DNA of 51,024 nt from Streptomyces misionensis (lineage in GTDB: Bacteria; Actinomycetota; Actinomycetes; Streptomycetales; Streptomycetaceae), in contig NZ_VOGW01000001.1 of NCBI RefSeq assembly GCF_007896895.1, forward strand, positions 48,549-99,572, written 5' to 3'. Shown here one piece after another: positions 1 through 51,024 of the stretch (the first letter of the stretch is position 1; the number at the start of each line of letters is the position of its first letter). The position numbers and the translations under genes are program-made. The notes below the pieces were generated by a model. That model saw nothing but the letters and a program-made list of their open reading frames with translations, had not been told where the DNA came from and did no database searches.

Positions 1-17
1 CCCCCGCGGGGACCCGG

Positions 18-23
18 TAGGCT
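18..23 (+). promoter_or_regulatory. -10 element of a probable leaderless trmI promoter
   Basis: TAGGCT lies so that its last base is 7 nt before the A of the trmI ATG at position 30. That is the usual spacing from a -10 box to the first transcribed base, so the mRNA probably starts at the ATG. No ribosome binding site is visible between box and start. The -35 box would fall outside the window. Confidence 0.55.
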
Positions 24-29
24 GGTCAC

Positions 30-932
30 ATGTCCGAACCGACCGGTGCCGCCCGCAGGCGCGGGCCCTTCAAGGTCGGGGACCAGGTTCAGCTGACCGA
101 CCCCAAGGGCCGCCACTACACGTTCACGCTCGAAGCCGGAAAGAACTTCCACACCCACAAGGGTTCCTTCCCGCACGACGAACTGATCGGCGCTCCCGAG
201 GGCAGCGTTGTCCGCACCACCGGCAACGTCGCCTACCTCGCGCTGCGCCCCCTGCTCCCCGACTACGTCCTGTCCATGCCCCGCGGGGCAGCCGTCGTCT
301 ACCCGAAGGACGCGGGACAGATCCTCGCCTTCGCCGACATCTTCCCCGGCGCCCGCGTCGTGGAGGCCGGCGTCGGCTCCGGCTCGCTGAGCAGCTTCCT
401 GCTGCGCGCCATCGGCGACCAGGGCATGCTGCACTCCTACGAGCGCCGCGAGGACTTCGCCGAGATCGCCCAGCAGAACGTGGAGCGCTACTTCGGCGGC
501 CCCCACCCCGCCTGGCAGCTCACCGTCGGCGACCTCCAGGACAACCTGTCCGACACCGACGTCGACCGCGTCATCCTCGACATGCTCGCCCCCTGGGAAT
601 GCCTGGAAGCCGTCTCCAAGGCACTCGTCCCGGGCGGCATCCTGTGCTGCTACGTGGCCACCACCACCCAGCTCGCCCGGACCGTGGAGTCCATCCGCGA
701 GATCGGCTGCTTCAACGAGCCGACCGCCTGGGAGACCATGATCCGCAACTGGCACATCGAGGGCCTCGCCGTCCGCCCCGACCACCGGATGATCGGCCAC
801 ACCGGCTTCCTGCTCACCGCCCGCCGCCTCGCCGACGGCGTCGAGCCCCCCATGCGCCGCCGCCGCCCCGCCAAGGGCGCCTACGGCGAGGACTACGCCG
901 GACCCAACGCCGACGGCGGCACCGGCCGCTGA
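30..932 (+). CDS. trmI: tRNA (adenine-58-N1)-methyltransferase TrmI
   Basis: A 300-residue protein that transfers methyl from S-adenosylmethionine to N1 of adenine 58 in the tRNA T-loop; cytoplasmic. The N-terminal small beta domain (about residues 15-75) is followed by a class I methyltransferase fold with the glycine-rich SAM loop VEAGVGSGSLS near residue 112 and an acidic motif (VILDMLAPWE) near residue 185. Length is normal for actinobacterial TrmI. The ATG is chosen because a -10 box sits 7 nt upstream, implying a leaderless message. In other actinomycetes, from memory, this gene sits just upstream of the proteasome ATPase gene arc/mpa; here a broken oxidoreductase follows instead. Family assignment is secure. 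Confidence 0.93.
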   Translation: MSEPTGAARRRGPFKVGDQVQLTDPKGRHYTFTLEAGKNFHTHKGSFPHDELIGAPEGSVVRTTGNVAYLALRPLLPDYVLSMPRGAAVVYPKDAGQILAFADIFPGARVVEAGVGSGSLSSFLLRAIGDQGMLHSYERREDFAEIAQQNVERYFGGPHPAWQLTVGDLQDNLSDTDVDRVILDMLAPWECLEAVSKALVPGGILCCYVATTTQLARTVESIREIGCFNEPTAWETMIRNWHIEGLAVRPDHRMIGHTGFLLTARRLADGVEPPMRRRRPAKGAYGEDYAGPNADGGTGR

Positions 933-1981
933 CCGGCCCCGCGTACGCCCGCCTGCCCACGGAGGCGGCCCGGCGCTCGGGCGCCGTGCTCCGCACCCGG
1001 GTTACCGTGCTGGAGTGGGCGGCCGGCGAGAACGTCCTGCTGACCGTGGGGCCCCAGGGACCGGAGGCCGTCGCGGCGCGTGCGGTGGTCCTGGCCACCG
1101 GGGCCCGCGAACGCCCCCGCGCGGCCCGCCTGGTGCCGGGCACCCGGCCCGCCGGCGTCTACACCACCGGCGAACTCCAGCAGGCCGTCCATCTGTTCGG
1201 GCAGCACATCGGCACCCGCGCGGTCGTGGTCGGCGCGCAGGACGTCTCGTACGCGGCGGCCGGCACGGTCCGCGCGGCGGGTGCCGAGGTCGTCGCCCTG
1301 GTCACCGAGGACCCGCGCGCCCGCACCCACCGCGTCCGCGCGCAGACCGCCCGGCTGGGCCACCGCATCCCGCTGCTCACCGGCACCACCGTCACCGAAC
1401 TCCTCGGCCACGGACGGCTGTCCGGTGTGCGTGTCCGTCACCGGGACGGCCGCACGACCGTACTGCCCTGCGACACCGTGGTGTTCACCGGCGACTTCGT
1501 CCCGGACCACGAACTCGCCCGCCGCGGCGCCCTCGACCTCGACCCCGGCACCCGCGGCCCGGCCGTCGGCACCGCCCTGCACACCTCGCGCCCCGGTGTC
1601 TTCGCCGCCGGCAACCTCCTGCACGCCGTGGAGCCCGCCGCGACCGCCGCCCGCGAGGGGGCCAGGGCGGCCGGTGCGGTCCTCGGCTTCCTGGCGGGCG
1701 CCCCCTGGCCGGCTCCCGGGGTCCCGGTCACCGTCGAGGCGCCGCTGCGCTGGATCGCCCCCAACCGCATCACCACCGGCGCCCGGCCCGCGCCCCATGT
1801 GCTGCGCACCGACGCCCCGCTGCCCCGTCCCGTCCTCCTCGTCCACCAGGACGGCCGCCTGCTGCACCGGGCCCGCCTCGGCCCCGGCACCGCCCGGCCC
1901 CACCGCACCCTGACGCTCGGCACCCGCTGGCACGACCGCGTCGATCCCGGGGGCGGTCCGGTACGGGTGAGCACCGGCTGA
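933..1981 (+). pseudogene. 5'-truncated FAD/NAD(P)-dependent oxidoreductase
   Basis: The frame open from inside trmI to 1981 encodes, after the trmI stop, about 349 residues resembling the middle and C-terminal parts of a pyridine nucleotide-disulphide oxidoreductase (HcnB / hydroxyproline-dehydrogenase-alpha-like). Visible landmarks are VVLATGARERPR, a second nucleotide-binding strand (TRAVVVGAQDVSYAAAG) and the FAD-contacting TSRPGVFAAGNLLH. The N-terminal Rossmann motif GxGxxG, expected about 90 residues before this point in full-length relatives, is absent; homology begins exactly at the trmI stop codon. Possible internal starts are GTG at 986 and GTG at 1007, neither with a good ribosome binding site. 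Most likely a remnant left by a deletion or recombination junction; a shortened functional protein is less likely because the primary FAD site is gone. Confidence 0.7.
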
Positions 1982-2341
1982 GCCGGACCCGCTGTCAGTG
2001 CCGTGTGGGTCAGTGCCGGCGCGACCGCGATCGACACCGTGCCCCCGGCCCCGGCCCCGTCGACCGGTCCGCGCCGACACCCGCTCGCGGCCCGGCCGGC
2101 CGCGTGCCCGGACCTTCGTGCGTCCTGTGTTCGCCGGCCGCGCCCTTCCTGGATCGCCGTGCGACCTGTGGCGTGCCGGACGCGCCGCCCCGGCCCCGCA
2201 CGTGGCGGAACCGGGCGGCTGTGAGGAGGTGCCCGGTGAGACACCGGCGCCGGGCCTGCCCGTCCCGCGTCCGTGTCACGCGCCCCGGGCCAACGCCGGA
2301 CTCCCCGCGGAGTGACCGGGGCGGGCCGGTACGCGGCGGGT
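1982..2341. other. Intergenic stretch without a supported gene
   Basis: 360 bases between the oxidoreductase remnant and the crotonase, whose ends converge. Short open frames exist on both strands but none has recognisable domains or a convincing ribosome binding site. A small inverted repeat (ACTCC-CCGC-GGAGT, about 2300-2313) could form a weak hairpin. Nothing else was recognised. Confidence 0.5.
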
Positions 2342-3109
2342 TCAGCCGAACGAACCGTGCCGCCCCGCCCCCGACGCGAACCGGGCGGCGCCGTCCACGC
2401 CTTCGGCCAGCACGCCCGTACCGTGCCGCAGTTCGGCGCGCAGCGCTTCCTCCTCCGGCAGGCCCTCCTGGTCGAGGAGCGAGGCGCGGTCACTGCGCAG
2501 ACACGGCTGCGGGAAGCGGGCGATCCCGGCGGCCAGCGCCTCCGCCTCGGCGCGGGCGGTGCCGGCCGGCACCACGCGGTTGGCGAGCCCCATCGCGTAC
2601 GCCTCGTGGGCCGGCACCGGACGGCCGGTAAGGATCATGTCCATGGCCCGGCTCGTGCCGATCAGCCGGGGCAGCCGCACGGTGCCGCCGTCGATCAGCG
2701 GGACACCCCAGCGGCGGCAGAACACCCCGAACACCGCGTCCTCCTCGGCCACCCGCAGATCGCACCACAGGGCGAGTTCCAGGCCGCCCGCCACCGCGTG
2801 CCCGGCGACGGCCGCGATCACCGGCTTGGACAGCCGCAGCCGGGTCGGCCCCATCGGCCCGTCGCCGTCCTCGGCGACCCGGTTGCCCCGCCCGGTGCCG
2901 ATCGCCTTCAGATCGGCGCCCGCGCAGAACGTGCCGCCCTCGCCCCACAGCACCGCCACCCGGGAGCCCTCGTCCGCCTCGAACGCCCGGAAAGCGTCGG
3001 CGAGTTCGGCCGCCGTGGGGCCGTCCACGGCGTTGCGGGCCTCGGGCCGGGACAGGACGACGGTGGTGACGTACTCCTTGCGCTCCACGCGGACCGGCAC
3101 GACGGGCAC
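2342..3109 (-). CDS. Enoyl-CoA hydratase/isomerase family protein
   Basis: A 255-residue crotonase-fold protein expected to act on an acyl-CoA thioester in the cytoplasm. The oxyanion-hole segments are visible: FCAGADLKAI (about residues 61-70) and AVAGHAVAGGLELALWCDLR (about 100-119), followed by the family stretch WGVPLIDGGTVRLPRLIG. Glu in GGLELAL matches one catalytic acid; the second Glu found in classical hydratases (in a PE motif before the GG pair) is replaced by VPLID, so the exact reaction cannot be named. Start ATG at 3109. It lies 34 bp downstream of the membrane protein gene on the same strand and may be co-transcribed with it. Confidence 0.85.
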   Translation of the reverse strand: MPVVPVRVERKEYVTTVVLSRPEARNAVDGPTAAELADAFRAFEADEGSRVAVLWGEGGTFCAGADLKAIGTGRGNRVAEDGDGPMGPTRLRLSKPVIAAVAGHAVAGGLELALWCDLRVAEEDAVFGVFCRRWGVPLIDGGTVRLPRLIGTSRAMDMILTGRPVPAHEAYAMGLANRVVPAGTARAEAEALAAGIARFPQPCLRSDRASLLDQEGLPEEEALRAELRHGTGVLAEGVDGAARFASGAGRHGSFG

Positions 3110-3143
3110 TCCCTCTCCAGGCGGCTGGGTGGGCCACTCTGCC

Positions 3144-4127
3144 TCAGATGACCTTCAGCCGCACCAGCGCCCCCAGCGTGAGCGCCCCCGGCAGCAGCGG
3201 CAGCCACACGGTGATGATCCGGTAGGCCAGCACCACCGCCGTGGCCGGGGCCGCCGGACCGCCGACCGCGACCAGGGCCACGATCAGCGCCGCCTCGACC
3301 GAGCCGATCCCGCCCGGGGTGGGCACCAGGGCCACCGCGACCGTCGCCGCGAGATAGGCGAGCGCGATGTGGGCGGGCGGCACCGGCAGCCGCAGCGCCT
3401 GCCCGACCGCGGCGAGCCCCACCGCCTGGAGTGCGGGGAAGGCCAGCGAGCCGCCCCACAGGGCGAGCGCACGGGCCGGCCGGGTGTGCACCGAACGCGC
3501 CTCGTCCAGGGCGTCTTGGACGAACGCCGACGCGCGGGTGCGCAGCGGCCGTACCAGCGCGCCCACGGCCACCGCCGCCACCAGCGCCCCGGCCGCGGCC
3601 CACAGCAGCGGCGGTGCCGAACCGTCCGGCAGCAGGGGGCGCAGCCGCAGCGCGTCCGGGAAGACCAGCAGCAGGGCGGCCAGCAGCCCGAGCCGGCCCG
3701 CGCTCTCCGCGAGCAGATACAGGGCGAGCGCCGCCGAGGACCGGGCCGGCGGCACCCCGCACACGGTCATGAACCGCAGGTTCACCGCGCCCGCGCCGAG
3801 CCCGGTGGGCAGCAGGTGATTGGCCGAGGCCGCCGCGAACTGGGTGGCCAGCAACCGGCCCTTCGGCAGCGGCTGGACCACCGCGCCCTGCCGGGTGACG
3901 GCGGCCGCCACCCAGGTCAGACAGGTGGCACCGGCCGCCGCGAGCAGCCAGGGCCAGGACGCGGTGCGCAGCTGCCCGAAGCCCTCGGCGAGCAGCGCGC
4001 GGTTGCGCACCGCGGCCGGCACGACGAGCAGCAGCGGCACCAGACACAGCAGCCGGCGCACGGGCAGGCGGCGCGGGAGGCGTAGCCGGGACAGCGGGGG
4101 AGTCGGTGGGAGCGGGACGGCGGTCAT
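3144..4127 (-). CDS. Lysylphosphatidylglycerol synthase TM region-like (UPF0104) membrane protein
   Basis: An integral membrane protein of 327 residues from the ATG at 4127; the frame can be extended 25 residues to 4202, but that extension is polar and lacks a clear ribosome binding site. At least seven hydrophobic segments are visible. Two family signatures occur: PTGLGAGAVNLRF, where relatives carry a glycine-rich loop after the second helix pair, and VPTPGGIGSVEAALI near the C-terminus, matching the PTPGGiGxvE motif of the UPF0104/MprF flippase-like family. Relatives are thought to move lipids or polyprenyl-linked intermediates, but the substrate here is unknown. It precedes the crotonase in a likely two-gene operon. 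Confidence 0.8.
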   Translation of the reverse strand: MTAVPLPPTPPLSRLRLPRRLPVRRLLCLVPLLLVVPAAVRNRALLAEGFGQLRTASWPWLLAAAGATCLTWVAAAVTRQGAVVQPLPKGRLLATQFAAASANHLLPTGLGAGAVNLRFMTVCGVPPARSSAALALYLLAESAGRLGLLAALLLVFPDALRLRPLLPDGSAPPLLWAAAGALVAAVAVGALVRPLRTRASAFVQDALDEARSVHTRPARALALWGGSLAFPALQAVGLAAVGQALRLPVPPAHIALAYLAATVAVALVPTPGGIGSVEAALIVALVAVGGPAAPATAVVLAYRIITVWLPLLPGALTLGALVRLKVI

Positions 4128-4332
4128 GTCGGCACAGGTTCGCCGCGCCGCCCCAACGGCGGATGGCGCCGCCGCGGACGGCGGCTTACAGGGTGTGGTC
4201 ATCGAGGCCTTTGGATGCGCCGGGGTGGGGGCATCGAGGCTTCCGAACGCGCCCGGACGCGGTCGGCACGGCCTCCGGATTCGCCGCGGCGGCCGGTTCC
4301 GGGGTGCCGGCGCGGGTGAAAAGCCGCGGACA

Positions 4333-4363
4333 TTGACCTCAATGAAGCTTGAGGTTCTACGTT
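4333..4363 (+). promoter_or_regulatory. MerR-type promoter/operator with 19-bp spacer upstream of ABC exporter
   Basis: A -35 box TTGACC (4333-4338) and -10 box TACGTT (4358-4363) are 19 bp apart. Between them lies an inverted repeat, ACCTCAA (4336-4342), 6-bp centre, TTGAGGT (4349-4355). Over-long spacers containing a dyad are the hallmark of MerR-family activated promoters, and the arms match the CCTCAA...TTGAGG pattern of SoxR-like sites. The -10 ends 7 nt before the ATG at 4370, so the message is probably leaderless. The regulator gene is not in the window. Confidence 0.75.
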
Positions 4364-4369
4364 TTCCTC

Positions 4370-6262
4370 ATGAGCATGGAGACCACCGCATGGACCCAGC
4401 TGCACAGCGTGATGTACGCGCAGGCGGACCGCCGTCCCCTCGCCCGCGCCACGCTGCGCCGCATCGCCGCCTTCGCCCGGCCGCACCGCGCCGGCATCGT
4501 CCGGTTCGTGCTGCTCGGGGTGGTGACCGCGCTGCTCGCGGTGGCGACCCCCGTGCTCGCCGGCCGCGTCGTGGACGCGATCGTCTCCGGGCACGACTCG
4601 GGCACCGTCGTCCGCCTCTCCCTGCTGATCGCGCTGGTCGCCCTCGCCGAGGCCGGGCTCGGCATCCTCGGCCGGCGGCTGTCGGCCACGCTCGGCGAGG
4701 GCCTCATCCTCGACCTCAGAACGGCCGTGTTCGACCATGTGCAGCGCATGCCCGTCGCGTTCTTCACCCGGACCCGCACCGGAGCGCTCGTCAGCCGCCT
4801 CAACAACGATGTGATCGGCGCCCAGCGGGCCTTCGCCAACACCCTCTCCGGCGTCGTCACCAACCTGGTCACCCTGCTGCTCACGCTCGCCGTGATGCTC
4901 ACCCTGTCCTGGCAGATCACCCTGCTCGCGCTGGTGCTGCTGCCCGTGTTCGTGCTGCCCGCCCGCCGGATGGGCAGCCGGATGGCCCGGATGCAGCGCG
5001 AGGCGGCGGCGCTGAACGCGGAGATGGGCACCCGGATGACCGAACGGTTCTCCGCGCCCGGCGCCACCCTGGTCAAGCTGTTCGGCCGTCCGCAGGAGGA
5101 GTCGGCGGAGTTCGCCGCCCGCGCCGCCCGGGTCCGCGACATCGGGGTGCGCACCGCCACCGCCCAGTCGGTCTTCATCACCTCCCTCACCCTCGTCTCC
5201 GCCCTCGCCCTCGCCCTGGTCTACGGCCTCGGCGGCTGGTTCGCCCTGCGGGGTACCCTGGAGCCCGGCGCGATCGTCTCGCTGGCCCTGCTGCTGACCC
5301 GGCTCTACGCCCCGCTCACCGCGCTCGCCGGGGCCCGGGTGGAGGTGATGAGCGCACTCGTCAGCTTCGAGCGGGTCTTCGAGGTGCTCGACCTCAAGCC
5401 GCTGATCGAGGAGCGCCCGGACGCGGTCGAGGTCCCCGAGGGCCCGGTCGCCGTCGAGTTCGACGCGGTCCGCTTCGCCTATCCGGCCGCCGACCAGGTC
5501 TCCCTCGCCTCCCTGGAGGAGGTCGCCGCCCTCGACACCCGCGGCGGCACCGAGGTCCTGCACGGCATCTCGTTCCGCGCCGAACCCGGGCAGACCGTCG
5601 CCCTGGTCGGCTCCTCCGGCGCCGGGAAGTCCACCATCGCCCAGCTGCTGCCGCGCCTGTACGACGTCGACGCGGGCGCCGTCCGGGTGGGCGGCGTGGA
5701 CGTGCGCGAGCTGACGGCGGCCTCGCTGCGGGCCACCCTCGGCATGGTCACCCAGGACGGCCACCTGTTCCACGACACGGTCCGCGCCAATCTGCTGCTG
5801 GCCCGGCCGGACGCCGGGGACGACGAGCTGTGGGACGCCCTCGGCCGCGCCCGCCTCGCCGACGTCGTACGGTCCCTGCCGGACGGCCTGGACACGGTGG
5901 TCGGCGAACGCGGCTACCGGCTCTCCGGAGGCGAGCGCCAGCGGATGACCATCGCCCGGCTGCTGCTGGCCCGCCAGCGCGTCGTCATCCTCGACGAGGC
6001 CACCGCCCACCTGGACAACACCTCCGAGGCGGCCGTCCAGGAGGCCCTGACCGAGGCCCTCGAAGGCCGGACCGCCGTGGTCATCGCCCACCGGCTGTCC
6101 ACGGTCCGCGCCGCCGACCAGATCCTGGTGATCGAGTCCGGCACCGTCGTCGAACGCGGCACCCACGACCAGCTCCTCGCCGCGGGCGGCCGGTACGCCG
6201 AGCTGTACCGCACCCAGTTCGCCCAGCGCGACGACGAGGGGACACCGGTGGGCGCGGCCTGA
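4370..6262 (+). CDS. ABC transporter, fused permease and ATPase (multidrug/lipid exporter type)
   Basis: A 630-residue half-transporter expected to work as a dimer in the cytoplasmic membrane, exporting a hydrophobic substrate. The N-terminal membrane domain (about residues 35-330, six helices) is followed by a nucleotide-binding domain with Walker A GSSGAGKST, the signature LSGGERQ, Walker B VVILDEAT and an H-loop (VIAHRLST). An insertion between the first strand of the ATPase domain and Walker A (about residues 380-395) is slightly long. The ATG at 4370 is preferred over the upstream TTG at 4349, which lies inside the operator, and ATG 4376 is the alternative. The MerR-type promoter suggests induction by a drug or redox signal. 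Confidence 0.9.
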   Translation: MSMETTAWTQLHSVMYAQADRRPLARATLRRIAAFARPHRAGIVRFVLLGVVTALLAVATPVLAGRVVDAIVSGHDSGTVVRLSLLIALVALAEAGLGILGRRLSATLGEGLILDLRTAVFDHVQRMPVAFFTRTRTGALVSRLNNDVIGAQRAFANTLSGVVTNLVTLLLTLAVMLTLSWQITLLALVLLPVFVLPARRMGSRMARMQREAAALNAEMGTRMTERFSAPGATLVKLFGRPQEESAEFAARAARVRDIGVRTATAQSVFITSLTLVSALALALVYGLGGWFALRGTLEPGAIVSLALLLTRLYAPLTALAGARVEVMSALVSFERVFEVLDLKPLIEERPDAVEVPEGPVAVEFDAVRFAYPAADQVSLASLEEVAALDTRGGTEVLHGISFRAEPGQTVALVGSSGAGKSTIAQLLPRLYDVDAGAVRVGGVDVRELTAASLRATLGMVTQDGHLFHDTVRANLLLARPDAGDDELWDALGRARLADVVRSLPDGLDTVVGERGYRLSGGERQRMTIARLLLARQRVVILDEATAHLDNTSEAAVQEALTEALEGRTAVVIAHRLSTVRAADQILVIESGTVVERGTHDQLLAAGGRYAELYRTQFAQRDDEGTPVGAA

Positions 6263-6377
6263 GAGAGCGGCGGCGCGGGCGCCGTCCGGCGGGCCCGTAC
6301 GTGTGAGGCGCCGCGAACCTGGATACGCGGACCCCACGGCATCACCGGCACCACGGCCCGTCCGGAAGGCCCACGTC

Positions 6378-6913
6378 ATGACCAGCGACAACGCAACGGC
6401 TCCGGGAACGGAGATCACCCTGCGGGTGAACGGCAAGCCCCACACCCTGTACGTCGACAACCGCCGCGTCCTGCTGGACCTGCTGCGGGAGGACCTGGAT
6501 CTCACCGGCGCCAAGAAGGGCTGCGACCACGGGCAGTGCGGGGCCTGCACCGTGCTGGTCGACGGGCGCCGGCTCAACAGCTGTCTGCTGCTGGCGGTGA
6601 GCCTCGACGGCGCCGAGGTCACCACCGTGGAGGGCCTGGCCGGCGACGGCGAGGAAACGCACCCGTTGCAGCGGGCCTTCCTCGACCGAGACGCCTTCCA
6701 GTGCGGCTACTGCACCCCGGGCCAGCTCTGCTCCGCCGTCGGCATGCTCGCCGAGGCCGCGGCCGGCCACCCCTCCCACGTCACCGACCCCGCGGCCCCC
6801 TCCGGCCGCCCGGTGCCGCTGGACCGGCCCGAGATCCGCGAGCGCATGAGCGGCAACCTGTGCCGGTGCGGCGCCTACCCGGGCATCGTCGAGGCGGTCG
6901 AGGACGTGATCCG

Positions 6914-6917
<4 letters not shown>
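6378..6917 (+). CDS. Aldehyde oxidoreductase 2Fe-2S subunit (PaoA/YagT-like)
   Basis: A 179-residue iron-sulphur subunit that passes electrons from the molybdenum centre to the FAD subunit. The plant-type [2Fe-2S] ligands are visible in GCDHGQCGACTVLVDG plus a further Cys in LNSCLLL (about residues 42-75), and the second cluster ligands in CGYCTPGQ and CRCGAYPGI. The ATG at 6378 has a ribosome binding site GGAAGG 8 nt upstream; the longer GTG frame from 6303 lacks one. Unlike E. coli PaoA there is no twin-arginine signal, so the complex is probably cytoplasmic. It overlaps the next gene by 4 bp (GTGA). Xanthine dehydrogenase small subunits are the alternative name; the FAD subunit favours PaoABC. 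Confidence 0.9.
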
Positions 6918-7909
<992 letters not shown>

Positions 7910-7941
7910 CCCGCCCGCCACCGGTTACCAGGAGGAGACCC

Positions 7942-10047
7942 ATGCCCCGCACCGGCACCGCCCTCGGCGCCCCCGCCGAGCGCCTGGAGGGGCGGCAGAA
8001 GGTCACCGGCGCCGCCCGCTACGCCGCCGAACACCCGCTGTCCGGCCGCGCCCACGCCTGGCCCGTGCCCGCCGCCGTGGCCCGCGGCCGGGTCACCGCC
8101 GTGGACACCTCGGCCGCCCGCGCCGAACCCGGCGTCCTCGCCGTCCTCACCCCCGAGGACGCGCCCCGGCTCGCCGCGCCCGAGGACGCCACCCTCGCCG
8201 TGCTCCAGGACCCCCGCGTGCCGCACCGCGGCTGGTGCGTCGCCCTCGTCGTCGCCGACACCCTGGAGACCGCCCGGGCCGCCGCCCGGCTGGTGCGCGT
8301 CAGCTACGACGCCGAGCCCGCCGACCTCACCCTCACCATGGACCACCCGGACGGCTACGAACCGGAGGAGGCCAACGCGGGCCAGCCCGGCCGCGTCGAG
8401 CACGGCGACCCGGAGGGCGCCTTCGCCGCCGCCCGGACCGGCGTCGACGTCGTCTACCGGGTGCCGCCGCTGCACAACCACCCCATGGAACCGCACGCCA
8501 CCACGGCCCGGTGGGACGACGACCGGCTCACCGTGTACACCTCCACCCAGGGCGGCACGACGGCGCGGTCCGTGCTCGCCCAGGTCTTCGAACTGCCCGA
8601 GGACCGGGTCACGGTGGTCAGCGAGCACGTCGGCGGCGGCTTCGGCTCCAAGGGCACCCCGCGCCCCGACCTCGTCCTCGCCGCGATGGCCGCCCTGCGC
8701 ACCGCCCGCCCGGTCACCCTCGCCTACCCCCGCCGGTACCTGCCCACCGTCGTCGGCCACCGCGCCCCCACCCTGCACCGGCTGCGCCTGGCCGCCGGCC
8801 CCGACGGCCGACTGACCGCGCTGCTGCACGAGGTGACCACCCACACCTCACGGGTGAAGGAGTTCGTGGAGCAGGCCGCGGTGCCCGCCCGCGTCATGTA
8901 CGCCACCCCGAACCTGCTCACCGTCCACCGCGCGGTGGCGCTCGACGTGCCGAGCCCGTCCTGGATGCGGGCCCCGGGGGAGTCGCCCGGCATGTACGCC
9001 CTGGAGTCCGCCATGGACGAGCTCGCCGAGGCGCTGGGCATGGACCCGGTCCAGCTGCGCATCCGCAACGAGCCCGAGCACGAGCCGGGCACCGGCCGGC
9101 CGTTCAGCAGCCGGCACCTGGTGCAGTGCCTGCGCGAGGGCGCCCGCCGGTTCGGCTGGGACGAGCGCGACCCGCGCCCGCGCGCCCGCCGCGAGGGACC
9201 CTGGCTGCTCGGCACCGGAGTCGCCGCCGCCACCTACCCCGCCTCCGCCGGCCCGGCCGCCGCCGAAGCCCGTGCCCTGCCCGACGGCACCTTCATCGTG
9301 CGGACCAACGCGACCGACATCGGCACCGGGGCCCGTACCGTGCTCGCCCAGGTCGCCGCGGACGCCCTCGGCACCGCGCTGGAGCGGGTGCGCATCGAGA
9401 TCGGGCACAGCGACCTGCCCCCGGCGCCGCTGGCCGGCGGCTCCATGGGCACCGCCTCCTGGGGCTGGGCCGTGCACGACGCGTGCGCCGCCCTGGCGGC
9501 CCGGCTCGCCGCGCACACCGGCCCGTTGCCCGCCGAAGGCATCGACGCCCGCGCCGACACCACGGGCCGGGCCGACGCCGAAGTCCCCTACGCCCGGCAC
9601 GCGTTCGGCGCCCACTTCGCGGAGGTCGCCGTCGACACCGTCACCGGCGAGGTGCGGGTGCGCCGGCTGCTCGGCGTCTTCGCCGCCGGTCACATCCTCA
9701 ACGCCCGTACCGCGCGCTCCCAGTTCACCGGCGCCATGATCATGGGCCTGGGCATGGCCCTCACCGAACACAGCACCCTCGACCCGGCGTTCGGCGACTT
9801 CCCCGAGGCCGACCTCGCCTCCTACCACGTGCCCGCGAACGCCGACGTGCCCGCCGTCGAGGCGCACTGGATCGACGAGGACGACACCCACCTCAACCCG
9901 ATGGGCAGCAAGGGCATCGGCGAGATCGGCATCGTCGGCACCGCCGCCGCCATCGGCAACGCCGTCCACCACGCCACCGGCGTCCGCTGCCGCGAACTGC
10001 CCCTCACCCCCGACCGGATCCTCCCCGGCCTGCCGGCCACGGGGTGA
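7942..10047 (+). CDS. Aldehyde oxidoreductase molybdenum cofactor-binding subunit (PaoC/YagR-like)
   Basis: The 701-residue catalytic subunit binds molybdopterin and performs hydroxylation of the substrate carbonyl carbon. Recognisable segments are GRQKVTGAARYAAE at the N-terminus, the cofactor-binding GGGFGSKG near residue 232, GSMGTASWG near 500 and the C-terminal SKGIGEIGIVGTAAAIGNA near 655, whose Glu is the catalytic base in the xanthine oxidase family. A strong ribosome binding site (AGGAGGAG) precedes the ATG by 8 nt. Its stop overlaps the GTG start of the GH65 gene, so the sugar phosphorylase is probably translated from the same message. No dedicated cofactor insertion chaperone (XdhC type) is present beside it. 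Confidence 0.92.
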   Translation: MPRTGTALGAPAERLEGRQKVTGAARYAAEHPLSGRAHAWPVPAAVARGRVTAVDTSAARAEPGVLAVLTPEDAPRLAAPEDATLAVLQDPRVPHRGWCVALVVADTLETARAAARLVRVSYDAEPADLTLTMDHPDGYEPEEANAGQPGRVEHGDPEGAFAAARTGVDVVYRVPPLHNHPMEPHATTARWDDDRLTVYTSTQGGTTARSVLAQVFELPEDRVTVVSEHVGGGFGSKGTPRPDLVLAAMAALRTARPVTLAYPRRYLPTVVGHRAPTLHRLRLAAGPDGRLTALLHEVTTHTSRVKEFVEQAAVPARVMYATPNLLTVHRAVALDVPSPSWMRAPGESPGMYALESAMDELAEALGMDPVQLRIRNEPEHEPGTGRPFSSRHLVQCLREGARRFGWDERDPRPRARREGPWLLGTGVAAATYPASAGPAAAEARALPDGTFIVRTNATDIGTGARTVLAQVAADALGTALERVRIEIGHSDLPPAPLAGGSMGTASWGWAVHDACAALAARLAAHTGPLPAEGIDARADTTGRADAEVPYARHAFGAHFAEVAVDTVTGEVRVRRLLGVFAAGHILNARTARSQFTGAMIMGLGMALTEHSTLDPAFGDFPEADLASYHVPANADVPAVEAHWIDEDDTHLNPMGSKGIGEIGIVGTAAAIGNAVHHATGVRCRELPLTPDRILPGLPATG

Positions 10048-12440
10048 CGGTGACCGGGGCGACCTGGGAGTACGACGGCTACCAGCCCGCGCGGGAACGG
10101 CTGCGGGAGTCCCTGTGCGTCCTGGGCAACGGCTACTTCGCCACCCGGGGGGCGCTGCCCGAGTGCGCCGCCGACGCCACCCACTACCCCGGCACCTACG
10201 CGGCCGGCTGCTACAACCGGCTCACCTCCGAGGTCGCGGGCCGCCGCGTCGAGAACGAGGACATGGTCAACCTGCCCAACTGGCTGCCGCTGCGCTTCCG
10301 TCCGCGCGCCCGCCCGGCGGACGGCGTCGCGGGCTGGCTCACCCCGGACACCAACGCGGTCACCGAACACCACCTGACCCTGCACCTCGACCCCGGCCTG
10401 CTGGAGCGCCGCACCCGCTACCCCCTGAGCCCGCGCAGCACCCTCCTGGTGCGCCAGCTGCGGCTGGTCCACCTGAGCGACCCCCATCTGGCCGCGCTGC
10501 GCACGGAGTTCACCGTCGAGGGCGACGCGGGCGCGGAACTGGAGGTCGAGGCCGCGCTCGACGGAGACGTCACCAACTGCGGCGTCGCCCGCTATCGCGA
10601 CCTCGACGGCCGCCACCTCACCGAGGTGCGCACCGCCGCGGCCGGCGGGGACACCGTGTGGCTGGACTGCCGCACCCGCACCTCGGACATCCGGATCGCC
10701 CTCGCCGAACGGCTCACCGCGCCCGCCCCGGCGACCGCGGCCGCCGAACCGCGGCGCGCGGTGCGGACCCTGTACCTGACCTGTCCGCCCGGCCGCACCC
10801 GCACCGTCGACAAGACCGTCGCCCTGCACACCTCCCATGACCCGGCCATCGGCGACCCGCTGCACGCCGCCCTGGACCGGCTGGCCACCGCCCCCGCCTT
10901 CGACGCCCTGCTCGGCTCCCACCGCGCCGCCTGGGGCCGGCTGTGGCGGCGCACCCTGCTCGACGTGCCCGGCGAGGCCGGGACCGTGCTGCGCCTGCAC
11001 CTCTTCCACGTGCTCCAGACGCTCTCCCCGCACACCGCCGACCTGGACGTCGGGGTCCCCGCGCGCGGACTGCACGGCGAGGCCTACCGCGGCCATGTCT
11101 TCTGGGACGAACTCTTCGTCCTGCCGTACCTCAACCTGCACCTGCCCGAGGTCTCCCGGGGCCTGCTGCGCTACCGGCACCGCCGGCTGGACGCGGCCCG
11201 GCGCGAGGCGGCCCGCCTCGGCCGGCGCGGCGCCTGCTACCCCTGGCAGAGCGGCAGCGACGGCCACGAGGAGACCCAGCGGCTCCACCTCAACCCCCGT
11301 TCCGGCCGCTGGCTGCCCGACCACTCCCGGCTCCAGCACCACGTCGGCTCCGCGGTGGCGTACAACGTGTGGCAGTACTGCGAGGCCACCGGCGACACCG
11401 CCTTCCGCGACGGCGAGGGCGCCGAGATGCTGCTCCAGATCGCCCGCTTCTGGGCCGACTCGGCGCAGTACGACGACCACCTCGGCCGGCACCGCATCCG
11501 GGGCGTGGTCGGCCCCGACGAGTACCACGACGCCTACCCCGGCGCGGACCGGCCCGGCCTGGACGACAACACGTACACCAACGTCACCGCGGCCTGGGTG
11601 CTCGCCCGCGCCCTGGAACTGCTGCGCGTCCTGCCCGAGCCGCGCCGCCGCGAACTCGCCGAGCGCCTCGCCCTCGACGCCGACGAGACGGCGCGCTGGG
11701 ACGAGGTCTCGCGCACCCTCCACGTGCCCCGCCACGACGGGGTGATCAGCCAGTTCGAGGGCTACGGCGAGCTCGCCGAACTCGACTGGGGCGCCTACCG
11801 CGAGCGGTACGGCGACATCCGGCGCCTGGACCGGATCCTGGAGGCCGAGGGCGACACCGCCAACCGGTACCGGGCGTCCAAGCAGGCCGACGTCCTGATG
11901 CTCGGCTACCTCTTCGCACCCGGCGAACTCACCGCGCTCTTCGAGCGGTTGGGACAGCACCTGGACGAGCGCACCTGGTCCGCGACCGTCGACCACTACC
12001 TGCACCGCACCAGCCACGGCTCCACCCTCAGCGGCCTCGTCCACGGCTGGATCCTCGCCCGCGCCCGCCGCGCCGACGCCTGGCGGTTCGTCCAGGAGAC
12101 GCTGCGCGGCGACATCGCCGACGTCCAGGGCGGCACCACCGAGGAGGGCGTCCACCTCGGCGCGATGGCGGGCACCCTCGACCTCGTGCAGCGCGGACTG
12201 ACCGGTCTGGAGACCCGCGACGGCGCCCTGTGGCTGGACCCCGTTCCGCTGCCGCCGGTCTCCTCCTACGGCTTCTCGGTCCGCTACCTCGGCCACTGGG
12301 GGATCGGCGTCCGGCTCGCCCGGCACCAGCTGGAGATCGCCGTGCCCGACTCCGGCGGGGAACCCATCGACGTGCGGCTGCCGGACCGGATGGTGACGGT
12401 GTCCCCGGGGCGGACCGTGCGGCTGGTGCTGCCGGAGTGA
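10044..12440 (+). CDS. Glycoside hydrolase family 65 disaccharide phosphorylase
   Basis: A 798-residue family GH65 protein, normally an inverting phosphorylase of maltose, trehalose or kojibiose. The N-terminal beta-sandwich (to about residue 270) is followed by the (alpha/alpha)6 barrel. The catalytic acid is the Glu in VGPDEYHDAYPG (near residue 493); phosphate-binding segments RASKQADVLMLGYL (near 612) and SHGSTLSGLVHGW (near 656) are intact, and the family motif HVFWDELFVLPYL is present. Intact phosphate residues favour a phosphorylase over the hydrolytic branch. The GTG at 10044 overlaps the upstream stop (GTGA); GTG 10050 is the alternative. The link to an aldehyde oxidoreductase operon is unexplained. 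Confidence 0.88.
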   Translation: MTVTGATWEYDGYQPARERLRESLCVLGNGYFATRGALPECAADATHYPGTYAAGCYNRLTSEVAGRRVENEDMVNLPNWLPLRFRPRARPADGVAGWLTPDTNAVTEHHLTLHLDPGLLERRTRYPLSPRSTLLVRQLRLVHLSDPHLAALRTEFTVEGDAGAELEVEAALDGDVTNCGVARYRDLDGRHLTEVRTAAAGGDTVWLDCRTRTSDIRIALAERLTAPAPATAAAEPRRAVRTLYLTCPPGRTRTVDKTVALHTSHDPAIGDPLHAALDRLATAPAFDALLGSHRAAWGRLWRRTLLDVPGEAGTVLRLHLFHVLQTLSPHTADLDVGVPARGLHGEAYRGHVFWDELFVLPYLNLHLPEVSRGLLRYRHRRLDAARREAARLGRRGACYPWQSGSDGHEETQRLHLNPRSGRWLPDHSRLQHHVGSAVAYNVWQYCEATGDTAFRDGEGAEMLLQIARFWADSAQYDDHLGRHRIRGVVGPDEYHDAYPGADRPGLDDNTYTNVTAAWVLARALELLRVLPEPRRRELAERLALDADETARWDEVSRTLHVPRHDGVISQFEGYGELAELDWGAYRERYGDIRRLDRILEAEGDTANRYRASKQADVLMLGYLFAPGELTALFERLGQHLDERTWSATVDHYLHRTSHGSTLSGLVHGWILARARRADAWRFVQETLRGDIADVQGGTTEEGVHLGAMAGTLDLVQRGLTGLETRDGALWLDPVPLPPVSSYGFSVRYLGHWGIGVRLARHQLEIAVPDSGGEPIDVRLPDRMVTVSPGRTVRLVLPE

Positions 12441-12537
12441 GGGGCGGGAGGCCGGCGGCCCACGGGGTCGTATCTGCGCCCGAAGCTGTGTAAGTTCGCC
12501 TCGTTACCGTTGGGTTGTGGCTGGAGGTGGGTGGGCC

Positions 12538-12966
12538 GTGCTGATGACCGGCAAGGTGCTGCGTTTCGACGAGGTCCGCGGATACGGGTTCATCGCACCG
12601 ACGGAGCCGGGCGAGGACGTCTTCATGCACGCCAACGACCTGCTGGACGAGAAGTACCTCTACCACGAGGGCAGCGAGGTCGAGTTCCACATGGAGATGG
12701 GCGAGAAGGGCCCGAAGGCCTCGCAGATCCGGCTGATCTACCAGCCCTCCCCGAACCGCCTCCCCAGCCGCCCCGTCTTCTCCGACGGCACCACCGCCGA
12801 ACGCGCCGGCGCACCGGCCGGCGAAGGCACCGGCGCCGCGCACTTCCGCACCGAACTCACGGAGCTGCTGGTCACCTCGGTCGACTCCCTCACGGCCGCG
12901 CAGATCCGCCAGGTTCGCGAGCGGGTGGTCGAACTGGTCCGCGCCAAGGGCTGGTTGACTGCCTGA
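12538..12966 (+). CDS. Cold-shock domain protein with C-terminal extension
   Basis: About 142 residues. The N-terminal cold-shock OB-fold (about residues 3-66) begins TGKVLRFDEVRGYGFI and contains EDVFMHANDL, giving the RNP1-like and RNP2-like aromatic surface that binds single-stranded nucleic acid. A low-complexity linker leads to an unassigned helical tail (LLVTSVDSLTAAQIRQVRERVVEL). The start is uncertain: GTG 12538 is 9 nt after GGAGGT (12523-12528), ATG 12544 is farther, and GTG 12517 coincides with the predicted transcription start (a TACCGT -10 box at 12505-12510). The tailed architecture is common in Streptomyces, and a general RNA-chaperone role is likely. Confidence 0.8.
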   Translation: MLMTGKVLRFDEVRGYGFIAPTEPGEDVFMHANDLLDEKYLYHEGSEVEFHMEMGEKGPKASQIRLIYQPSPNRLPSRPVFSDGTTAERAGAPAGEGTGAAHFRTELTELLVTSVDSLTAAQIRQVRERVVELVRAKGWLTA

Positions 12967-13037
12967 CCGGATGGCCGCATGATCGCAGACGGCGCGTCGG
13001 CGCCCCCGTCCGGTATCGACGAACCCTGGATGACGCC

Positions 13038-13775
13038 ATGACGACAGCCTTCCCGACCGGCGACCTGTGGGTGCGCCGCTTCCACCCGGCACCGCCCGCC
13101 TCCACCCGGCTGGTGTGCTTCCCGCACGCCGGCGGCTCGGCGACCTTCTACTTCCCCCTGGCCACCGCGCTACGTGGCGCCGCGGACGTGCTCGTGCTCC
13201 AGTACCCGGGCCGGCAGGACCGGTACGAGGAGAAGGGCATCGAGACCATCGCCGAGCTGGCGGACCAGGCGTACGAGGCGCTGCGCCCCTACGCGGACCG
13301 TCCGCTGACCTTCTTCGGGCACAGCATGGGGTCCATCGTCGCCTTCGAGGTCGCCCGCCGCTTCGAACGCGACGGCGAGGGCCCCGCCCACCTCTTCGCC
13401 TCCGCACGGCGCGCCCCCTCCGCGTACGCGTCCGAGAACGTGCACCTGCGGGACGACGACGGCCTCATCGAGGAGATGCGCAAACTGAGCGGCACGGACC
13501 CGCGGTTGCTGGGCGACGAGGACCTGCTGCGGATGATCCTGCCGGCCCTGCGCAGCGACTACACCGCCATCGAGACCTACCGGGCCGCCCCCGACGCCGT
13601 CGTCGAGGCCCCCCTGACGGTCCTCACCGGGGACAGCGACCCGCGCGTCACCCCCGAGGAGGCCCACGCCTGGCGCGAGCACACCACCGGCCCCTTCGAC
13701 CTCAAGGTCTTCTCCGGCGGCCACTTCTACCTCACGGACCACATCATCGAGTTGTCCGAGATCCTCGGCGGCTGA
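13038..13775 (+). CDS. Type II thioesterase (alpha/beta hydrolase)
   Basis: A 245-residue editing thioesterase of the kind that removes stalled or wrong acyl groups from PKS and NRPS carrier proteins. The oxyanion segment FPHAGGSATFYF (residues 28-39), nucleophile elbow GHSMGS (Ser96), acidic region GDSDPRVTPEE (Asp199/201) and catalytic His in GGHFYL (His229) are all present. Length matches the family. ATG at 13038, weak ribosome binding site. It is not adjacent to the lct genes but is the only stand-alone thioesterase in the window, and salinosporamide clusters also carry one (SalF), so it could serve LctA/LctB in trans; it could equally belong to another pathway. Confidence 0.88.
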   Translation: MTTAFPTGDLWVRRFHPAPPASTRLVCFPHAGGSATFYFPLATALRGAADVLVLQYPGRQDRYEEKGIETIAELADQAYEALRPYADRPLTFFGHSMGSIVAFEVARRFERDGEGPAHLFASARRAPSAYASENVHLRDDDGLIEEMRKLSGTDPRLLGDEDLLRMILPALRSDYTAIETYRAAPDAVVEAPLTVLTGDSDPRVTPEEAHAWREHTTGPFDLKVFSGGHFYLTDHIIELSEILGG

Positions 13776-13792
13776 GCGCGGTCCGGACTCCG

Positions 13793-14974
13793 TCAGACCC
13801 GGAGCGGCAGATGACGCGGTCCGCGCAGCATCGCGTTCTGCCGGTACGGCGGCGGGTCCTCGGCCAGTTGGGCCGTGCCCAGGCGGGGAAGCAGGGCGGA
13901 CAGGGCCGAGTGGGCCTCGATGCGGGCGAGCGGGGCGCCGTAGCAGAGGTGGATGCCCGTGCCGAAGCCGAGGTGCTGGTTGTCGGGGCGGGCCGGGTCG
14001 AAGCGGTCGGGGTCGGCGAAGCGGCGGGGGTCGCGGTTGCCGGCGGCCAGGGCCAGGATGACCGTGGAGCCCTGCGGGAGGGTCGTGCCGGCGACGGTGA
14101 CGTCGGCCAGGGGGATGCGTTCGCGCATGTGGACCGGGGGCTCGTAGCGCAGCAGTTCCTCGATCGCTTGCGGCAGCAGACCGGGCGTGCGGCGCAGCCG
14201 GTCCAGTTCCTCGGGGTGGCGCAGCAGGGTCAGCACCCCGTTGGTGATGAGGTTGACCGTCGTCTCGTGCCCGGCGATCAGCAACAGCACCGCCGTCTCC
14301 GCGAGTTCCTCGCGGGTGAGCCGCCGCCCGGGGTCCGGCTCGTTGACGAACGCGGACAGCAGGTCGCCGGTGGGGTTATCGCGGCGCTGCTCCGCCAGGT
14401 CCACCAGGTACGCGCCCATCTCCGCGCGGGCCTTGTCGGCCTCCTCGCGGGGCGCCTGACCCGCGTCCGGCCGTAGGTCGGCGGCCGCGACCAGCGCGTC
14501 CGACCAGGCCCGGAAGAGCGGCTCGTCCTCCCGCGGCACCCCGAGCAGCCGGCAGATCACGGTGACCGGCAGCGGATAGGCGAAGTCGTCCACGAGGTCG
14601 AACCGCCCGCCCGCCTCGAATGGTTCCAGCAGTTCCGCCGTGATCCGGTCGATCTCGGCGCGCATGCCGTCCACCCGGTGCGGGGTGTGCGGCGGGCCGA
14701 ACGGCCGCATGGCGAGGGTGCGCAGCCGATGGTGCTCGGGATCGTCCAGGCGCAGGAACGGCGGCTTGGCGGTCACCAGACCGCGGTTGCGCGGATCGGC
14801 GCTGAGCCGGGGATCGTGCAGCAGCGCGGCGACCTCGTGGTAGCCGCCGACCAGCAGGCTGCCGTCCTCCTGCGGGACGACGGGACCGGCCGCGCGCAGC
14901 TCCGCGTACAGCGGGTAGGGGTCGGGACGGCTGGCGTAGTCGGTGATCCTCGCCAGCAGGGTGCCGGGGTCCAT
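13793..14974 (-). CDS. Cytochrome P450 (class I, bacterial CYP)
   Basis: A 393-residue soluble monooxygenase. The I-helix AGHETT, K-helix ExxR (ELLR in IEELLRYEPP) and heme loop FGTGIHLCYG with the Cys ligand are all intact. It is the last gene of a minus-strand operon: ferredoxin, FAD ferredoxin reductase (25 bp upstream), P450. That makes a complete class I electron chain NAD(P)H to reductase to ferredoxin to P450. The substrate cannot be named from sequence. Its stop lies only 17 bp from the convergent thioesterase stop. Confidence 0.92.
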   Translation of the reverse strand: MDPGTLLARITDYASRPDPYPLYAELRAAGPVVPQEDGSLLVGGYHEVAALLHDPRLSADPRNRGLVTAKPPFLRLDDPEHHRLRTLAMRPFGPPHTPHRVDGMRAEIDRITAELLEPFEAGGRFDLVDDFAYPLPVTVICRLLGVPREDEPLFRAWSDALVAAADLRPDAGQAPREEADKARAEMGAYLVDLAEQRRDNPTGDLLSAFVNEPDPGRRLTREELAETAVLLLIAGHETTVNLITNGVLTLLRHPEELDRLRRTPGLLPQAIEELLRYEPPVHMRERIPLADVTVAGTTLPQGSTVILALAAGNRDPRRFADPDRFDPARPDNQHLGFGTGIHLCYGAPLARIEAHSALSALLPRLGTAQLAEDPPPYRQNAMLRGPRHLPLRV

Positions 14975-14999
14975 GTCGGCTCCTCGAAGTAGGGGCGGG

Positions 15000-16355
15000 C
15001 TACACCACCGTCAGCCGGCGGTCCGGGACATAGCCGGTGAGCGCGACCGTCGGCCCGTGGGACAGCACCGAGGGGTCCGGTACGTCGGACGGCACCGGGA
15101 TCTCGGCCGCGAGGGCCCGGTCGGCGGCGCCCGGCGGGGGCGGGAACGGCGCGGCCGTCTCGATCAGGTGCTGGTAGTACTCCAGCACCTTGGCCATGTC
15201 GACGGTGACCGCGGCCGTCACCCGGCCCCGGTAGCCGTACACCATCGCCAGCCGCCGCGCCTCCAGGGACCCCTGGGCGATGACCACGTGGTCGGAGTAG
15301 GTGGGCACCCCCACCGACTTGATGTTGAGCCCGAACTGGGTCGACCAGAACGTCGGCAGGGCCAGGTGCGGGCGGCGCAGCGGCCCCGGGGAGACCATGT
15401 TGTGCGCGGCCACCTCGGCCTGCGCGACCGCGTTGCCCCAGTGCTCCAGGGACAGCAGCTGGTAGCCGAAGAGCGGGTGCGGGAAGCGGGAGACGTCCCC
15501 GGCCACGAAGACGTCGTCGGTGACGATGCCGTACATGGTGAAGGCCCGGCACCCGGCGTCGCACGCCAGCCCGCGCGGGCCCGCCGCCAGGCCGGATTCC
15601 GCCAGCCACTCCACGTTGCGGATCGCGCCCAGCGCCACCACGCACACGTCCGCGTCCACCCGGCTGCCGTCGGACAGCTCCGCGCCGGTGAAGCGCCCGT
15701 CGCCGAGCAGTCTGGTGACCGTCGCGCCGGTGCGCAGGTCCACGCCGTGGTTGCGCTGCATCACCGCCGCGAGCTTGGACAGCGTGCCGCCGAGCGCGCC
15801 GACCAGCGGCGCGGGGCCGCGCTCGGTGACCGTGACCGCAAGGCCCCGTTCCCGGCAGGCGGAGGCGATCTCCGAGCCGGTGAAGCCGCCGCCGATCACC
15901 AGCACCCGCTCCGGTCCCGCGTCGAGGCGCTCCGCGAGCCCCGCGGCGTCCTCGCGGGTGCGCAGGGTGAAGACCCCGTCCAGGGCGGCCTCCGCCGGGT
16001 TCGGCCAGGGCCGGGCGCGGGTCCCGGTGGCGATCAGCACCCGGTCGTACGGCAGCGACTCCCCGCCGTCCAGCAGCACCCGCCGGGCCAGCGGGTCCAG
16101 GCCCGTGGCCCGCACCCCGAGCAGCCACTCGGCCTTCGGGTCCGCACGCATCGGCAGCCCAGTGGAGTCGGCCGGGGCGATGCCCAGCAGCACCTGCTTG
16201 GACAGCGGCGGCCGGTCGTAGGGCGGGTGGGGCTCGTCGCCGACCACCGTGAGCGAGCCGGTGAAACCCTGCGCCCGCAGTGCCTCGGCGGCCCGCAGCC
16301 CGGCCAGCGAGGCGCCCACGATCACGATGCGGCCGTCCGTGAGCTCACCGTGCAC
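15000..16355 (-). CDS. NAD(P)H-dependent FAD ferredoxin reductase
   Basis: A 451-residue flavoprotein that reduces the adjacent ferredoxin for the P450. The N-terminal FAD Rossmann motif VIVGASLAGLRAAEAL (about residues 10-25) and the second, NAD-binding one VLVIGGGFTGSEIA (about 151-164) are visible, with DVFVAGDVSRFPHP as the FAD-contacting segment. A C-terminal extension past about residue 410 resembles the reductase C domain but is longer than usual. The ATG at 16355 overlaps the ferredoxin gene by 11 bp, indicating coupled expression. Confidence 0.9.
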   Translation of the reverse strand: MHGELTDGRIVIVGASLAGLRAAEALRAQGFTGSLTVVGDEPHPPYDRPPLSKQVLLGIAPADSTGLPMRADPKAEWLLGVRATGLDPLARRVLLDGGESLPYDRVLIATGTRARPWPNPAEAALDGVFTLRTREDAAGLAERLDAGPERVLVIGGGFTGSEIASACRERGLAVTVTERGPAPLVGALGGTLSKLAAVMQRNHGVDLRTGATVTRLLGDGRFTGAELSDGSRVDADVCVVALGAIRNVEWLAESGLAAGPRGLACDAGCRAFTMYGIVTDDVFVAGDVSRFPHPLFGYQLLSLEHWGNAVAQAEVAAHNMVSPGPLRRPHLALPTFWSTQFGLNIKSVGVPTYSDHVVIAQGSLEARRLAMVYGYRGRVTAAVTVDMAKVLEYYQHLIETAAPFPPPPGAADRALAAEIPVPSDVPDPSVLSHGPTVALTGYVPDRRLTVV

Positions 16356-16554
16356 CGCCGCTCACCTCCTCCCCGAGGAGGATGGCCTGCACCGGGCAGG
16401 CCGCGGCGGCCCTGCGCACCCGCTCGACCTGGTCGTCGGGGACGGCCGGGGCGTACAGCAGGCCCTCCTCGCCGTGCAGCCGGAACACGTCCGGCGCGAG
16501 GAACACACACTGCGCGTAGCCCTGGCAGCGCGTGAGGTCGACAACGGTCCGCAT
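16345..16554 (-). CDS. Small ferredoxin (3Fe-4S or 4Fe-4S) for the P450 system
   Basis: A 69-residue electron carrier. Cys in LTRCQGYAQCVF and the C-terminal ACPVQAI give the C-x5-C...CP pattern of actinobacterial P450 ferredoxins; the position that would hold the third clustered Cys is Tyr/Ala, so a three-iron cluster is favoured. The ATG at 16554 is chosen because a purine-rich GGAGGAGGAAG lies just upstream and the sequence before it has no ferredoxin similarity. First gene of the ferredoxin, reductase, P450 operon; besides its own partner it is the only ferredoxin in the window that could feed LctD. Confidence 0.88.
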   Translation of the reverse strand: MRTVVDLTRCQGYAQCVFLAPDVFRLHGEEGLLYAPAVPDDQVERVRRAAAACPVQAILLGEEVSGGAR

Positions 16555-16742
16555 CGTCACCACTTCCTCCTCCGCCGTCCCGTCCCGGCGAACCGGGTCC
16601 CACGTCCAGCATGGAGGGAGACCGGGCGGCTCGCACGGGGACGCGGGCGGCGGCCCGGGGGCGAGGGCCCAACACCCGGGTGACGCAGGCGGGTTGACGA
16701 GTCCGGACGAACGCCGACATCTTCCCGGCCCGGCGCGGAAAT

Positions 16743-16757
16743 ACTGGTCCAACCAGT
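16743..16757. promoter_or_regulatory. FadR/GntR-type operator in the divergent gap
   Basis: Perfect inverted repeat ACTGGT-CCA-ACCAGT, centred 44 bp before the regulator ATG at 16794 and about 196 bp upstream of the ferredoxin start. TGGTnnnACCA dyads are typical of FadR-branch GntR regulators, so this is probably the autoregulatory site of the adjacent gene; control of the P450 operon too is inferred from the divergent layout. Confidence 0.6.
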
Positions 16758-16793
16758 TGACCACTGCACCAAGGCGCGTCCACCCTGAACGCC

Positions 16794-17516
16794 ATGGCTG
16801 AGGGACACATACGGCGCGAGGCGGTCTCCGACCAGCTCTTCGCCGTGCTGCGGGACAGGATTCTCGGGGGCGAGCTGCCGGCCGGCGCCGCGCTCACCCC
16901 CGAGCGGGAACTGGCGGCCGGTTTCGGAGTGAACCGGCACGCCGTACGGGAGGCCGTCAAACGCCTCCAGCAGGCACGACTGGTCGAGGTCAGCCACGGC
17001 GGCCGCACCCAGGTGCTGGACTGGCGGCGCACCGCCGGGCTCGATCTCGCCGTGGGCATCGCCGCGGCCGACACCGGCCCCACCGTGCAGGACATCGCCC
17101 GCGACGCCCTGGAGATGCGGGCCTGCATCGGCGCCGACGCGGCCCGGCTGTGCGCCCTGCGCTGCTCCGCGCGCACCGCCGCCGAGATCACCGCGGCCGC
17201 CGAGCGGCACGCGCACACCGGCCCCGACCTGACCGAGCTGGACGGCACCTATGTCGCCTGGTGGCGACTGATCATCGAGGGTTCCGGGAACATCGCCTAT
17301 CTGCTGGCCTTCAACAGCCTGGTGGACGGCATGATCCCGGTCGCGGACGTGCCCGCCGACCTCGGGGCCGCGGAGATCCTCGACGTGGAGGCCCACCGGC
17401 GGCTGGCCGCGCACATCGCGGCCCGCGAGGCCGGGGCGGCCGAGGAACTGGCGCGCGAGCTGCTGACCCGCAGCGTGCCCAGCGCGCCGCGCGGGTGCGA
17501 GGGGGTACGGCGATGA
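16794..17516 (+). CDS. FadR-subfamily GntR transcriptional regulator (FCD domain)
   Basis: 240 residues with an N-terminal winged helix-turn-helix (about 8-75; PERELAAGFGVNRHAVREAVKRLQQARLVE is characteristic of GntR proteins) and an all-helical FCD effector domain from about residue 95. Such proteins are usually repressors released by a small carboxylate or acyl-CoA. ATG at 16794. It is divergent from the ferredoxin-reductase-P450 operon with a TGGT/ACCA dyad between them, and it overlaps the downstream hydroxylase gene by 4 bp (ATGA). Confidence 0.88.
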   Translation: MAEGHIRREAVSDQLFAVLRDRILGGELPAGAALTPERELAAGFGVNRHAVREAVKRLQQARLVEVSHGGRTQVLDWRRTAGLDLAVGIAAADTGPTVQDIARDALEMRACIGADAARLCALRCSARTAAEITAAAERHAHTGPDLTELDGTYVAWWRLIIEGSGNIAYLLAFNSLVDGMIPVADVPADLGAAEILDVEAHRRLAAHIAAREAGAAEELARELLTRSVPSAPRGCEGVRR

Positions 17517-18346
17517 TCCCGGCCGTGGTCTACGCGATACCGGCGTTCGTGCTGCTGGTCGCCGTCGAGGCGCTGTCGTACCGCTTCCTGCCGGACGACG
17601 ACGAGCGCGGCTACGAGCTGCGCGACACCGTCACCAGCATGTCGATGGGCGCGGGCAGCCAGGTCATCGCGGTGCCGTGGAAGGTGGCGACGATCGTGGT
17701 GTACGCCGCCGCGTACACCGCCGCCCCCTGGCACCTCTCGCCCGGCTCGGGCTGGACGTGGCTGCTGCTGTTCCTCGGCGACGACCTGGCCTACTACGCC
17801 TACCACCGGGCCCATCACCGGGTACGAGTGCTGTGGGCGAGCCATGTGGTGCACCACTCCAGTCTCCGCTTCAACCTCTCCACCGCCCTGCGCCAGACCT
17901 GGACGCCGATGACCGGCCTGCCGTTCTGGCTGCCGCTGGCGCTGCTCGGCGTACCGCCGTGGATGATCCTGATCGAGCAGGCCGTCAGCCTCGTCTACCA
18001 GTTCTTCCTGCACACCGAGCGGGTGGACAGGCTGTGGCGGCCGGTGGAGTGGTTCTTCAACACCCCGTCCCACCACCGGGTCCACCACGGCTCCAACGAC
18101 GCGTACCTGGACCGCAATTACGGCGGCATCCTCATCGTCTGGGACCGGCTCTTCGGCACCTTCGAACCGGAGGGCGTGCGCGTGGTGTACGGCCTGACCA
18201 AGAACATCGGCACCTACAACCCGCTGCGGGTGGCCTTCCACGAGTACGCGGCGGCCTGGCACGACGTCCGCCGGGCCCGCCGCTGGCGCGACCGCGCGGG
18301 GTACCTCTTCGGGCCGCCGGGGTGGGCGCCGGGCGTGAAAGGGTGA
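17513..18346 (+). CDS. Sterol desaturase / fatty acid hydroxylase family membrane protein
   Basis: A 277-residue integral membrane di-iron oxygenase. The histidine boxes are HRAHH (near residue 99), HVVHH (near 112) and HHRVHH (near 188), with several hydrophobic helices between them, as in the C4-sterol oxidase and carotenoid hydroxylase superfamily. The likely reaction is hydroxylation of a lipid or isoprenoid chain. It is translationally coupled to the FadR-type regulator (ATGA), so both are probably induced together; the substrate is unknown. Confidence 0.85.
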   Translation: MIPAVVYAIPAFVLLVAVEALSYRFLPDDDERGYELRDTVTSMSMGAGSQVIAVPWKVATIVVYAAAYTAAPWHLSPGSGWTWLLLFLGDDLAYYAYHRAHHRVRVLWASHVVHHSSLRFNLSTALRQTWTPMTGLPFWLPLALLGVPPWMILIEQAVSLVYQFFLHTERVDRLWRPVEWFFNTPSHHRVHHGSNDAYLDRNYGGILIVWDRLFGTFEPEGVRVVYGLTKNIGTYNPLRVAFHEYAAAWHDVRRARRWRDRAGYLFGPPGWAPGVKG

Positions 18347-18411
18347 CCGCGAGGGCGCGGGAAGATCACCGGCGACCCCCGCGGCCCCCGGAACCCGGAA
18401 GGAACCAGATC

Positions 18412-18456
18412 ATGTACGACATCGCGGCCCGCGATCTGACGGAGATCCCCGGATGA
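18412..18456 (+). CDS. Possible 14-residue ORF coupled to the crotonase
   Basis: ATG at 18412 follows a strong ribosome binding site (GGAAGGA, 18397-18403) and encodes MYDIAARDLTEIPG before a TGA that overlaps the ATG of the next gene (ATGA). The next gene has no Shine-Dalgarno sequence of its own at normal spacing, so this mini-ORF may deliver ribosomes to it. It could also be the leftover first codons of a deleted upstream gene. Confidence 0.45.
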   Translation: MYDIAARDLTEIPG

Positions 18457-19508
18457 GCGGCACGGAGGCGCCCGTGCTGCTGCGCACCACCGGCCGGGCC
18501 GGCCACATCGTCCTCAACCGGCCCCGGGCGCTCAACGCCCTCGACCACGCGATGGTGCGGCGCATCGACGCGGCGCTCGCCGCCTGGCAGCACGACCCCG
18601 CCGTCGAGACGGTCGTCCTCTTCGGCGCCGGGGAGCGCGGGCTGTGCGCGGGCGGTGACATCCGCGCCATCCACGACGACGCCCGGTACGGCGACGGCAG
18701 CGCCTCGGCCGCCTTCTGGCGGGACGAGTACCACCTCAACGCCCGCATCGCCCGCTACCCCAAGCCGTACGTCGCCCTGATGGACGGCATCGTGATGGGC
18801 GGCGGTGTGGGCCTCTCCGCGCACGGCGGCGTCCGGATCGTCACCGAGCGCTCGCGGATCGCCATGCCGGAGACCGGCATCGGTTTCGTGCCGGACGTCG
18901 GCGGCACCCACCTGCTCGCGCGGGCCCCCGGCGAACTGGGCACCCATCTCGCACTGACGGGCAGCCAGATCGGTGCTGCCGACGCCGTGTTGTGCGGCCT
19001 CGCCGATCATCACGTGCCCTCAGCCGCGCTCGCCGCTCTGGTGGACGACCTGGCGGTCATGCCCGTGCCCGACGCCCTCGCACGGCACGAACGGCCCGCC
19101 TTGCCCGGGGAGTTGGCCGAGCAGCGGGAGTGGATCGACGCCTGCTACGCGGCCGGTACCGTCGAGGAGATCATCGCGCGGCTGCTCGACCACGGCAGCC
19201 CCGAGGCGAAGGAGGCGGCGCAGACCCTGTTCACCCGCTCGCCCCTCGCCCTCAAGGTCACCCTGGCCGCCGTGCGCCGCGCCCGGCGGCTCGGGACCCT
19301 GGAAGCCGTCCTCGACCAGGAGTTCCGCGTCTCCTGCGCCGCCCTGAGCAGCCACGACCTGGTGGAGGGCGTGCGCGCGCGGATCGTCGACAAGGACCGC
19401 GACCCCCGCTGGTCACCGGCGACCCTGGCCGAGGTCGCCGACGCCGACGTGGAGCGCTTCTTCGCCCCGCTCGGCGACCGTGAACTCGGCCTGGGCGCAG
19501 CCGGATAG
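18453..19508 (+). CDS. Enoyl-CoA hydratase/isomerase, 3-hydroxyisobutyryl-CoA hydrolase-like
   Basis: A 351-residue crotonase of the long ECH_2 type; length and motifs suggest hydrolysis of 3-hydroxyisobutyryl-CoA in valine breakdown. Seen: oxyanion-hole segment GLCAGGDIRAIHDD (about residues 65-78), MDGIVMGGGVGLSAHG (about 110-125) and PETGIGFVPDVGGTHLLAR (about 139-157), including the Glu and Asp used by the hydrolases. ATG at 18453 overlaps the stop of a 14-residue ORF. If the assignment is right it would contribute to valine catabolism toward methylmalonyl semialdehyde or propionyl-CoA. Confidence 0.82.
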   Translation: MSGTEAPVLLRTTGRAGHIVLNRPRALNALDHAMVRRIDAALAAWQHDPAVETVVLFGAGERGLCAGGDIRAIHDDARYGDGSASAAFWRDEYHLNARIARYPKPYVALMDGIVMGGGVGLSAHGGVRIVTERSRIAMPETGIGFVPDVGGTHLLARAPGELGTHLALTGSQIGAADAVLCGLADHHVPSAALAALVDDLAVMPVPDALARHERPALPGELAEQREWIDACYAAGTVEEIIARLLDHGSPEAKEAAQTLFTRSPLALKVTLAAVRRARRLGTLEAVLDQEFRVSCAALSSHDLVEGVRARIVDKDRDPRWSPATLAEVADADVERFFAPLGDRELGLGAAG

Positions 19509-19555
19509 GGGGCCTGCGCACCGGAGAGGAAGATCACGTCCGGCGGGGGCGGTCT

Positions 19556-19583
19556 TGGCCCCGGACCGGTAACGCGATACGGT
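19556..19583 (+). promoter_or_regulatory. Candidate promoter of the cbtBA riboswitch transcript
   Basis: TTGGCC (19556-19561) and TACGGT (19578-19583) are separated by 16 bp, a usual spacing for the housekeeping sigma factor. Transcription would begin near 19590, just before the first stem of the cobalamin riboswitch. Confidence 0.5.
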
Positions 19584-19589
19584 CTGTCC

Positions 19590-19692
19590 GAAATCGACGA
19601 CGGCAGAACGGAAGCCGGTGGGATCCCGGCACGGTCGCGCCACTGTATGCGAGCCCCAGGGCCCGTGAGTCAGACCCGTAGCCGTCGTCCAA
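19590..19692 (+). ncRNA. Cobalamin (B12) riboswitch
   Basis: The conserved core is readable: GAAGCCGGTGGGATCCCGGC, ACGGTCGCG, the B12 box GCCACTG (19639-19645) and GAGTCAGACCC. The closing stem is perfect: GACGACGGC (19596-19604) pairs with GCCGTCGTC (19681-19689). It lies 44 bp upstream of the cbtB start, in the leader of a cobalt transport operon. High adenosylcobalamin should reduce expression, at transcription or translation level; no obvious intrinsic terminator follows, which favours translational control. Confidence 0.93.
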
Positions 19693-19735
19693 CGCACCAC
19701 CGATATGGGACGCGAACTCCCGAGGAGGTCCTGCC

Positions 19736-19957
19736 ATGGCGCAGACCGTCGCCCAGCCGACAGCCACCACCCCCGCCCTGCCCGCCAAGCTTCCGCTGAA
19801 GGCGATAGCTCCCTGGGCGGTCTTCTTCGGCATCCTGATGCTGGTCCTGCTGTACTTCGTCGGCGCCGAACAGGGCGCCACCTCCGTGTTCAACGGCACG
19901 GACGTCCACGAGTGGGTGCACGACGCACGCCACCTGCTCGGTTTCCCCTGCCACTGA
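19736..19957 (+). CDS. cbtB: Cobalt transporter subunit CbtB
   Basis: A 73-residue protein with one membrane helix (PWAVFFGILMLVLLYFVGA, about residues 27-45) and a histidine-rich C-terminus (HEWVHDARHLLGFPCH) that is the metal-binding signature of CbtB. Works with CbtA in cobalt uptake for cobalamin synthesis. Strong ribosome binding site GAGGAGG 7 nt before the ATG. It is the first gene after the B12 riboswitch and lies 21 bp before cbtA. Confidence 0.93.
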   Translation: MAQTVAQPTATTPALPAKLPLKAIAPWAVFFGILMLVLLYFVGAEQGATSVFNGTDVHEWVHDARHLLGFPCH

Positions 19958-19978
19958 CGCCGGGGACACCACGACCAG

Positions 19979-20731
19979 ATGAACTCCACCACCGTACGGA
20001 GCCTTCTCGTACGGGGCATGCTCGCCGGCCTCGCCGCCGGCGTGCTCGCCCTGATCGTGGCGTACCTCCTCGGCGAACCGGACGTCGACAAGGCGATCGG
20101 CTTCGAGGAGGCGCACGCCCACGAGCACGAGATGGCGGCCGTCTCCCGTTCCCTGCAATCCACCGCCGGTCTCGCCACCGGCGTCCTGGTCTACGGGGTC
20201 GCCTTCGGCGGCATCGCCGCGCTCGCCTACTGCTTCGCCCTCGGCCGCGTGGGCCGCTTCGGTCCCCGCGCCACGGCCCTGCTGCTGTCGGGATGCGCGC
20301 TGCTCGCCGTGTACGTCGTCCCCTACCTGAAGTACCCCGCCAACCCGCCGTCGGTCGGCGAGGCCGACACCATCGGCAAGCGGACCGGCCTGTACTTCCT
20401 GATGATGCTGCTCAGCGTGTTGCTGGCGATCGCCGCCACCCTCCTGGGCAGACGCCTCGCGCCCGCCCTCGGCACCTGGTGGGCGACGGTCGCCGCGGTG
20501 GCCGCGTTCGTCGTCGTGATCGGCCTGGCCTACCAGTTCCTGCCGGCCGTCGACGAGGTGCCGAAGGGCTTCCCGGCCACCCTGCTGTGGCGGTTCCGGC
20601 TCTCCGCGCTGGCGATCCAGACCGTCCTGTGGGCCGGATTCGGGCTGCTCTTCGGGGAGTTGGCCGAGCGGCTGCTCAGTCCGGGGTCCACGAGGGCCGC
20701 GGACGCGGCAGCGGTCCCGGCGGCGCGCTGA
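19979..20731 (+). CDS. cbtA: Cobalt transporter subunit CbtA
   Basis: A 250-residue membrane protein with about six hydrophobic helices. The N-terminal helix (LLVRGMLAGLAAGVLALIVAY) is followed by a conserved extramembrane His-rich segment (FEEAHAHEHEM, about residues 42-52) that fits cobalt coordination in the CbtA family, and by PYLKYPANPPSVG. Co-transcribed with cbtB under the B12 riboswitch. Its stop codon lies in the first copy of a tandem duplication (20722-20794). Confidence 0.92.
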   Translation: MNSTTVRSLLVRGMLAGLAAGVLALIVAYLLGEPDVDKAIGFEEAHAHEHEMAAVSRSLQSTAGLATGVLVYGVAFGGIAALAYCFALGRVGRFGPRATALLLSGCALLAVYVVPYLKYPANPPSVGEADTIGKRTGLYFLMMLLSVLLAIAATLLGRRLAPALGTWWATVAAVAAFVVVIGLAYQFLPAVDEVPKGFPATLLWRFRLSALAIQTVLWAGFGLLFGELAERLLSPGSTRAADAAAVPAAR

Positions 20732-20794
20732 CCCGGACCCCGGGTCGGTCGCCGTCCGGCGCGCTGGCCCGGACCGCCCGGTCAGTCGCCGTCC
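20722..20794. repeat. Imperfect tandem duplication at convergent gene ends
   Basis: Unit 1 (20722-20757, 36 bp) and unit 2 (20758-20794, 37 bp) both begin GGCGCGCTG and end GTCGCCGTCC; they differ by three substitutions and one inserted base, and the first 7 bases recur again at 20795. Unit 1 holds the cbtA stop and unit 2 the stop of the opposing phosphatase-like gene. Confidence 0.75.
20728..20748. terminator. Candidate bidirectional terminator hairpin
   Basis: GACCCGG (20730-20736), loop ACC, CCGGGTC (20740-20746) forms a perfect 7-bp stem, extendable by a wobble and one more pair. It overlaps the cbtA stop and lies between two converging genes; there is no U-tract, as is normal in Streptomyces. 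Confidence 0.5.
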
Positions 20795-21363
20795 GGCGCG
20801 CCGAGCGGTCGTCCCAGGCGCAGGTTCCAGCGGCCTGACCTGCCGCTGAGTTCGGTCGCGGTCAGCGGCGGCACGTCGAGGCGCCAGAAGGCCGTGTCCG
20901 GCAGGCCCAGCGCCTCGACGACCGCCGCCCGCACCACCTCGGGCTCCACCACGGCGAGGGTGCGGCCGTCCATCCGCCCCAGGTCGGCCAGTTGGCGCGC
21001 GACCCGTGCGCACAGCTCCCGCACCGATTCGCCCCCGTGCGGCGCGCAGCCGGGATCGGTGAGCCAGCGGCCCACCGAGTCCGGCTCGGCCGCCCCGACC
21101 TCGGCCAGCGTGCGGCCCGTCCAGCGCCCCGCGTCCAGACCCGCGAGCCCCGGCACCGGCGTCGGGTCGAACCCGAGGGCCGCGGCCGTCTGACGGCAGC
21201 GCACGCCGGGGGAGACGAGCACCCGGGCCACGGCGGGCAGCGACCCGGCCGCGGCCCGGGCCCGCGCCGCGCCGCCCGCGTCGAGCGGTCCGCCGTCGTC
21301 GAACCGGGCCTGCCGCAGCGACTCTCCGGAGGCGGGGGAGACGAGCAGGACTCGGCTGGTCAC
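20782..21363 (-). CDS. Histidine-phosphatase superfamily protein lacking both catalytic histidines
   Basis: 193 residues from a GTG at 21363 that has AGGAG 7 nt upstream. The fold of the phosphoglycerate mutase superfamily is recognisable from VRCRQTAAALGF, the core GLDAGRWTGRTLAEV and HGGESVRELCARV. However, the N-terminal RHG motif that should follow LLV is SPAS, so the phosphorylated His is missing, and the second catalytic His expected after LAVV is replaced in VVEPEVVRAA. It is therefore probably not a phosphatase. Position next to cbtBA suggests a cobalamin-related or metal-related role; relatives beside cbtAB in other actinomycetes are recalled but not checked. The GNAT gene ends 5 bp upstream. 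Confidence 0.8.
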   Translation of the reverse strand: MTSRVLLVSPASGESLRQARFDDGGPLDAGGAARARAAAGSLPAVARVLVSPGVRCRQTAAALGFDPTPVPGLAGLDAGRWTGRTLAEVGAAEPDSVGRWLTDPGCAPHGGESVRELCARVARQLADLGRMDGRTLAVVEPEVVRAAVVEALGLPDTAFWRLDVPPLTATELSGRSGRWNLRLGRPLGAPDGD

Positions 21364-21367
21364 GCGG

Positions 21368-21958
21368 TCACTCCTGGGGCGGCGGTGAGGGGGTCGATCG
21401 GTTCGCGCCGCGAACACCACACCCGTCCGGGGCGTCCCGTCCGGGCGGTGCCGCGAGGTCCCGTGCCGGATCGACGACCCAGTGGTTGGTGGTGAGGACG
21501 CGGCCGGCGAAGGGGGTGCGGGTCCGGCCGAGGAGGCGGAAGCCGACGGAGCGGCAGATGCCGTTCGACGCCGCGTTGCCGGTCGCCGGGAAAGCGTGCA
21601 CCAGGCCCCAGCGGTCCTGGTCGCGGGCCTGTTCCAGCAGGGCGCGGACGGCGCGTCGGCCCAGCCCCCGGCCCTGGAACTCGGGCAGCACCATCCACCC
21701 GATCTCGGACACCGGTTCGCCCCCGGCGTCATGGGACCACAGGGTCACCGTCCCCGCCACCACGTCGGGCCGGGCGGGGTCGGGCACGATCATCCTCAGC
21801 CACGCGCGGTCCGCCGCGGCCTCCTCGGCGTCCCGGCGCACCTTGTCCGCCATCCCCGCCCGCGGCAGCGGCCCGCCGAGGTCGGCCATCATGACGGGAT
21901 CGCACCGCATGCGGACGTAGGCGTCGACGTCGTCCGGCGAGACGTTCCGCAGCCACAT
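21368..21958 (-). CDS. GNAT family N-acetyltransferase
   Basis: 196 residues. The acetyl-CoA-binding motif A is clear: IGWMVLPEFQGRGLGRRAVRALL, with the Q/RxxGxG/A pattern (QGRGLG), followed by HAFPATGNAASNGICRSVGF, the motif B region typical of RimJ/RimL-like acetyltransferases. The C-terminal 25 residues are low complexity. ATG at 21958. It lies just upstream of the phosphatase-like gene on the same strand and 14 bp downstream of the MOSC gene, probably one operon. Substrate unknown. Confidence 0.87.
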   Translation of the reverse strand: MWLRNVSPDDVDAYVRMRCDPVMMADLGGPLPRAGMADKVRRDAEEAAADRAWLRMIVPDPARPDVVAGTVTLWSHDAGGEPVSEIGWMVLPEFQGRGLGRRAVRALLEQARDQDRWGLVHAFPATGNAASNGICRSVGFRLLGRTRTPFAGRVLTTNHWVVDPARDLAAPPGRDAPDGCGVRGANRSTPSPPPQE

Positions 21959-21972
21959 GGTGCCCTCCCGGC

Positions 21973-22515
21973 TCAGACGCGGTCCAGCGGGCGGTGCGGG
22001 CCGTCGGGGAGTTCCACCTTCACCGGGTCGCCGGGACGGACCACGCCGCCCGCCCTGACGACGCTCATGACCCCCGCCTTGCGGACGATGTTGCCGAGGT
22101 CGTCGCGGCCGACCACCTGCTTGAGCAGGCCGTCCTGGAAGTGGTCGATCTGGAGGCAGGGGTTGCGCAGGCCGGTCACCTCGACCACCGCCTCGGCGCC
22201 GAGCCGCAGCAGGGTGCCGACCGGCAGGCCGAGCAGGTCGATGCCGCGGGTGGTGACGTTCTCGCCGAGTTCGCCCGGGGCGACCTCGAAGCCCGCCGCG
22301 CGCACCTCGTCGAAGAGTTCCTCGTGGATGAGGTGCACCTGGCGCAGGTTCGGCTGCGTGGGGTCCTGCGCCACCCGCGAGCGGTGCTTGACCGTGACGC
22401 CCGCGTGCACGTCGCCCTCGACGCCCAGCCCGGTGAGCAGGGTGATGCTCGCGCGGTTCGGCTTGGAGAACGAGTACGTGCCGTTGCTGCTGACCGCCGT
22501 CACCGATCCGCTCAT
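21973..22515 (-). CDS. MOSC domain-containing protein
   Basis: A 180-residue stand-alone MOSC protein (YiiM/YuaD type). MOSC domains handle sulphur or N-hydroxylated substrates and bind molybdenum cofactor at a conserved Cys; here that Cys is in LRNPCLQIDHF (near residue 129). Other family features seen: LGVEGDVHAG near the N-terminus, RQVHLIHEELFDEV, and PGELGENVTTRGIDLLGLPVGT. ATG at 22515. First gene of a likely three-gene minus-strand operon with the GNAT and the phosphatase-like protein. Confidence 0.88.
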   Translation of the reverse strand: MSGSVTAVSSNGTYSFSKPNRASITLLTGLGVEGDVHAGVTVKHRSRVAQDPTQPNLRQVHLIHEELFDEVRAAGFEVAPGELGENVTTRGIDLLGLPVGTLLRLGAEAVVEVTGLRNPCLQIDHFQDGLLKQVVGRDDLGNIVRKAGVMSVVRAGGVVRPGDPVKVELPDGPHRPLDRV

Positions 22516-22702
22516 CTGCGGTCCTCCTCCTCGCCGGGGTTCTTCACGAGCCTAACGGATGCCGCGATCCGTGACGGCGCCGGTACCGGACATCGGCTCG
22601 CTCACGCGAACACCCCGGTGCGCGCGCGGAGTTCGCGCCCGGTGACGCCCGGCGGCGCGTCACACACCGGGTCGGCACCGGCCTTCGGCAGCGGCGCCCG
22701 CC

Positions 22703-22731
22703 CGGCCCCCCGAACCGGCGGCCGGGGGCCG
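22703..22731 (-). terminator. Candidate terminator of the FAAL-KAS III operon
   Basis: CGGCCCCC (22703-22710) and GGGGGCCG (22724-22731) form a perfect 8-bp GC stem around a 13-nt loop, starting 9 bp past the KAS III stop on the minus strand. No U-tract. Confidence 0.5.
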
Positions 22732-22740
22732 CGCGCCCGG

Positions 22741-23742
22741 TCAGGGCAGCGTCACCACCTGTGCCGCATGGGTGAGCCCCGCGCCGAAGCCGACCAGCAG
22801 GGCCGGGCCGCCGCCGGCGAGCGTGCCCCGGGCCAGCAGCTCCTCCATGGCCAGCGGGATGGACGCGGCCGAGGTGTTGCCCGAAGTGACCACGTCCCTG
22901 GCCACCACCGTGTGCGGGGCGAGCCCGAGGGACCTGGCGGCCGCGTCGACGATCCGCGCGTTGGCCTGGTGCGGGATGAACGCGGCCAGCTCGTGGACGT
23001 CCAGGCCCGCCCGGCGCAGCGCCTCGCGGGACACCTCCGGCATCACCCGCGTCGCCCAGCGGAACACCTCGGGGCCCGCCATGCGCAGCACGGCACCCGC
23101 CCGGGGCGTCTCGCCCACCGCGGGCCAGGCGCGGTCATGGGCGATCATGTGGTGCCGGGCGCCCTCGGAGCCCCACACCACCGGTCCGATGCCCGGGGTG
23201 TCGGACCGGCCGACCACGACCGCCCCCGCGCCGTCGCCGAACAGGAAGGCGGTGCCGCGGTCCCGCGGGTCCACGATGTCGCTCATCCGTTCCGAGCCGA
23301 CCACCACCACCGCGCGCGCGTCCCCGGAGCGGACCAGGGAGTCGGCGAGCCCCAGCGCGTAGCAGAACCCCGAGCAGGCGGCACCGATGTCCAGGCCCGC
23401 CGCCGCCCGGGCGCCCAGCTGGTGGGCGACGCGGGGCGCGGCGGCCGGGGACTGCTCCAGGAAGGACATGGTGGCCACCAGCACCATGCCGATCTCGTCC
23501 GGGTCGGTGCCGGCCTGCGCCATGGCCTTGCGCGCGGCCTCCACGGCCATCGTGATCACGGTCTCGTCCGGGCCCGCGAAGCGTCGGCTGACGATGCCGG
23601 AGCGCCGCCGGATCCACTCGTCGCTGGAGTCGATCCGGGCGCAGATCTCGTCGTTGGTCACCACCCGCGCCGGCCGGTACACGCCGATGCCGAGGATGCG
23701 GGAGCCGGGGTGCGGATCGGGAAGCCGGAGCCGGGTCATCAC
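22741..23742 (-). CDS. 3-oxoacyl-ACP synthase III (KAS III/FabH-like)
   Basis: A 333-residue thiolase-fold condensing enzyme. The Cys-His-Asn triad of KAS III is intact: Cys123 in GAACSGFCYAL, His258 in FIPHQANARI and Asn289 in TSGNTSAAS. Normally condenses an acyl-CoA with malonyl-ACP; variants in secondary metabolism transfer acyl groups. GTG at 23742 or ATG at 23739, both overlapping the stop of the fatty acyl-AMP ligase, so the two are translationally coupled. The pair lacks a neighbouring stand-alone ACP. Either it prepares an acyl group for a separate product or it is accessory to the divergent lct cluster. Confidence 0.9.
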   Translation of the reverse strand: MMTRLRLPDPHPGSRILGIGVYRPARVVTNDEICARIDSSDEWIRRRSGIVSRRFAGPDETVITMAVEAARKAMAQAGTDPDEIGMVLVATMSFLEQSPAAAPRVAHQLGARAAAGLDIGAACSGFCYALGLADSLVRSGDARAVVVVGSERMSDIVDPRDRGTAFLFGDGAGAVVVGRSDTPGIGPVVWGSEGARHHMIAHDRAWPAVGETPRAGAVLRMAGPEVFRWATRVMPEVSREALRRAGLDVHELAAFIPHQANARIVDAAARSLGLAPHTVVARDVVTSGNTSAASIPLAMEELLARGTLAGGGPALLVGFGAGLTHAAQVVTLP

Positions 23743-25523
23743 GCCTCCCGCCCACGGCCGGCGGCACTCGCCGGCGTCCGCCCGGCCGCCAGGGCGGCGA
23801 GGTCACCGCTGAGGTAACGCGCCCGGCACGCCCGCCGCTGCACCTTGCCGCTCGACGTCCGGGACAAAGCGCCGCGCCGGACGAGGAGCACCTCGTCGGC
23901 CGTCAGCCGGTGGTCCTCGCGGACCGCGGCGCCGATCCGCTCCCGCAGGGCGTCCGCCCCCGGCGAGCGCAGCACCCGCCCGTCCGCCTCCAGGACGACG
24001 ACGAGCCGTTCCCGCGCGCCGTCGTCCACGGAGAACGCGGCGGCGCAGTTGGGGTGCAGCCCGGGCACGGCCCGTTCGGCCGACAGCTCGATGTCCTGCG
24101 GGTAGTGGTTGCGGCCCTTGCGGATGATGACGTCCTTGAGCCGCCCGGTGACGTACAGGTCGCCGGCGTACAGGAAACCGAGGTCGCCGGTGCGCAGATG
24201 GGGCCGGGCGTCCCCGCCCTCGACGCGGGCCCGGAAGGTGGCCTCGCTCTCCTCTGGCCGGCCGCGGTAACCAGCCGCCACACAGGGGCCGTCGACCCAG
24301 ATCTCGCCGACCTCGCCCGGCGGGCGCGGCAGCCGGGAGTCCGGGTCCACGATCCGCACCCGGGTGGTGCCGACCGCGCTCCCGCTGCTGACCAGCGCGA
24401 GCGCGTCCCCGGCGGTGCGGGCGACGGGCCGTACGGCGCCCTCGCGCAGCGCCTCGGCGTCCACCCACAGCACGGTGGGCTCCCGGTCCTGGCGGTCGCC
24501 CGTCGCCTTCAGGGTGTTCTCCGCCAGTCCGTAGCCCGGGCACATGGCGGCGGGCCGGAAGCCGTGCGGCGCGAACGCGGCGGTGAAGGCCTCGATCGTC
24601 CGCCGGCGCACCGGTTCGGCGCCGTTGGCGGCCACCCGCCAGCGGGAGAGGTCGCCGACGCCGCTCGTCGCGCCCTCGGCGGCGGCGCGGGCGCACAGTT
24701 CGTAGGCGAAGCTCGGCGCCGCGGCGTGGGTGCCGCCGAACCGGGCGATGGCCTCCAGCCAGCGGGCCGGGCGGCGGATGAAGGACTCGGGCGCCATCAG
24801 GTAGGAGGGGATGCCCGACCACAGCGGCAGCACGACGCCGAAGAGCATGCCCATGTCGTGGAAGAGCGGCAGCCAGTTCACCACCGTGCCGTCGGGCTCG
24901 CAGGGCCACAGCTCGTCCGTCTCGACCACGTTCGCCAGGAAGTTGGCGTGGCTGACCATGACGCCCTTGGGGTCGCCGGTGGAGCCCGAGGTGTACTGGA
25001 GCAGCGCGATGTCCTCGGGGCCGGGCGGCTCGGGCAGGACGCCCGTCTTCGGGTCCCGGTCCGGAACGTCGGTGGCCAGCAGGGTCAGCCCGGCCAGTTC
25101 GGGCAGGTCGCCGAAGCGCTCGTACAGCTCCGCGCGGACCTCGGCGGTGGTCAGCACGGTGGTGGTACCGGCGTCGTCGGCGATGCGCCGCAGCCGCCGG
25201 ACGTCCTCGCGGCGCCGGGGGACCTGCACGGGGGCGCCGGCCACCCGGCCGTCCATGCAGCCCAGCAGGGTGCGGACGAACTCCAACCCGGACGGGTAGG
25301 TCAGGACGGCCCGGCCCCCGGACAGCCCGGCCGCGGCGAAGCGGGCGGCCCGGGCGCGGGCGGCCTCGTGCAGGGCGCGGTAGGTGAGCGCGGACCCGGG
25401 CTCCTCGCCGTCGCGCAGGAAGACGTAGGCGGTCTCGTCGGGCTGCTTGGCGCTGCGCAGCCGCAGGGCGTCGGGGAGGGTGCGCACCTCGTCCGCGTGC
25501 GGATCGAGTCCGGTGGTGTTCAC
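23739..25523 (-). CDS. Fatty acyl-AMP ligase (FAAL)
   Basis: 594 residues of the adenylate-forming superfamily. The P-loop YTSGSTGDPKG (about residues 177-187), WLPLFHDMGM, PGYGLAENTLKATG, GEIWVDGPCVAAGYRG and LRTGDLGFL are arranged as in FadD32-like FAALs, which make acyl-adenylates and load them on carrier proteins rather than CoA. The C-terminal Lys is in SRTSSGKVQRR. GTG start at 25523 with AAGGAG 9 nt upstream. Overlaps the KAS III gene. No dedicated ACP lies beside it; the nearest carrier proteins are those of LctA and LctB, divergent from it. Confidence 0.92.
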   Translation of the reverse strand: MNTTGLDPHADEVRTLPDALRLRSAKQPDETAYVFLRDGEEPGSALTYRALHEAARARAARFAAAGLSGGRAVLTYPSGLEFVRTLLGCMDGRVAGAPVQVPRRREDVRRLRRIADDAGTTTVLTTAEVRAELYERFGDLPELAGLTLLATDVPDRDPKTGVLPEPPGPEDIALLQYTSGSTGDPKGVMVSHANFLANVVETDELWPCEPDGTVVNWLPLFHDMGMLFGVVLPLWSGIPSYLMAPESFIRRPARWLEAIARFGGTHAAAPSFAYELCARAAAEGATSGVGDLSRWRVAANGAEPVRRRTIEAFTAAFAPHGFRPAAMCPGYGLAENTLKATGDRQDREPTVLWVDAEALREGAVRPVARTAGDALALVSSGSAVGTTRVRIVDPDSRLPRPPGEVGEIWVDGPCVAAGYRGRPEESEATFRARVEGGDARPHLRTGDLGFLYAGDLYVTGRLKDVIIRKGRNHYPQDIELSAERAVPGLHPNCAAAFSVDDGARERLVVVLEADGRVLRSPGADALRERIGAAVREDHRLTADEVLLVRRGALSRTSSGKVQRRACRARYLSGDLAALAAGRTPASAAGRGREA

Positions 25524-25526
25524 GTG

Positions 25527-25766
25527 TCATATCTCCTTGTGCGGCCCGGAATTCACCCGGGGCGGGCACGTCGTCGCGGTGGGGGAGGCGGAATGCGCGG
25601 AGAAAGGGATGAGAACGGCGGCCGGCAGTTCCGGGATGCCCGGAACCGGGTGCGGGTGGCATTCCGCGTCGCGGTACGGCGCGGCGGCCCCGTCGGGACG
25701 CGGTGGGTGCCGCTGGTCCGGGTCCATGGTCACGAGCGGCCATGACGCACGCGTTCGACGGTCCAT
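25527..25766 (-). CDS. Possible small ORF upstream of FAAL, unknown function
   Basis: 79 codons from an ATG preceded by GAAAGGA about 7 nt upstream; its stop lies 3 bp before the FAAL start and contains the FAAL ribosome binding site, so it would be a leader ORF of that operon. The sequence is rich in Pro, Ala and His, has no predicted helix, signal or known domain, and may be fortuitous. Confidence 0.25.
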   Translation of the reverse strand: MDRRTRASWPLVTMDPDQRHPPRPDGAAAPYRDAECHPHPVPGIPELPAAVLIPFSAHSASPTATTCPPRVNSGPHKEI

Positions 25767-26267
25767 GACGTGTCCTTTCCGTGGAAAATTCCCCGGGACT
25801 TCCCTGGAGCGCGAGAAGCGGCGGGACCGCGGCGGTCGAAGTTGCCGTCATCACGACTGTATCCATGGCCATTTGGTGAAATTACTAGGGAGATAACGGA
25901 ATTGTCCGCCCATAGTGGGAAAGGTGGAGCGCCGGGGTCGTCGGTTTCGCGCCGACATCCAGAGAGGGTCGATATATCCGGTTGTATGAATTCCAGGAGG
26001 CGGGGAGATCTGGAAACGGCAGCCGCGCCCCTCGTCCGGCGACAAGAGCGAACCAGCCACTTGGGCATCAATTCTTGCCAGTGCGCCTGAGGCCCGACCC
26101 GTCACTCTTGTCTCGCCCATCACAGGGATGGCAGTCTGACGTTCGCCGATCGGGCGAGCACCTCGTAATCCGATCCGTCTGGGTATGGCGGATCTTTGCG
26201 CCCGTCGGCAGTGGCCGTGACAGGAGACGGACGACGTACTCGGCGGGTGGGCTGCCGGGCAGTGTTT

Positions 26268-26293
26268 CCGAATCAGTACGTCATGTGATTCGG
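26268..26293. promoter_or_regulatory. Perfect 8-bp dyad upstream of lctA
   Basis: CCGAATCA (26268-26275) and TGATTCGG (26286-26293) are perfect inverted copies separated by 10 bp (GTACGTCATG). The arms are two helical turns apart centre to centre (18 bp), suited to a dimeric repressor or activator. It lies about 310 bp before the lctA start. Confidence 0.5.
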
Positions 26294-26602
26294 TCAGGAT
26301 GACTCGACGAGGGCAGTCACAGTGCAATCATGGGTATTCCGGCAGTCGCGCCTTCACTCGGGTGCCGTTTCTCGGCGTCAACAGCAACAGCTTTGACCTC
26401 TGCGTGGTGAGCCATTCCCCGGCCGGTCCCCCCGGACGCTGACCGGCCTTTCCCGAGCGCCGCCGACCCGGCCGCGCGTACCGGCGCGGCCGCATGTGCG
26501 CGCCACATCATCTGATCCCTTCCGCAGCTTTCGCGTGCCCGTAGCGCCGATCGGACGCCCCCTGTCCGTCGGCCCTTCCATCCGCCCTGCCGAGGAGGCG
26601 AA

Positions 26603-29600
26603 ATGCCCCATGAGCGCGGAGCGCCCACTGCGCGCGCCGTCACAGACTTTCTGCTTTCTCGCGTCGTCGAACTGCTGGACGTGGCCAAGGACGCGGTGGA
26701 CCGCTGGGCCCCCATGCACCGTTACGGCCTGGAGTCGGTGAAGGCGGCCGCGCTCGCCGCCTCGCTGTCCGAATTCCTGGGCTGGAAGGTCCCGGTCACC
26801 TGGATGTGGCAGTACCCGACCATCGACGAACTGAGCCGTGCGCTCGTCGACGGTCCCCGGGCCGCGCAGACCGCCCAACCGGTCGACGACCGGCGTACGG
26901 CGGCGCGGGAGCCGGTCGCGATCGTCGGCATCGGCTGCCGGTTCCCGGGCGGCCCGGACCCGGACGCGTTCTGGCGGCTGCTGACCGAGGGCCGCGACGC
27001 CGTCGGACCGGTGCCGGCCGAGCGCCGCGAACTCCTGCGCGACAGCGTGCGCTGGGGCGGCTTCATCGACGGCATCGACCGCTTCGATCCGCTGTTCTTC
27101 GGCATCTCGCCCCGGGAAGCCGTCCAGATGGACCCGCAGCAGCGCCTCGTGCTGGAGCTGGCCTGGGAGGCACTGGAGGACGCGGGGATCGCACCCCGGG
27201 GCCTCGTCGGCAGCGACACCGGCGTGTTCATGGCCTCCTGCTGGGGCGACTACGCGGCGCTCGCCCACTACCGCGGCCCCGACAGCCAGATCACCCCGCA
27301 CACCGCGACCGGCATGCACAACGGCATCATCGCCAACCGCGTCTCCTACATCCTCGGCCTCCAGGGCCCGAGCATGGCCATCGACGCCGCCTGCGCCGGT
27401 TCGCTGGTCTCGGTGCACCTGGGCTGCCAGTCGATCTGGATGGGCGAGAGCGAACTGGTGCTGGCCGGCGGGGTGAACCTGAGCTTCGTCTCCGACTACT
27501 ACACCGCCATGGACCGGATGGGCGCGCTCGCCCCGGACGGCCGTTGCAAGACCTTCGACGCGCGCGCCGACGGCTACGTCCGCGGCGAGGGCGCCGGCGT
27601 CGTCGTACTCGCCCCGCTGAGCGTGGCGCTCGAACGCGAACTGCCCGTGTACTGCCTGATCAAGGGCAGCTCGGCCAACAACGACGGTGCCAGCAACGGC
27701 ATGACCGCGCCCAACCCGCAGGCGCAGGAGCTGATGCTGCGCACCGCCTACCGGCGGGCCGGCATCGCGCCGTCCCTCGTGGACTACATCGAGTGCCACG
27801 GCTCCGCGACCCCCCTCGGTGACCCCATCGAGGCCAACGCCATCGGCGCGGTCCTGGGCGGTGACCGCCCGGCGCCGCTCCGGCTCGGTTCCGTGAAGTC
27901 CAACGTCGGACACCTGGAGGCGGCGGCCGGCATCGTCGGCCTGGTCAAGCTCGCGCTCTCGATCCGCAACGGCGTGCTGCCCCCGAGCCTGCACTACGCC
28001 ACCCCCAACCCGCAGATCATGTTCGACGAGTACAACCTCACGGTCCAGGACCGGCTGACCCCGTGGCCGCGACGGTCCGACGCGCGCCGCGGGGGAGTCA
28101 GCTCGTTCGGCTTCGGCGGCGCGATCTGCCACGTCGTCGCCGAGGAACTGCCGCGCCCCGAGGGCTCCCTCGTCCTGCTGGCCGAGGACTCGCCGCAGGC
28201 GCTGGCCGAGCGCGCCCGGGCGCTGCGCGACGAGCACGACCTGCGGGCGATCAGCGGACGGCCGCCCGGCGACGGCAGGTTCCGGCTCGCGGCCGCCGCC
28301 CGCGACATGACCGAGCTGAGGGCACAGCTGGACGCCTTCGCCGGCGGCACGACGGCTCCCGGGCTGAGCGTCGGCGAACAGGGCGGACGCAGGCCGCGAG
28401 TGGCGTTCCTGTTCTCCGGCAACGGCTCGCAGTGGGTCGGCATGGGCAGGCAACTGCTCGCCGGGATGCCCGTGTTCCGCCGCTCCATGATGCGCTCCGA
28501 CAAGCGGATGCGCGAGCTGCTGGGCTTCTCGCCGGTCGAACAGATGCTGGCGCCCGACGGCCGCCTCGACGACATGGACGTCTTCCAGCCGCTGCTGTTC
28601 TGCATGCAGGTCGCCCTGGCCGACGCCTGGCGCTCGCTGGGCGTGGAGCCCGACGTGGTCGTGGGACAGAGCGTCGGTGAGTTCGCCGCCTCCCACATCG
28701 CCGGGGCGCTCGACTTCGAGGACGCCTCCCGGCTGGCCGCCTGCCACGGCAGGCTCCTCCAGCAGCTGGCCGTCGGACGCGGCGAGGGCATCGTGGTCAC
28801 CACCGGCGCCGACGCCGTCGAGCGGTACCTGACCGGACAGCTCACGGTCTCCGGCCACAACGGCCCGAACTCCACGCTGGTGACCGGCACCCCGCAGGAG
28901 ATCGACGACCTCGTCCAGCGGCTGACCGAGGAGGGCGTCACCACCCACCGGGTGCGGATGGGCCACGCCCCGCACTCCCCGCTGGTCGACCATGTCCTCG
29001 CCCCGCTCAAGACCGAACTCGCCGGCCTCACCCCCCGGTCCACCCGCATCCCGATGATCTCCACGGTCACCGGCGAACGCATCGACGGCGCCGAACTCGG
29101 CCCGGACTACTGGGCGGACAACCTGCGCCGGGAGATCCGGGTCGTCGACGCCCTGACGGCCCTGCGCGACCACGACATCGACGCGGTGATCGAACTCAGC
29201 CCGCACCCCGTGCTGCTCAAGTCGGTGGCGGAGCTCCTCCCCGCCACCACCCTGCCCTCGCTGCGCCGCGGCACCGACGAGGCCTGGACCCTGCTGGGCT
29301 CGCTCGGCGCGCTGTACGCCGCCGGGCACCCGGTCACCGCGAGCCCCTTCCTCGCCGGCGACCGGGGACGCCACGCCACACCCGGCCGGGGCGCCCCCGC
29401 GACCGACGAACGGCCGTACCTCGTGCCCGTCACGGCGCACTCGGCCGCCGCGCTGGCCGACACCTGCCGCGAACTGTCCAACCACGTCGAACGCGACCCG
29501 GGCCTGCGGGTGTCCGACCTCGCCTACACCCTCGCGACCAGGCGTTCCCCCCAGAACCACCGGGTGGCGCTGTTCGCCCGCAACCGGCAGGAGGTCCTGG

Positions 29601-32600
29601 ACGGCCTCGCCCGGGTCGCCTCCGGCCGGTCGCACCCCGACGCCGTCACCGGCACGGTCACCGGCACCGGCGACCGGCGCGTGGTGCTGGTGTTCTCCGG
29701 CGGTGGCACCCACTGGGTGGGCATGGGCCGCGAACTCATGCGCACGCACGCCGGGTTCCGCACCTGGATGCAGGCCTGCGACACCGCCGTACGCGCGGCC
29801 GGCGGCTGCTCGGTCCTCGAACAGCTCGACGCCCCCGAGGACGCGGCCCGGTTCGAGGAGATGGACTTCCAGCAGCCCGTCCTGTTCGCCCTCCAGGTCT
29901 CGCTGGCCAAGGTCTGGCTCGGGCTCGGGGTGCGGCCGGCCGCCGTCGTCGGACACAGCCTCGGCGAGGTCGCGGCCGCGTGCGTGGCCGGGGCGCTGTC
30001 CCTGGAGGACGCGGCCCGCGTGGTCGTCGCCCGCTCGCACCTGCTCGAACACGAGGCGGCCCCCGGCGCCATGATCTCGGTCGACCTGCCCGAGCGGGAA
30101 CTGCTGCCGTGGCTCGCCCCGTACGCGAAGCACGCGGCGGTCGCCGTGGTCAACAGCCCCACCAGCGCGGCCGTTTCCGGCTCGCCCGAGGCCGTCCGCG
30201 CGCTGGAGGCCGAGCTGCGGCGGGCGGGGGTCTCCACCAGGAACATCCGGGTCGAACGACCGGTGCACAGCCCCGGCATGGACCCGCTGACCGAGCCGCT
30301 GCGCGAACTCATCGCCGGCATCACCCCGTCGGCCGGCACCATCGACTTCCACTCCACCGCCCTGGCCGGCACGGTGAACCCGGTCGTCGACGTCGACTAC
30401 TGGGTGCACAACCTGCGCAACCAGGTCCGGTTCGCCGAGACGATCGGCGCGCTGGTCGAGGGCGGCGTGGGCACCTTCGTGGAGATCGGCCCGCACGAGA
30501 CGCTGCGCGGCGCGGTCGAGGAGATCGCGCTCGGCCGCAACGCCCCGGTGCACGCGGTCAACTCCCTGCGGCGCGGTGAGAGCGACCTGCGCTGTCTGCT
30601 GGGGGCCGCCGCGTCCTTGTACGTCAGGGGCGTCCCGCTGACCTTCGACCCGCTGTTCGACGACGACGTCGAGGTCGTGGAGACCCCGCTCGTGCAGTGG
30701 CAGAAGGAACGTTTCTGGTTGGACGTCGAGCCCCGTGCCGAAGCCGCGCCCGCGGCGGTCGCGGCACCGGCCCCGGCGCCCGCCGCGCAGACCGCGGCCG
30801 CGCCCGCGACCGCCCCGGCCGACACCAGGTCGCCCGCGGAGATCCTCGTCGGCGAGATCGCCGACGTGCTCGGCGTGGCCGAGCACAGGCTCGACGCGGA
30901 CTCACGCCTGCGCGACTTCGGCCTCGACTCGATGCTGGCGATCCGCCTGGTCAACAAGGTGCAGTCGCTGTTCGGACAGCGGGTGTCGCCGGTGGTGTTC
31001 CTCGACGGGCGCACCATCGCCGAGATCGTCGCCCATCTCACCGAGGCCACGGGCGGACCGGCCGCGGCCGCGGCGGCCGAGCCGCCCCCGCCCGCCCCGC
31101 CCGCTCCGGCCGTCCCGGCCCCCCGGCCGGAGCCGGCGCCCGAGCCCCGGCGCACACCGGCCCTCCTCGACGAGCTGTCCGAGCTCGACGCCGGGGAACT
31201 GGTCGAGGAACTGGCCGCGCGCGGCCTGCTGGACCCCACCGACGCACCGGCGCTCGACCAGCTGCGCGCAGAGGGCCTCGGCTTCGGCATCGCTCCGGCC
31301 TCACACGGCCAGGCCTCCCTGTGGTTCATGCAGCAGATCGCGCCGGACGCCGTGCCGTACAACTTCATGGTGGCCGCCCGGATCCGCGCCGCGGTGGACG
31401 AACAGGCCCTGGAACGCGCCGTGTCGGCCGTGATCGAACGGCATCCCGCGCTGCGCACGATCTTCGTGGAGGCGGGCGGCAGCCCCTACCAGGTCATCCT
31501 CGACGAACCGGAGTACGAGTTCGTCGTCCTGGACGGCACGGGCCTGGACGAGGAGGAGGCCCGCGAGGAACTGGCCGTCCAGGGCCATCTGCCCATGGAC
31601 CTGGACAACGGGCCGCTGGTGCGCGTGGTGCTGCTCACCCGCGGCCCCGCGGACCACTGTCTGCTGGTCCTCGTGCACCACATCGCCTCGGACGCGGCAT
31701 CGGCCGACGTGATGATCCGCGAACTCCAGGAGTTCTACGCGGGCGCCGCCCCCGAAGACCGCGAACCCGCCGCCCCCTACACGGAGTTCGTGGAGTGGGA
31801 GCGGCAGTGGCTGGAAGGCCCGGCGGCCGACGCGGCCCTCGACTGGTGGGCGGAGCGACTGGCCGACCCGCCCGCCCGCCTCGACCTGTCCCCCGGACAG
31901 CGCCCGCCCGGCGTTACCTACGAGGGCCGCGACCTCACCTTCCGCTGGAGCGCCGAGGAGACCCGTACCCTGCGGGAGTTCGCGGTGCGCGAAGGCGTCT
32001 CGATCAGCACCGTCGCGCTGGCCGGCTTCTTCGCCACCCTCAACCGGGCGGCCGCCGTCGAGGACTCCGTGCTCGCCACCGCCATCGCCCAACGCGGCGA
32101 GCCCGGCTGGGAGTCGGCCATCGGCTACTACCTGAACACCGTGCTGGTGCGCGCGAAACCGGCGGGCGACCGCTCCTTCCGGGACCTGCTGCACGAGGTC
32201 CACGCGTTCTCGCTCGGCCTGCTGGAGCACATGAACTACCCCCTCGACCTGCTGGCGTCCACCCTGAAGCCACCGCGGACCGAGGGCCGCTCCCCGTGGT
32301 TCGACGTCGTGCTGAACTGGCTGTCCTCGGACGCCTTCCCACGCTCCGTCAAGCTCTTCCACGGCATCGGCGACACCATCGACCCGGCCGGCGCCCTGCC
32401 GCTCGAACCGCTGCCCGTCCGCAGGCACCTCGCCAAGTTCGACCTGGAGATCTCGATGGCCGAGATCTCCGGCGAAGTGGTCGGCCATGTCCAGTACAAA
32501 CCGAGCTACCTGGAGAAGCAGACCGTGACGGCACTGCTCACGCTCTACCGCACCGTGCTCTTCGACTCGATCGCCCGACCCGACCTGGCACTGGACGCCA

Positions 32601-32638
32601 TCGCGCCGGCCGGCCTCCCCGAGGGGACGGACCAGTGA
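26603..32638 (+). CDS. lctA: Hybrid PKS-NRPS LctA: ACP-KS-AT-AT-ACP-C
   Basis: 2011 residues. Domains: ACP 12-85 (Ser45 in YGLESVKA); KS 102-520 (Cys264 in DAACAGS, His399, His437); AT1 598-870 (Ser690 in GQSVGE, His791); AT2 1027-1320 (Ser1119 in GHSLGE, His1222); second carrier 1410-1485 (Ser1443 in GLDSML); condensation domain 1563-2000 (HHIASDA, His1693). No reductive domain. AT2 keeps the extender carboxylate-binding Arg (Arg1144); AT1 has His715 there, so AT1 should load a starter lacking a carboxylate. This matches recalled architectures of SalA (salinosporamide) and LctA (lactacystin). Proposed job: put formyl on ACP1, extend with methylmalonyl on ACP2, amidate with the LctB amino acid. 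AGGAGG lies 4 nt before the ATG. Overlaps lctB (GTGA). Confidence 0.9.
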   Translation: MPHERGAPTARAVTDFLLSRVVELLDVAKDAVDRWAPMHRYGLESVKAAALAASLSEFLGWKVPVTWMWQYPTIDELSRALVDGPRAAQTAQPVDDRRTAAREPVAIVGIGCRFPGGPDPDAFWRLLTEGRDAVGPVPAERRELLRDSVRWGGFIDGIDRFDPLFFGISPREAVQMDPQQRLVLELAWEALEDAGIAPRGLVGSDTGVFMASCWGDYAALAHYRGPDSQITPHTATGMHNGIIANRVSYILGLQGPSMAIDAACAGSLVSVHLGCQSIWMGESELVLAGGVNLSFVSDYYTAMDRMGALAPDGRCKTFDARADGYVRGEGAGVVVLAPLSVALERELPVYCLIKGSSANNDGASNGMTAPNPQAQELMLRTAYRRAGIAPSLVDYIECHGSATPLGDPIEANAIGAVLGGDRPAPLRLGSVKSNVGHLEAAAGIVGLVKLALSIRNGVLPPSLHYATPNPQIMFDEYNLTVQDRLTPWPRRSDARRGGVSSFGFGGAICHVVAEELPRPEGSLVLLAEDSPQALAERARALRDEHDLRAISGRPPGDGRFRLAAAARDMTELRAQLDAFAGGTTAPGLSVGEQGGRRPRVAFLFSGNGSQWVGMGRQLLAGMPVFRRSMMRSDKRMRELLGFSPVEQMLAPDGRLDDMDVFQPLLFCMQVALADAWRSLGVEPDVVVGQSVGEFAASHIAGALDFEDASRLAACHGRLLQQLAVGRGEGIVVTTGADAVERYLTGQLTVSGHNGPNSTLVTGTPQEIDDLVQRLTEEGVTTHRVRMGHAPHSPLVDHVLAPLKTELAGLTPRSTRIPMISTVTGERIDGAELGPDYWADNLRREIRVVDALTALRDHDIDAVIELSPHPVLLKSVAELLPATTLPSLRRGTDEAWTLLGSLGALYAAGHPVTASPFLAGDRGRHATPGRGAPATDERPYLVPVTAHSAAALADTCRELSNHVERDPGLRVSDLAYTLATRRSPQNHRVALFARNRQEVLDGLARVASGRSHPDAVTGTVTGTGDRRVVLVFSGGGTHWVGMGRELMRTHAGFRTWMQACDTAVRAAGGCSVLEQLDAPEDAARFEEMDFQQPVLFALQVSLAKVWLGLGVRPAAVVGHSLGEVAAACVAGALSLEDAARVVVARSHLLEHEAAPGAMISVDLPERELLPWLAPYAKHAAVAVVNSPTSAAVSGSPEAVRALEAELRRAGVSTRNIRVERPVHSPGMDPLTEPLRELIAGITPSAGTIDFHSTALAGTVNPVVDVDYWVHNLRNQVRFAETIGALVEGGVGTFVEIGPHETLRGAVEEIALGRNAPVHAVNSLRRGESDLRCLLGAAASLYVRGVPLTFDPLFDDDVEVVETPLVQWQKERFWLDVEPRAEAAPAAVAAPAPAPAAQTAAAPATAPADTRSPAEILVGEIADVLGVAEHRLDADSRLRDFGLDSMLAIRLVNKVQSLFGQRVSPVVFLDGRTIAEIVAHLTEATGGPAAAAAAEPPPPAPPAPAVPAPRPEPAPEPRRTPALLDELSELDAGELVEELAARGLLDPTDAPALDQLRAEGLGFGIAPASHGQASLWFMQQIAPDAVPYNFMVAARIRAAVDEQALERAVSAVIERHPALRTIFVEAGGSPYQVILDEPEYEFVVLDGTGLDEEEAREELAVQGHLPMDLDNGPLVRVVLLTRGPADHCLLVLVHHIASDAASADVMIRELQEFYAGAAPEDREPAAPYTEFVEWERQWLEGPAADAALDWWAERLADPPARLDLSPGQRPPGVTYEGRDLTFRWSAEETRTLREFAVREGVSISTVALAGFFATLNRAAAVEDSVLATAIAQRGEPGWESAIGYYLNTVLVRAKPAGDRSFRDLLHEVHAFSLGLLEHMNYPLDLLASTLKPPRTEGRSPWFDVVLNWLSSDAFPRSVKLFHGIGDTIDPAGALPLEPLPVRRHLAKFDLEISMAEISGEVVGHVQYKPSYLEKQTVTALLTLYRTVLFDSIARPDLALDAIAPAGLPEGTDQ

Positions 32639-34455
32639 CCCAGACCCTGCACGCGCAGTTCGCCGAACAGGCGAAGAAGACCCCTGACGCCACCGCGGTC
32701 TACTCCGACGCCGGTGTCCTGACCTACCGCGAGCTGGACGAGCGGTCCCGGGAGCTGGCCGAACGGCTCGCCGCCGAGGGCGCCGGTCCCGGCATCCCGG
32801 TCGGCGTCTGCGTCGAGCGCACCCCCGACCTGCTCGCCGGCATCCTGGCCGTCCTGCGCACCGGCTCCTGCTACGTGCCCCTGGACCCGCGCTACCCGGC
32901 CGAGCGGCTGGCCTTCATGGTCCGCGACAGCGGCACCCGCCTGCTGCTCACCACGCCCGCCTCCCGGGCCAACTGCCCGGCCGGCCCGACCACGGTGGTG
33001 CTGGACAGGACCGCCACCACCGAGCCCGGCGAGAAGCCCGTACCGGTCGTGCCCGGCGACACCGCGTACGTGATCTACACCTCGGGCTCCACCGGCCGCC
33101 CCAAGGGCGTGGCGGTGCGGCACGGCGGCTGTGTCGCCATGCTGGCCGCGATGGACCGCACCCTGGCCGGCTGCGACCTCAGCGGCGTCTCCGCGGCCAG
33201 CTCGATCTGCTTCGACATGTCCGTGATGGAGATCTTCCCCACGCTGTGCCGGGGCGGTGCCGTCGTGCTCGTGGAGAGCGCCGTCCACCTCCCGGAGAGC
33301 CCGCACGTCGACCGGATCACCCATCTGCACGCCATCCCCTCCGTGATGAACACGCTGCTCGACGCCGGCGGCCTGCCCCCGAACCTGCGCACGGTCGTGT
33401 TCGGCGGCGAGCCCCTGCGGCGCAAGCTGGTCGACCGGGTGTACCAGGAGACCGGCGCCGACCGGGTCTTCAACGCCTACGGCCCCACCGAGGGGACCGT
33501 CTTCTGCACCTTCGGGCCGGTGCCGAAGGACGGCACGGACGAACCCACGATCGGCCCGCCCACGGACGGCGCCCGGGTCTACGTGCTCGACGAGAACCTG
33601 AAGCCGCTGCCGCCCGGCGTGCCCGGCGAGCTGTACCTCGGCGGCGCGGGCCTCGGCCACGGCTACGTCAACCGGCCGCGCACCACCACCGAACGGTTCG
33701 TCCCCGACCCGTTCCGGGACGGCGAGCGGATGTACCGCACCGGCGACGTCGTCCGGCTGACCGACAGCGGTGAACTGGAGTTCGTGGGCCGCACCGACAA
33801 CCAGGTCAAGGTGCGCGGCCACCGCATCGAGCTGGAGGAGGTCGAGGCCCGGCTGACCGGCTGCCCCGAGGTCCGGGAGGCCGCCGCCGTCGTACGGGGC
33901 CGCAGGCTCGTCGGCTACGTCGTGCCCGAGGGCGAGGTCCACGACGGCGTGCGGGTGGACGCCGCGCTCCAGGCCGCCATCACCGGCAAACTCGCCACCG
34001 AGCTGCCCGACTACATGATCCCCGGGGCGATCGTCCTGCTGCCCGCGCTCCCGCTGACGCCGGGCGGAAAGCTCGACCGCGCAGCCCTCCCCGAGCCGCC
34101 CGCCGCCGGCACCGGACGCCCCGTGACGCCCGCCGGCACCCCGACCGAGGTGGCGCTCGCGGAGATCTGGGGCCAGCTGCTCGACCTCGAACCGGCGAGC
34201 ATCGACGTCCGGGCCGCCTTCTACGACCTCGGCGGCGACTCGCTGCTGCTGGTCCGGCTGGCCCGGCTGATGACCCGGCGCTTCGACCGCCGGGTGCGCG
34301 TGCCCGACCTGTTCAGCTTCCGTGACATCCACTCGCTCGGCCGCTGGCTGGACGACGAGAGCGGCGCCACCCCCGAGGCGGTGCAGTCGGCCCGCCGCCG
34401 GGCCACCGTCCGCCGCGCCGCGCTGCGGGGCCGCGCCGCCTCCGGCGGCAACTGA
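32635..34455 (+). CDS. lctB: NRPS LctB: adenylation domain and peptidyl carrier protein
   Basis: 606 residues. Adenylation domain about 5-490 with YTSGSTGRPKG (148-158), NAYGPTE, GELYLGG, YRTGD, KVRGHRIELEEVE and Lys479 in TPGGKLDR; carrier domain 503-572 with Ser536 in LGGDSLLL. No condensation, epimerase or thioesterase domain, so it supplies an aminoacyl thioester to the LctA C domain. Manual alignment to GrsA gives specificity residues D-M-M-S-V-G-A-V-F-K; Asp194 indicates an alpha-amino acid. Leucine is expected if the product is lactacystin-like, but the code was not matched to a database. GTG start overlaps the lctA stop; lctC begins 38 bp downstream. Confidence 0.9.
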   Translation: MTQTLHAQFAEQAKKTPDATAVYSDAGVLTYRELDERSRELAERLAAEGAGPGIPVGVCVERTPDLLAGILAVLRTGSCYVPLDPRYPAERLAFMVRDSGTRLLLTTPASRANCPAGPTTVVLDRTATTEPGEKPVPVVPGDTAYVIYTSGSTGRPKGVAVRHGGCVAMLAAMDRTLAGCDLSGVSAASSICFDMSVMEIFPTLCRGGAVVLVESAVHLPESPHVDRITHLHAIPSVMNTLLDAGGLPPNLRTVVFGGEPLRRKLVDRVYQETGADRVFNAYGPTEGTVFCTFGPVPKDGTDEPTIGPPTDGARVYVLDENLKPLPPGVPGELYLGGAGLGHGYVNRPRTTTERFVPDPFRDGERMYRTGDVVRLTDSGELEFVGRTDNQVKVRGHRIELEEVEARLTGCPEVREAAAVVRGRRLVGYVVPEGEVHDGVRVDAALQAAITGKLATELPDYMIPGAIVLLPALPLTPGGKLDRAALPEPPAAGTGRPVTPAGTPTEVALAEIWGQLLDLEPASIDVRAAFYDLGGDSLLLVRLARLMTRRFDRRVRVPDLFSFRDIHSLGRWLDDESGATPEAVQSARRRATVRRAALRGRAASGGN

Positions 34456-34493
34456 GTCATCTCCCCCCACCCCGACCCGAGCAGGAGCCTTCC

Positions 34494-36275
34494 ATGTCCG
34501 ACAGTCCAGAGCAGGACTACGATCCGGGCGACGTGGCCGTCATCGGCATCTCGTGCCGGGCGCCCGGCGCCCGCACCAAGGAACAGTTCTGGGACAACCT
34601 CGTGCACGGCAGGGAGTCCGTGACGTTCCTCGCCAAGGACGAGATCACGGTCGACGAGACCCTGATCAACAACCCGTACTACGTGCGGGCCTGCGGCACG
34701 CTCGAAGGGTACGACGCGTTCGATCCGTCGGTGTTCGGCATCAGCGACCGGATGGCGGCCGTGATGACCCCGGAGAACCGGCTGTTCGTGGAGAGCGCCT
34801 GGGAGGCGCTGGAGGACGGCGGCTACGACCCCGACCGGATCACCGGCGAGGTGGGCATCTACGGCGCCAACAACCCGCAGACCGCCGCCCTGTACAGCTC
34901 CCCGCCGGACCGGGTGTCGGTCGGGCCCGAGGCGATCGAGCACGGCCTGGCGTGGTCGCCGGACACCATGACGTCCAACGCCCTGTACTACATAGGGCTG
35001 ACCGGCGAGGCCGTCACCGTCACCACCGCCTGCGCCGGCTTCCACTACGCGGTGCACCTGGCCTGCCAGTCGCTGCTGCTCGGCCAGACCGACCTGGCGA
35101 TCGCCGGCGGCGCCATGGTCCGGCTGCCGCAGCCCCGGGGCCATCTGTGGGAGGAGGGCCGCATCCTGTCCCGGGACGGCCACTGCCGCCCGTTCGACGC
35201 GGGCGGCACCGGCGCCGCCCTGTCCAGCGGCGTCGCCACGCTGCTGCTCAAGCCGCTGGCCGAGGCCGTCGCCGACCGCGACCACATCTACGCCGTGATC
35301 AAGGGCTCGGCCATCAACAACAACGGTGTGAGCGCGATGGCCTACGGGCTGGCCCAGCCCGAGCGGCTCAGCGCGTGCATCGCGGGCGCCATGCAGGTCG
35401 GCGGCGTCACCCCGGAGACCGTGTCCATGTACGAGGCCAACGGTCTCGGACTGCCGATGACCGACCAGCTCGAGGTCCACGCGGTGAGCATGGCGTTCGG
35501 CAAGCAGACCGGCACCTGCTCGATCGGCTCGGTCAAGAGCAACGTCGGCCACGGCGGCGTGGTCGCGGGCGGCTTCGGCGCCGTGAAGGCCGCCATGGCC
35601 CTGTACCACCGGACGCTGGCGCCGACGATCAACCTGACCGACGTCGACCCGGACATCGACTTCCCCAGCACCCCGTTCGTGCCGCAGCGGGAAGCGGCGG
35701 ACTGGGAACCGGAGGCCGGCGTCCGCCGCGCGGGCATCACCGCGATCGGCGGCGGCGGATACAACGCGCACCTCGTGCTGGAGGAACCGCCGGCCCCCGC
35801 CGAGCGGGCCCCCGAGACCGCCGGACCGCGCCTGGCCACCCTGTCCGCCCTGGACGACGAGGCACTGGCCGACCGGCGCGCCCGGCTGAGGGACTGGCTG
35901 GTCGCCAACCCCGGACTGCGCCTGGACGACGTGTGCTTCAGCCTCAACCTGGGCCGCCGCGCGATGGAGCGCCGGTGGGCGGCCGTGGTCCGCAGCCGCG
36001 AGGAACTGATCGAGGCGCTGTCCGCCGACGCGCCCCGCGACCTGGTCACCACGACCGCCGCGGCGCCCCGGGTGGACGAGGACTCCCTGCGCCACGACGA
36101 CCGCGGGATCGTGCCGTCCGGCCAGGACGCACCGGCCCTGTTCGACGTCGCCGCGGCCTGGGTGACCGGCCGCCGGGTGGACTTCGACGCCCTGCACCGG
36201 GGCGAGAGCAGCCACCGGGTGCCGCTGCCCACCTACCCGTTCCGGCCGCGCCGATTCTGGCGGACGAACTGGTGA
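34494..36275 (+). CDS. lctC: Stand-alone ketosynthase-like cyclase LctC (SalC-type)
   Basis: 593 residues: a KS fold (1-430) with a C-terminal linker-like tail ending PTYPFRPRRFW, the usual post-AT linker, but no AT. The nucleophile is Cys180 in TTACAGFHY and the second His is kept (His353 in KSNVGHGG). The first catalytic His, in EAHGTGT of normal KSs, is Asn316 (YEANGLGLPMTD), so decarboxylative condensation should be impaired. From memory, the salinosporamide homologue SalC cyclises the aminoacyl thioester by an intramolecular aldol reaction and closes the beta-lactone. The same role is proposed here. AGGAG precedes the ATG; it overlaps lctD by 4 bp. Confidence 0.88.
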   Translation: MSDSPEQDYDPGDVAVIGISCRAPGARTKEQFWDNLVHGRESVTFLAKDEITVDETLINNPYYVRACGTLEGYDAFDPSVFGISDRMAAVMTPENRLFVESAWEALEDGGYDPDRITGEVGIYGANNPQTAALYSSPPDRVSVGPEAIEHGLAWSPDTMTSNALYYIGLTGEAVTVTTACAGFHYAVHLACQSLLLGQTDLAIAGGAMVRLPQPRGHLWEEGRILSRDGHCRPFDAGGTGAALSSGVATLLLKPLAEAVADRDHIYAVIKGSAINNNGVSAMAYGLAQPERLSACIAGAMQVGGVTPETVSMYEANGLGLPMTDQLEVHAVSMAFGKQTGTCSIGSVKSNVGHGGVVAGGFGAVKAAMALYHRTLAPTINLTDVDPDIDFPSTPFVPQREAADWEPEAGVRRAGITAIGGGGYNAHLVLEEPPAPAERAPETAGPRLATLSALDDEALADRRARLRDWLVANPGLRLDDVCFSLNLGRRAMERRWAAVVRSREELIEALSADAPRDLVTTTAAAPRVDEDSLRHDDRGIVPSGQDAPALFDVAAAWVTGRRVDFDALHRGESSHRVPLPTYPFRPRRFWRTNW

Positions 36276-37513
36276 GCGTGCGCGCGCCGGCCCCGGAGAC
36301 CGTCGACCTGGGCGACCCCGGCACCTTCGCGGACCACGACCTCGACGAGTTCTGGCGCACCCTGCGGGACACCGCGCCGGTGCACTGGAACCCACCGGCC
36401 GACGGCCGCCCGGGATTCTGGGTGGTCTCCCGCCACGACGACATCATGGCCGCCTACCGGGACGACGAGCACTTCACGTCCGAGCGCGGCAACGTGCTCG
36501 TCACCCTGCTGGGCGGCGGGGACGCCGGGGCCGGCCGGATGCTGGCCGTCACCGACGGGCACCGGCACCACGAGCTGCGCAAGATCCTCCAGCGGGTGCT
36601 GTCGCCGCGGGTGCTCAACGACGTCGCGGCGGCGGTACGGGCCAACACCCGGCAACTGGTCCGCGAGGCGGTCGACAGCGGCGGCTGCGACTTCGCCGAG
36701 CAGATCGCGAGCCGCATCCCGATGACCACGATCTCCAACCTGCTCGGCGTGCCCGAGCGGGACCGCGACTACCTGCTCGAACAGACCAAGGCCGCGCTGT
36801 CGGCCGACACCGAGGACGTCGACGAGGTCGACTCCGAGATGGCCCGCAACGAGATCCTGCTGTACTTCATGGACATGGTCGAGGAGCGGCGCGAGAAGCC
36901 CGGCGACGACGTGATCAGCATGTTGATCGCCAGCTCCATCGACGGGGTGCCGCTGTCCGACGAGGACATCGTGCTCAACTGCTACAGCCTGATCATCGGC
37001 GGCGACGAGACCAGCCGGCTGACGATGATCGACGGCGTCCACACCCTCGCGGCCCGCCCGGACCAGTGGCGGCGGCTCAAGCACGGCGAGGTCGCGATCG
37101 ACACCGCCGTGGACGAGGTGCTGCGCTGGGCGTCGCCCACCATGCACTTCGGGCGCACCGTGGTCCGCGAGACCGAACTGCACGGCGTACCGCTGCGGCC
37201 GGGCGAGATCGTCACGCTCTGGCATGCCTCCGGCAACCGGGACGAGCGGGTCTTCGACCGGCCCGGCGAGTACGACCTCGGCCGCACCCCCAACAAGCAC
37301 CTGGCCTTCGGCTACGGCCCGCACTTCTGCCTCGGCTCCTACCTGGCCAAGGTGGAGATCTCCGAACTCCTCATGGCGTTGCGGGACTTCACGACCGGGT
37401 TCGAGCAGACCGGCGAGGCGCAGCGCATCCGGTCCAACTTCCTGACCGGGTTCTCCACGCTGCCGGTGCGGTTCCGGCCAGACGACTCCGGAAGGAAAGA
37501 GGTCGACCGATGA
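36272..37513 (+). CDS. lctD: Cytochrome P450 LctD, probable aminoacyl-PCP beta-hydroxylase
   Basis: 413 residues. K-helix ExxR at 282-285 (EVLR), heme loop FGYGPHFCLG with ligand Cys353, and I-helix GGDETSR (243-249) in place of the common AGxET; GDETSR occurs in P450s acting on carrier-bound substrates such as amino acids on PCPs. SalD is the analogue in salinosporamide assembly. The expected reaction is beta-hydroxylation of the LctB-bound amino acid, giving the secondary alcohol of the side chain. GTG at 36272 overlaps lctC; GTG 36278 is an alternative. Overlaps lctE by 4 bp. It has no ferredoxin of its own; the pair at 15000-16554 is the nearest. Confidence 0.9.
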   Translation: MSVRAPAPETVDLGDPGTFADHDLDEFWRTLRDTAPVHWNPPADGRPGFWVVSRHDDIMAAYRDDEHFTSERGNVLVTLLGGGDAGAGRMLAVTDGHRHHELRKILQRVLSPRVLNDVAAAVRANTRQLVREAVDSGGCDFAEQIASRIPMTTISNLLGVPERDRDYLLEQTKAALSADTEDVDEVDSEMARNEILLYFMDMVEERREKPGDDVISMLIASSIDGVPLSDEDIVLNCYSLIIGGDETSRLTMIDGVHTLAARPDQWRRLKHGEVAIDTAVDEVLRWASPTMHFGRTVVRETELHGVPLRPGEIVTLWHASGNRDERVFDRPGEYDLGRTPNKHLAFGYGPHFCLGSYLAKVEISELLMALRDFTTGFEQTGEAQRIRSNFLTGFSTLPVRFRPDDSGRKEVDR

Positions 37514-37707
37514 GCGGCAACCCCTTCGACGGCGGCGAGGGCGACTGGCTGGTCGTGGTGAACGACGCCGGAGCGCACGCGTTGTGGCGGCCGTACCTGG
37601 AGCTGCCGAAGGGCTGGCGGGTCGTGTACCGCGGCCCCCGCCGCGACGACGCCCTCGACTACGCCGAACAGAACTTCACGGCGTTGGTGGACACGCCGAC
37701 GGCCTGA
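37510..37707 (+). CDS. lctE: MbtH-like NRPS accessory protein LctE
   Basis: 65 residues. MbtH proteins bind and stabilise adenylation domains. The core is recognisable: NPFDGGEGDWLVVVND, the Trp in ALWRPYLELPKGWRVVY, and the C-terminal DALDYAEQNFTAL. The usual SLWP is ALWR and the E.Q pair before it is changed, so this is a divergent member. The ATG at 37510 overlaps the P450 stop; partner is presumably the LctB adenylation domain. Confidence 0.88.
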   Translation: MSGNPFDGGEGDWLVVVNDAGAHALWRPYLELPKGWRVVYRGPRRDDALDYAEQNFTALVDTPTA

Positions 37708-37741
37708 ACAGGTACCCGACCAGCGAGCGCCGGGAGCGCGA

Positions 37742-38437
37742 GTGAACATCTACATATCAGGGCAGGGGGCGTTCGCGGTGCAGGTCGCGGATGCCCTGTG
37801 GGACGAGGGACACCGGATCGCGGGCGTGGCCGCCCCCCGGCTGCGCAAGGGGCACGGCGACGAGAGCAACGCGATGTCCTGGGACCGGCTGCGCTCCTGG
37901 GCGTACCCCAGGAGCGTCCCGTGGACGGACTCGGCCGAACTGCGGGCGATGCACGTGCCGGACGGGGTGGACGTCATCGTCGCCGCGCACTCGCACGCCT
38001 TCATCGGCCGCCGCACGCGCGCCCGGGCCGCCGTCGCGGCCATCGGCTACCACCCCAGCCTGCTGCCCCTGCACCGGGGCCGGGACGCGATCCGCTGGAC
38101 GATCCGCGACGGGGACAAGGTGACCGGCGGCAGCGTCTACCACCTCACGGAGCGCACCGACGGCGGCCCGATCGCCGCGCAGGAGCACCTGTTCGTGCCG
38201 CCGGGCTCGACCCCGCAGAGCCTGTGGCGCGAGCATCTGGCCCCGCTCGGGGTGCGGTTGCTGGTGCGGGTGGTCGCCGACCTCGCCGAGGGCCGGCGGA
38301 TCGAGGTCCCCCAGGACGAGAAGCTGGCGACCTGGGAGCCCGCGATGGACGCCCAGCCGCTGTTCAAACCCGAGCTGATCGCGCTGCCCGGGACGGCGCT
38401 CGTCGACGGCAGCAAGTGGGCCCTGCACGCCCGGTGA
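37742..38437 (+). CDS. lctF: Formyltransferase LctF (10-formyl-THF dependent)
   Basis: 231 residues of the PurN/Fmt formyltransferase fold. Of the Asn-His-Asp triad, His104 (GYHPSLLP) and Asp140 (TDGGPIAAQ) are present, but the Asn two residues before the His is Gly102. The strong core is HPSLLPLHRGRDAIRW. It lacks the C-terminal tRNA-binding domain of Fmt and is not a housekeeping PurN. By recalled published work on lactacystin, LctF formylates CoA from 10-formyl-tetrahydrofolate, and an LctA AT domain takes the formyl group as starter. GTG start at 37742 after GGGAGCG; 34 bp after lctE. Last gene of the collinear lct set. Confidence 0.85.
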   Translation: MNIYISGQGAFAVQVADALWDEGHRIAGVAAPRLRKGHGDESNAMSWDRLRSWAYPRSVPWTDSAELRAMHVPDGVDVIVAAHSHAFIGRRTRARAAVAAIGYHPSLLPLHRGRDAIRWTIRDGDKVTGGSVYHLTERTDGGPIAAQEHLFVPPGSTPQSLWREHLAPLGVRLLVRVVADLAEGRRIEVPQDEKLATWEPAMDAQPLFKPELIALPGTALVDGSKWALHAR

Positions 38438-38488
38438 GCCGACCGCGTCCGCCCTGCTCACAAGGGGCGTGCACCGGCGAACTACATG

Positions 38489-38513
38489 TTGTTTCCGGCC
38501 AGTTGGGAAGCAA
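38489..38513. promoter_or_regulatory. Imperfect dyad upstream of the MFS exporter
   Basis: TTGTTTCC (38489-38496) and GGAAGCAA (38506-38513) are inverted copies with one mismatch, separated by 9 bp, inside the 271-bp gap between lctF and the exporter. It could bind a TetR-type repressor, but no such gene is present in the window. Confidence 0.35.
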
Positions 38514-38595
38514 ACGATTGACCTGGGTGGGGCGCGGTGATCGGCTTGTGGGGTTCGTGCACGCAACCCGTCTGGGGAGAGGAAGCAACACCGCC

Positions 38596-38712
38596 ATGCA
38601 CAACGGATCATCACGGGGGCGGGCCCGGCCGGCCGCGGACGGCCGACTGCCGGGCTCCGGCGGCCGGCGCCCGTCGGACGGTCGCCGCGTGTTCCCCGGC
38701 AGGCCCGCATGA
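38596..38712 (+). CDS. Possible 38-residue leader ORF overlapping the MFS start
   Basis: ATG at 38596 has a purine-rich GAGAGGAAG upstream and encodes 38 residues, very rich in Arg and Gly, ending at a TGA that overlaps the exporter ATG (ATGA). The exporter itself has only a weak Shine-Dalgarno, so translation may be coupled through this ORF. It also spans strongly self-complementary GC sequence. No known domain. Confidence 0.4.
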   Translation: MHNGSSRGRARPAADGRLPGSGGRRPSDGRRVFPGRPA

Positions 38713-40055
38713 CCAGTGTCGCGGCGACGTCGCAGCAGAGGTCGGGCCTGGCGCTCGGAGTGCTGGCCGGGGCACTCGCACTGGACCTGAGCGGAATGGC
38801 CGTACTGAACGCGGCCCTGCCGTCCGTCGGCACACGCTTCGGCCTGGCCGACACCACCCTGCAATGGGTCATGACGGCCTACTCCGTCACGTTCGCCGGC
38901 TTCCTGCTGGTGGGCGGCAGGCTGGCCGATGTGTTCGGCAGACGGCGGGTGTTCGAGGCCGGGGTCGCCCTGTTCACGGCGGCCGCGCTGGTCGGGGCCC
39001 TGGCACCGGACGGCGCCGTGCTGCTCGGCGCGCGGGGCGTCCAGGGCATCGGCGCGGCCCTGTCCGGCCCGGCCGCCCTCGCGCTGCTGACCGAGGTGTT
39101 CCCGGAGGGACCGGAGCGGGGCCGCGCGCTCGGCGTGTACGCCGCGGTCGGCGCGGCCAGCTTCAGCGGCGGGATGCTGCTGGGCGGCGTGCTGACCGAG
39201 TTCCTCGGCTGGCGCTCGGTCCTGTGGTTCTCGGTGCTGCTCGGCGCGCTCGTGCTCGCGGTCACCCGGGCCGGACTGCCCGACGGGACGGGCCGCAGGG
39301 GGCCGGTGGACCTGGCCGGCGCCGTCTTCGGCACCCTCGGCCTCGCGCTGCTCGTCGTCGGCGTGAGCCTGGGCGGGGTGTGGGCCTGGGCCCTGGTCGC
39401 CGGCGCGGTGCTCTTCCTGGTGCTCTTCGTCGTCCGCGAGCGCGGCGCCGCCGACCCGCTGCTGCCGCTCGGCCTGTTCCGGATCCCGTCGGTACGGCTG
39501 GCGACCGCGGCGGCCTTCCTCCAGTACACGGCGTCGGTCGGGATCGTGTTCTTCGCGCCCCTGTACCTCCAGGGGATGCTGGGATACTCCCCGGTCGAAT
39601 CCGGCCTCTCCCTGGTGCCGATGTCGCTGACGGTGTTCCTCACCGCCAGCTTCCTCACCGGGCGGCTGCTGACCAGGTTCAGCCCGCGCACCCTGATGGT
39701 CACCGGCCTGGTGCTGATCGGCGCGGGCACGGCGCTGTGGACGACCACCCCGCACCACGGCAACTACCTGCTGCACGTGATGCCCGGGCTGGTGATCAGC
39801 GGCCTCGGCCAGGGCCTGAACTTCCCCGCGATGACCACGGCCGGCCTGGGCGGTGTGCCGCCGCACCAGCACGCGGTCGCCGGCGCGGTGAACGTCGTCG
39901 CCCAGCAGATCGGCTCCAGTGCCGGGGTCGCGGCCCTGGTCCTGGTCGCGGCGACCGCCGACGACCGGCTGTCGGGCTACCACCTGGCCTACCTCGTGGC
40001 CGGCGTCGCCTGTGCGGTCGGTGCCGCGGGAGTCGCGTCGACGCGGCGGAGCTGA
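38709..40055 (+). CDS. Major facilitator superfamily exporter
   Basis: 448 residues with about 12-14 hydrophobic helices. Motif A between helices 2 and 3 is GGRLADVFGRRRVF, and the helix 5 motif C region reads AVGAASFSGGMLLGGVLTEFLGWRSVLW, typical of drug/H+ antiporters (DHA2-like, short). Expected to use the proton gradient to expel a small molecule across the cytoplasmic membrane. Position directly after lctF makes it the likely product exporter and the only visible self-protection gene of the cluster; resistance by a modified proteasome subunit is not encoded here. Confidence 0.87.
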   Translation: MTSVAATSQQRSGLALGVLAGALALDLSGMAVLNAALPSVGTRFGLADTTLQWVMTAYSVTFAGFLLVGGRLADVFGRRRVFEAGVALFTAAALVGALAPDGAVLLGARGVQGIGAALSGPAALALLTEVFPEGPERGRALGVYAAVGAASFSGGMLLGGVLTEFLGWRSVLWFSVLLGALVLAVTRAGLPDGTGRRGPVDLAGAVFGTLGLALLVVGVSLGGVWAWALVAGAVLFLVLFVVRERGAADPLLPLGLFRIPSVRLATAAAFLQYTASVGIVFFAPLYLQGMLGYSPVESGLSLVPMSLTVFLTASFLTGRLLTRFSPRTLMVTGLVLIGAGTALWTTTPHHGNYLLHVMPGLVISGLGQGLNFPAMTTAGLGGVPPHQHAVAGAVNVVAQQIGSSAGVAALVLVAATADDRLSGYHLAYLVAGVACAVGAAGVASTRRS

Positions 40056-40073
40056 GCACGCGCGACCGCGGTG

Positions 40074-40093
40074 GCCCCCCGGGAGCCGGGGGC
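40074..40093 (+). terminator. Candidate terminator after the MFS exporter
   Basis: GCCCCC (40074-40079), 8-nt loop, GGGGGC (40088-40093), 18 bp after the exporter stop codon. Short, loop-rich and without a U-tract. Confidence 0.4.
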
Positions 40094-40145
40094 GGCCGTC
40101 CGCCGTGTTCGCCGTGTTCGTCGTAGGAGGTGTACGAGGTGTACG

Positions 40146-40174
40146 CCGGCGCCCCGCAACGGCGGGTGCGCCGG
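40146..40174 (+). terminator. Strong GC hairpin, likely transcription terminator
   Basis: CCGGCGC+CCCGC (40146-40157) pairs with GCGGG+GCGCCGG (40162-40174) around loop AACG, a 12-bp stem with a single bulged T. Followed by CTCTCCCTT. It probably ends transcription of the exporter and hence of the lct region. Confidence 0.6.
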
Positions 40175-40364
40175 CTCTCCCTTGCCCCGACCGGTGGCCT
40201 GTTCGGCCTGCTCAGGGCGTTGACAGGACGGTGCGTCACCGGCCGGACGGGTATGGCGGCCGTATAGGGCCACCGAAGAGGATCTCCGGTGCCTGTTCGC
40301 GCAGCGGTCGGCCGCAGGCGGTCCCCCCACGGACACACTGCCCAGACACCAGGAGACGCACTCG

Positions 40365-41486
40365 ATGACGAAGACCGGCGTCCGGCGCCTGATCGGCTCC
40401 GCGCTGACCGTACTGGTCGCATCCGCCACGGCGGCGGCGGTGTCCGCCGCGCCCGCCGCGGCGGCCGTGACCGTGGCCTGGCAGAAGATCGACTACCCGC
40501 CCGCCGACGAGGTGTGGAGCTTCACCCCGCTCGCCGACTCGACGTCCATGGCGACGACCAGGTCGGGCGGGGGACCGTTCTGCGACCCCTGCAACGTCAC
40601 CTACCAGCTGTGGCAGAAGCAGGGCGGCCAGACGTGGAAGGACATCTCGCCCCCCGGCAAGGAGATCGTCGACTCGACCACGGGCACGGCCGCCGACGAC
40701 GTGTGGGCGTTCAAGAACGACAACGGCCTGATGGGGTACCACTGGGACGGAACCGCCTGGACGGCGAACTCCCCGGACACGGCGCGCTTCGACACGAAGG
40801 ACAGCAAGGCGCTCTCGCGCGACGACGTGTGGGCGGCCGGCGCCTACAAGGCCACGACCTCGCAGTGGGTGCCCGCCCTCGCGCACTTCGACGGCCAGGG
40901 CTGGAACGTCACCAAGCTGCCGGACTCCATGCAGACGGCCACGCTCAACACCATGAGCGTGAACGCGGACGACGACATCTGGGTGGCCGGTTTCAAGGAC
41001 AAGGGCACCATCAGCGGCGACGCCTACCAGCCCTTCGCGGCGCACTGGAACGGCACCCAGTGGACCGAGTCGGCGCTGCCCTCGTCCAGCCCCAACAGCA
41101 CCCTGCTCTACGCCGTCGTGGCCAAGAGCCCGAACGACGTCTGGCTCGGCGGCAACCTGTACAACCTCCAGGGCGACGTCAAGGGCGTCAAGACCGGCGG
41201 CTACGTCCTCCACTGGGACGGCAGCACCTGGAAGCGGATCGACGTGCCGGGCAAGGACATCCACTGGGTCTCCTCCTTCGCGTACCACGACGGCCGGCTC
41301 TGGGCCGGACTGTCGTCCGACACCGGCAAGGGCATGGCCCGCTGGACCGGCACGGCCTGGGAGTTCGTCAACGGCCCCAGCGGCATCCTGTCCAACGAAG
41401 GCGAGCTGTCCGCCTCACCCGACGGGTCCCTGTACGTGAACGACTACTCGACCCTCGCCCGGCTGGCCCCGCAGTCCCTGCGGTGA
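40365..41486 (+). CDS. Secreted beta-propeller-like protein, function unknown
   Basis: 373 residues. A Sec signal peptide (RR near residue 7, hydrophobic core to about 28, cleavage after the alanine run near 34) leads to repeated units of the form DDVWAxG...HWDGtxWtxxxLP, seen at about residues 110-130, 150-175, 195-230, 245-285 and 290-340. This matches secreted Kelch/BNR-like propellers common in Streptomyces. One Cys pair (CDPC near residue 73) could form a disulphide. RBS CAGGAGA precedes the ATG. No role in the neighbouring clusters is evident. Confidence 0.75.
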   Translation: MTKTGVRRLIGSALTVLVASATAAAVSAAPAAAAVTVAWQKIDYPPADEVWSFTPLADSTSMATTRSGGGPFCDPCNVTYQLWQKQGGQTWKDISPPGKEIVDSTTGTAADDVWAFKNDNGLMGYHWDGTAWTANSPDTARFDTKDSKALSRDDVWAAGAYKATTSQWVPALAHFDGQGWNVTKLPDSMQTATLNTMSVNADDDIWVAGFKDKGTISGDAYQPFAAHWNGTQWTESALPSSSPNSTLLYAVVAKSPNDVWLGGNLYNLQGDVKGVKTGGYVLHWDGSTWKRIDVPGKDIHWVSSFAYHDGRLWAGLSSDTGKGMARWTGTAWEFVNGPSGILSNEGELSASPDGSLYVNDYSTLARLAPQSLR

Positions 41487-41572
41487 CGTGACACGGCCCG
41501 ACCGGCACCACCCGGCCCGGCACGCGGACGACCGCGTGCCGGGCCGGCGCCCGTCCGCCGCCGTCGGGACCG

Positions 41573-42217
41573 TCAGCCCTCCTCGACGAGGAGCCGGGCC
41601 CCGGTCGCGGCCACGACCTCCCGCACGCCGACACCCGGAGCGGTCTCCACCAGCCGCAGCCCCTCGGGAGTGACGTCGATGACGCCCAGATCGGTGACGA
41701 TCCGGTCCACCACCCGGCGGCCCGTGGCGGGCAGCCCCAGCTCCTCGACGATCTTCGGGCTGCCGTCCCTGGCCACGTGCTCCATCACGACCACCAGCCG
41801 CCGGGCGCCGTGGACCAGATCCATCGCACCGCCCATCCCCTTGACCATCTTGCCGGGGATCATCCAGTTGGCCAGGTCGCCGCGGGCCGACACCTGCATG
41901 GCGCCGAGCACCGAGACATCGATCCGGCCGGCCCGGACCATGCCGAAGGAGAGGGCCGAGTCGAAGTAGGCGCCGCCGGGCAGGGTGGTCACCGTCTCCT
42001 TCCCGGCGTTGATCAGGTCGGGGTGCTCCTCGCCGTCGTGCGGGTAGGGGCCCACGCCCAGGACGCCGTTCTCGGAGTGCAGCACCACATGCACCCCCTC
42101 CGGCAGGTGGTTGGGGATCAGTGTGGGCAGGCCGATGCCCAGGTTGACGTACTGGCCGTCGCGCAGTTCCCGGGCGGCGCGGGCGGCGAGCTGTTCGCGG
42201 TCGAGCGGCACGGTCAC
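41573..42217 (-). CDS. 3-oxoacid CoA-transferase subunit B (PcaJ/AtoA-like)
   Basis: 214 residues. Family I CoA-transferase beta subunit; the catalytic Glu that forms the enzyme-CoA thioester is in LHSENGVLG (near residue 49). Other landmarks: [12 protein letters not shown] and [31 protein letters not shown] at 42217 overlaps the subunit A stop by 4 bp. Together the subunits move CoA from succinyl-CoA or acetyl-CoA to a 3-oxoacid such as 3-oxoadipate or acetoacetate; the exact acid is not decided by sequence. Confidence 0.9.
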
Positions 42218-43008
42218 TTCTCCTCGGATCCGGTACGCGGGACGACGGCGCCGGTGCGCGCCGGACGCGTGGTACGGCGCTCGACGCGTTTGCCCAGCGA
42301 GGCGTCGACGGCGACCACGCGGTCCACGTACACCCCCGGCAAGTGCACCTCGTCCGGCGGCAGTTCACCCGCCTCGACGATGCGCTCGGCCTCCACCACG
42401 GTCACCCGTCCCGCCATCGCGCACAACGGGTTGAAGTTGCGCGCCGCCGCGTGGAAGACGCAGTTGCCGTGCCGGTCGGCGACCGCGGCCCGCACCAGGG
42501 CGAAGTCCGCGGTGATGGCCTCCTCCAGCAGATAGCGGCGGCCGCCGAACTCCCGGGTCTCCTTGGGCGGTGAGGCCACCGCGACGGCGCCGTCGGGGGT
42601 GTGGCGCCAGGGCAGGCCGCCCTCCTCGACCTGGGTGCCCACCCCCGCCGGGGTGTAGAACGCGGGGATGCCGGTGCCGCCGGCCCGCAGCCGCTCGGCC
42701 AGCGTGCCCTGCGGTGTCAGCTCCACCTCCAGCTCGCCGGACAGGTACTGGCGGGCGAACTCCTTGTTCTCGCCCACGTAGGACGAGGTCATCCGGGCGA
42801 TCCGGCCGGCCCGCAGCAGCAGTCCGAGACCCCAGTCGTCCACACCGCAGTTGTTGGAGACGACCCGCAGCCCGGCCGCGCCGGTCTCGGCCAGCGCGGC
42901 GATCAGCGTCGACGGGATGCCGCACAGGCCGAACCCGCCGACCGCGAGCACCGCACCGTCAGGGATGTCCGCCACTGCCTGCGCGGCCGCGGCCATCACT
43001 TTGTCCAT
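42214..43008 (-). CDS. 3-oxoacid CoA-transferase subunit A (PcaI/AtoD-like)
   Basis: 264 residues. The glycine-rich CoA-binding segment [19 protein letters not shown] (about residues 22-40), [15 protein letters not shown] and the family stretch [25 protein letters not shown] are intact. ATG at 43008; it is divergent from the ABC operon across a 226-bp gap with repeated TGACCGG motifs. The usual PcaI is slightly shorter at the C-terminus; here it is extended by a basic tail. Confidence 0.9.
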
Positions 43009-43133
43009 GCCGTTTCCTTCCCCACCGGGGTCCGTTCCGTTCCTCGCCCCGGCCTGCCGCCGCGTCGCGACCGGGCCGGGCGCTCCTCACCTTTGCCCGG
43101 ACCGGCGGTCGCGGGCCATGTGCGCCGGTGCCA

Positions 43134-43161
43134 TGACCGGGCGGCAAAGAGCGGTGACCGG
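43134..43161. promoter_or_regulatory. Direct repeats TGACCGG spaced 21 bp in the divergent gap
   Basis: TGACCGG occurs at 43134-43140 and 43155-43161, exactly two helical turns apart. In the same gap CTTTGCC (43091-43097) and GGCAAAG (43143-43149) form an inverted pair. Located between the CoA-transferase and ABC operons, this is a plausible binding region for the GAF-PucR regulator at 49050-51002. The link is inference. Confidence 0.3.
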
Positions 43162-43234
43162 CAACATGCCGACCGTCCGGCGGCGCTCCTAGGGTTCCGG
43201 CAATCACGCAGCGCACTGTCAGGAGTCGATCGCC

Positions 43235-44473
43235 ATGCGTTCCAGCCTCACGGACCCCTTCAGAAGCGGAACCCTCCGCGCACTCACCCTCGTCGCCGTC
43301 GGCGCCCTGGTCGCGGGCTGCTCCTCGGCCGGCACCGCCGGCACCGCGTCCGCCGGGTCCGGCGGCAGGTCCGCCCCGGTGAAGGTGGGGCTGGTGTACT
43401 CGCGCAGCGGACTCCTGGCCGCCTACGGCAAGCAGTACGAGGAGGGCTTCAAGGCGGGACTGGCCTACGCCACGCACGGGACGAACAAGGCGGGCGGCCA
43501 TCCGATCGAGGTCACCGAACAGGACGACGCGGGCGACCCGGCGAAGGCCGTCGCCGCGGCCAAGTCCCTGGTCGGCAAGGGCTGCAAGGTCCTCGCCGGC
43601 ACCACCGACTCCGGTGTGGCCCTCCAGATGGCGCCGCTCGCCGCGCAGAACAAGGTGCTGTACGTCAGCGGCCCGGCCGCCACCGACGCGGTCACCGGCG
43701 TCAACGCCTACACCTTCCGCTCGGGCCGGCAGTCGTACCAGGACATACTCGCCGCCGGGGCCCTGCTCGGCGACGCCCGGGGCAGGAAGGTCACCGTGCT
43801 CGCCCAGAACTCCGCGTTCGGACAGGCCAACGTGGCCGCGGTGAAGGCCGTCCTCGGCCCGAAGGGAGCGCACGTCGGCTCCGTGCTGGCCCCGCCCAGC
43901 GCCACCGACCTCACGCCCTTCGCCCGCCAGACCCGGGCCGGCAAGCCGGACCTGGTGTTCGTCGCCTGGGCGGGTGCCGGCGCCCCGGCCCTGTGGACCG
44001 CGCTCGACCAGCAGGGCGTGCTGGACGCCAGCAAGGTCGTCACCGGCCTCGCGGGCACCGCCTCGTACCCGGTCTTCGGCACGGCCGGCTCCAAGATCGC
44101 CTTCCTCGCGCACTACTTCCCGGGCGCCGGGGGCGGCAACCCGGTGGAGAGGGCCATGCTCGACGGCATCACCAAGGCCGGCGGCACCCCCGACCTGTTC
44201 AGCCCGGACGGCTTCACCGCCGCCCAGATGATCGTGCACGCCATCGAGTCCGGCAGCGCCACCGACACCGCGGCCATGGCCAAGGCACTGGAGGGCTGGA
44301 GCTTCGACGGACCCAAGGGCGCAGAACGCGTCCGCGCGAAGGACCACGCCCTGCTCCAGCCGATGTTCACGGCACGGCTCAAGGGCAGCGGCAGCGCCGC
44401 CCGCCCCGAACTGATCGACAGCGTCCCGATGACGGCGGTCGCGCCACCGGCCACGGGGACGGCGGGCCGATGA
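43235..44473 (+). CDS. HAAT-family ABC substrate-binding lipoprotein (LivK-like)
   Basis: 412 residues. A type II signal peptide with lipobox LVAGCSS (Cys near residue 29) anchors it outside the membrane; the rest is a periplasmic-binding-protein type 1 fold (VKVGLVYSRSGLLAAYGKQYEEGFKAGL..., ITEQDDAGDPAKAV...). HAAT proteins bind amino acids, amides, urea or aromatic acids. Ligand not predictable here. RBS AGGAG precedes the ATG; it overlaps the next gene by 4 bp. Confidence 0.9.
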   Translation: MRSSLTDPFRSGTLRALTLVAVGALVAGCSSAGTAGTASAGSGGRSAPVKVGLVYSRSGLLAAYGKQYEEGFKAGLAYATHGTNKAGGHPIEVTEQDDAGDPAKAVAAAKSLVGKGCKVLAGTTDSGVALQMAPLAAQNKVLYVSGPAATDAVTGVNAYTFRSGRQSYQDILAAGALLGDARGRKVTVLAQNSAFGQANVAAVKAVLGPKGAHVGSVLAPPSATDLTPFARQTRAGKPDLVFVAWAGAGAPALWTALDQQGVLDASKVVTGLAGTASYPVFGTAGSKIAFLAHYFPGAGGGNPVERAMLDGITKAGGTPDLFSPDGFTAAQMIVHAIESGSATDTAAMAKALEGWSFDGPKGAERVRAKDHALLQPMFTARLKGSGSAARPELIDSVPMTAVAPPATGTAGR

Positions 44474-45282
44474 CCTCCTCGAACACGACGGCACCGAGCG
44501 CCGCGGGGACCCCGGGCGACCGGACGGCGAGCGGCTTTTCGGCGCCGGTGCTCCGACTGCGCGACATCGGCTGGACGGTCGGCGGCGCCACCATCGTCGA
44601 CGCCGTCTCCTTCGACGTCCGCGAAGGCGAGTTCCTCGCCTTCATCGGCCCCAACGGCGCGGGCAAGACCTCGCTGTTCAACCTGGTCAGCGGGATCAGC
44701 CCGGTCTCCCGGGGCACCATCGAACTGGACGGCCGCGACATCACCGCGGAAGCCGCCTACGCCCGGGCCCGGCGCGGCCTCGGACGCACCTTCCAGACCT
44801 CCAGCCTCTGGCCGGGCATGACGGTCGCCGACCACGTCGCGCTCGCGGCCCAGGCCGCCGACGGCGGTTCGTACCGGATCTGGCGCCGCGCCGACCCCTA
44901 CCCCGCGCTCGTCGACCGGGTGCTGGCACGCACTCAGCTCGCGCACCGCGCCGGAACCTGCGCCGACGCCCTCTCGCACGGCGAGAAACGCAAGCTCGAA
45001 CTCGCGGTGCTGCTCGTCGGCGAGCCCCGGCTGATGCTGCTGGACGAGCCGATGGCGGGCGTGAGCGCCGAGGAGGTGCCCGCGCTGACCGAGCTCATCC
45101 GGTCACTGCACAAGGAGGAGGGCCGCACCGTGCTGATGGTCGAACACCACATGGACGTCCTGCTGGGCCTCGCCGACCGGGTGGCCGTGATGCACCACGG
45201 CACACTGCTGGTGCTGGACACCCCGCGCGCCGTGATGGCCGACCCCACCGTGCAGCAGGCCTACCTCGGGGAGGAGCTGTGA
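44470..45282 (+). CDS. HAAT ABC transporter ATPase (LivG-like)
   Basis: 270 residues. Walker A GPNGAGKTS, a LivG-type Q-loop (GLGRTFQTSSLWPGMTV), signature LSHGEKRKLEL and Walker B LMLLDEPMAGV. The N-terminal 25 residues are a low-complexity extension. ATG at 44470 (ATGA overlap with the binding-protein gene); overlaps the next ATPase by 4 bp (GTGA). Confidence 0.92.
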   Translation: MTSSNTTAPSAAGTPGDRTASGFSAPVLRLRDIGWTVGGATIVDAVSFDVREGEFLAFIGPNGAGKTSLFNLVSGISPVSRGTIELDGRDITAEAAYARARRGLGRTFQTSSLWPGMTVADHVALAAQAADGGSYRIWRRADPYPALVDRVLARTQLAHRAGTCADALSHGEKRKLELAVLLVGEPRLMLLDEPMAGVSAEEVPALTELIRSLHKEEGRTVLMVEHHMDVLLGLADRVAVMHHGTLLVLDTPRAVMADPTVQQAYLGEEL

Positions 45283-46082
45283 CCCCCGCCCCGGCGCCCC
45301 TGCTGAGCGTGCGCGACCTGCGGGTCGTGATCGGCGGCAGGCACATCCTGCACGGTGTCGACCTGACCGTGGCCGCCTCGGGCACCACCGCGCTGCTCGG
45401 CCGCAATGGAGCCGGCAAGACGACCACCGTGCGCGGCGTTCTCGGCCTGGTGCCGCGCACCGGCAGCGTGCAGCTGGCCGGCGAGGAGACGGTCCGCCTG
45501 CCCACTCACGTCCTGGTGCGCCGCGGCATCGGCTACGCCCCCGAGGACCGCGGCGTCTTCGCCGCCCTCAGCGTGGCCGAGAACCTCCGCCTCGCCGAAC
45601 GCCCGGGAGCCGGCGAACCGGACTACGACCTGGTCCACGAGCTCTTCCCGGAGCTGGCACGACGGGCCCGGCAGGCCGCCGGCACCCTGTCCGGCGGCCA
45701 GCAGCAGATGGTCGCCATCGCCCGGACCCTGCTCAACGGCAACCGGCTGATCATCGCCGACGAACCCACCAAGGGCCTGGCGCCCAAGGCGGTCACCGAG
45801 GTCGCCCGGGTACTGGAGCGCGTCGCCGAGACGGTGCCGGTCCTGCTCGTGGAGCAGAACCTCGCCCTGGTGCGCCGCCTCGCCCGCCACTGCGCCGTCC
45901 TCGCCGACGGCCGCACCGTGCACCAGGGCCCGGCCGCCGAACTGCTCGCCGACGCCGAGGCGGCCCGCCGGCTGCTCGGCGTCGGCAGCACCGGCCACCG
46001 CGGCCCGGCGAGGACACCGGCCGGCCCGCCCGTTCGCACCGCGGCGCACGACGCCGCCCGGACCACGGAGGCGGACACCTGA
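45279..46082 (+). CDS. HAAT ABC transporter ATPase (LivF-like)
   Basis: 267 residues. Walker A GRNGAGKTT, signature LSGGQQQMVAIAR, Walker B LIIADEPTKGL and YAPEDRGVFAALSV, the LivF-type segment. GTG start overlaps the LivG-like gene; its TGA shares one base with the ATG of the permease gene (TGATG). A C-terminal tail of about 30 residues is unrelated low-complexity sequence. Confidence 0.92.
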   Translation: MTPAPAPLLSVRDLRVVIGGRHILHGVDLTVAASGTTALLGRNGAGKTTTVRGVLGLVPRTGSVQLAGEETVRLPTHVLVRRGIGYAPEDRGVFAALSVAENLRLAERPGAGEPDYDLVHELFPELARRARQAAGTLSGGQQQMVAIARTLLNGNRLIIADEPTKGLAPKAVTEVARVLERVAETVPVLLVEQNLALVRRLARHCAVLADGRTVHQGPAAELLADAEAARRLLGVGSTGHRGPARTPAGPPVRTAAHDAARTTEADT

Positions 46083-46969
46083 TGGCCACCGTCGTGCTGC
46101 TCACCTTCACCGGACTCGGCCTGGGCGCCCTGTACTTCCTGATCGCCTCCGGCCTATCCTTGATCTTCGGGCTGATGGACGTGCTCAACTTCGCCCACGG
46201 CGCCCTGCTGTCCATCGGCGCCTACGGCACCTGGTGGGCCGCCTTCGGCCACCTGCCCGGCGCCGGCTTCGGCGGGGCGGGGTTCGTCCTCGCCGTCGTC
46301 TTCGGCACCGCGGTCGGCACCGTCGCCGCCGTGTTCCTCGAAGTCGCCGTCATCCGCCCGCTCTACACCCGCCCCCGCGAACAGATCCTCGCCACGGTGG
46401 GCGTGGGCCTGGCCGTACCGGCCCTGCTGTCGGCCGTCTGGGGCGCCGACGCCCGGCCCTTCCCCGGGCCGAAGGCACTGTCCGGCACGTTCGGCGTGCT
46501 GGGGGCGGAAGTCCCGCTCAACCGCCCGGTGCTGATCGGGGCGGCCCTGGTGGTCCTGGTCGCGCTCAAGGTGTTCCTCGGCCGCACCCGGCACGGACTG
46601 GTCGTCCGCGCGGGCGTGGAGGACCGGGCGATGGTCACCGCGCTCGGCATCGACGTGCGCAGGGCCTTCACCCTGGTCTTCGCCCTCGGCGGCGCGGCAG
46701 CCGCCCTCGGCGGCGCCCTCGGCGGCCTCTACTTCGGCTCCGTCGACCCCGGACAGGGCACCTCCCTGCTCATCTTCGCGTTCGTGGTCGTCGTGACGGG
46801 CGGCATGAACTCGCTCACCGGCACCGCGCTGGCCTCGGTGGCCGTGGGCCTCGTCCAGCAGTTCGCCAACTACTACACCACCGCGGGGCTCGGCGACGTC
46901 GCCGTCGTCGTCCTGCTCGCCGCCCTGCTGCTCGTCCGGCCGCGGGGGCTCACCGGGAGGCTCGCATGA
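46082..46969 (+). CDS. HAAT ABC transporter permease (LivH-like)
   Basis: 295 residues with about eight membrane helices. Family marks: GLSLIFGLMDVLNFAHGALLSIGAY near residues 24-48 and VVRAGVEDRAMVTALGIDVRR, the cytoplasmic EAA-like loop, near 178-198. Fully coupled to both neighbours. Confidence 0.92.
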   Translation: MATVVLLTFTGLGLGALYFLIASGLSLIFGLMDVLNFAHGALLSIGAYGTWWAAFGHLPGAGFGGAGFVLAVVFGTAVGTVAAVFLEVAVIRPLYTRPREQILATVGVGLAVPALLSAVWGADARPFPGPKALSGTFGVLGAEVPLNRPVLIGAALVVLVALKVFLGRTRHGLVVRAGVEDRAMVTALGIDVRRAFTLVFALGGAAAALGGALGGLYFGSVDPGQGTSLLIFAFVVVVTGGMNSLTGTALASVAVGLVQQFANYYTTAGLGDVAVVVLLAALLLVRPRGLTGRLA

Positions 46970-48099
46970 CCACCGCCACCCAGCCGCGCGGCCGGGCCCG
47001 CACGGCGGACCAGCCCGTCGCCGGCCGCTCGGAGAGGCTGCGGCGAGCCACCCGCTGGTGGCCGCTGCCGATGCTGTCGGTCCTGTTCGTCGTGCCCTTC
47101 GGCGCGCTGCCGCTGCCGGGTCTGCTCGACGGCCCGATCGGCAGCCCCGGAAACCTCCAACTGCTCGCCCTGTGCCTGGTGTTCGGGGGCCTCGCCACCG
47201 GTTACGACCTGCTGCTCGGCCGCACCGGGCTGCTGTCCTTCGGGCACGCGCTCTACTTCGCGGCGGGCACCTACGCCACCAACACCGTGATGCTCGAAGC
47301 GGGTCTGCCGTTCGCCGTGTCCGCGCTGCTCGGCCTGCTCGCGGGGGTCGCGCTGTCCGCCCTGCTGGGCGCGGTCGGCCTGCGCGTCGGCGGCATCGGA
47401 TTCTCCATGGTCACCCTGGCCTTCGCGCAGGCCGCGTCGATCCTCGTACAGCGCGACCCCGGCGGCGTCACGGGCGGCGAGGAGGGCCGGGCCGCGCCCG
47501 CGGACCGGCTGCCCGCCTCGCTCGTCGGCATCGAGCACACCGCCAATCTGTACTGGGTAGCGCTGGCCTACCTGGTCGTGGTGCTGGCCGTGGTGCAGTG
47601 GACGGTCTGCTCGCCCATCGGCCGGGTCTGGGAGGGCATCAAGGAGAACGAACGCCGGGTGGAGGTGCTGGGCCTGCGCCCGTACGGCTTCAAACTCGCC
47701 GCCTTCGTGCTGGCCGGCACCCTGGCCGCGCTCGGCGGCATCGTGTACCTGCTGCTGACCGGCGGCGCCACCCCGCGCACGACCACCTCCGACTTCACCC
47801 TGTCCCTGCTGGTGATGGTGGTGCTGGGCGGCTCGGGGACCCGGTGGGGACCCATGATCGGTGGCATCCTCTACACCTGGGCCGACCAGCGGCTCGGCGA
47901 CCTGGCCGGCTCGGGAGCGGTCGCCGCCCTGCCCTCCGTCGTACGGGTGCCGCTCTCCCAGCCGCTGTTCCTGCTCGGAGCGCTGTTCGTCGCCGTCATC
48001 TACGTACTGCCCGGCGGTGTGGTGCGGCTGCCGGCCCGGCTGCGCGCCGCCCGTCCGTCCCGCACCGCCGCCGACCCCGAGGAGGTCCTTCCCTCATGA
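46966..48099 (+). CDS. HAAT ABC transporter permease (LivM-like)
   Basis: 377 residues with about ten hydrophobic helices. Family marks: GLLSFGHALYFAAGTYA (LivM motif) near residue 90 and the cytoplasmic loop GRVWEGIKENERRVEVLGLRPYGFK near 220-245. The N-terminus carries a 25-residue polar extension. The ATG at 46966 overlaps the LivH-like gene; the stop overlaps the hydrolase ATG. Confidence 0.92.
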   Translation: MTTATQPRGRARTADQPVAGRSERLRRATRWWPLPMLSVLFVVPFGALPLPGLLDGPIGSPGNLQLLALCLVFGGLATGYDLLLGRTGLLSFGHALYFAAGTYATNTVMLEAGLPFAVSALLGLLAGVALSALLGAVGLRVGGIGFSMVTLAFAQAASILVQRDPGGVTGGEEGRAAPADRLPASLVGIEHTANLYWVALAYLVVVLAVVQWTVCSPIGRVWEGIKENERRVEVLGLRPYGFKLAAFVLAGTLAALGGIVYLLLTGGATPRTTTSDFTLSLLVMVVLGGSGTRWGPMIGGILYTWADQRLGDLAGSGAVAALPSVVRVPLSQPLFLLGALFVAVIYVLPGGVVRLPARLRAARPSRTAADPEEVLPS

Positions 48100-49019
48100 C
48101 ACGCGCACCCGAGGAGTTCGAGGTACCGGTGCCCGGCGGGGGACTGGCGGTGCTGCGCTGGCCCGCCGACGCCCCGGACGCCCCGGTGGTGGTCGCGCTG
48201 CACGGCATCACGGCCAACGGCCTGAGCTGGGCCCGCGTCGCCCACCACCTGGCCGGGCGGGTCACCCTGGTGGCACCGGACCTGCGCGGCCGGGGCCGCA
48301 GCGGGCGACTGCCCGGCCCCTACGGCATCGCGGCCCACGCCGACGACACGGCCGCCCTGGTGGACGCGCTCGGCCTGGGGCCGGTGGTGCTGACCGGCCA
48401 CTCCATGGGAGCCTTCACCGCGGCCCTGACCGCGGTGCGCCACCCGCACCTGCCGGCGGCCCTGCTGCTGGTGGACGGCGGCGTCGGCTTCCCCGTCCCG
48501 GCAGCTGTGGACCCCGACGCGCTGATCACCTCCGTGATCGGCCCGGCCATGCGGCGGCTGTCCATGACCTTCCCGGACCGGGACGCCTACCGCGCGTTCT
48601 GGCGCGGCCACCCGGCCTTCGCCGACTCCTGGTCGCCGTGGGCGGACGCCTACATCCAGCGCGACCTCGTCGGTACGGAGCCCGAACTGCGCTCCTCCTG
48701 CGCCCTGGAGGCCGTACGCGCCGACGGCGTGGACCAACTCCGCGAGGAGGTGTCGGGCGCGGTGCACCGGCTGCCCGGTCCGGCCGTGCTGCTGTGGGCC
48801 GAACGCGGTCTGATGGACGAGCCGCAGGGCCTGTACGACGAGCAGCGGCTCGCCGCCGCGGGCCTCGACCCCCGCTTGGTGCGCACGCGGCCGGTACCCG
48901 GCACCAACCACTACACGATCCTCGTCGGCGACGAGGGCGCCCGGGCCGTGGCCCGGCACCTGCTGGCGGCGGCCGACGTGCCGGGGCCCGGGGAACCGGC
49001 CACCGTGCCGTCCCGCTGA
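48096..49019 (+). CDS. Alpha/beta hydrolase
   Basis: 307 residues. Oxyanion HGITANGLSW (about residues 36-45), nucleophile elbow GHSMGA (Ser near 100), and catalytic His in GTNHYTILV (near 277) are in place, with the lid after the fourth strand. Resembles ester, lactone or C-C bond hydrolases of aromatic degradation (PcaD/BphD branch). It is coupled to the ABC operon by ATGA, which suggests that it acts on the imported compound, perhaps upstream of the CoA-transferase. Specific substrate unknown. Confidence 0.87.
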   Translation: MTRAPEEFEVPVPGGGLAVLRWPADAPDAPVVVALHGITANGLSWARVAHHLAGRVTLVAPDLRGRGRSGRLPGPYGIAAHADDTAALVDALGLGPVVLTGHSMGAFTAALTAVRHPHLPAALLLVDGGVGFPVPAAVDPDALITSVIGPAMRRLSMTFPDRDAYRAFWRGHPAFADSWSPWADAYIQRDLVGTEPELRSSCALEAVRADGVDQLREEVSGAVHRLPGPAVLLWAERGLMDEPQGLYDEQRLAAAGLDPRLVRTRPVPGTNHYTILVGDEGARAVARHLLAAADVPGPGEPATVPSR

Positions 49020-49049
49020 CCACGCGGCTCCCGCCGCCCCGCTCGCCCG

Positions 49050-51002
49050 TCAGGCGCCCGACAGCAGGTGCAGCCGCAGCGCCAGCTGGAGTTCCAGGGC
49101 GCGCTCGGGGGTGTTCCAGTCGGAGCCGAGCAGCGCCTGGACGCGGTCCAGGCGCTGCACCACCGTGTTCACATGCACATGCAGCTCCTCCTTCGCCCGG
49201 GTCAGGCTCCCGCCGCGGTCGAAGTAGGCGCGCAGGGTGCGGACCAGCTGGGTGCCGCGCTGGGCGTCGTACTCCAGCAGCGGTCCCAGGACGGCGGTGA
49301 CGAAGCCGTCCACGTCGTGGTCGTCGCCCAGCAGGACGCCGAGGAAGCCGAGTTCGGCGACGCTCGCCCCGTCCCCGGTACGCCCGAGCACCCGCAGTGC
49401 CCGCAGACAGCGCAGGCCCTCGGCGTGCGCGGCGGCGAGGGCCCGCGGCCCGGCGGCCGGTCCGGCACCCGCCACCGTGACCGGTACGCCGGTCAGTTGG
49501 CCGAGCTGCCCGGCGGCGACGCGCGCCGCCTCACCCGGACCGGTGCCCTCGCACGGGAGCAACAGCACCACGGCGCCCTCGTGTTCCGTGCCGACCCCGC
49601 CGTTCCCGAACAAGTACTGCACGGCCGCGTCGGCGAGCCGCCCCCGAGCCGCGTCGTCGGCCCGGGCGACGAGCAGGACATGGGGACGGTCGAGGTCGAT
49701 GCCGAGCCGGCGGCCGCGGGCCACCAGACCGGCCGGGTCGCGGTCGGGCGCGGTGAGCAGATCGGTGACCAGGTCGCCGCGGACCCGGTTCTCGGTCTCC
49801 GCGACCGAACGCCTCAGCAGGAGCAGCAGGGAGGTGACGACGCTGCTCCGCTCGAACAGCCGCCGGTCGGGGTCGTCCAGCTCCGGCCGCCCGTACAGGA
49901 CCAGACAGCCCAGCAGTTCCTGTCCGGCCAGTACGGCGCAGACCCAGCGCCCGTCACGGAAGACCGCGTGCGCGGTGGCGCGGGAACTCTCCGCCGCCGC
50001 GACCAGCGCCGCCGCCTCCTCGGCGGCACCCGCGTCCTGCGCGCCCCGGGTGGGCGCGCCGCCGTGCTCGCCGACCGCGGTCAGCGGCCACCCGGAGCCG
50101 TCGTGGACCGCGACGTCCCCCTTCAGCAGACCGGCCACGGCGGCGGCCACGTCCGACACGTCACCGCCGCGCAGCACCAGATCGGTGAGCCGGTCATGGG
50201 ACTCCGCGGCACGCTGCATGGCCGCGGAGTGCTCCCGGATCACGGTGTTGGCCTCGGCCAGTTCGGCCAGCGCGGCCCGCGCGTCGGCCATGGCCTTGGC
50301 GGTGTCGATGGCGATGGCCGCGTGGTCGGCGAGCGAGCACAGCAGCGCCACCTCGTCCGGGGCGAAGGTGCGGGGCGTGCGGTCCGCGGCGAACAGCGCC
50401 CCGATGACCTGACCGCCGCTGCCCGACCCCAGCAGCAGCGGCACCCCGAGTATCGCGACCAGCCCCTCGTCGAGGACGCCGGCGTCGATGCTGCCGGTGT
50501 GGACGAAGCGGTCGTCCGTGCGGTAGTCCGGCGAGGCGTACGGGCGGGCGGTCTGCGCGACCAGACCGCCGAGGCCCTCGCCCAGTTGCAGCCGCAGGTT
50601 CTGGAACAGTTCCGACACCGAACCGTCGGTGACCCGCATATAGGTGTCCCCGGCCTCCTCGTCGGGCAGCGTGAGATAGGCCGTGTCCGTGCCCAGCAGC
50701 ATCCTGGCCCGCCGGACGATGGAGCGGAGCACCGCGTCCAGGTCGCGCAGCGACGCCAGGTCGCCCGCGGTGTCGAAGAGCGCGGTCAGCTCGGCCTCCC
50801 GGCGCCGGTGCTGCCTGAGCGTGCTCTGCACGCGCAGCGCCGCCTCCGTGGCCTGCTCGACCTCCGCGAGGTCCTGGGCGGTGGCGCCGCTGCGCCGGGC
50901 CTCGACGGCGACGGCGCCGAGGTCTTCGGCGGGGGCGCCCGCGGCGAGGAGTTCGAGCAGCCGGCGCAGGTGCGGGGCGACGGAGGCGGGTCTGTGCGGC
51001 AT
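49050..51002 (-). CDS. GAF domain PucR/CdaR-family transcriptional regulator
   Basis: 650 residues. An N-terminal helical segment (10-70) precedes a GAF sensor domain (about 75-235; LGEGLGGLVAQTARPYASPDY is typical), a helical linker (235-275), a diverged GGDEF-like middle domain and a C-terminal PucR helix-turn-helix (about 590-645; YFDRGGSLTRAKEELHVHVNTVVQRLDRVQALLG). Such proteins activate catabolic operons on binding an aromatic or related ligand. It is convergent with the hydrolase gene (30 bp between stops) and is the likely regulator of 41573-49019. ATG at 51002 close to the window edge. Confidence 0.88.
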   Translation of the reverse strand: MPHRPASVAPHLRRLLELLAAGAPAEDLGAVAVEARRSGATAQDLAEVEQATEAALRVQSTLRQHRRREAELTALFDTAGDLASLRDLDAVLRSIVRRARMLLGTDTAYLTLPDEEAGDTYMRVTDGSVSELFQNLRLQLGEGLGGLVAQTARPYASPDYRTDDRFVHTGSIDAGVLDEGLVAILGVPLLLGSGSGGQVIGALFAADRTPRTFAPDEVALLCSLADHAAIAIDTAKAMADARAALAELAEANTVIREHSAAMQRAAESHDRLTDLVLRGGDVSDVAAAVAGLLKGDVAVHDGSGWPLTAVGEHGGAPTRGAQDAGAAEEAAALVAAAESSRATAHAVFRDGRWVCAVLAGQELLGCLVLYGRPELDDPDRRLFERSSVVTSLLLLLRRSVAETENRVRGDLVTDLLTAPDRDPAGLVARGRRLGIDLDRPHVLLVARADDAARGRLADAAVQYLFGNGGVGTEHEGAVVLLLPCEGTGPGEAARVAAGQLGQLTGVPVTVAGAGPAAGPRALAAAHAEGLRCLRALRVLGRTGDGASVAELGFLGVLLGDDHDVDGFVTAVLGPLLEYDAQRGTQLVRTLRAYFDRGGSLTRAKEELHVHVNTVVQRLDRVQALLGSDWNTPERALELQLALRLHLLSGA

Positions 51003-51024
51003 GGGCGGACAACCGTTGCGAAGT

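What the first reader, a model, noticed from the sequence alone, without database searches (positions are those of the whole stretch)
26603..38437. Lactacystin-type (gamma-lactam-beta-lactone) proteasome inhibitor gene cluster
Seen: six collinear genes with domain order ACP-KS-AT-AT-ACP-C, A-PCP, stand-alone KS-like protein, P450, MbtH-like, formyltransferase. Known (recalled): the first five parallel the salinosporamide SalA-SalD logic, and the six-gene set with a formyltransferase parallels lactacystin lctA-lctF of Streptomyces lactacystinaeus. Inferred: the product is lactacystin or a close relative, because no chlorinase, crotonyl-CoA carboxylase/reductase or prephenate decarboxylase for a salinosporamide or cinnabaramide side chain is present, and a formyl starter replaces acetyl.
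Basis: partly seen in the sequence, partly recalled or inferred. Interest (0 to 1): 0.95.

Follow-up and report, generated by a model that had tools for sequence, protein, structure and literature searches.

The report
Lactacystin-type proteasome-inhibitor gene cluster
This stretch of a Streptomyces genome carries a complete six-gene set that is predicted to make lactacystin or a close relative, a natural product that blocks the proteasome, and would likely start its carbon chain from a formyl group; the pathway type appears to be known already, so this is a further member rather than a new kind.

Summary
In detail: six collinear genes at 26603-38437 encode ACP-KS-AT-AT-ACP-C, A-PCP, a stand-alone KS, P450, MbtH and a formyltransferase. 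The KS matches SalC (PDB 7S2X) full length. In 392 Streptomyces genomes the SalC-like KS occurs in 18 and the formyltransferase accompanies 16. Among 36 close loci, the 30 with KS identity of 75% or more all carry it; the 6 at 65-72% do not. Its best solved relatives are 10-formyltetrahydrofolate dehydrogenases, whose folate domain hands formyl to a phosphopantetheine arm, so formyl priming of an ACP is well supported but not shown. A lactacystin-like product is likely; no sequence labelled lct was available. New here: the genome has an unlinked second proteasome beta subunit with F45/V49, the positions reported for the resistance subunit SalI; it lies in a chromosomal setting shared with cluster-free species, so a protective role is a hypothesis. 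A relative (Streptomyces sp. SID12501) carries what looks like a recombinant of both cluster types. Verdict: real, well read, new member of a known kind.

The parts
26603..32638 (+). LctA-like PKS/NRPS, 2011 aa: ACP-KS-AT-AT-ACP-C
   Evidence: Pfam; 83-86% identity to A of loci L004, L006, L007
26909..28162 (+). KS domain of A; active site DAACAGSL, which marks the formyl-type loci
   Evidence: 28 of 28 formyl-type rows with letters (window and 27 loci; 3 truncated rows without letters) against DTACSSSL/DTACSASL in 6 of 6 sal/cin-type rows
28400..29263 (+). First AT of A: GQSVGE serine kept, His where extender-loading ATs have Arg (rule recalled): loading-type AT
   Evidence: alignment; domain as conserved as the second AT (mean pairwise identity 0.860 and 0.858 over 25 rows)
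29687..30625 (+). Second AT of A: Arg kept, motif RPVH; predicted extender (methylmalonyl) AT
31289..32596 (+). Condensation domain of A (HHxxxD kept)
32635..34455 (+). LctB-like A-PCP, 606 aa; ten-residue code read by hand as DMMHVGAVFK
   Evidence: code (GrsA positions recalled)
34494..36275 (+). LctC-like stand-alone KS (SalC family), 593 aa; Cys180 and His353 kept, first His of the usual KS triad is Asn
   Evidence: PDB 7s2x SalC, residues 1-593 matched, 954 bits; alignments
36272..37513 (+). LctD-like cytochrome P450, 413 aa
   Evidence: Pfam PF00067
37510..37707 (+). LctE-like MbtH protein, 65 aa
   Evidence: Pfam PF03621
37742..38437 (+). LctF-like formyltransferase, 231 aa, N-terminal folate domain only; G102-Y103-H104 and D140
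   Evidence: Pfam PF00551; best solved relatives are 10-formyltetrahydrofolate dehydrogenases; positions
38709..40055 (+). MFS transporter, candidate exporter of the product
   Evidence: Pfam PF07690; a homologue of at least 73% identity lies at 19 of 30 formyl-type loci (L020-L022 are one assembly; L005, L008, L023 are cut short upstream), there upstream of A on the opposite strand; none of 45% or more at the 6 sal/cin-type loci

Best explanation
Window 26603-38437 holds a complete six-gene set with a SalC-type KS and its own formyltransferase, and it is predicted to make lactacystin (through its beta-lactone omuralide) or a close congener. Predicted steps, each inferred unless marked: (1) the formyltransferase would likely move formyl from 10-formyltetrahydrofolate onto the phosphopantetheine arm of the first ACP of the A protein, as the folate domain of ALDH1L1 does with its own carrier domain; (2) the KS of A would extend formyl with a small branched unit, probably methylmalonyl, loaded by the second AT, giving a methylmalonic-semialdehyde thioester; (3) B would activate a leucine-like amino acid, helped by the MbtH protein, and the P450 would likely hydroxylate its beta carbon; (4) the condensation domain would form the amide; (5) the stand-alone KS, a full-length homologue of SalC (shown by sequence), would close gamma-lactam and beta-lactone together; (6) N-acetylcysteine opening of the lactone to lactacystin probably draws on mycothiol and a housekeeping amidase, whose gene is present in the genome (shown). 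Self-protection may rest on the MFS exporter and on an unlinked V49 proteasome beta subunit.
For: Domain order and intact motifs. C matches SalC full length; [quoted passage not shown] Formyltransferase and C co-occur: C in 18 of 392 Streptomyces genomes, F in 17, both in 16; the two C genomes without F (G272, G350) have the lowest C identity of the 18, 70 and 69%. F in all 30 close loci with C identity of 75% or more and in 0 of 6 at 65-72%. F is closest to 10-formyltetrahydrofolate dehydrogenases (76 bits against 51 for the next kind), whose N-terminal domain passes formyl to the 4'-phosphopantetheine of an ACP-like domain (PMC8748788, abstract and passages); F has Gly at the position where that enzyme has Ile in the printed alignment and where N-formylating relatives have Asn (recalled), in 31 of 31 rows. 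KS of A differs from the sal/cin type at 26 fixed positions (25 against 5 rows). Second-AT motif: RPVH in 26 of 28 rows with letters, RPMH in L018, RPAH only in L040, beside which a CCR gene lies; RPGH, RAGH or RAAH in the 5 sal/cin-type rows with letters.
Against: No metabolite data; no sequence labelled lct was available. The adenylation code cannot be assigned to leucine from these calls and varies among formyl-type loci (DMMHVGAVFK, DMMNVGAVFK, DLMSVGAVFK, DLMNVGAVFK, and DLMNVGGVFK in L040). The first AT keeps its motifs in all 28 rows with letters although direct formylation of the ACP should make it dispensable. MbtH is detected at only 11 of 30 formyl-type loci at the cut-off (12), so it is not constant. 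An F-like formyltransferase (75%) also occurs in G330 beside a different NRPS-PKS gene set, in a genome without a C match at E <= 1e-150, so F alone does not define the pathway. The identity line between the types may not be sharp: a C relative of 70% (P0089) and an F relative of 70% (P0222) are listed with contigs of the same length, 23147 (not followed up).
Confidence: 0.82

Rival explanations
1. The cluster makes a gamma-lactam-beta-lactone of the same core but not lactacystin: another amino acid or extender gives an unreported congener.
For: The adenylation code varies within the formyl-type loci and cannot be assigned; in Salinispora the products of such clusters vary with the extender AT (PMC8609351, passages).
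Against: The window and nine other loci share one code; the second-AT motif is nearly uniform outside L040; no genes for an unusual amino acid or extender were seen in the window scans.
Confidence: 0.2
2. A salinosporamide/cinnabaramide-type cluster with an acetyl starter; the formyltransferase is a bystander.
For: Core genes A-E are shared with sal/cin-type loci and the first AT still looks like a loading AT.
Against: F in 16 of 18 C-positive against 1 of 374 C-negative Streptomyces genomes and in all 30 close loci but none of the 6 sal/cin-type ones; fixed KS differences; no extender or cyclohexenylalanine genes seen in the window.
Confidence: 0.05
3. The formyltransferase N-formylates an amine, or makes a free formyl thioester that the first AT then loads, rather than formylating the first ACP directly.
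For: The first AT is conserved as strongly as the second (0.860 and 0.858), which direct ACP formylation does not explain; carrier-linked formylating domains such as that of linear gramicidin synthase are weaker relatives.
Against: The closest solved relatives hand formyl to a carrier arm; the residue typical of N-formylating relatives (recalled) is absent in 31 of 31 rows; the expected product keeps no N-formyl group.
Confidence: 0.12

Closest known systems
lct cluster of Streptomyces lactacystinaeus (lctA-lctF; recalled, paper not seen)
   Same: Same six gene kinds in the same order as recalled, with a formyltransferase.
   Different: No lct sequence was available, so identity is unknown; the window genome lacks the lactazole core pattern recalled for S. 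lactacystinaeus, weak evidence that it is another species. Nearest named C homologue: S. misionensis, 98%.
Salinosporamide cluster (SalA-SalE, SalC structure 7S2X)
   Same: Core assembly genes and SalC homologue, including Asn in place of the first KS histidine.
   Different: The sal-type locus of Salinispora fenicalii (L033) has no formyltransferase within the fetched stretch; its A-protein KS reads DTACSSSL against DAACAGSL.
Cinnabaramide-like clusters (loci L030, L031, L032, L034, L035; type assigned here)
   Same: Order A-B-C-D, with E found in four of the five.
   Different: No formyltransferase in the fetched stretches; CCR in L032 and L034; proteasome beta subunit of the V49 kind within 10 kb in L030, L031, L034 and L035.
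ALDH1L1 (10-formyltetrahydrofolate dehydrogenase)
   Same: Such enzymes are the best solved relatives of F, and their folate domain transfers formyl to a 4'-phosphopantetheine arm.
   Different: There the carrier is fused and feeds an aldehyde dehydrogenase; here F is a separate protein and the predicted acceptor is a PKS ACP.
SalI, salinosporamide-resistance proteasome beta subunit
   Same: The second beta subunit of this genome has F45 and V49; a review names 45 and 49 as the positions in which SalI differs (PMC6449301, passages; the letters of SalI are recalled). It is 58% identical to the housekeeping subunit of its genome.
   Different: SalI lies in its cluster; this one is on another contig, in a setting shared with species without the cluster.

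Membership tests
Formyl-type (lactacystin-type) gamma-lactam-beta-lactone cluster | Collinear A-F set with ACP-KS-AT-AT-ACP-C, A-PCP, SalC-type KS, P450, formyltransferase | tested here: met
   MbtH also present though detected at only 11 of 30 other loci
Formyl-type (lactacystin-type) gamma-lactam-beta-lactone cluster | SalC-family KS with its altered triad (Cys, Asn, His) | tested here: met
   Cys in 39 of 39 rows, Asn in 37 of 37 formyl- and sal/cin-type rows, second His in 38 of 39 rows
Formyl-type (lactacystin-type) gamma-lactam-beta-lactone cluster | Sequence match to the characterised lct genes | not testable with these tools
   no sequence labelled lct in any call; paper not found in the listings and not held under a DOI given from recall
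Formyl-type (lactacystin-type) gamma-lactam-beta-lactone cluster | Product lactacystin or omuralide | not testable with these tools
   needs culture and mass spectrometry
Salinosporamide/cinnabaramide cluster | Genes for a special extender (CCR, chlorinase) and cyclohexenylalanine in the neighbourhood | tested here: not met
   none in the Pfam scans of the window genes; CCR and a weak prephenate-dehydratase match in related loci
Salinosporamide/cinnabaramide cluster | No formyltransferase; A-protein KS motif DTACSSSL or DTACSASL | tested here: not met
   F present; KS motif DAACAGSL
SalI-type resistance beta subunit (unlinked gene) | Second beta subunit with changes at 45 and 49 | tested here: met
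   F45 and V49 against A45 and A49 in the housekeeping copy
SalI-type resistance beta subunit (unlinked gene) | Linked to the cluster | tested here: not met
   different contig
SalI-type resistance beta subunit (unlinked gene) | Measured resistance to the inhibitor | not testable with these tools
   needs purified proteasome

The most novel reading that the evidence does not exclude
The lactacystin pathway is a recombining kit: a formyl-priming and cyclising block (A, C, F) and an amino-acid block (B, D, E) that can be swapped with salinosporamide/cinnabaramide relatives, as in Streptomyces sp. SID12501. Its hosts were pre-adapted: an old, chromosomally fixed proteasome beta subunit with V49, found in about a fifth of the Streptomyces genomes sampled and also in species without the cluster, gives tolerance to the product, and the resistance subunits now carried inside cinnabaramide-like clusters were captured from that chromosomal family.
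Probability: 0.35. Interest if true: 0.65.

Novelty: new member of a known kind. Interest (0 to 1): 0.4.

Why it matters
It adds a complete, intact-looking source of a classical proteasome inhibitor and a comparative set that separates formyl-type from acetyl-type clusters by sequence alone: formyltransferase, KS motif and AT motif. If the V49 beta subunit does protect producers, it would offer a bacterial model of how proteasomes become tolerant to beta-lactone drugs and a genome marker for finding such producers. The recombinant SID12501 cluster predicts a product that neither parent type would give.

Tried and rejected
Species identity: the lactazole core pattern, typed from recall, is absent from the genome; this only weakly speaks against S. 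lactacystinaeus.

A dedicated resistance gene: at first the second beta subunit looked like one, because it is enriched in genomes with C (11 of 18 against 65 of 374; Fisher p 7.6e-5, not corrected for kinship). But it is absent from 7 of those 18 and from 21 of 28 named formyl-type genomes (the named set seems to overlap the sample of 392, since several matches have the same coordinates and scores). Of 76 beta-2 genomes I fetched 20 neighbourhoods, 10 with C and the 10 highest-scoring without it. In 17 of the 20, all 10 without C and 7 of 10 with C, the gene has at least one of two shared neighbour families; L204 and L205 have other neighbours and L206 stops short of the gene. So I keep protection as a hypothesis.

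Decay of the first AT as a sign of lost function: not seen. Upstream genes 22741-25523 as part of the cluster: found at 0 of 30 formyl-type loci, though most of those loci hold only about 2 kb upstream of A. A wider hunt for F-like genes: 1 of 346 genomes of the phylum, the window's own.

Literature: eight searches. The lactacystin gene-cluster paper that I recall did not appear in the listings (20 of 26 shown; 25 of 57; 10 of 84) or 76 (1 of 1, unrelated), so its content is recalled. PMC6760633 (a lactacystin review) has no passage on biosynthesis genes for the terms tried. Structure prediction and fold search were not run because the sequence matches already settled the families.
Full report
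OBSERVATION. The six genes are there at the stated coordinates and look intact. Three junctions (A/B, C/D, D/E) overlap by four bases, so the set is probably read from one transcript (inference). Chance can be excluded: the C protein matches the solved SalC structure over its whole length with E 2.4e-286.

WHAT SETS THE TYPE APART. One scan of species-representative genomes with an alignment of C relatives gave 73 loci. I scored all six window proteins against them. The 36 loci with C identity of 65% or more fall into two sets: 30 at 75% or more (L004-L029, L036, L037, L038, L040; L020-L022 come from one assembly, so 28 genomes), all with a formyltransferase, and 6 at 65-72% (L030-L035), none with one in the fetched stretch. 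I call them formyl type and sal/cin type. The other 37 loci are distant KS matches and were left out of the counts, except L039 and L041, which were kept in the alignments of B and C. In 392 Streptomyces genomes C occurs in 18 (E <= 1e-150) and F in 17 (E <= 1e-70); 16 have both, G272 and G350 have C only (identity 70 and 69%, so on the sal/cin side), and G330 has F only. The line by identity may not be sharp: a C relative of 70% (P0089) and an F relative of 70% (P0222) are listed with contigs of equal length, 23147 (not followed up).

SEQUENCE SIGNATURES. In the A protein the KS active site reads DAACAGSL in 28 of 28 formyl-type rows with letters (3 truncated rows have none) and DTACSSSL or DTACSASL in 6 of 6 sal/cin-type rows. 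26 KS positions are fixed differently between 25 formyl-type and 5 sal/cin-type rows, against 10 in the first AT, 3 in the second AT and 19 in the condensation domain. The first AT lacks, in both types, the arginine that binds an extender's carboxylate (rule recalled). The second AT keeps it; its specificity motif is RPVH in 26 of 28 rows, RPMH in L018 and RPAH in L040, and carries Gly or Ala at that place in the 5 sal/cin-type rows with letters. A bulky Val fits a small extender such as methylmalonyl (inference). The first AT is as conserved as the second (0.860 and 0.858), which is unexplained if F loads the ACP directly. In Salinispora one AT of SalA is called loading and the other extender AT (PMC8609351, passages); which is which in my numbering rests on the arginine.

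FORMYLTRANSFERASE. F is a folate domain of 231 aa without the C-terminal part of methionyl-tRNA formyltransferases (match to 1-205 of 315). Its best solved relatives are 10-formyltetrahydrofolate dehydrogenases (76 bits; next kind 51 bits). The N-terminal domain of ALDH1L1 gives formyl to the 4'-phosphopantetheine arm of an ACP-like domain (PMC8748788; abstract and passages seen). This makes ACP formylation the natural reading here. His104 and Asp140 are kept; the neighbouring position is Gly102 in 31 of 31 rows, Ile in the printed dehydrogenase alignment. That N-formylating relatives have Asn there is recalled. The 120 best of 3121 relatives run down to 68% identity and include other actinomycete genera, but in a sample of 346 genomes of the phylum only the window's own passed E <= 1e-60.

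CYCLISING KS. C keeps Cys180 and His353 and has Asn where ordinary KSs have the first histidine, as in SalC. [quoted passage not shown] the original paper is not held). [quoted passage not shown] N-acetylcysteine groups in Streptomyces products have been proposed to come from mycothiol (PMC9150181, abstract and passages; it treats other compounds). A gene over the cut-off for mycothiol S-conjugate amidase is elsewhere in this genome; that this is usual for Streptomyces is recalled.

SELF-PROTECTION. The genome has a beta subunit and another proteasome subunit together on contig C128 and a second beta subunit on C145, 58% identical to the first. Counting from Thr1, it has F45 and V49 against A45 and A49. 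Reviews say that SalI differs at positions 45 and 49 (PMC6449301, passages) and gives 30-fold resistance (PMC6804068, passages). The first of them also says that SalI binds the drug with greater affinity and differs in only two residues although it is 58% identical, which do not fit together; the original paper was not read. In 126 beta sequences, duplicates included, 93 of 93 of this kind have V49 (88 have F45) and 33 of 33 housekeeping ones A49; the housekeeping rows all come from genomes with a C homologue. In the tree of 117 rows left after duplicates and short rows were dropped, the V49 kind is one clade with full support (midpoint root), and the copies near cinnabaramide-like clusters fall inside it. 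The V49 kind is in 76 of 392 genomes at E <= 1e-108. It is commoner with C (11 of 18 against 65 of 374), but the test ignores kinship. In the named set it is in 7 of 28 formyl-type and 5 of 6 sal/cin-type genomes, not in Salinispora fenicalii L033. In the window's genome it sits in a chromosomal setting shared with cluster-free species. So it probably predates the cluster there and can at most be a pre-adaptation. Beta subunits also occur in epoxyketone clusters (PMC8988807, abstract and passages). The MFS gene at 38709-40055 is a more direct candidate: homologues of 73% identity or more lie beside A at 19 of 30 formyl-type loci.

RECOMBINANT CLUSTER. Locus L040 (Streptomyces sp. SID12501) has order B-D-E-A-C-F. 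A and C are closer to the formyl type (mean identity 0.791 and 0.784 against 0.603 and 0.650), B and D closer to the sal/cin type (0.680 and 0.718 against 0.598 and 0.673); E was not tested. A crotonyl-CoA carboxylase/reductase and a 3-hydroxybutyryl-CoA dehydrogenase, both above curated cut-offs, lie beside it (L206). Its second AT has the altered motif, and a V49 beta subunit of the cluster-linked clade is about 15.5 kb from C. It is predicted to combine a formyl starter with a larger extender.

PLACE AMONG KNOWN THINGS. The cluster works like, and very likely is, a lactacystin-type cluster. The published lct genes are recalled and were not available for comparison, so membership rests on architecture and on the formyl-type signatures. 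I file it as a new member of a known kind.

Noticed in passing
L040 1-13000 and L206 (Streptomyces sp. SID12501): Apparent recombinant cluster: B and D closer to the sal/cin type, A and C closer to the formyl type, with F, plus crotonyl-CoA carboxylase/reductase and 3-hydroxybutyryl-CoA dehydrogenase genes; would predict a formyl-started product with a larger side chain.
   Followed up: partly
L002 1351-2205 (G000:C145:57389-58240): Second proteasome beta subunit with F45/V49, in a recurring chromosomal setting next to a membrane-protein gene, a BlaI-like regulator and a GH65-like gene (names from reading the sequences, not from family scans); the kind occurs in 76 of 392 Streptomyces genomes.
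   Followed up: partly
G330:C42, loci L234 and L235: F-like formyltransferase (75%) beside a different NRPS-PKS gene set with an MbtH-like gene (read by eye), in a genome without a C match at E <= 1e-150; possibly another formyl-using pathway.
   Followed up: partly
L039 (Caedibacter sp. MAG) and L041 (Alphaproteobacteria MAG): SalC-like stand-alone KS (46%) next to A- and B-like NRPS/PKS genes in alphaproteobacteria, with Val in place of the first KS histidine and no matches to the P450 or formyltransferase in the fetched stretch.
   Followed up: no
window 22741-25523, minus strand: KAS III-like gene and an AMP-binding (DIP2-like) gene diverging from the cluster; not seen at the other formyl-type loci, most of which hold only about 2 kb upstream of A.
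   Followed up: partly
window 13793-16563, minus strand: P450, ferredoxin-reductase-like and ferredoxin genes in a row: a possible separate P450 system that might also supply electrons.
   Followed up: no
37510-37707 and relatives: MbtH gene is detected at only 11 of 30 other formyl-type loci at the cut-off; in L006, for example, F follows D directly.
   Followed up: partly
L020, L021, L022 (Streptomyces alfalfae XY25): Three contigs of one assembly carry copies of the cluster with equal scores; duplication or assembly artefact.
   Followed up: no
window end 51024: The window ends at the end of its contig (C111, 99572 bases), so genes beyond cannot be seen.
   Followed up: no
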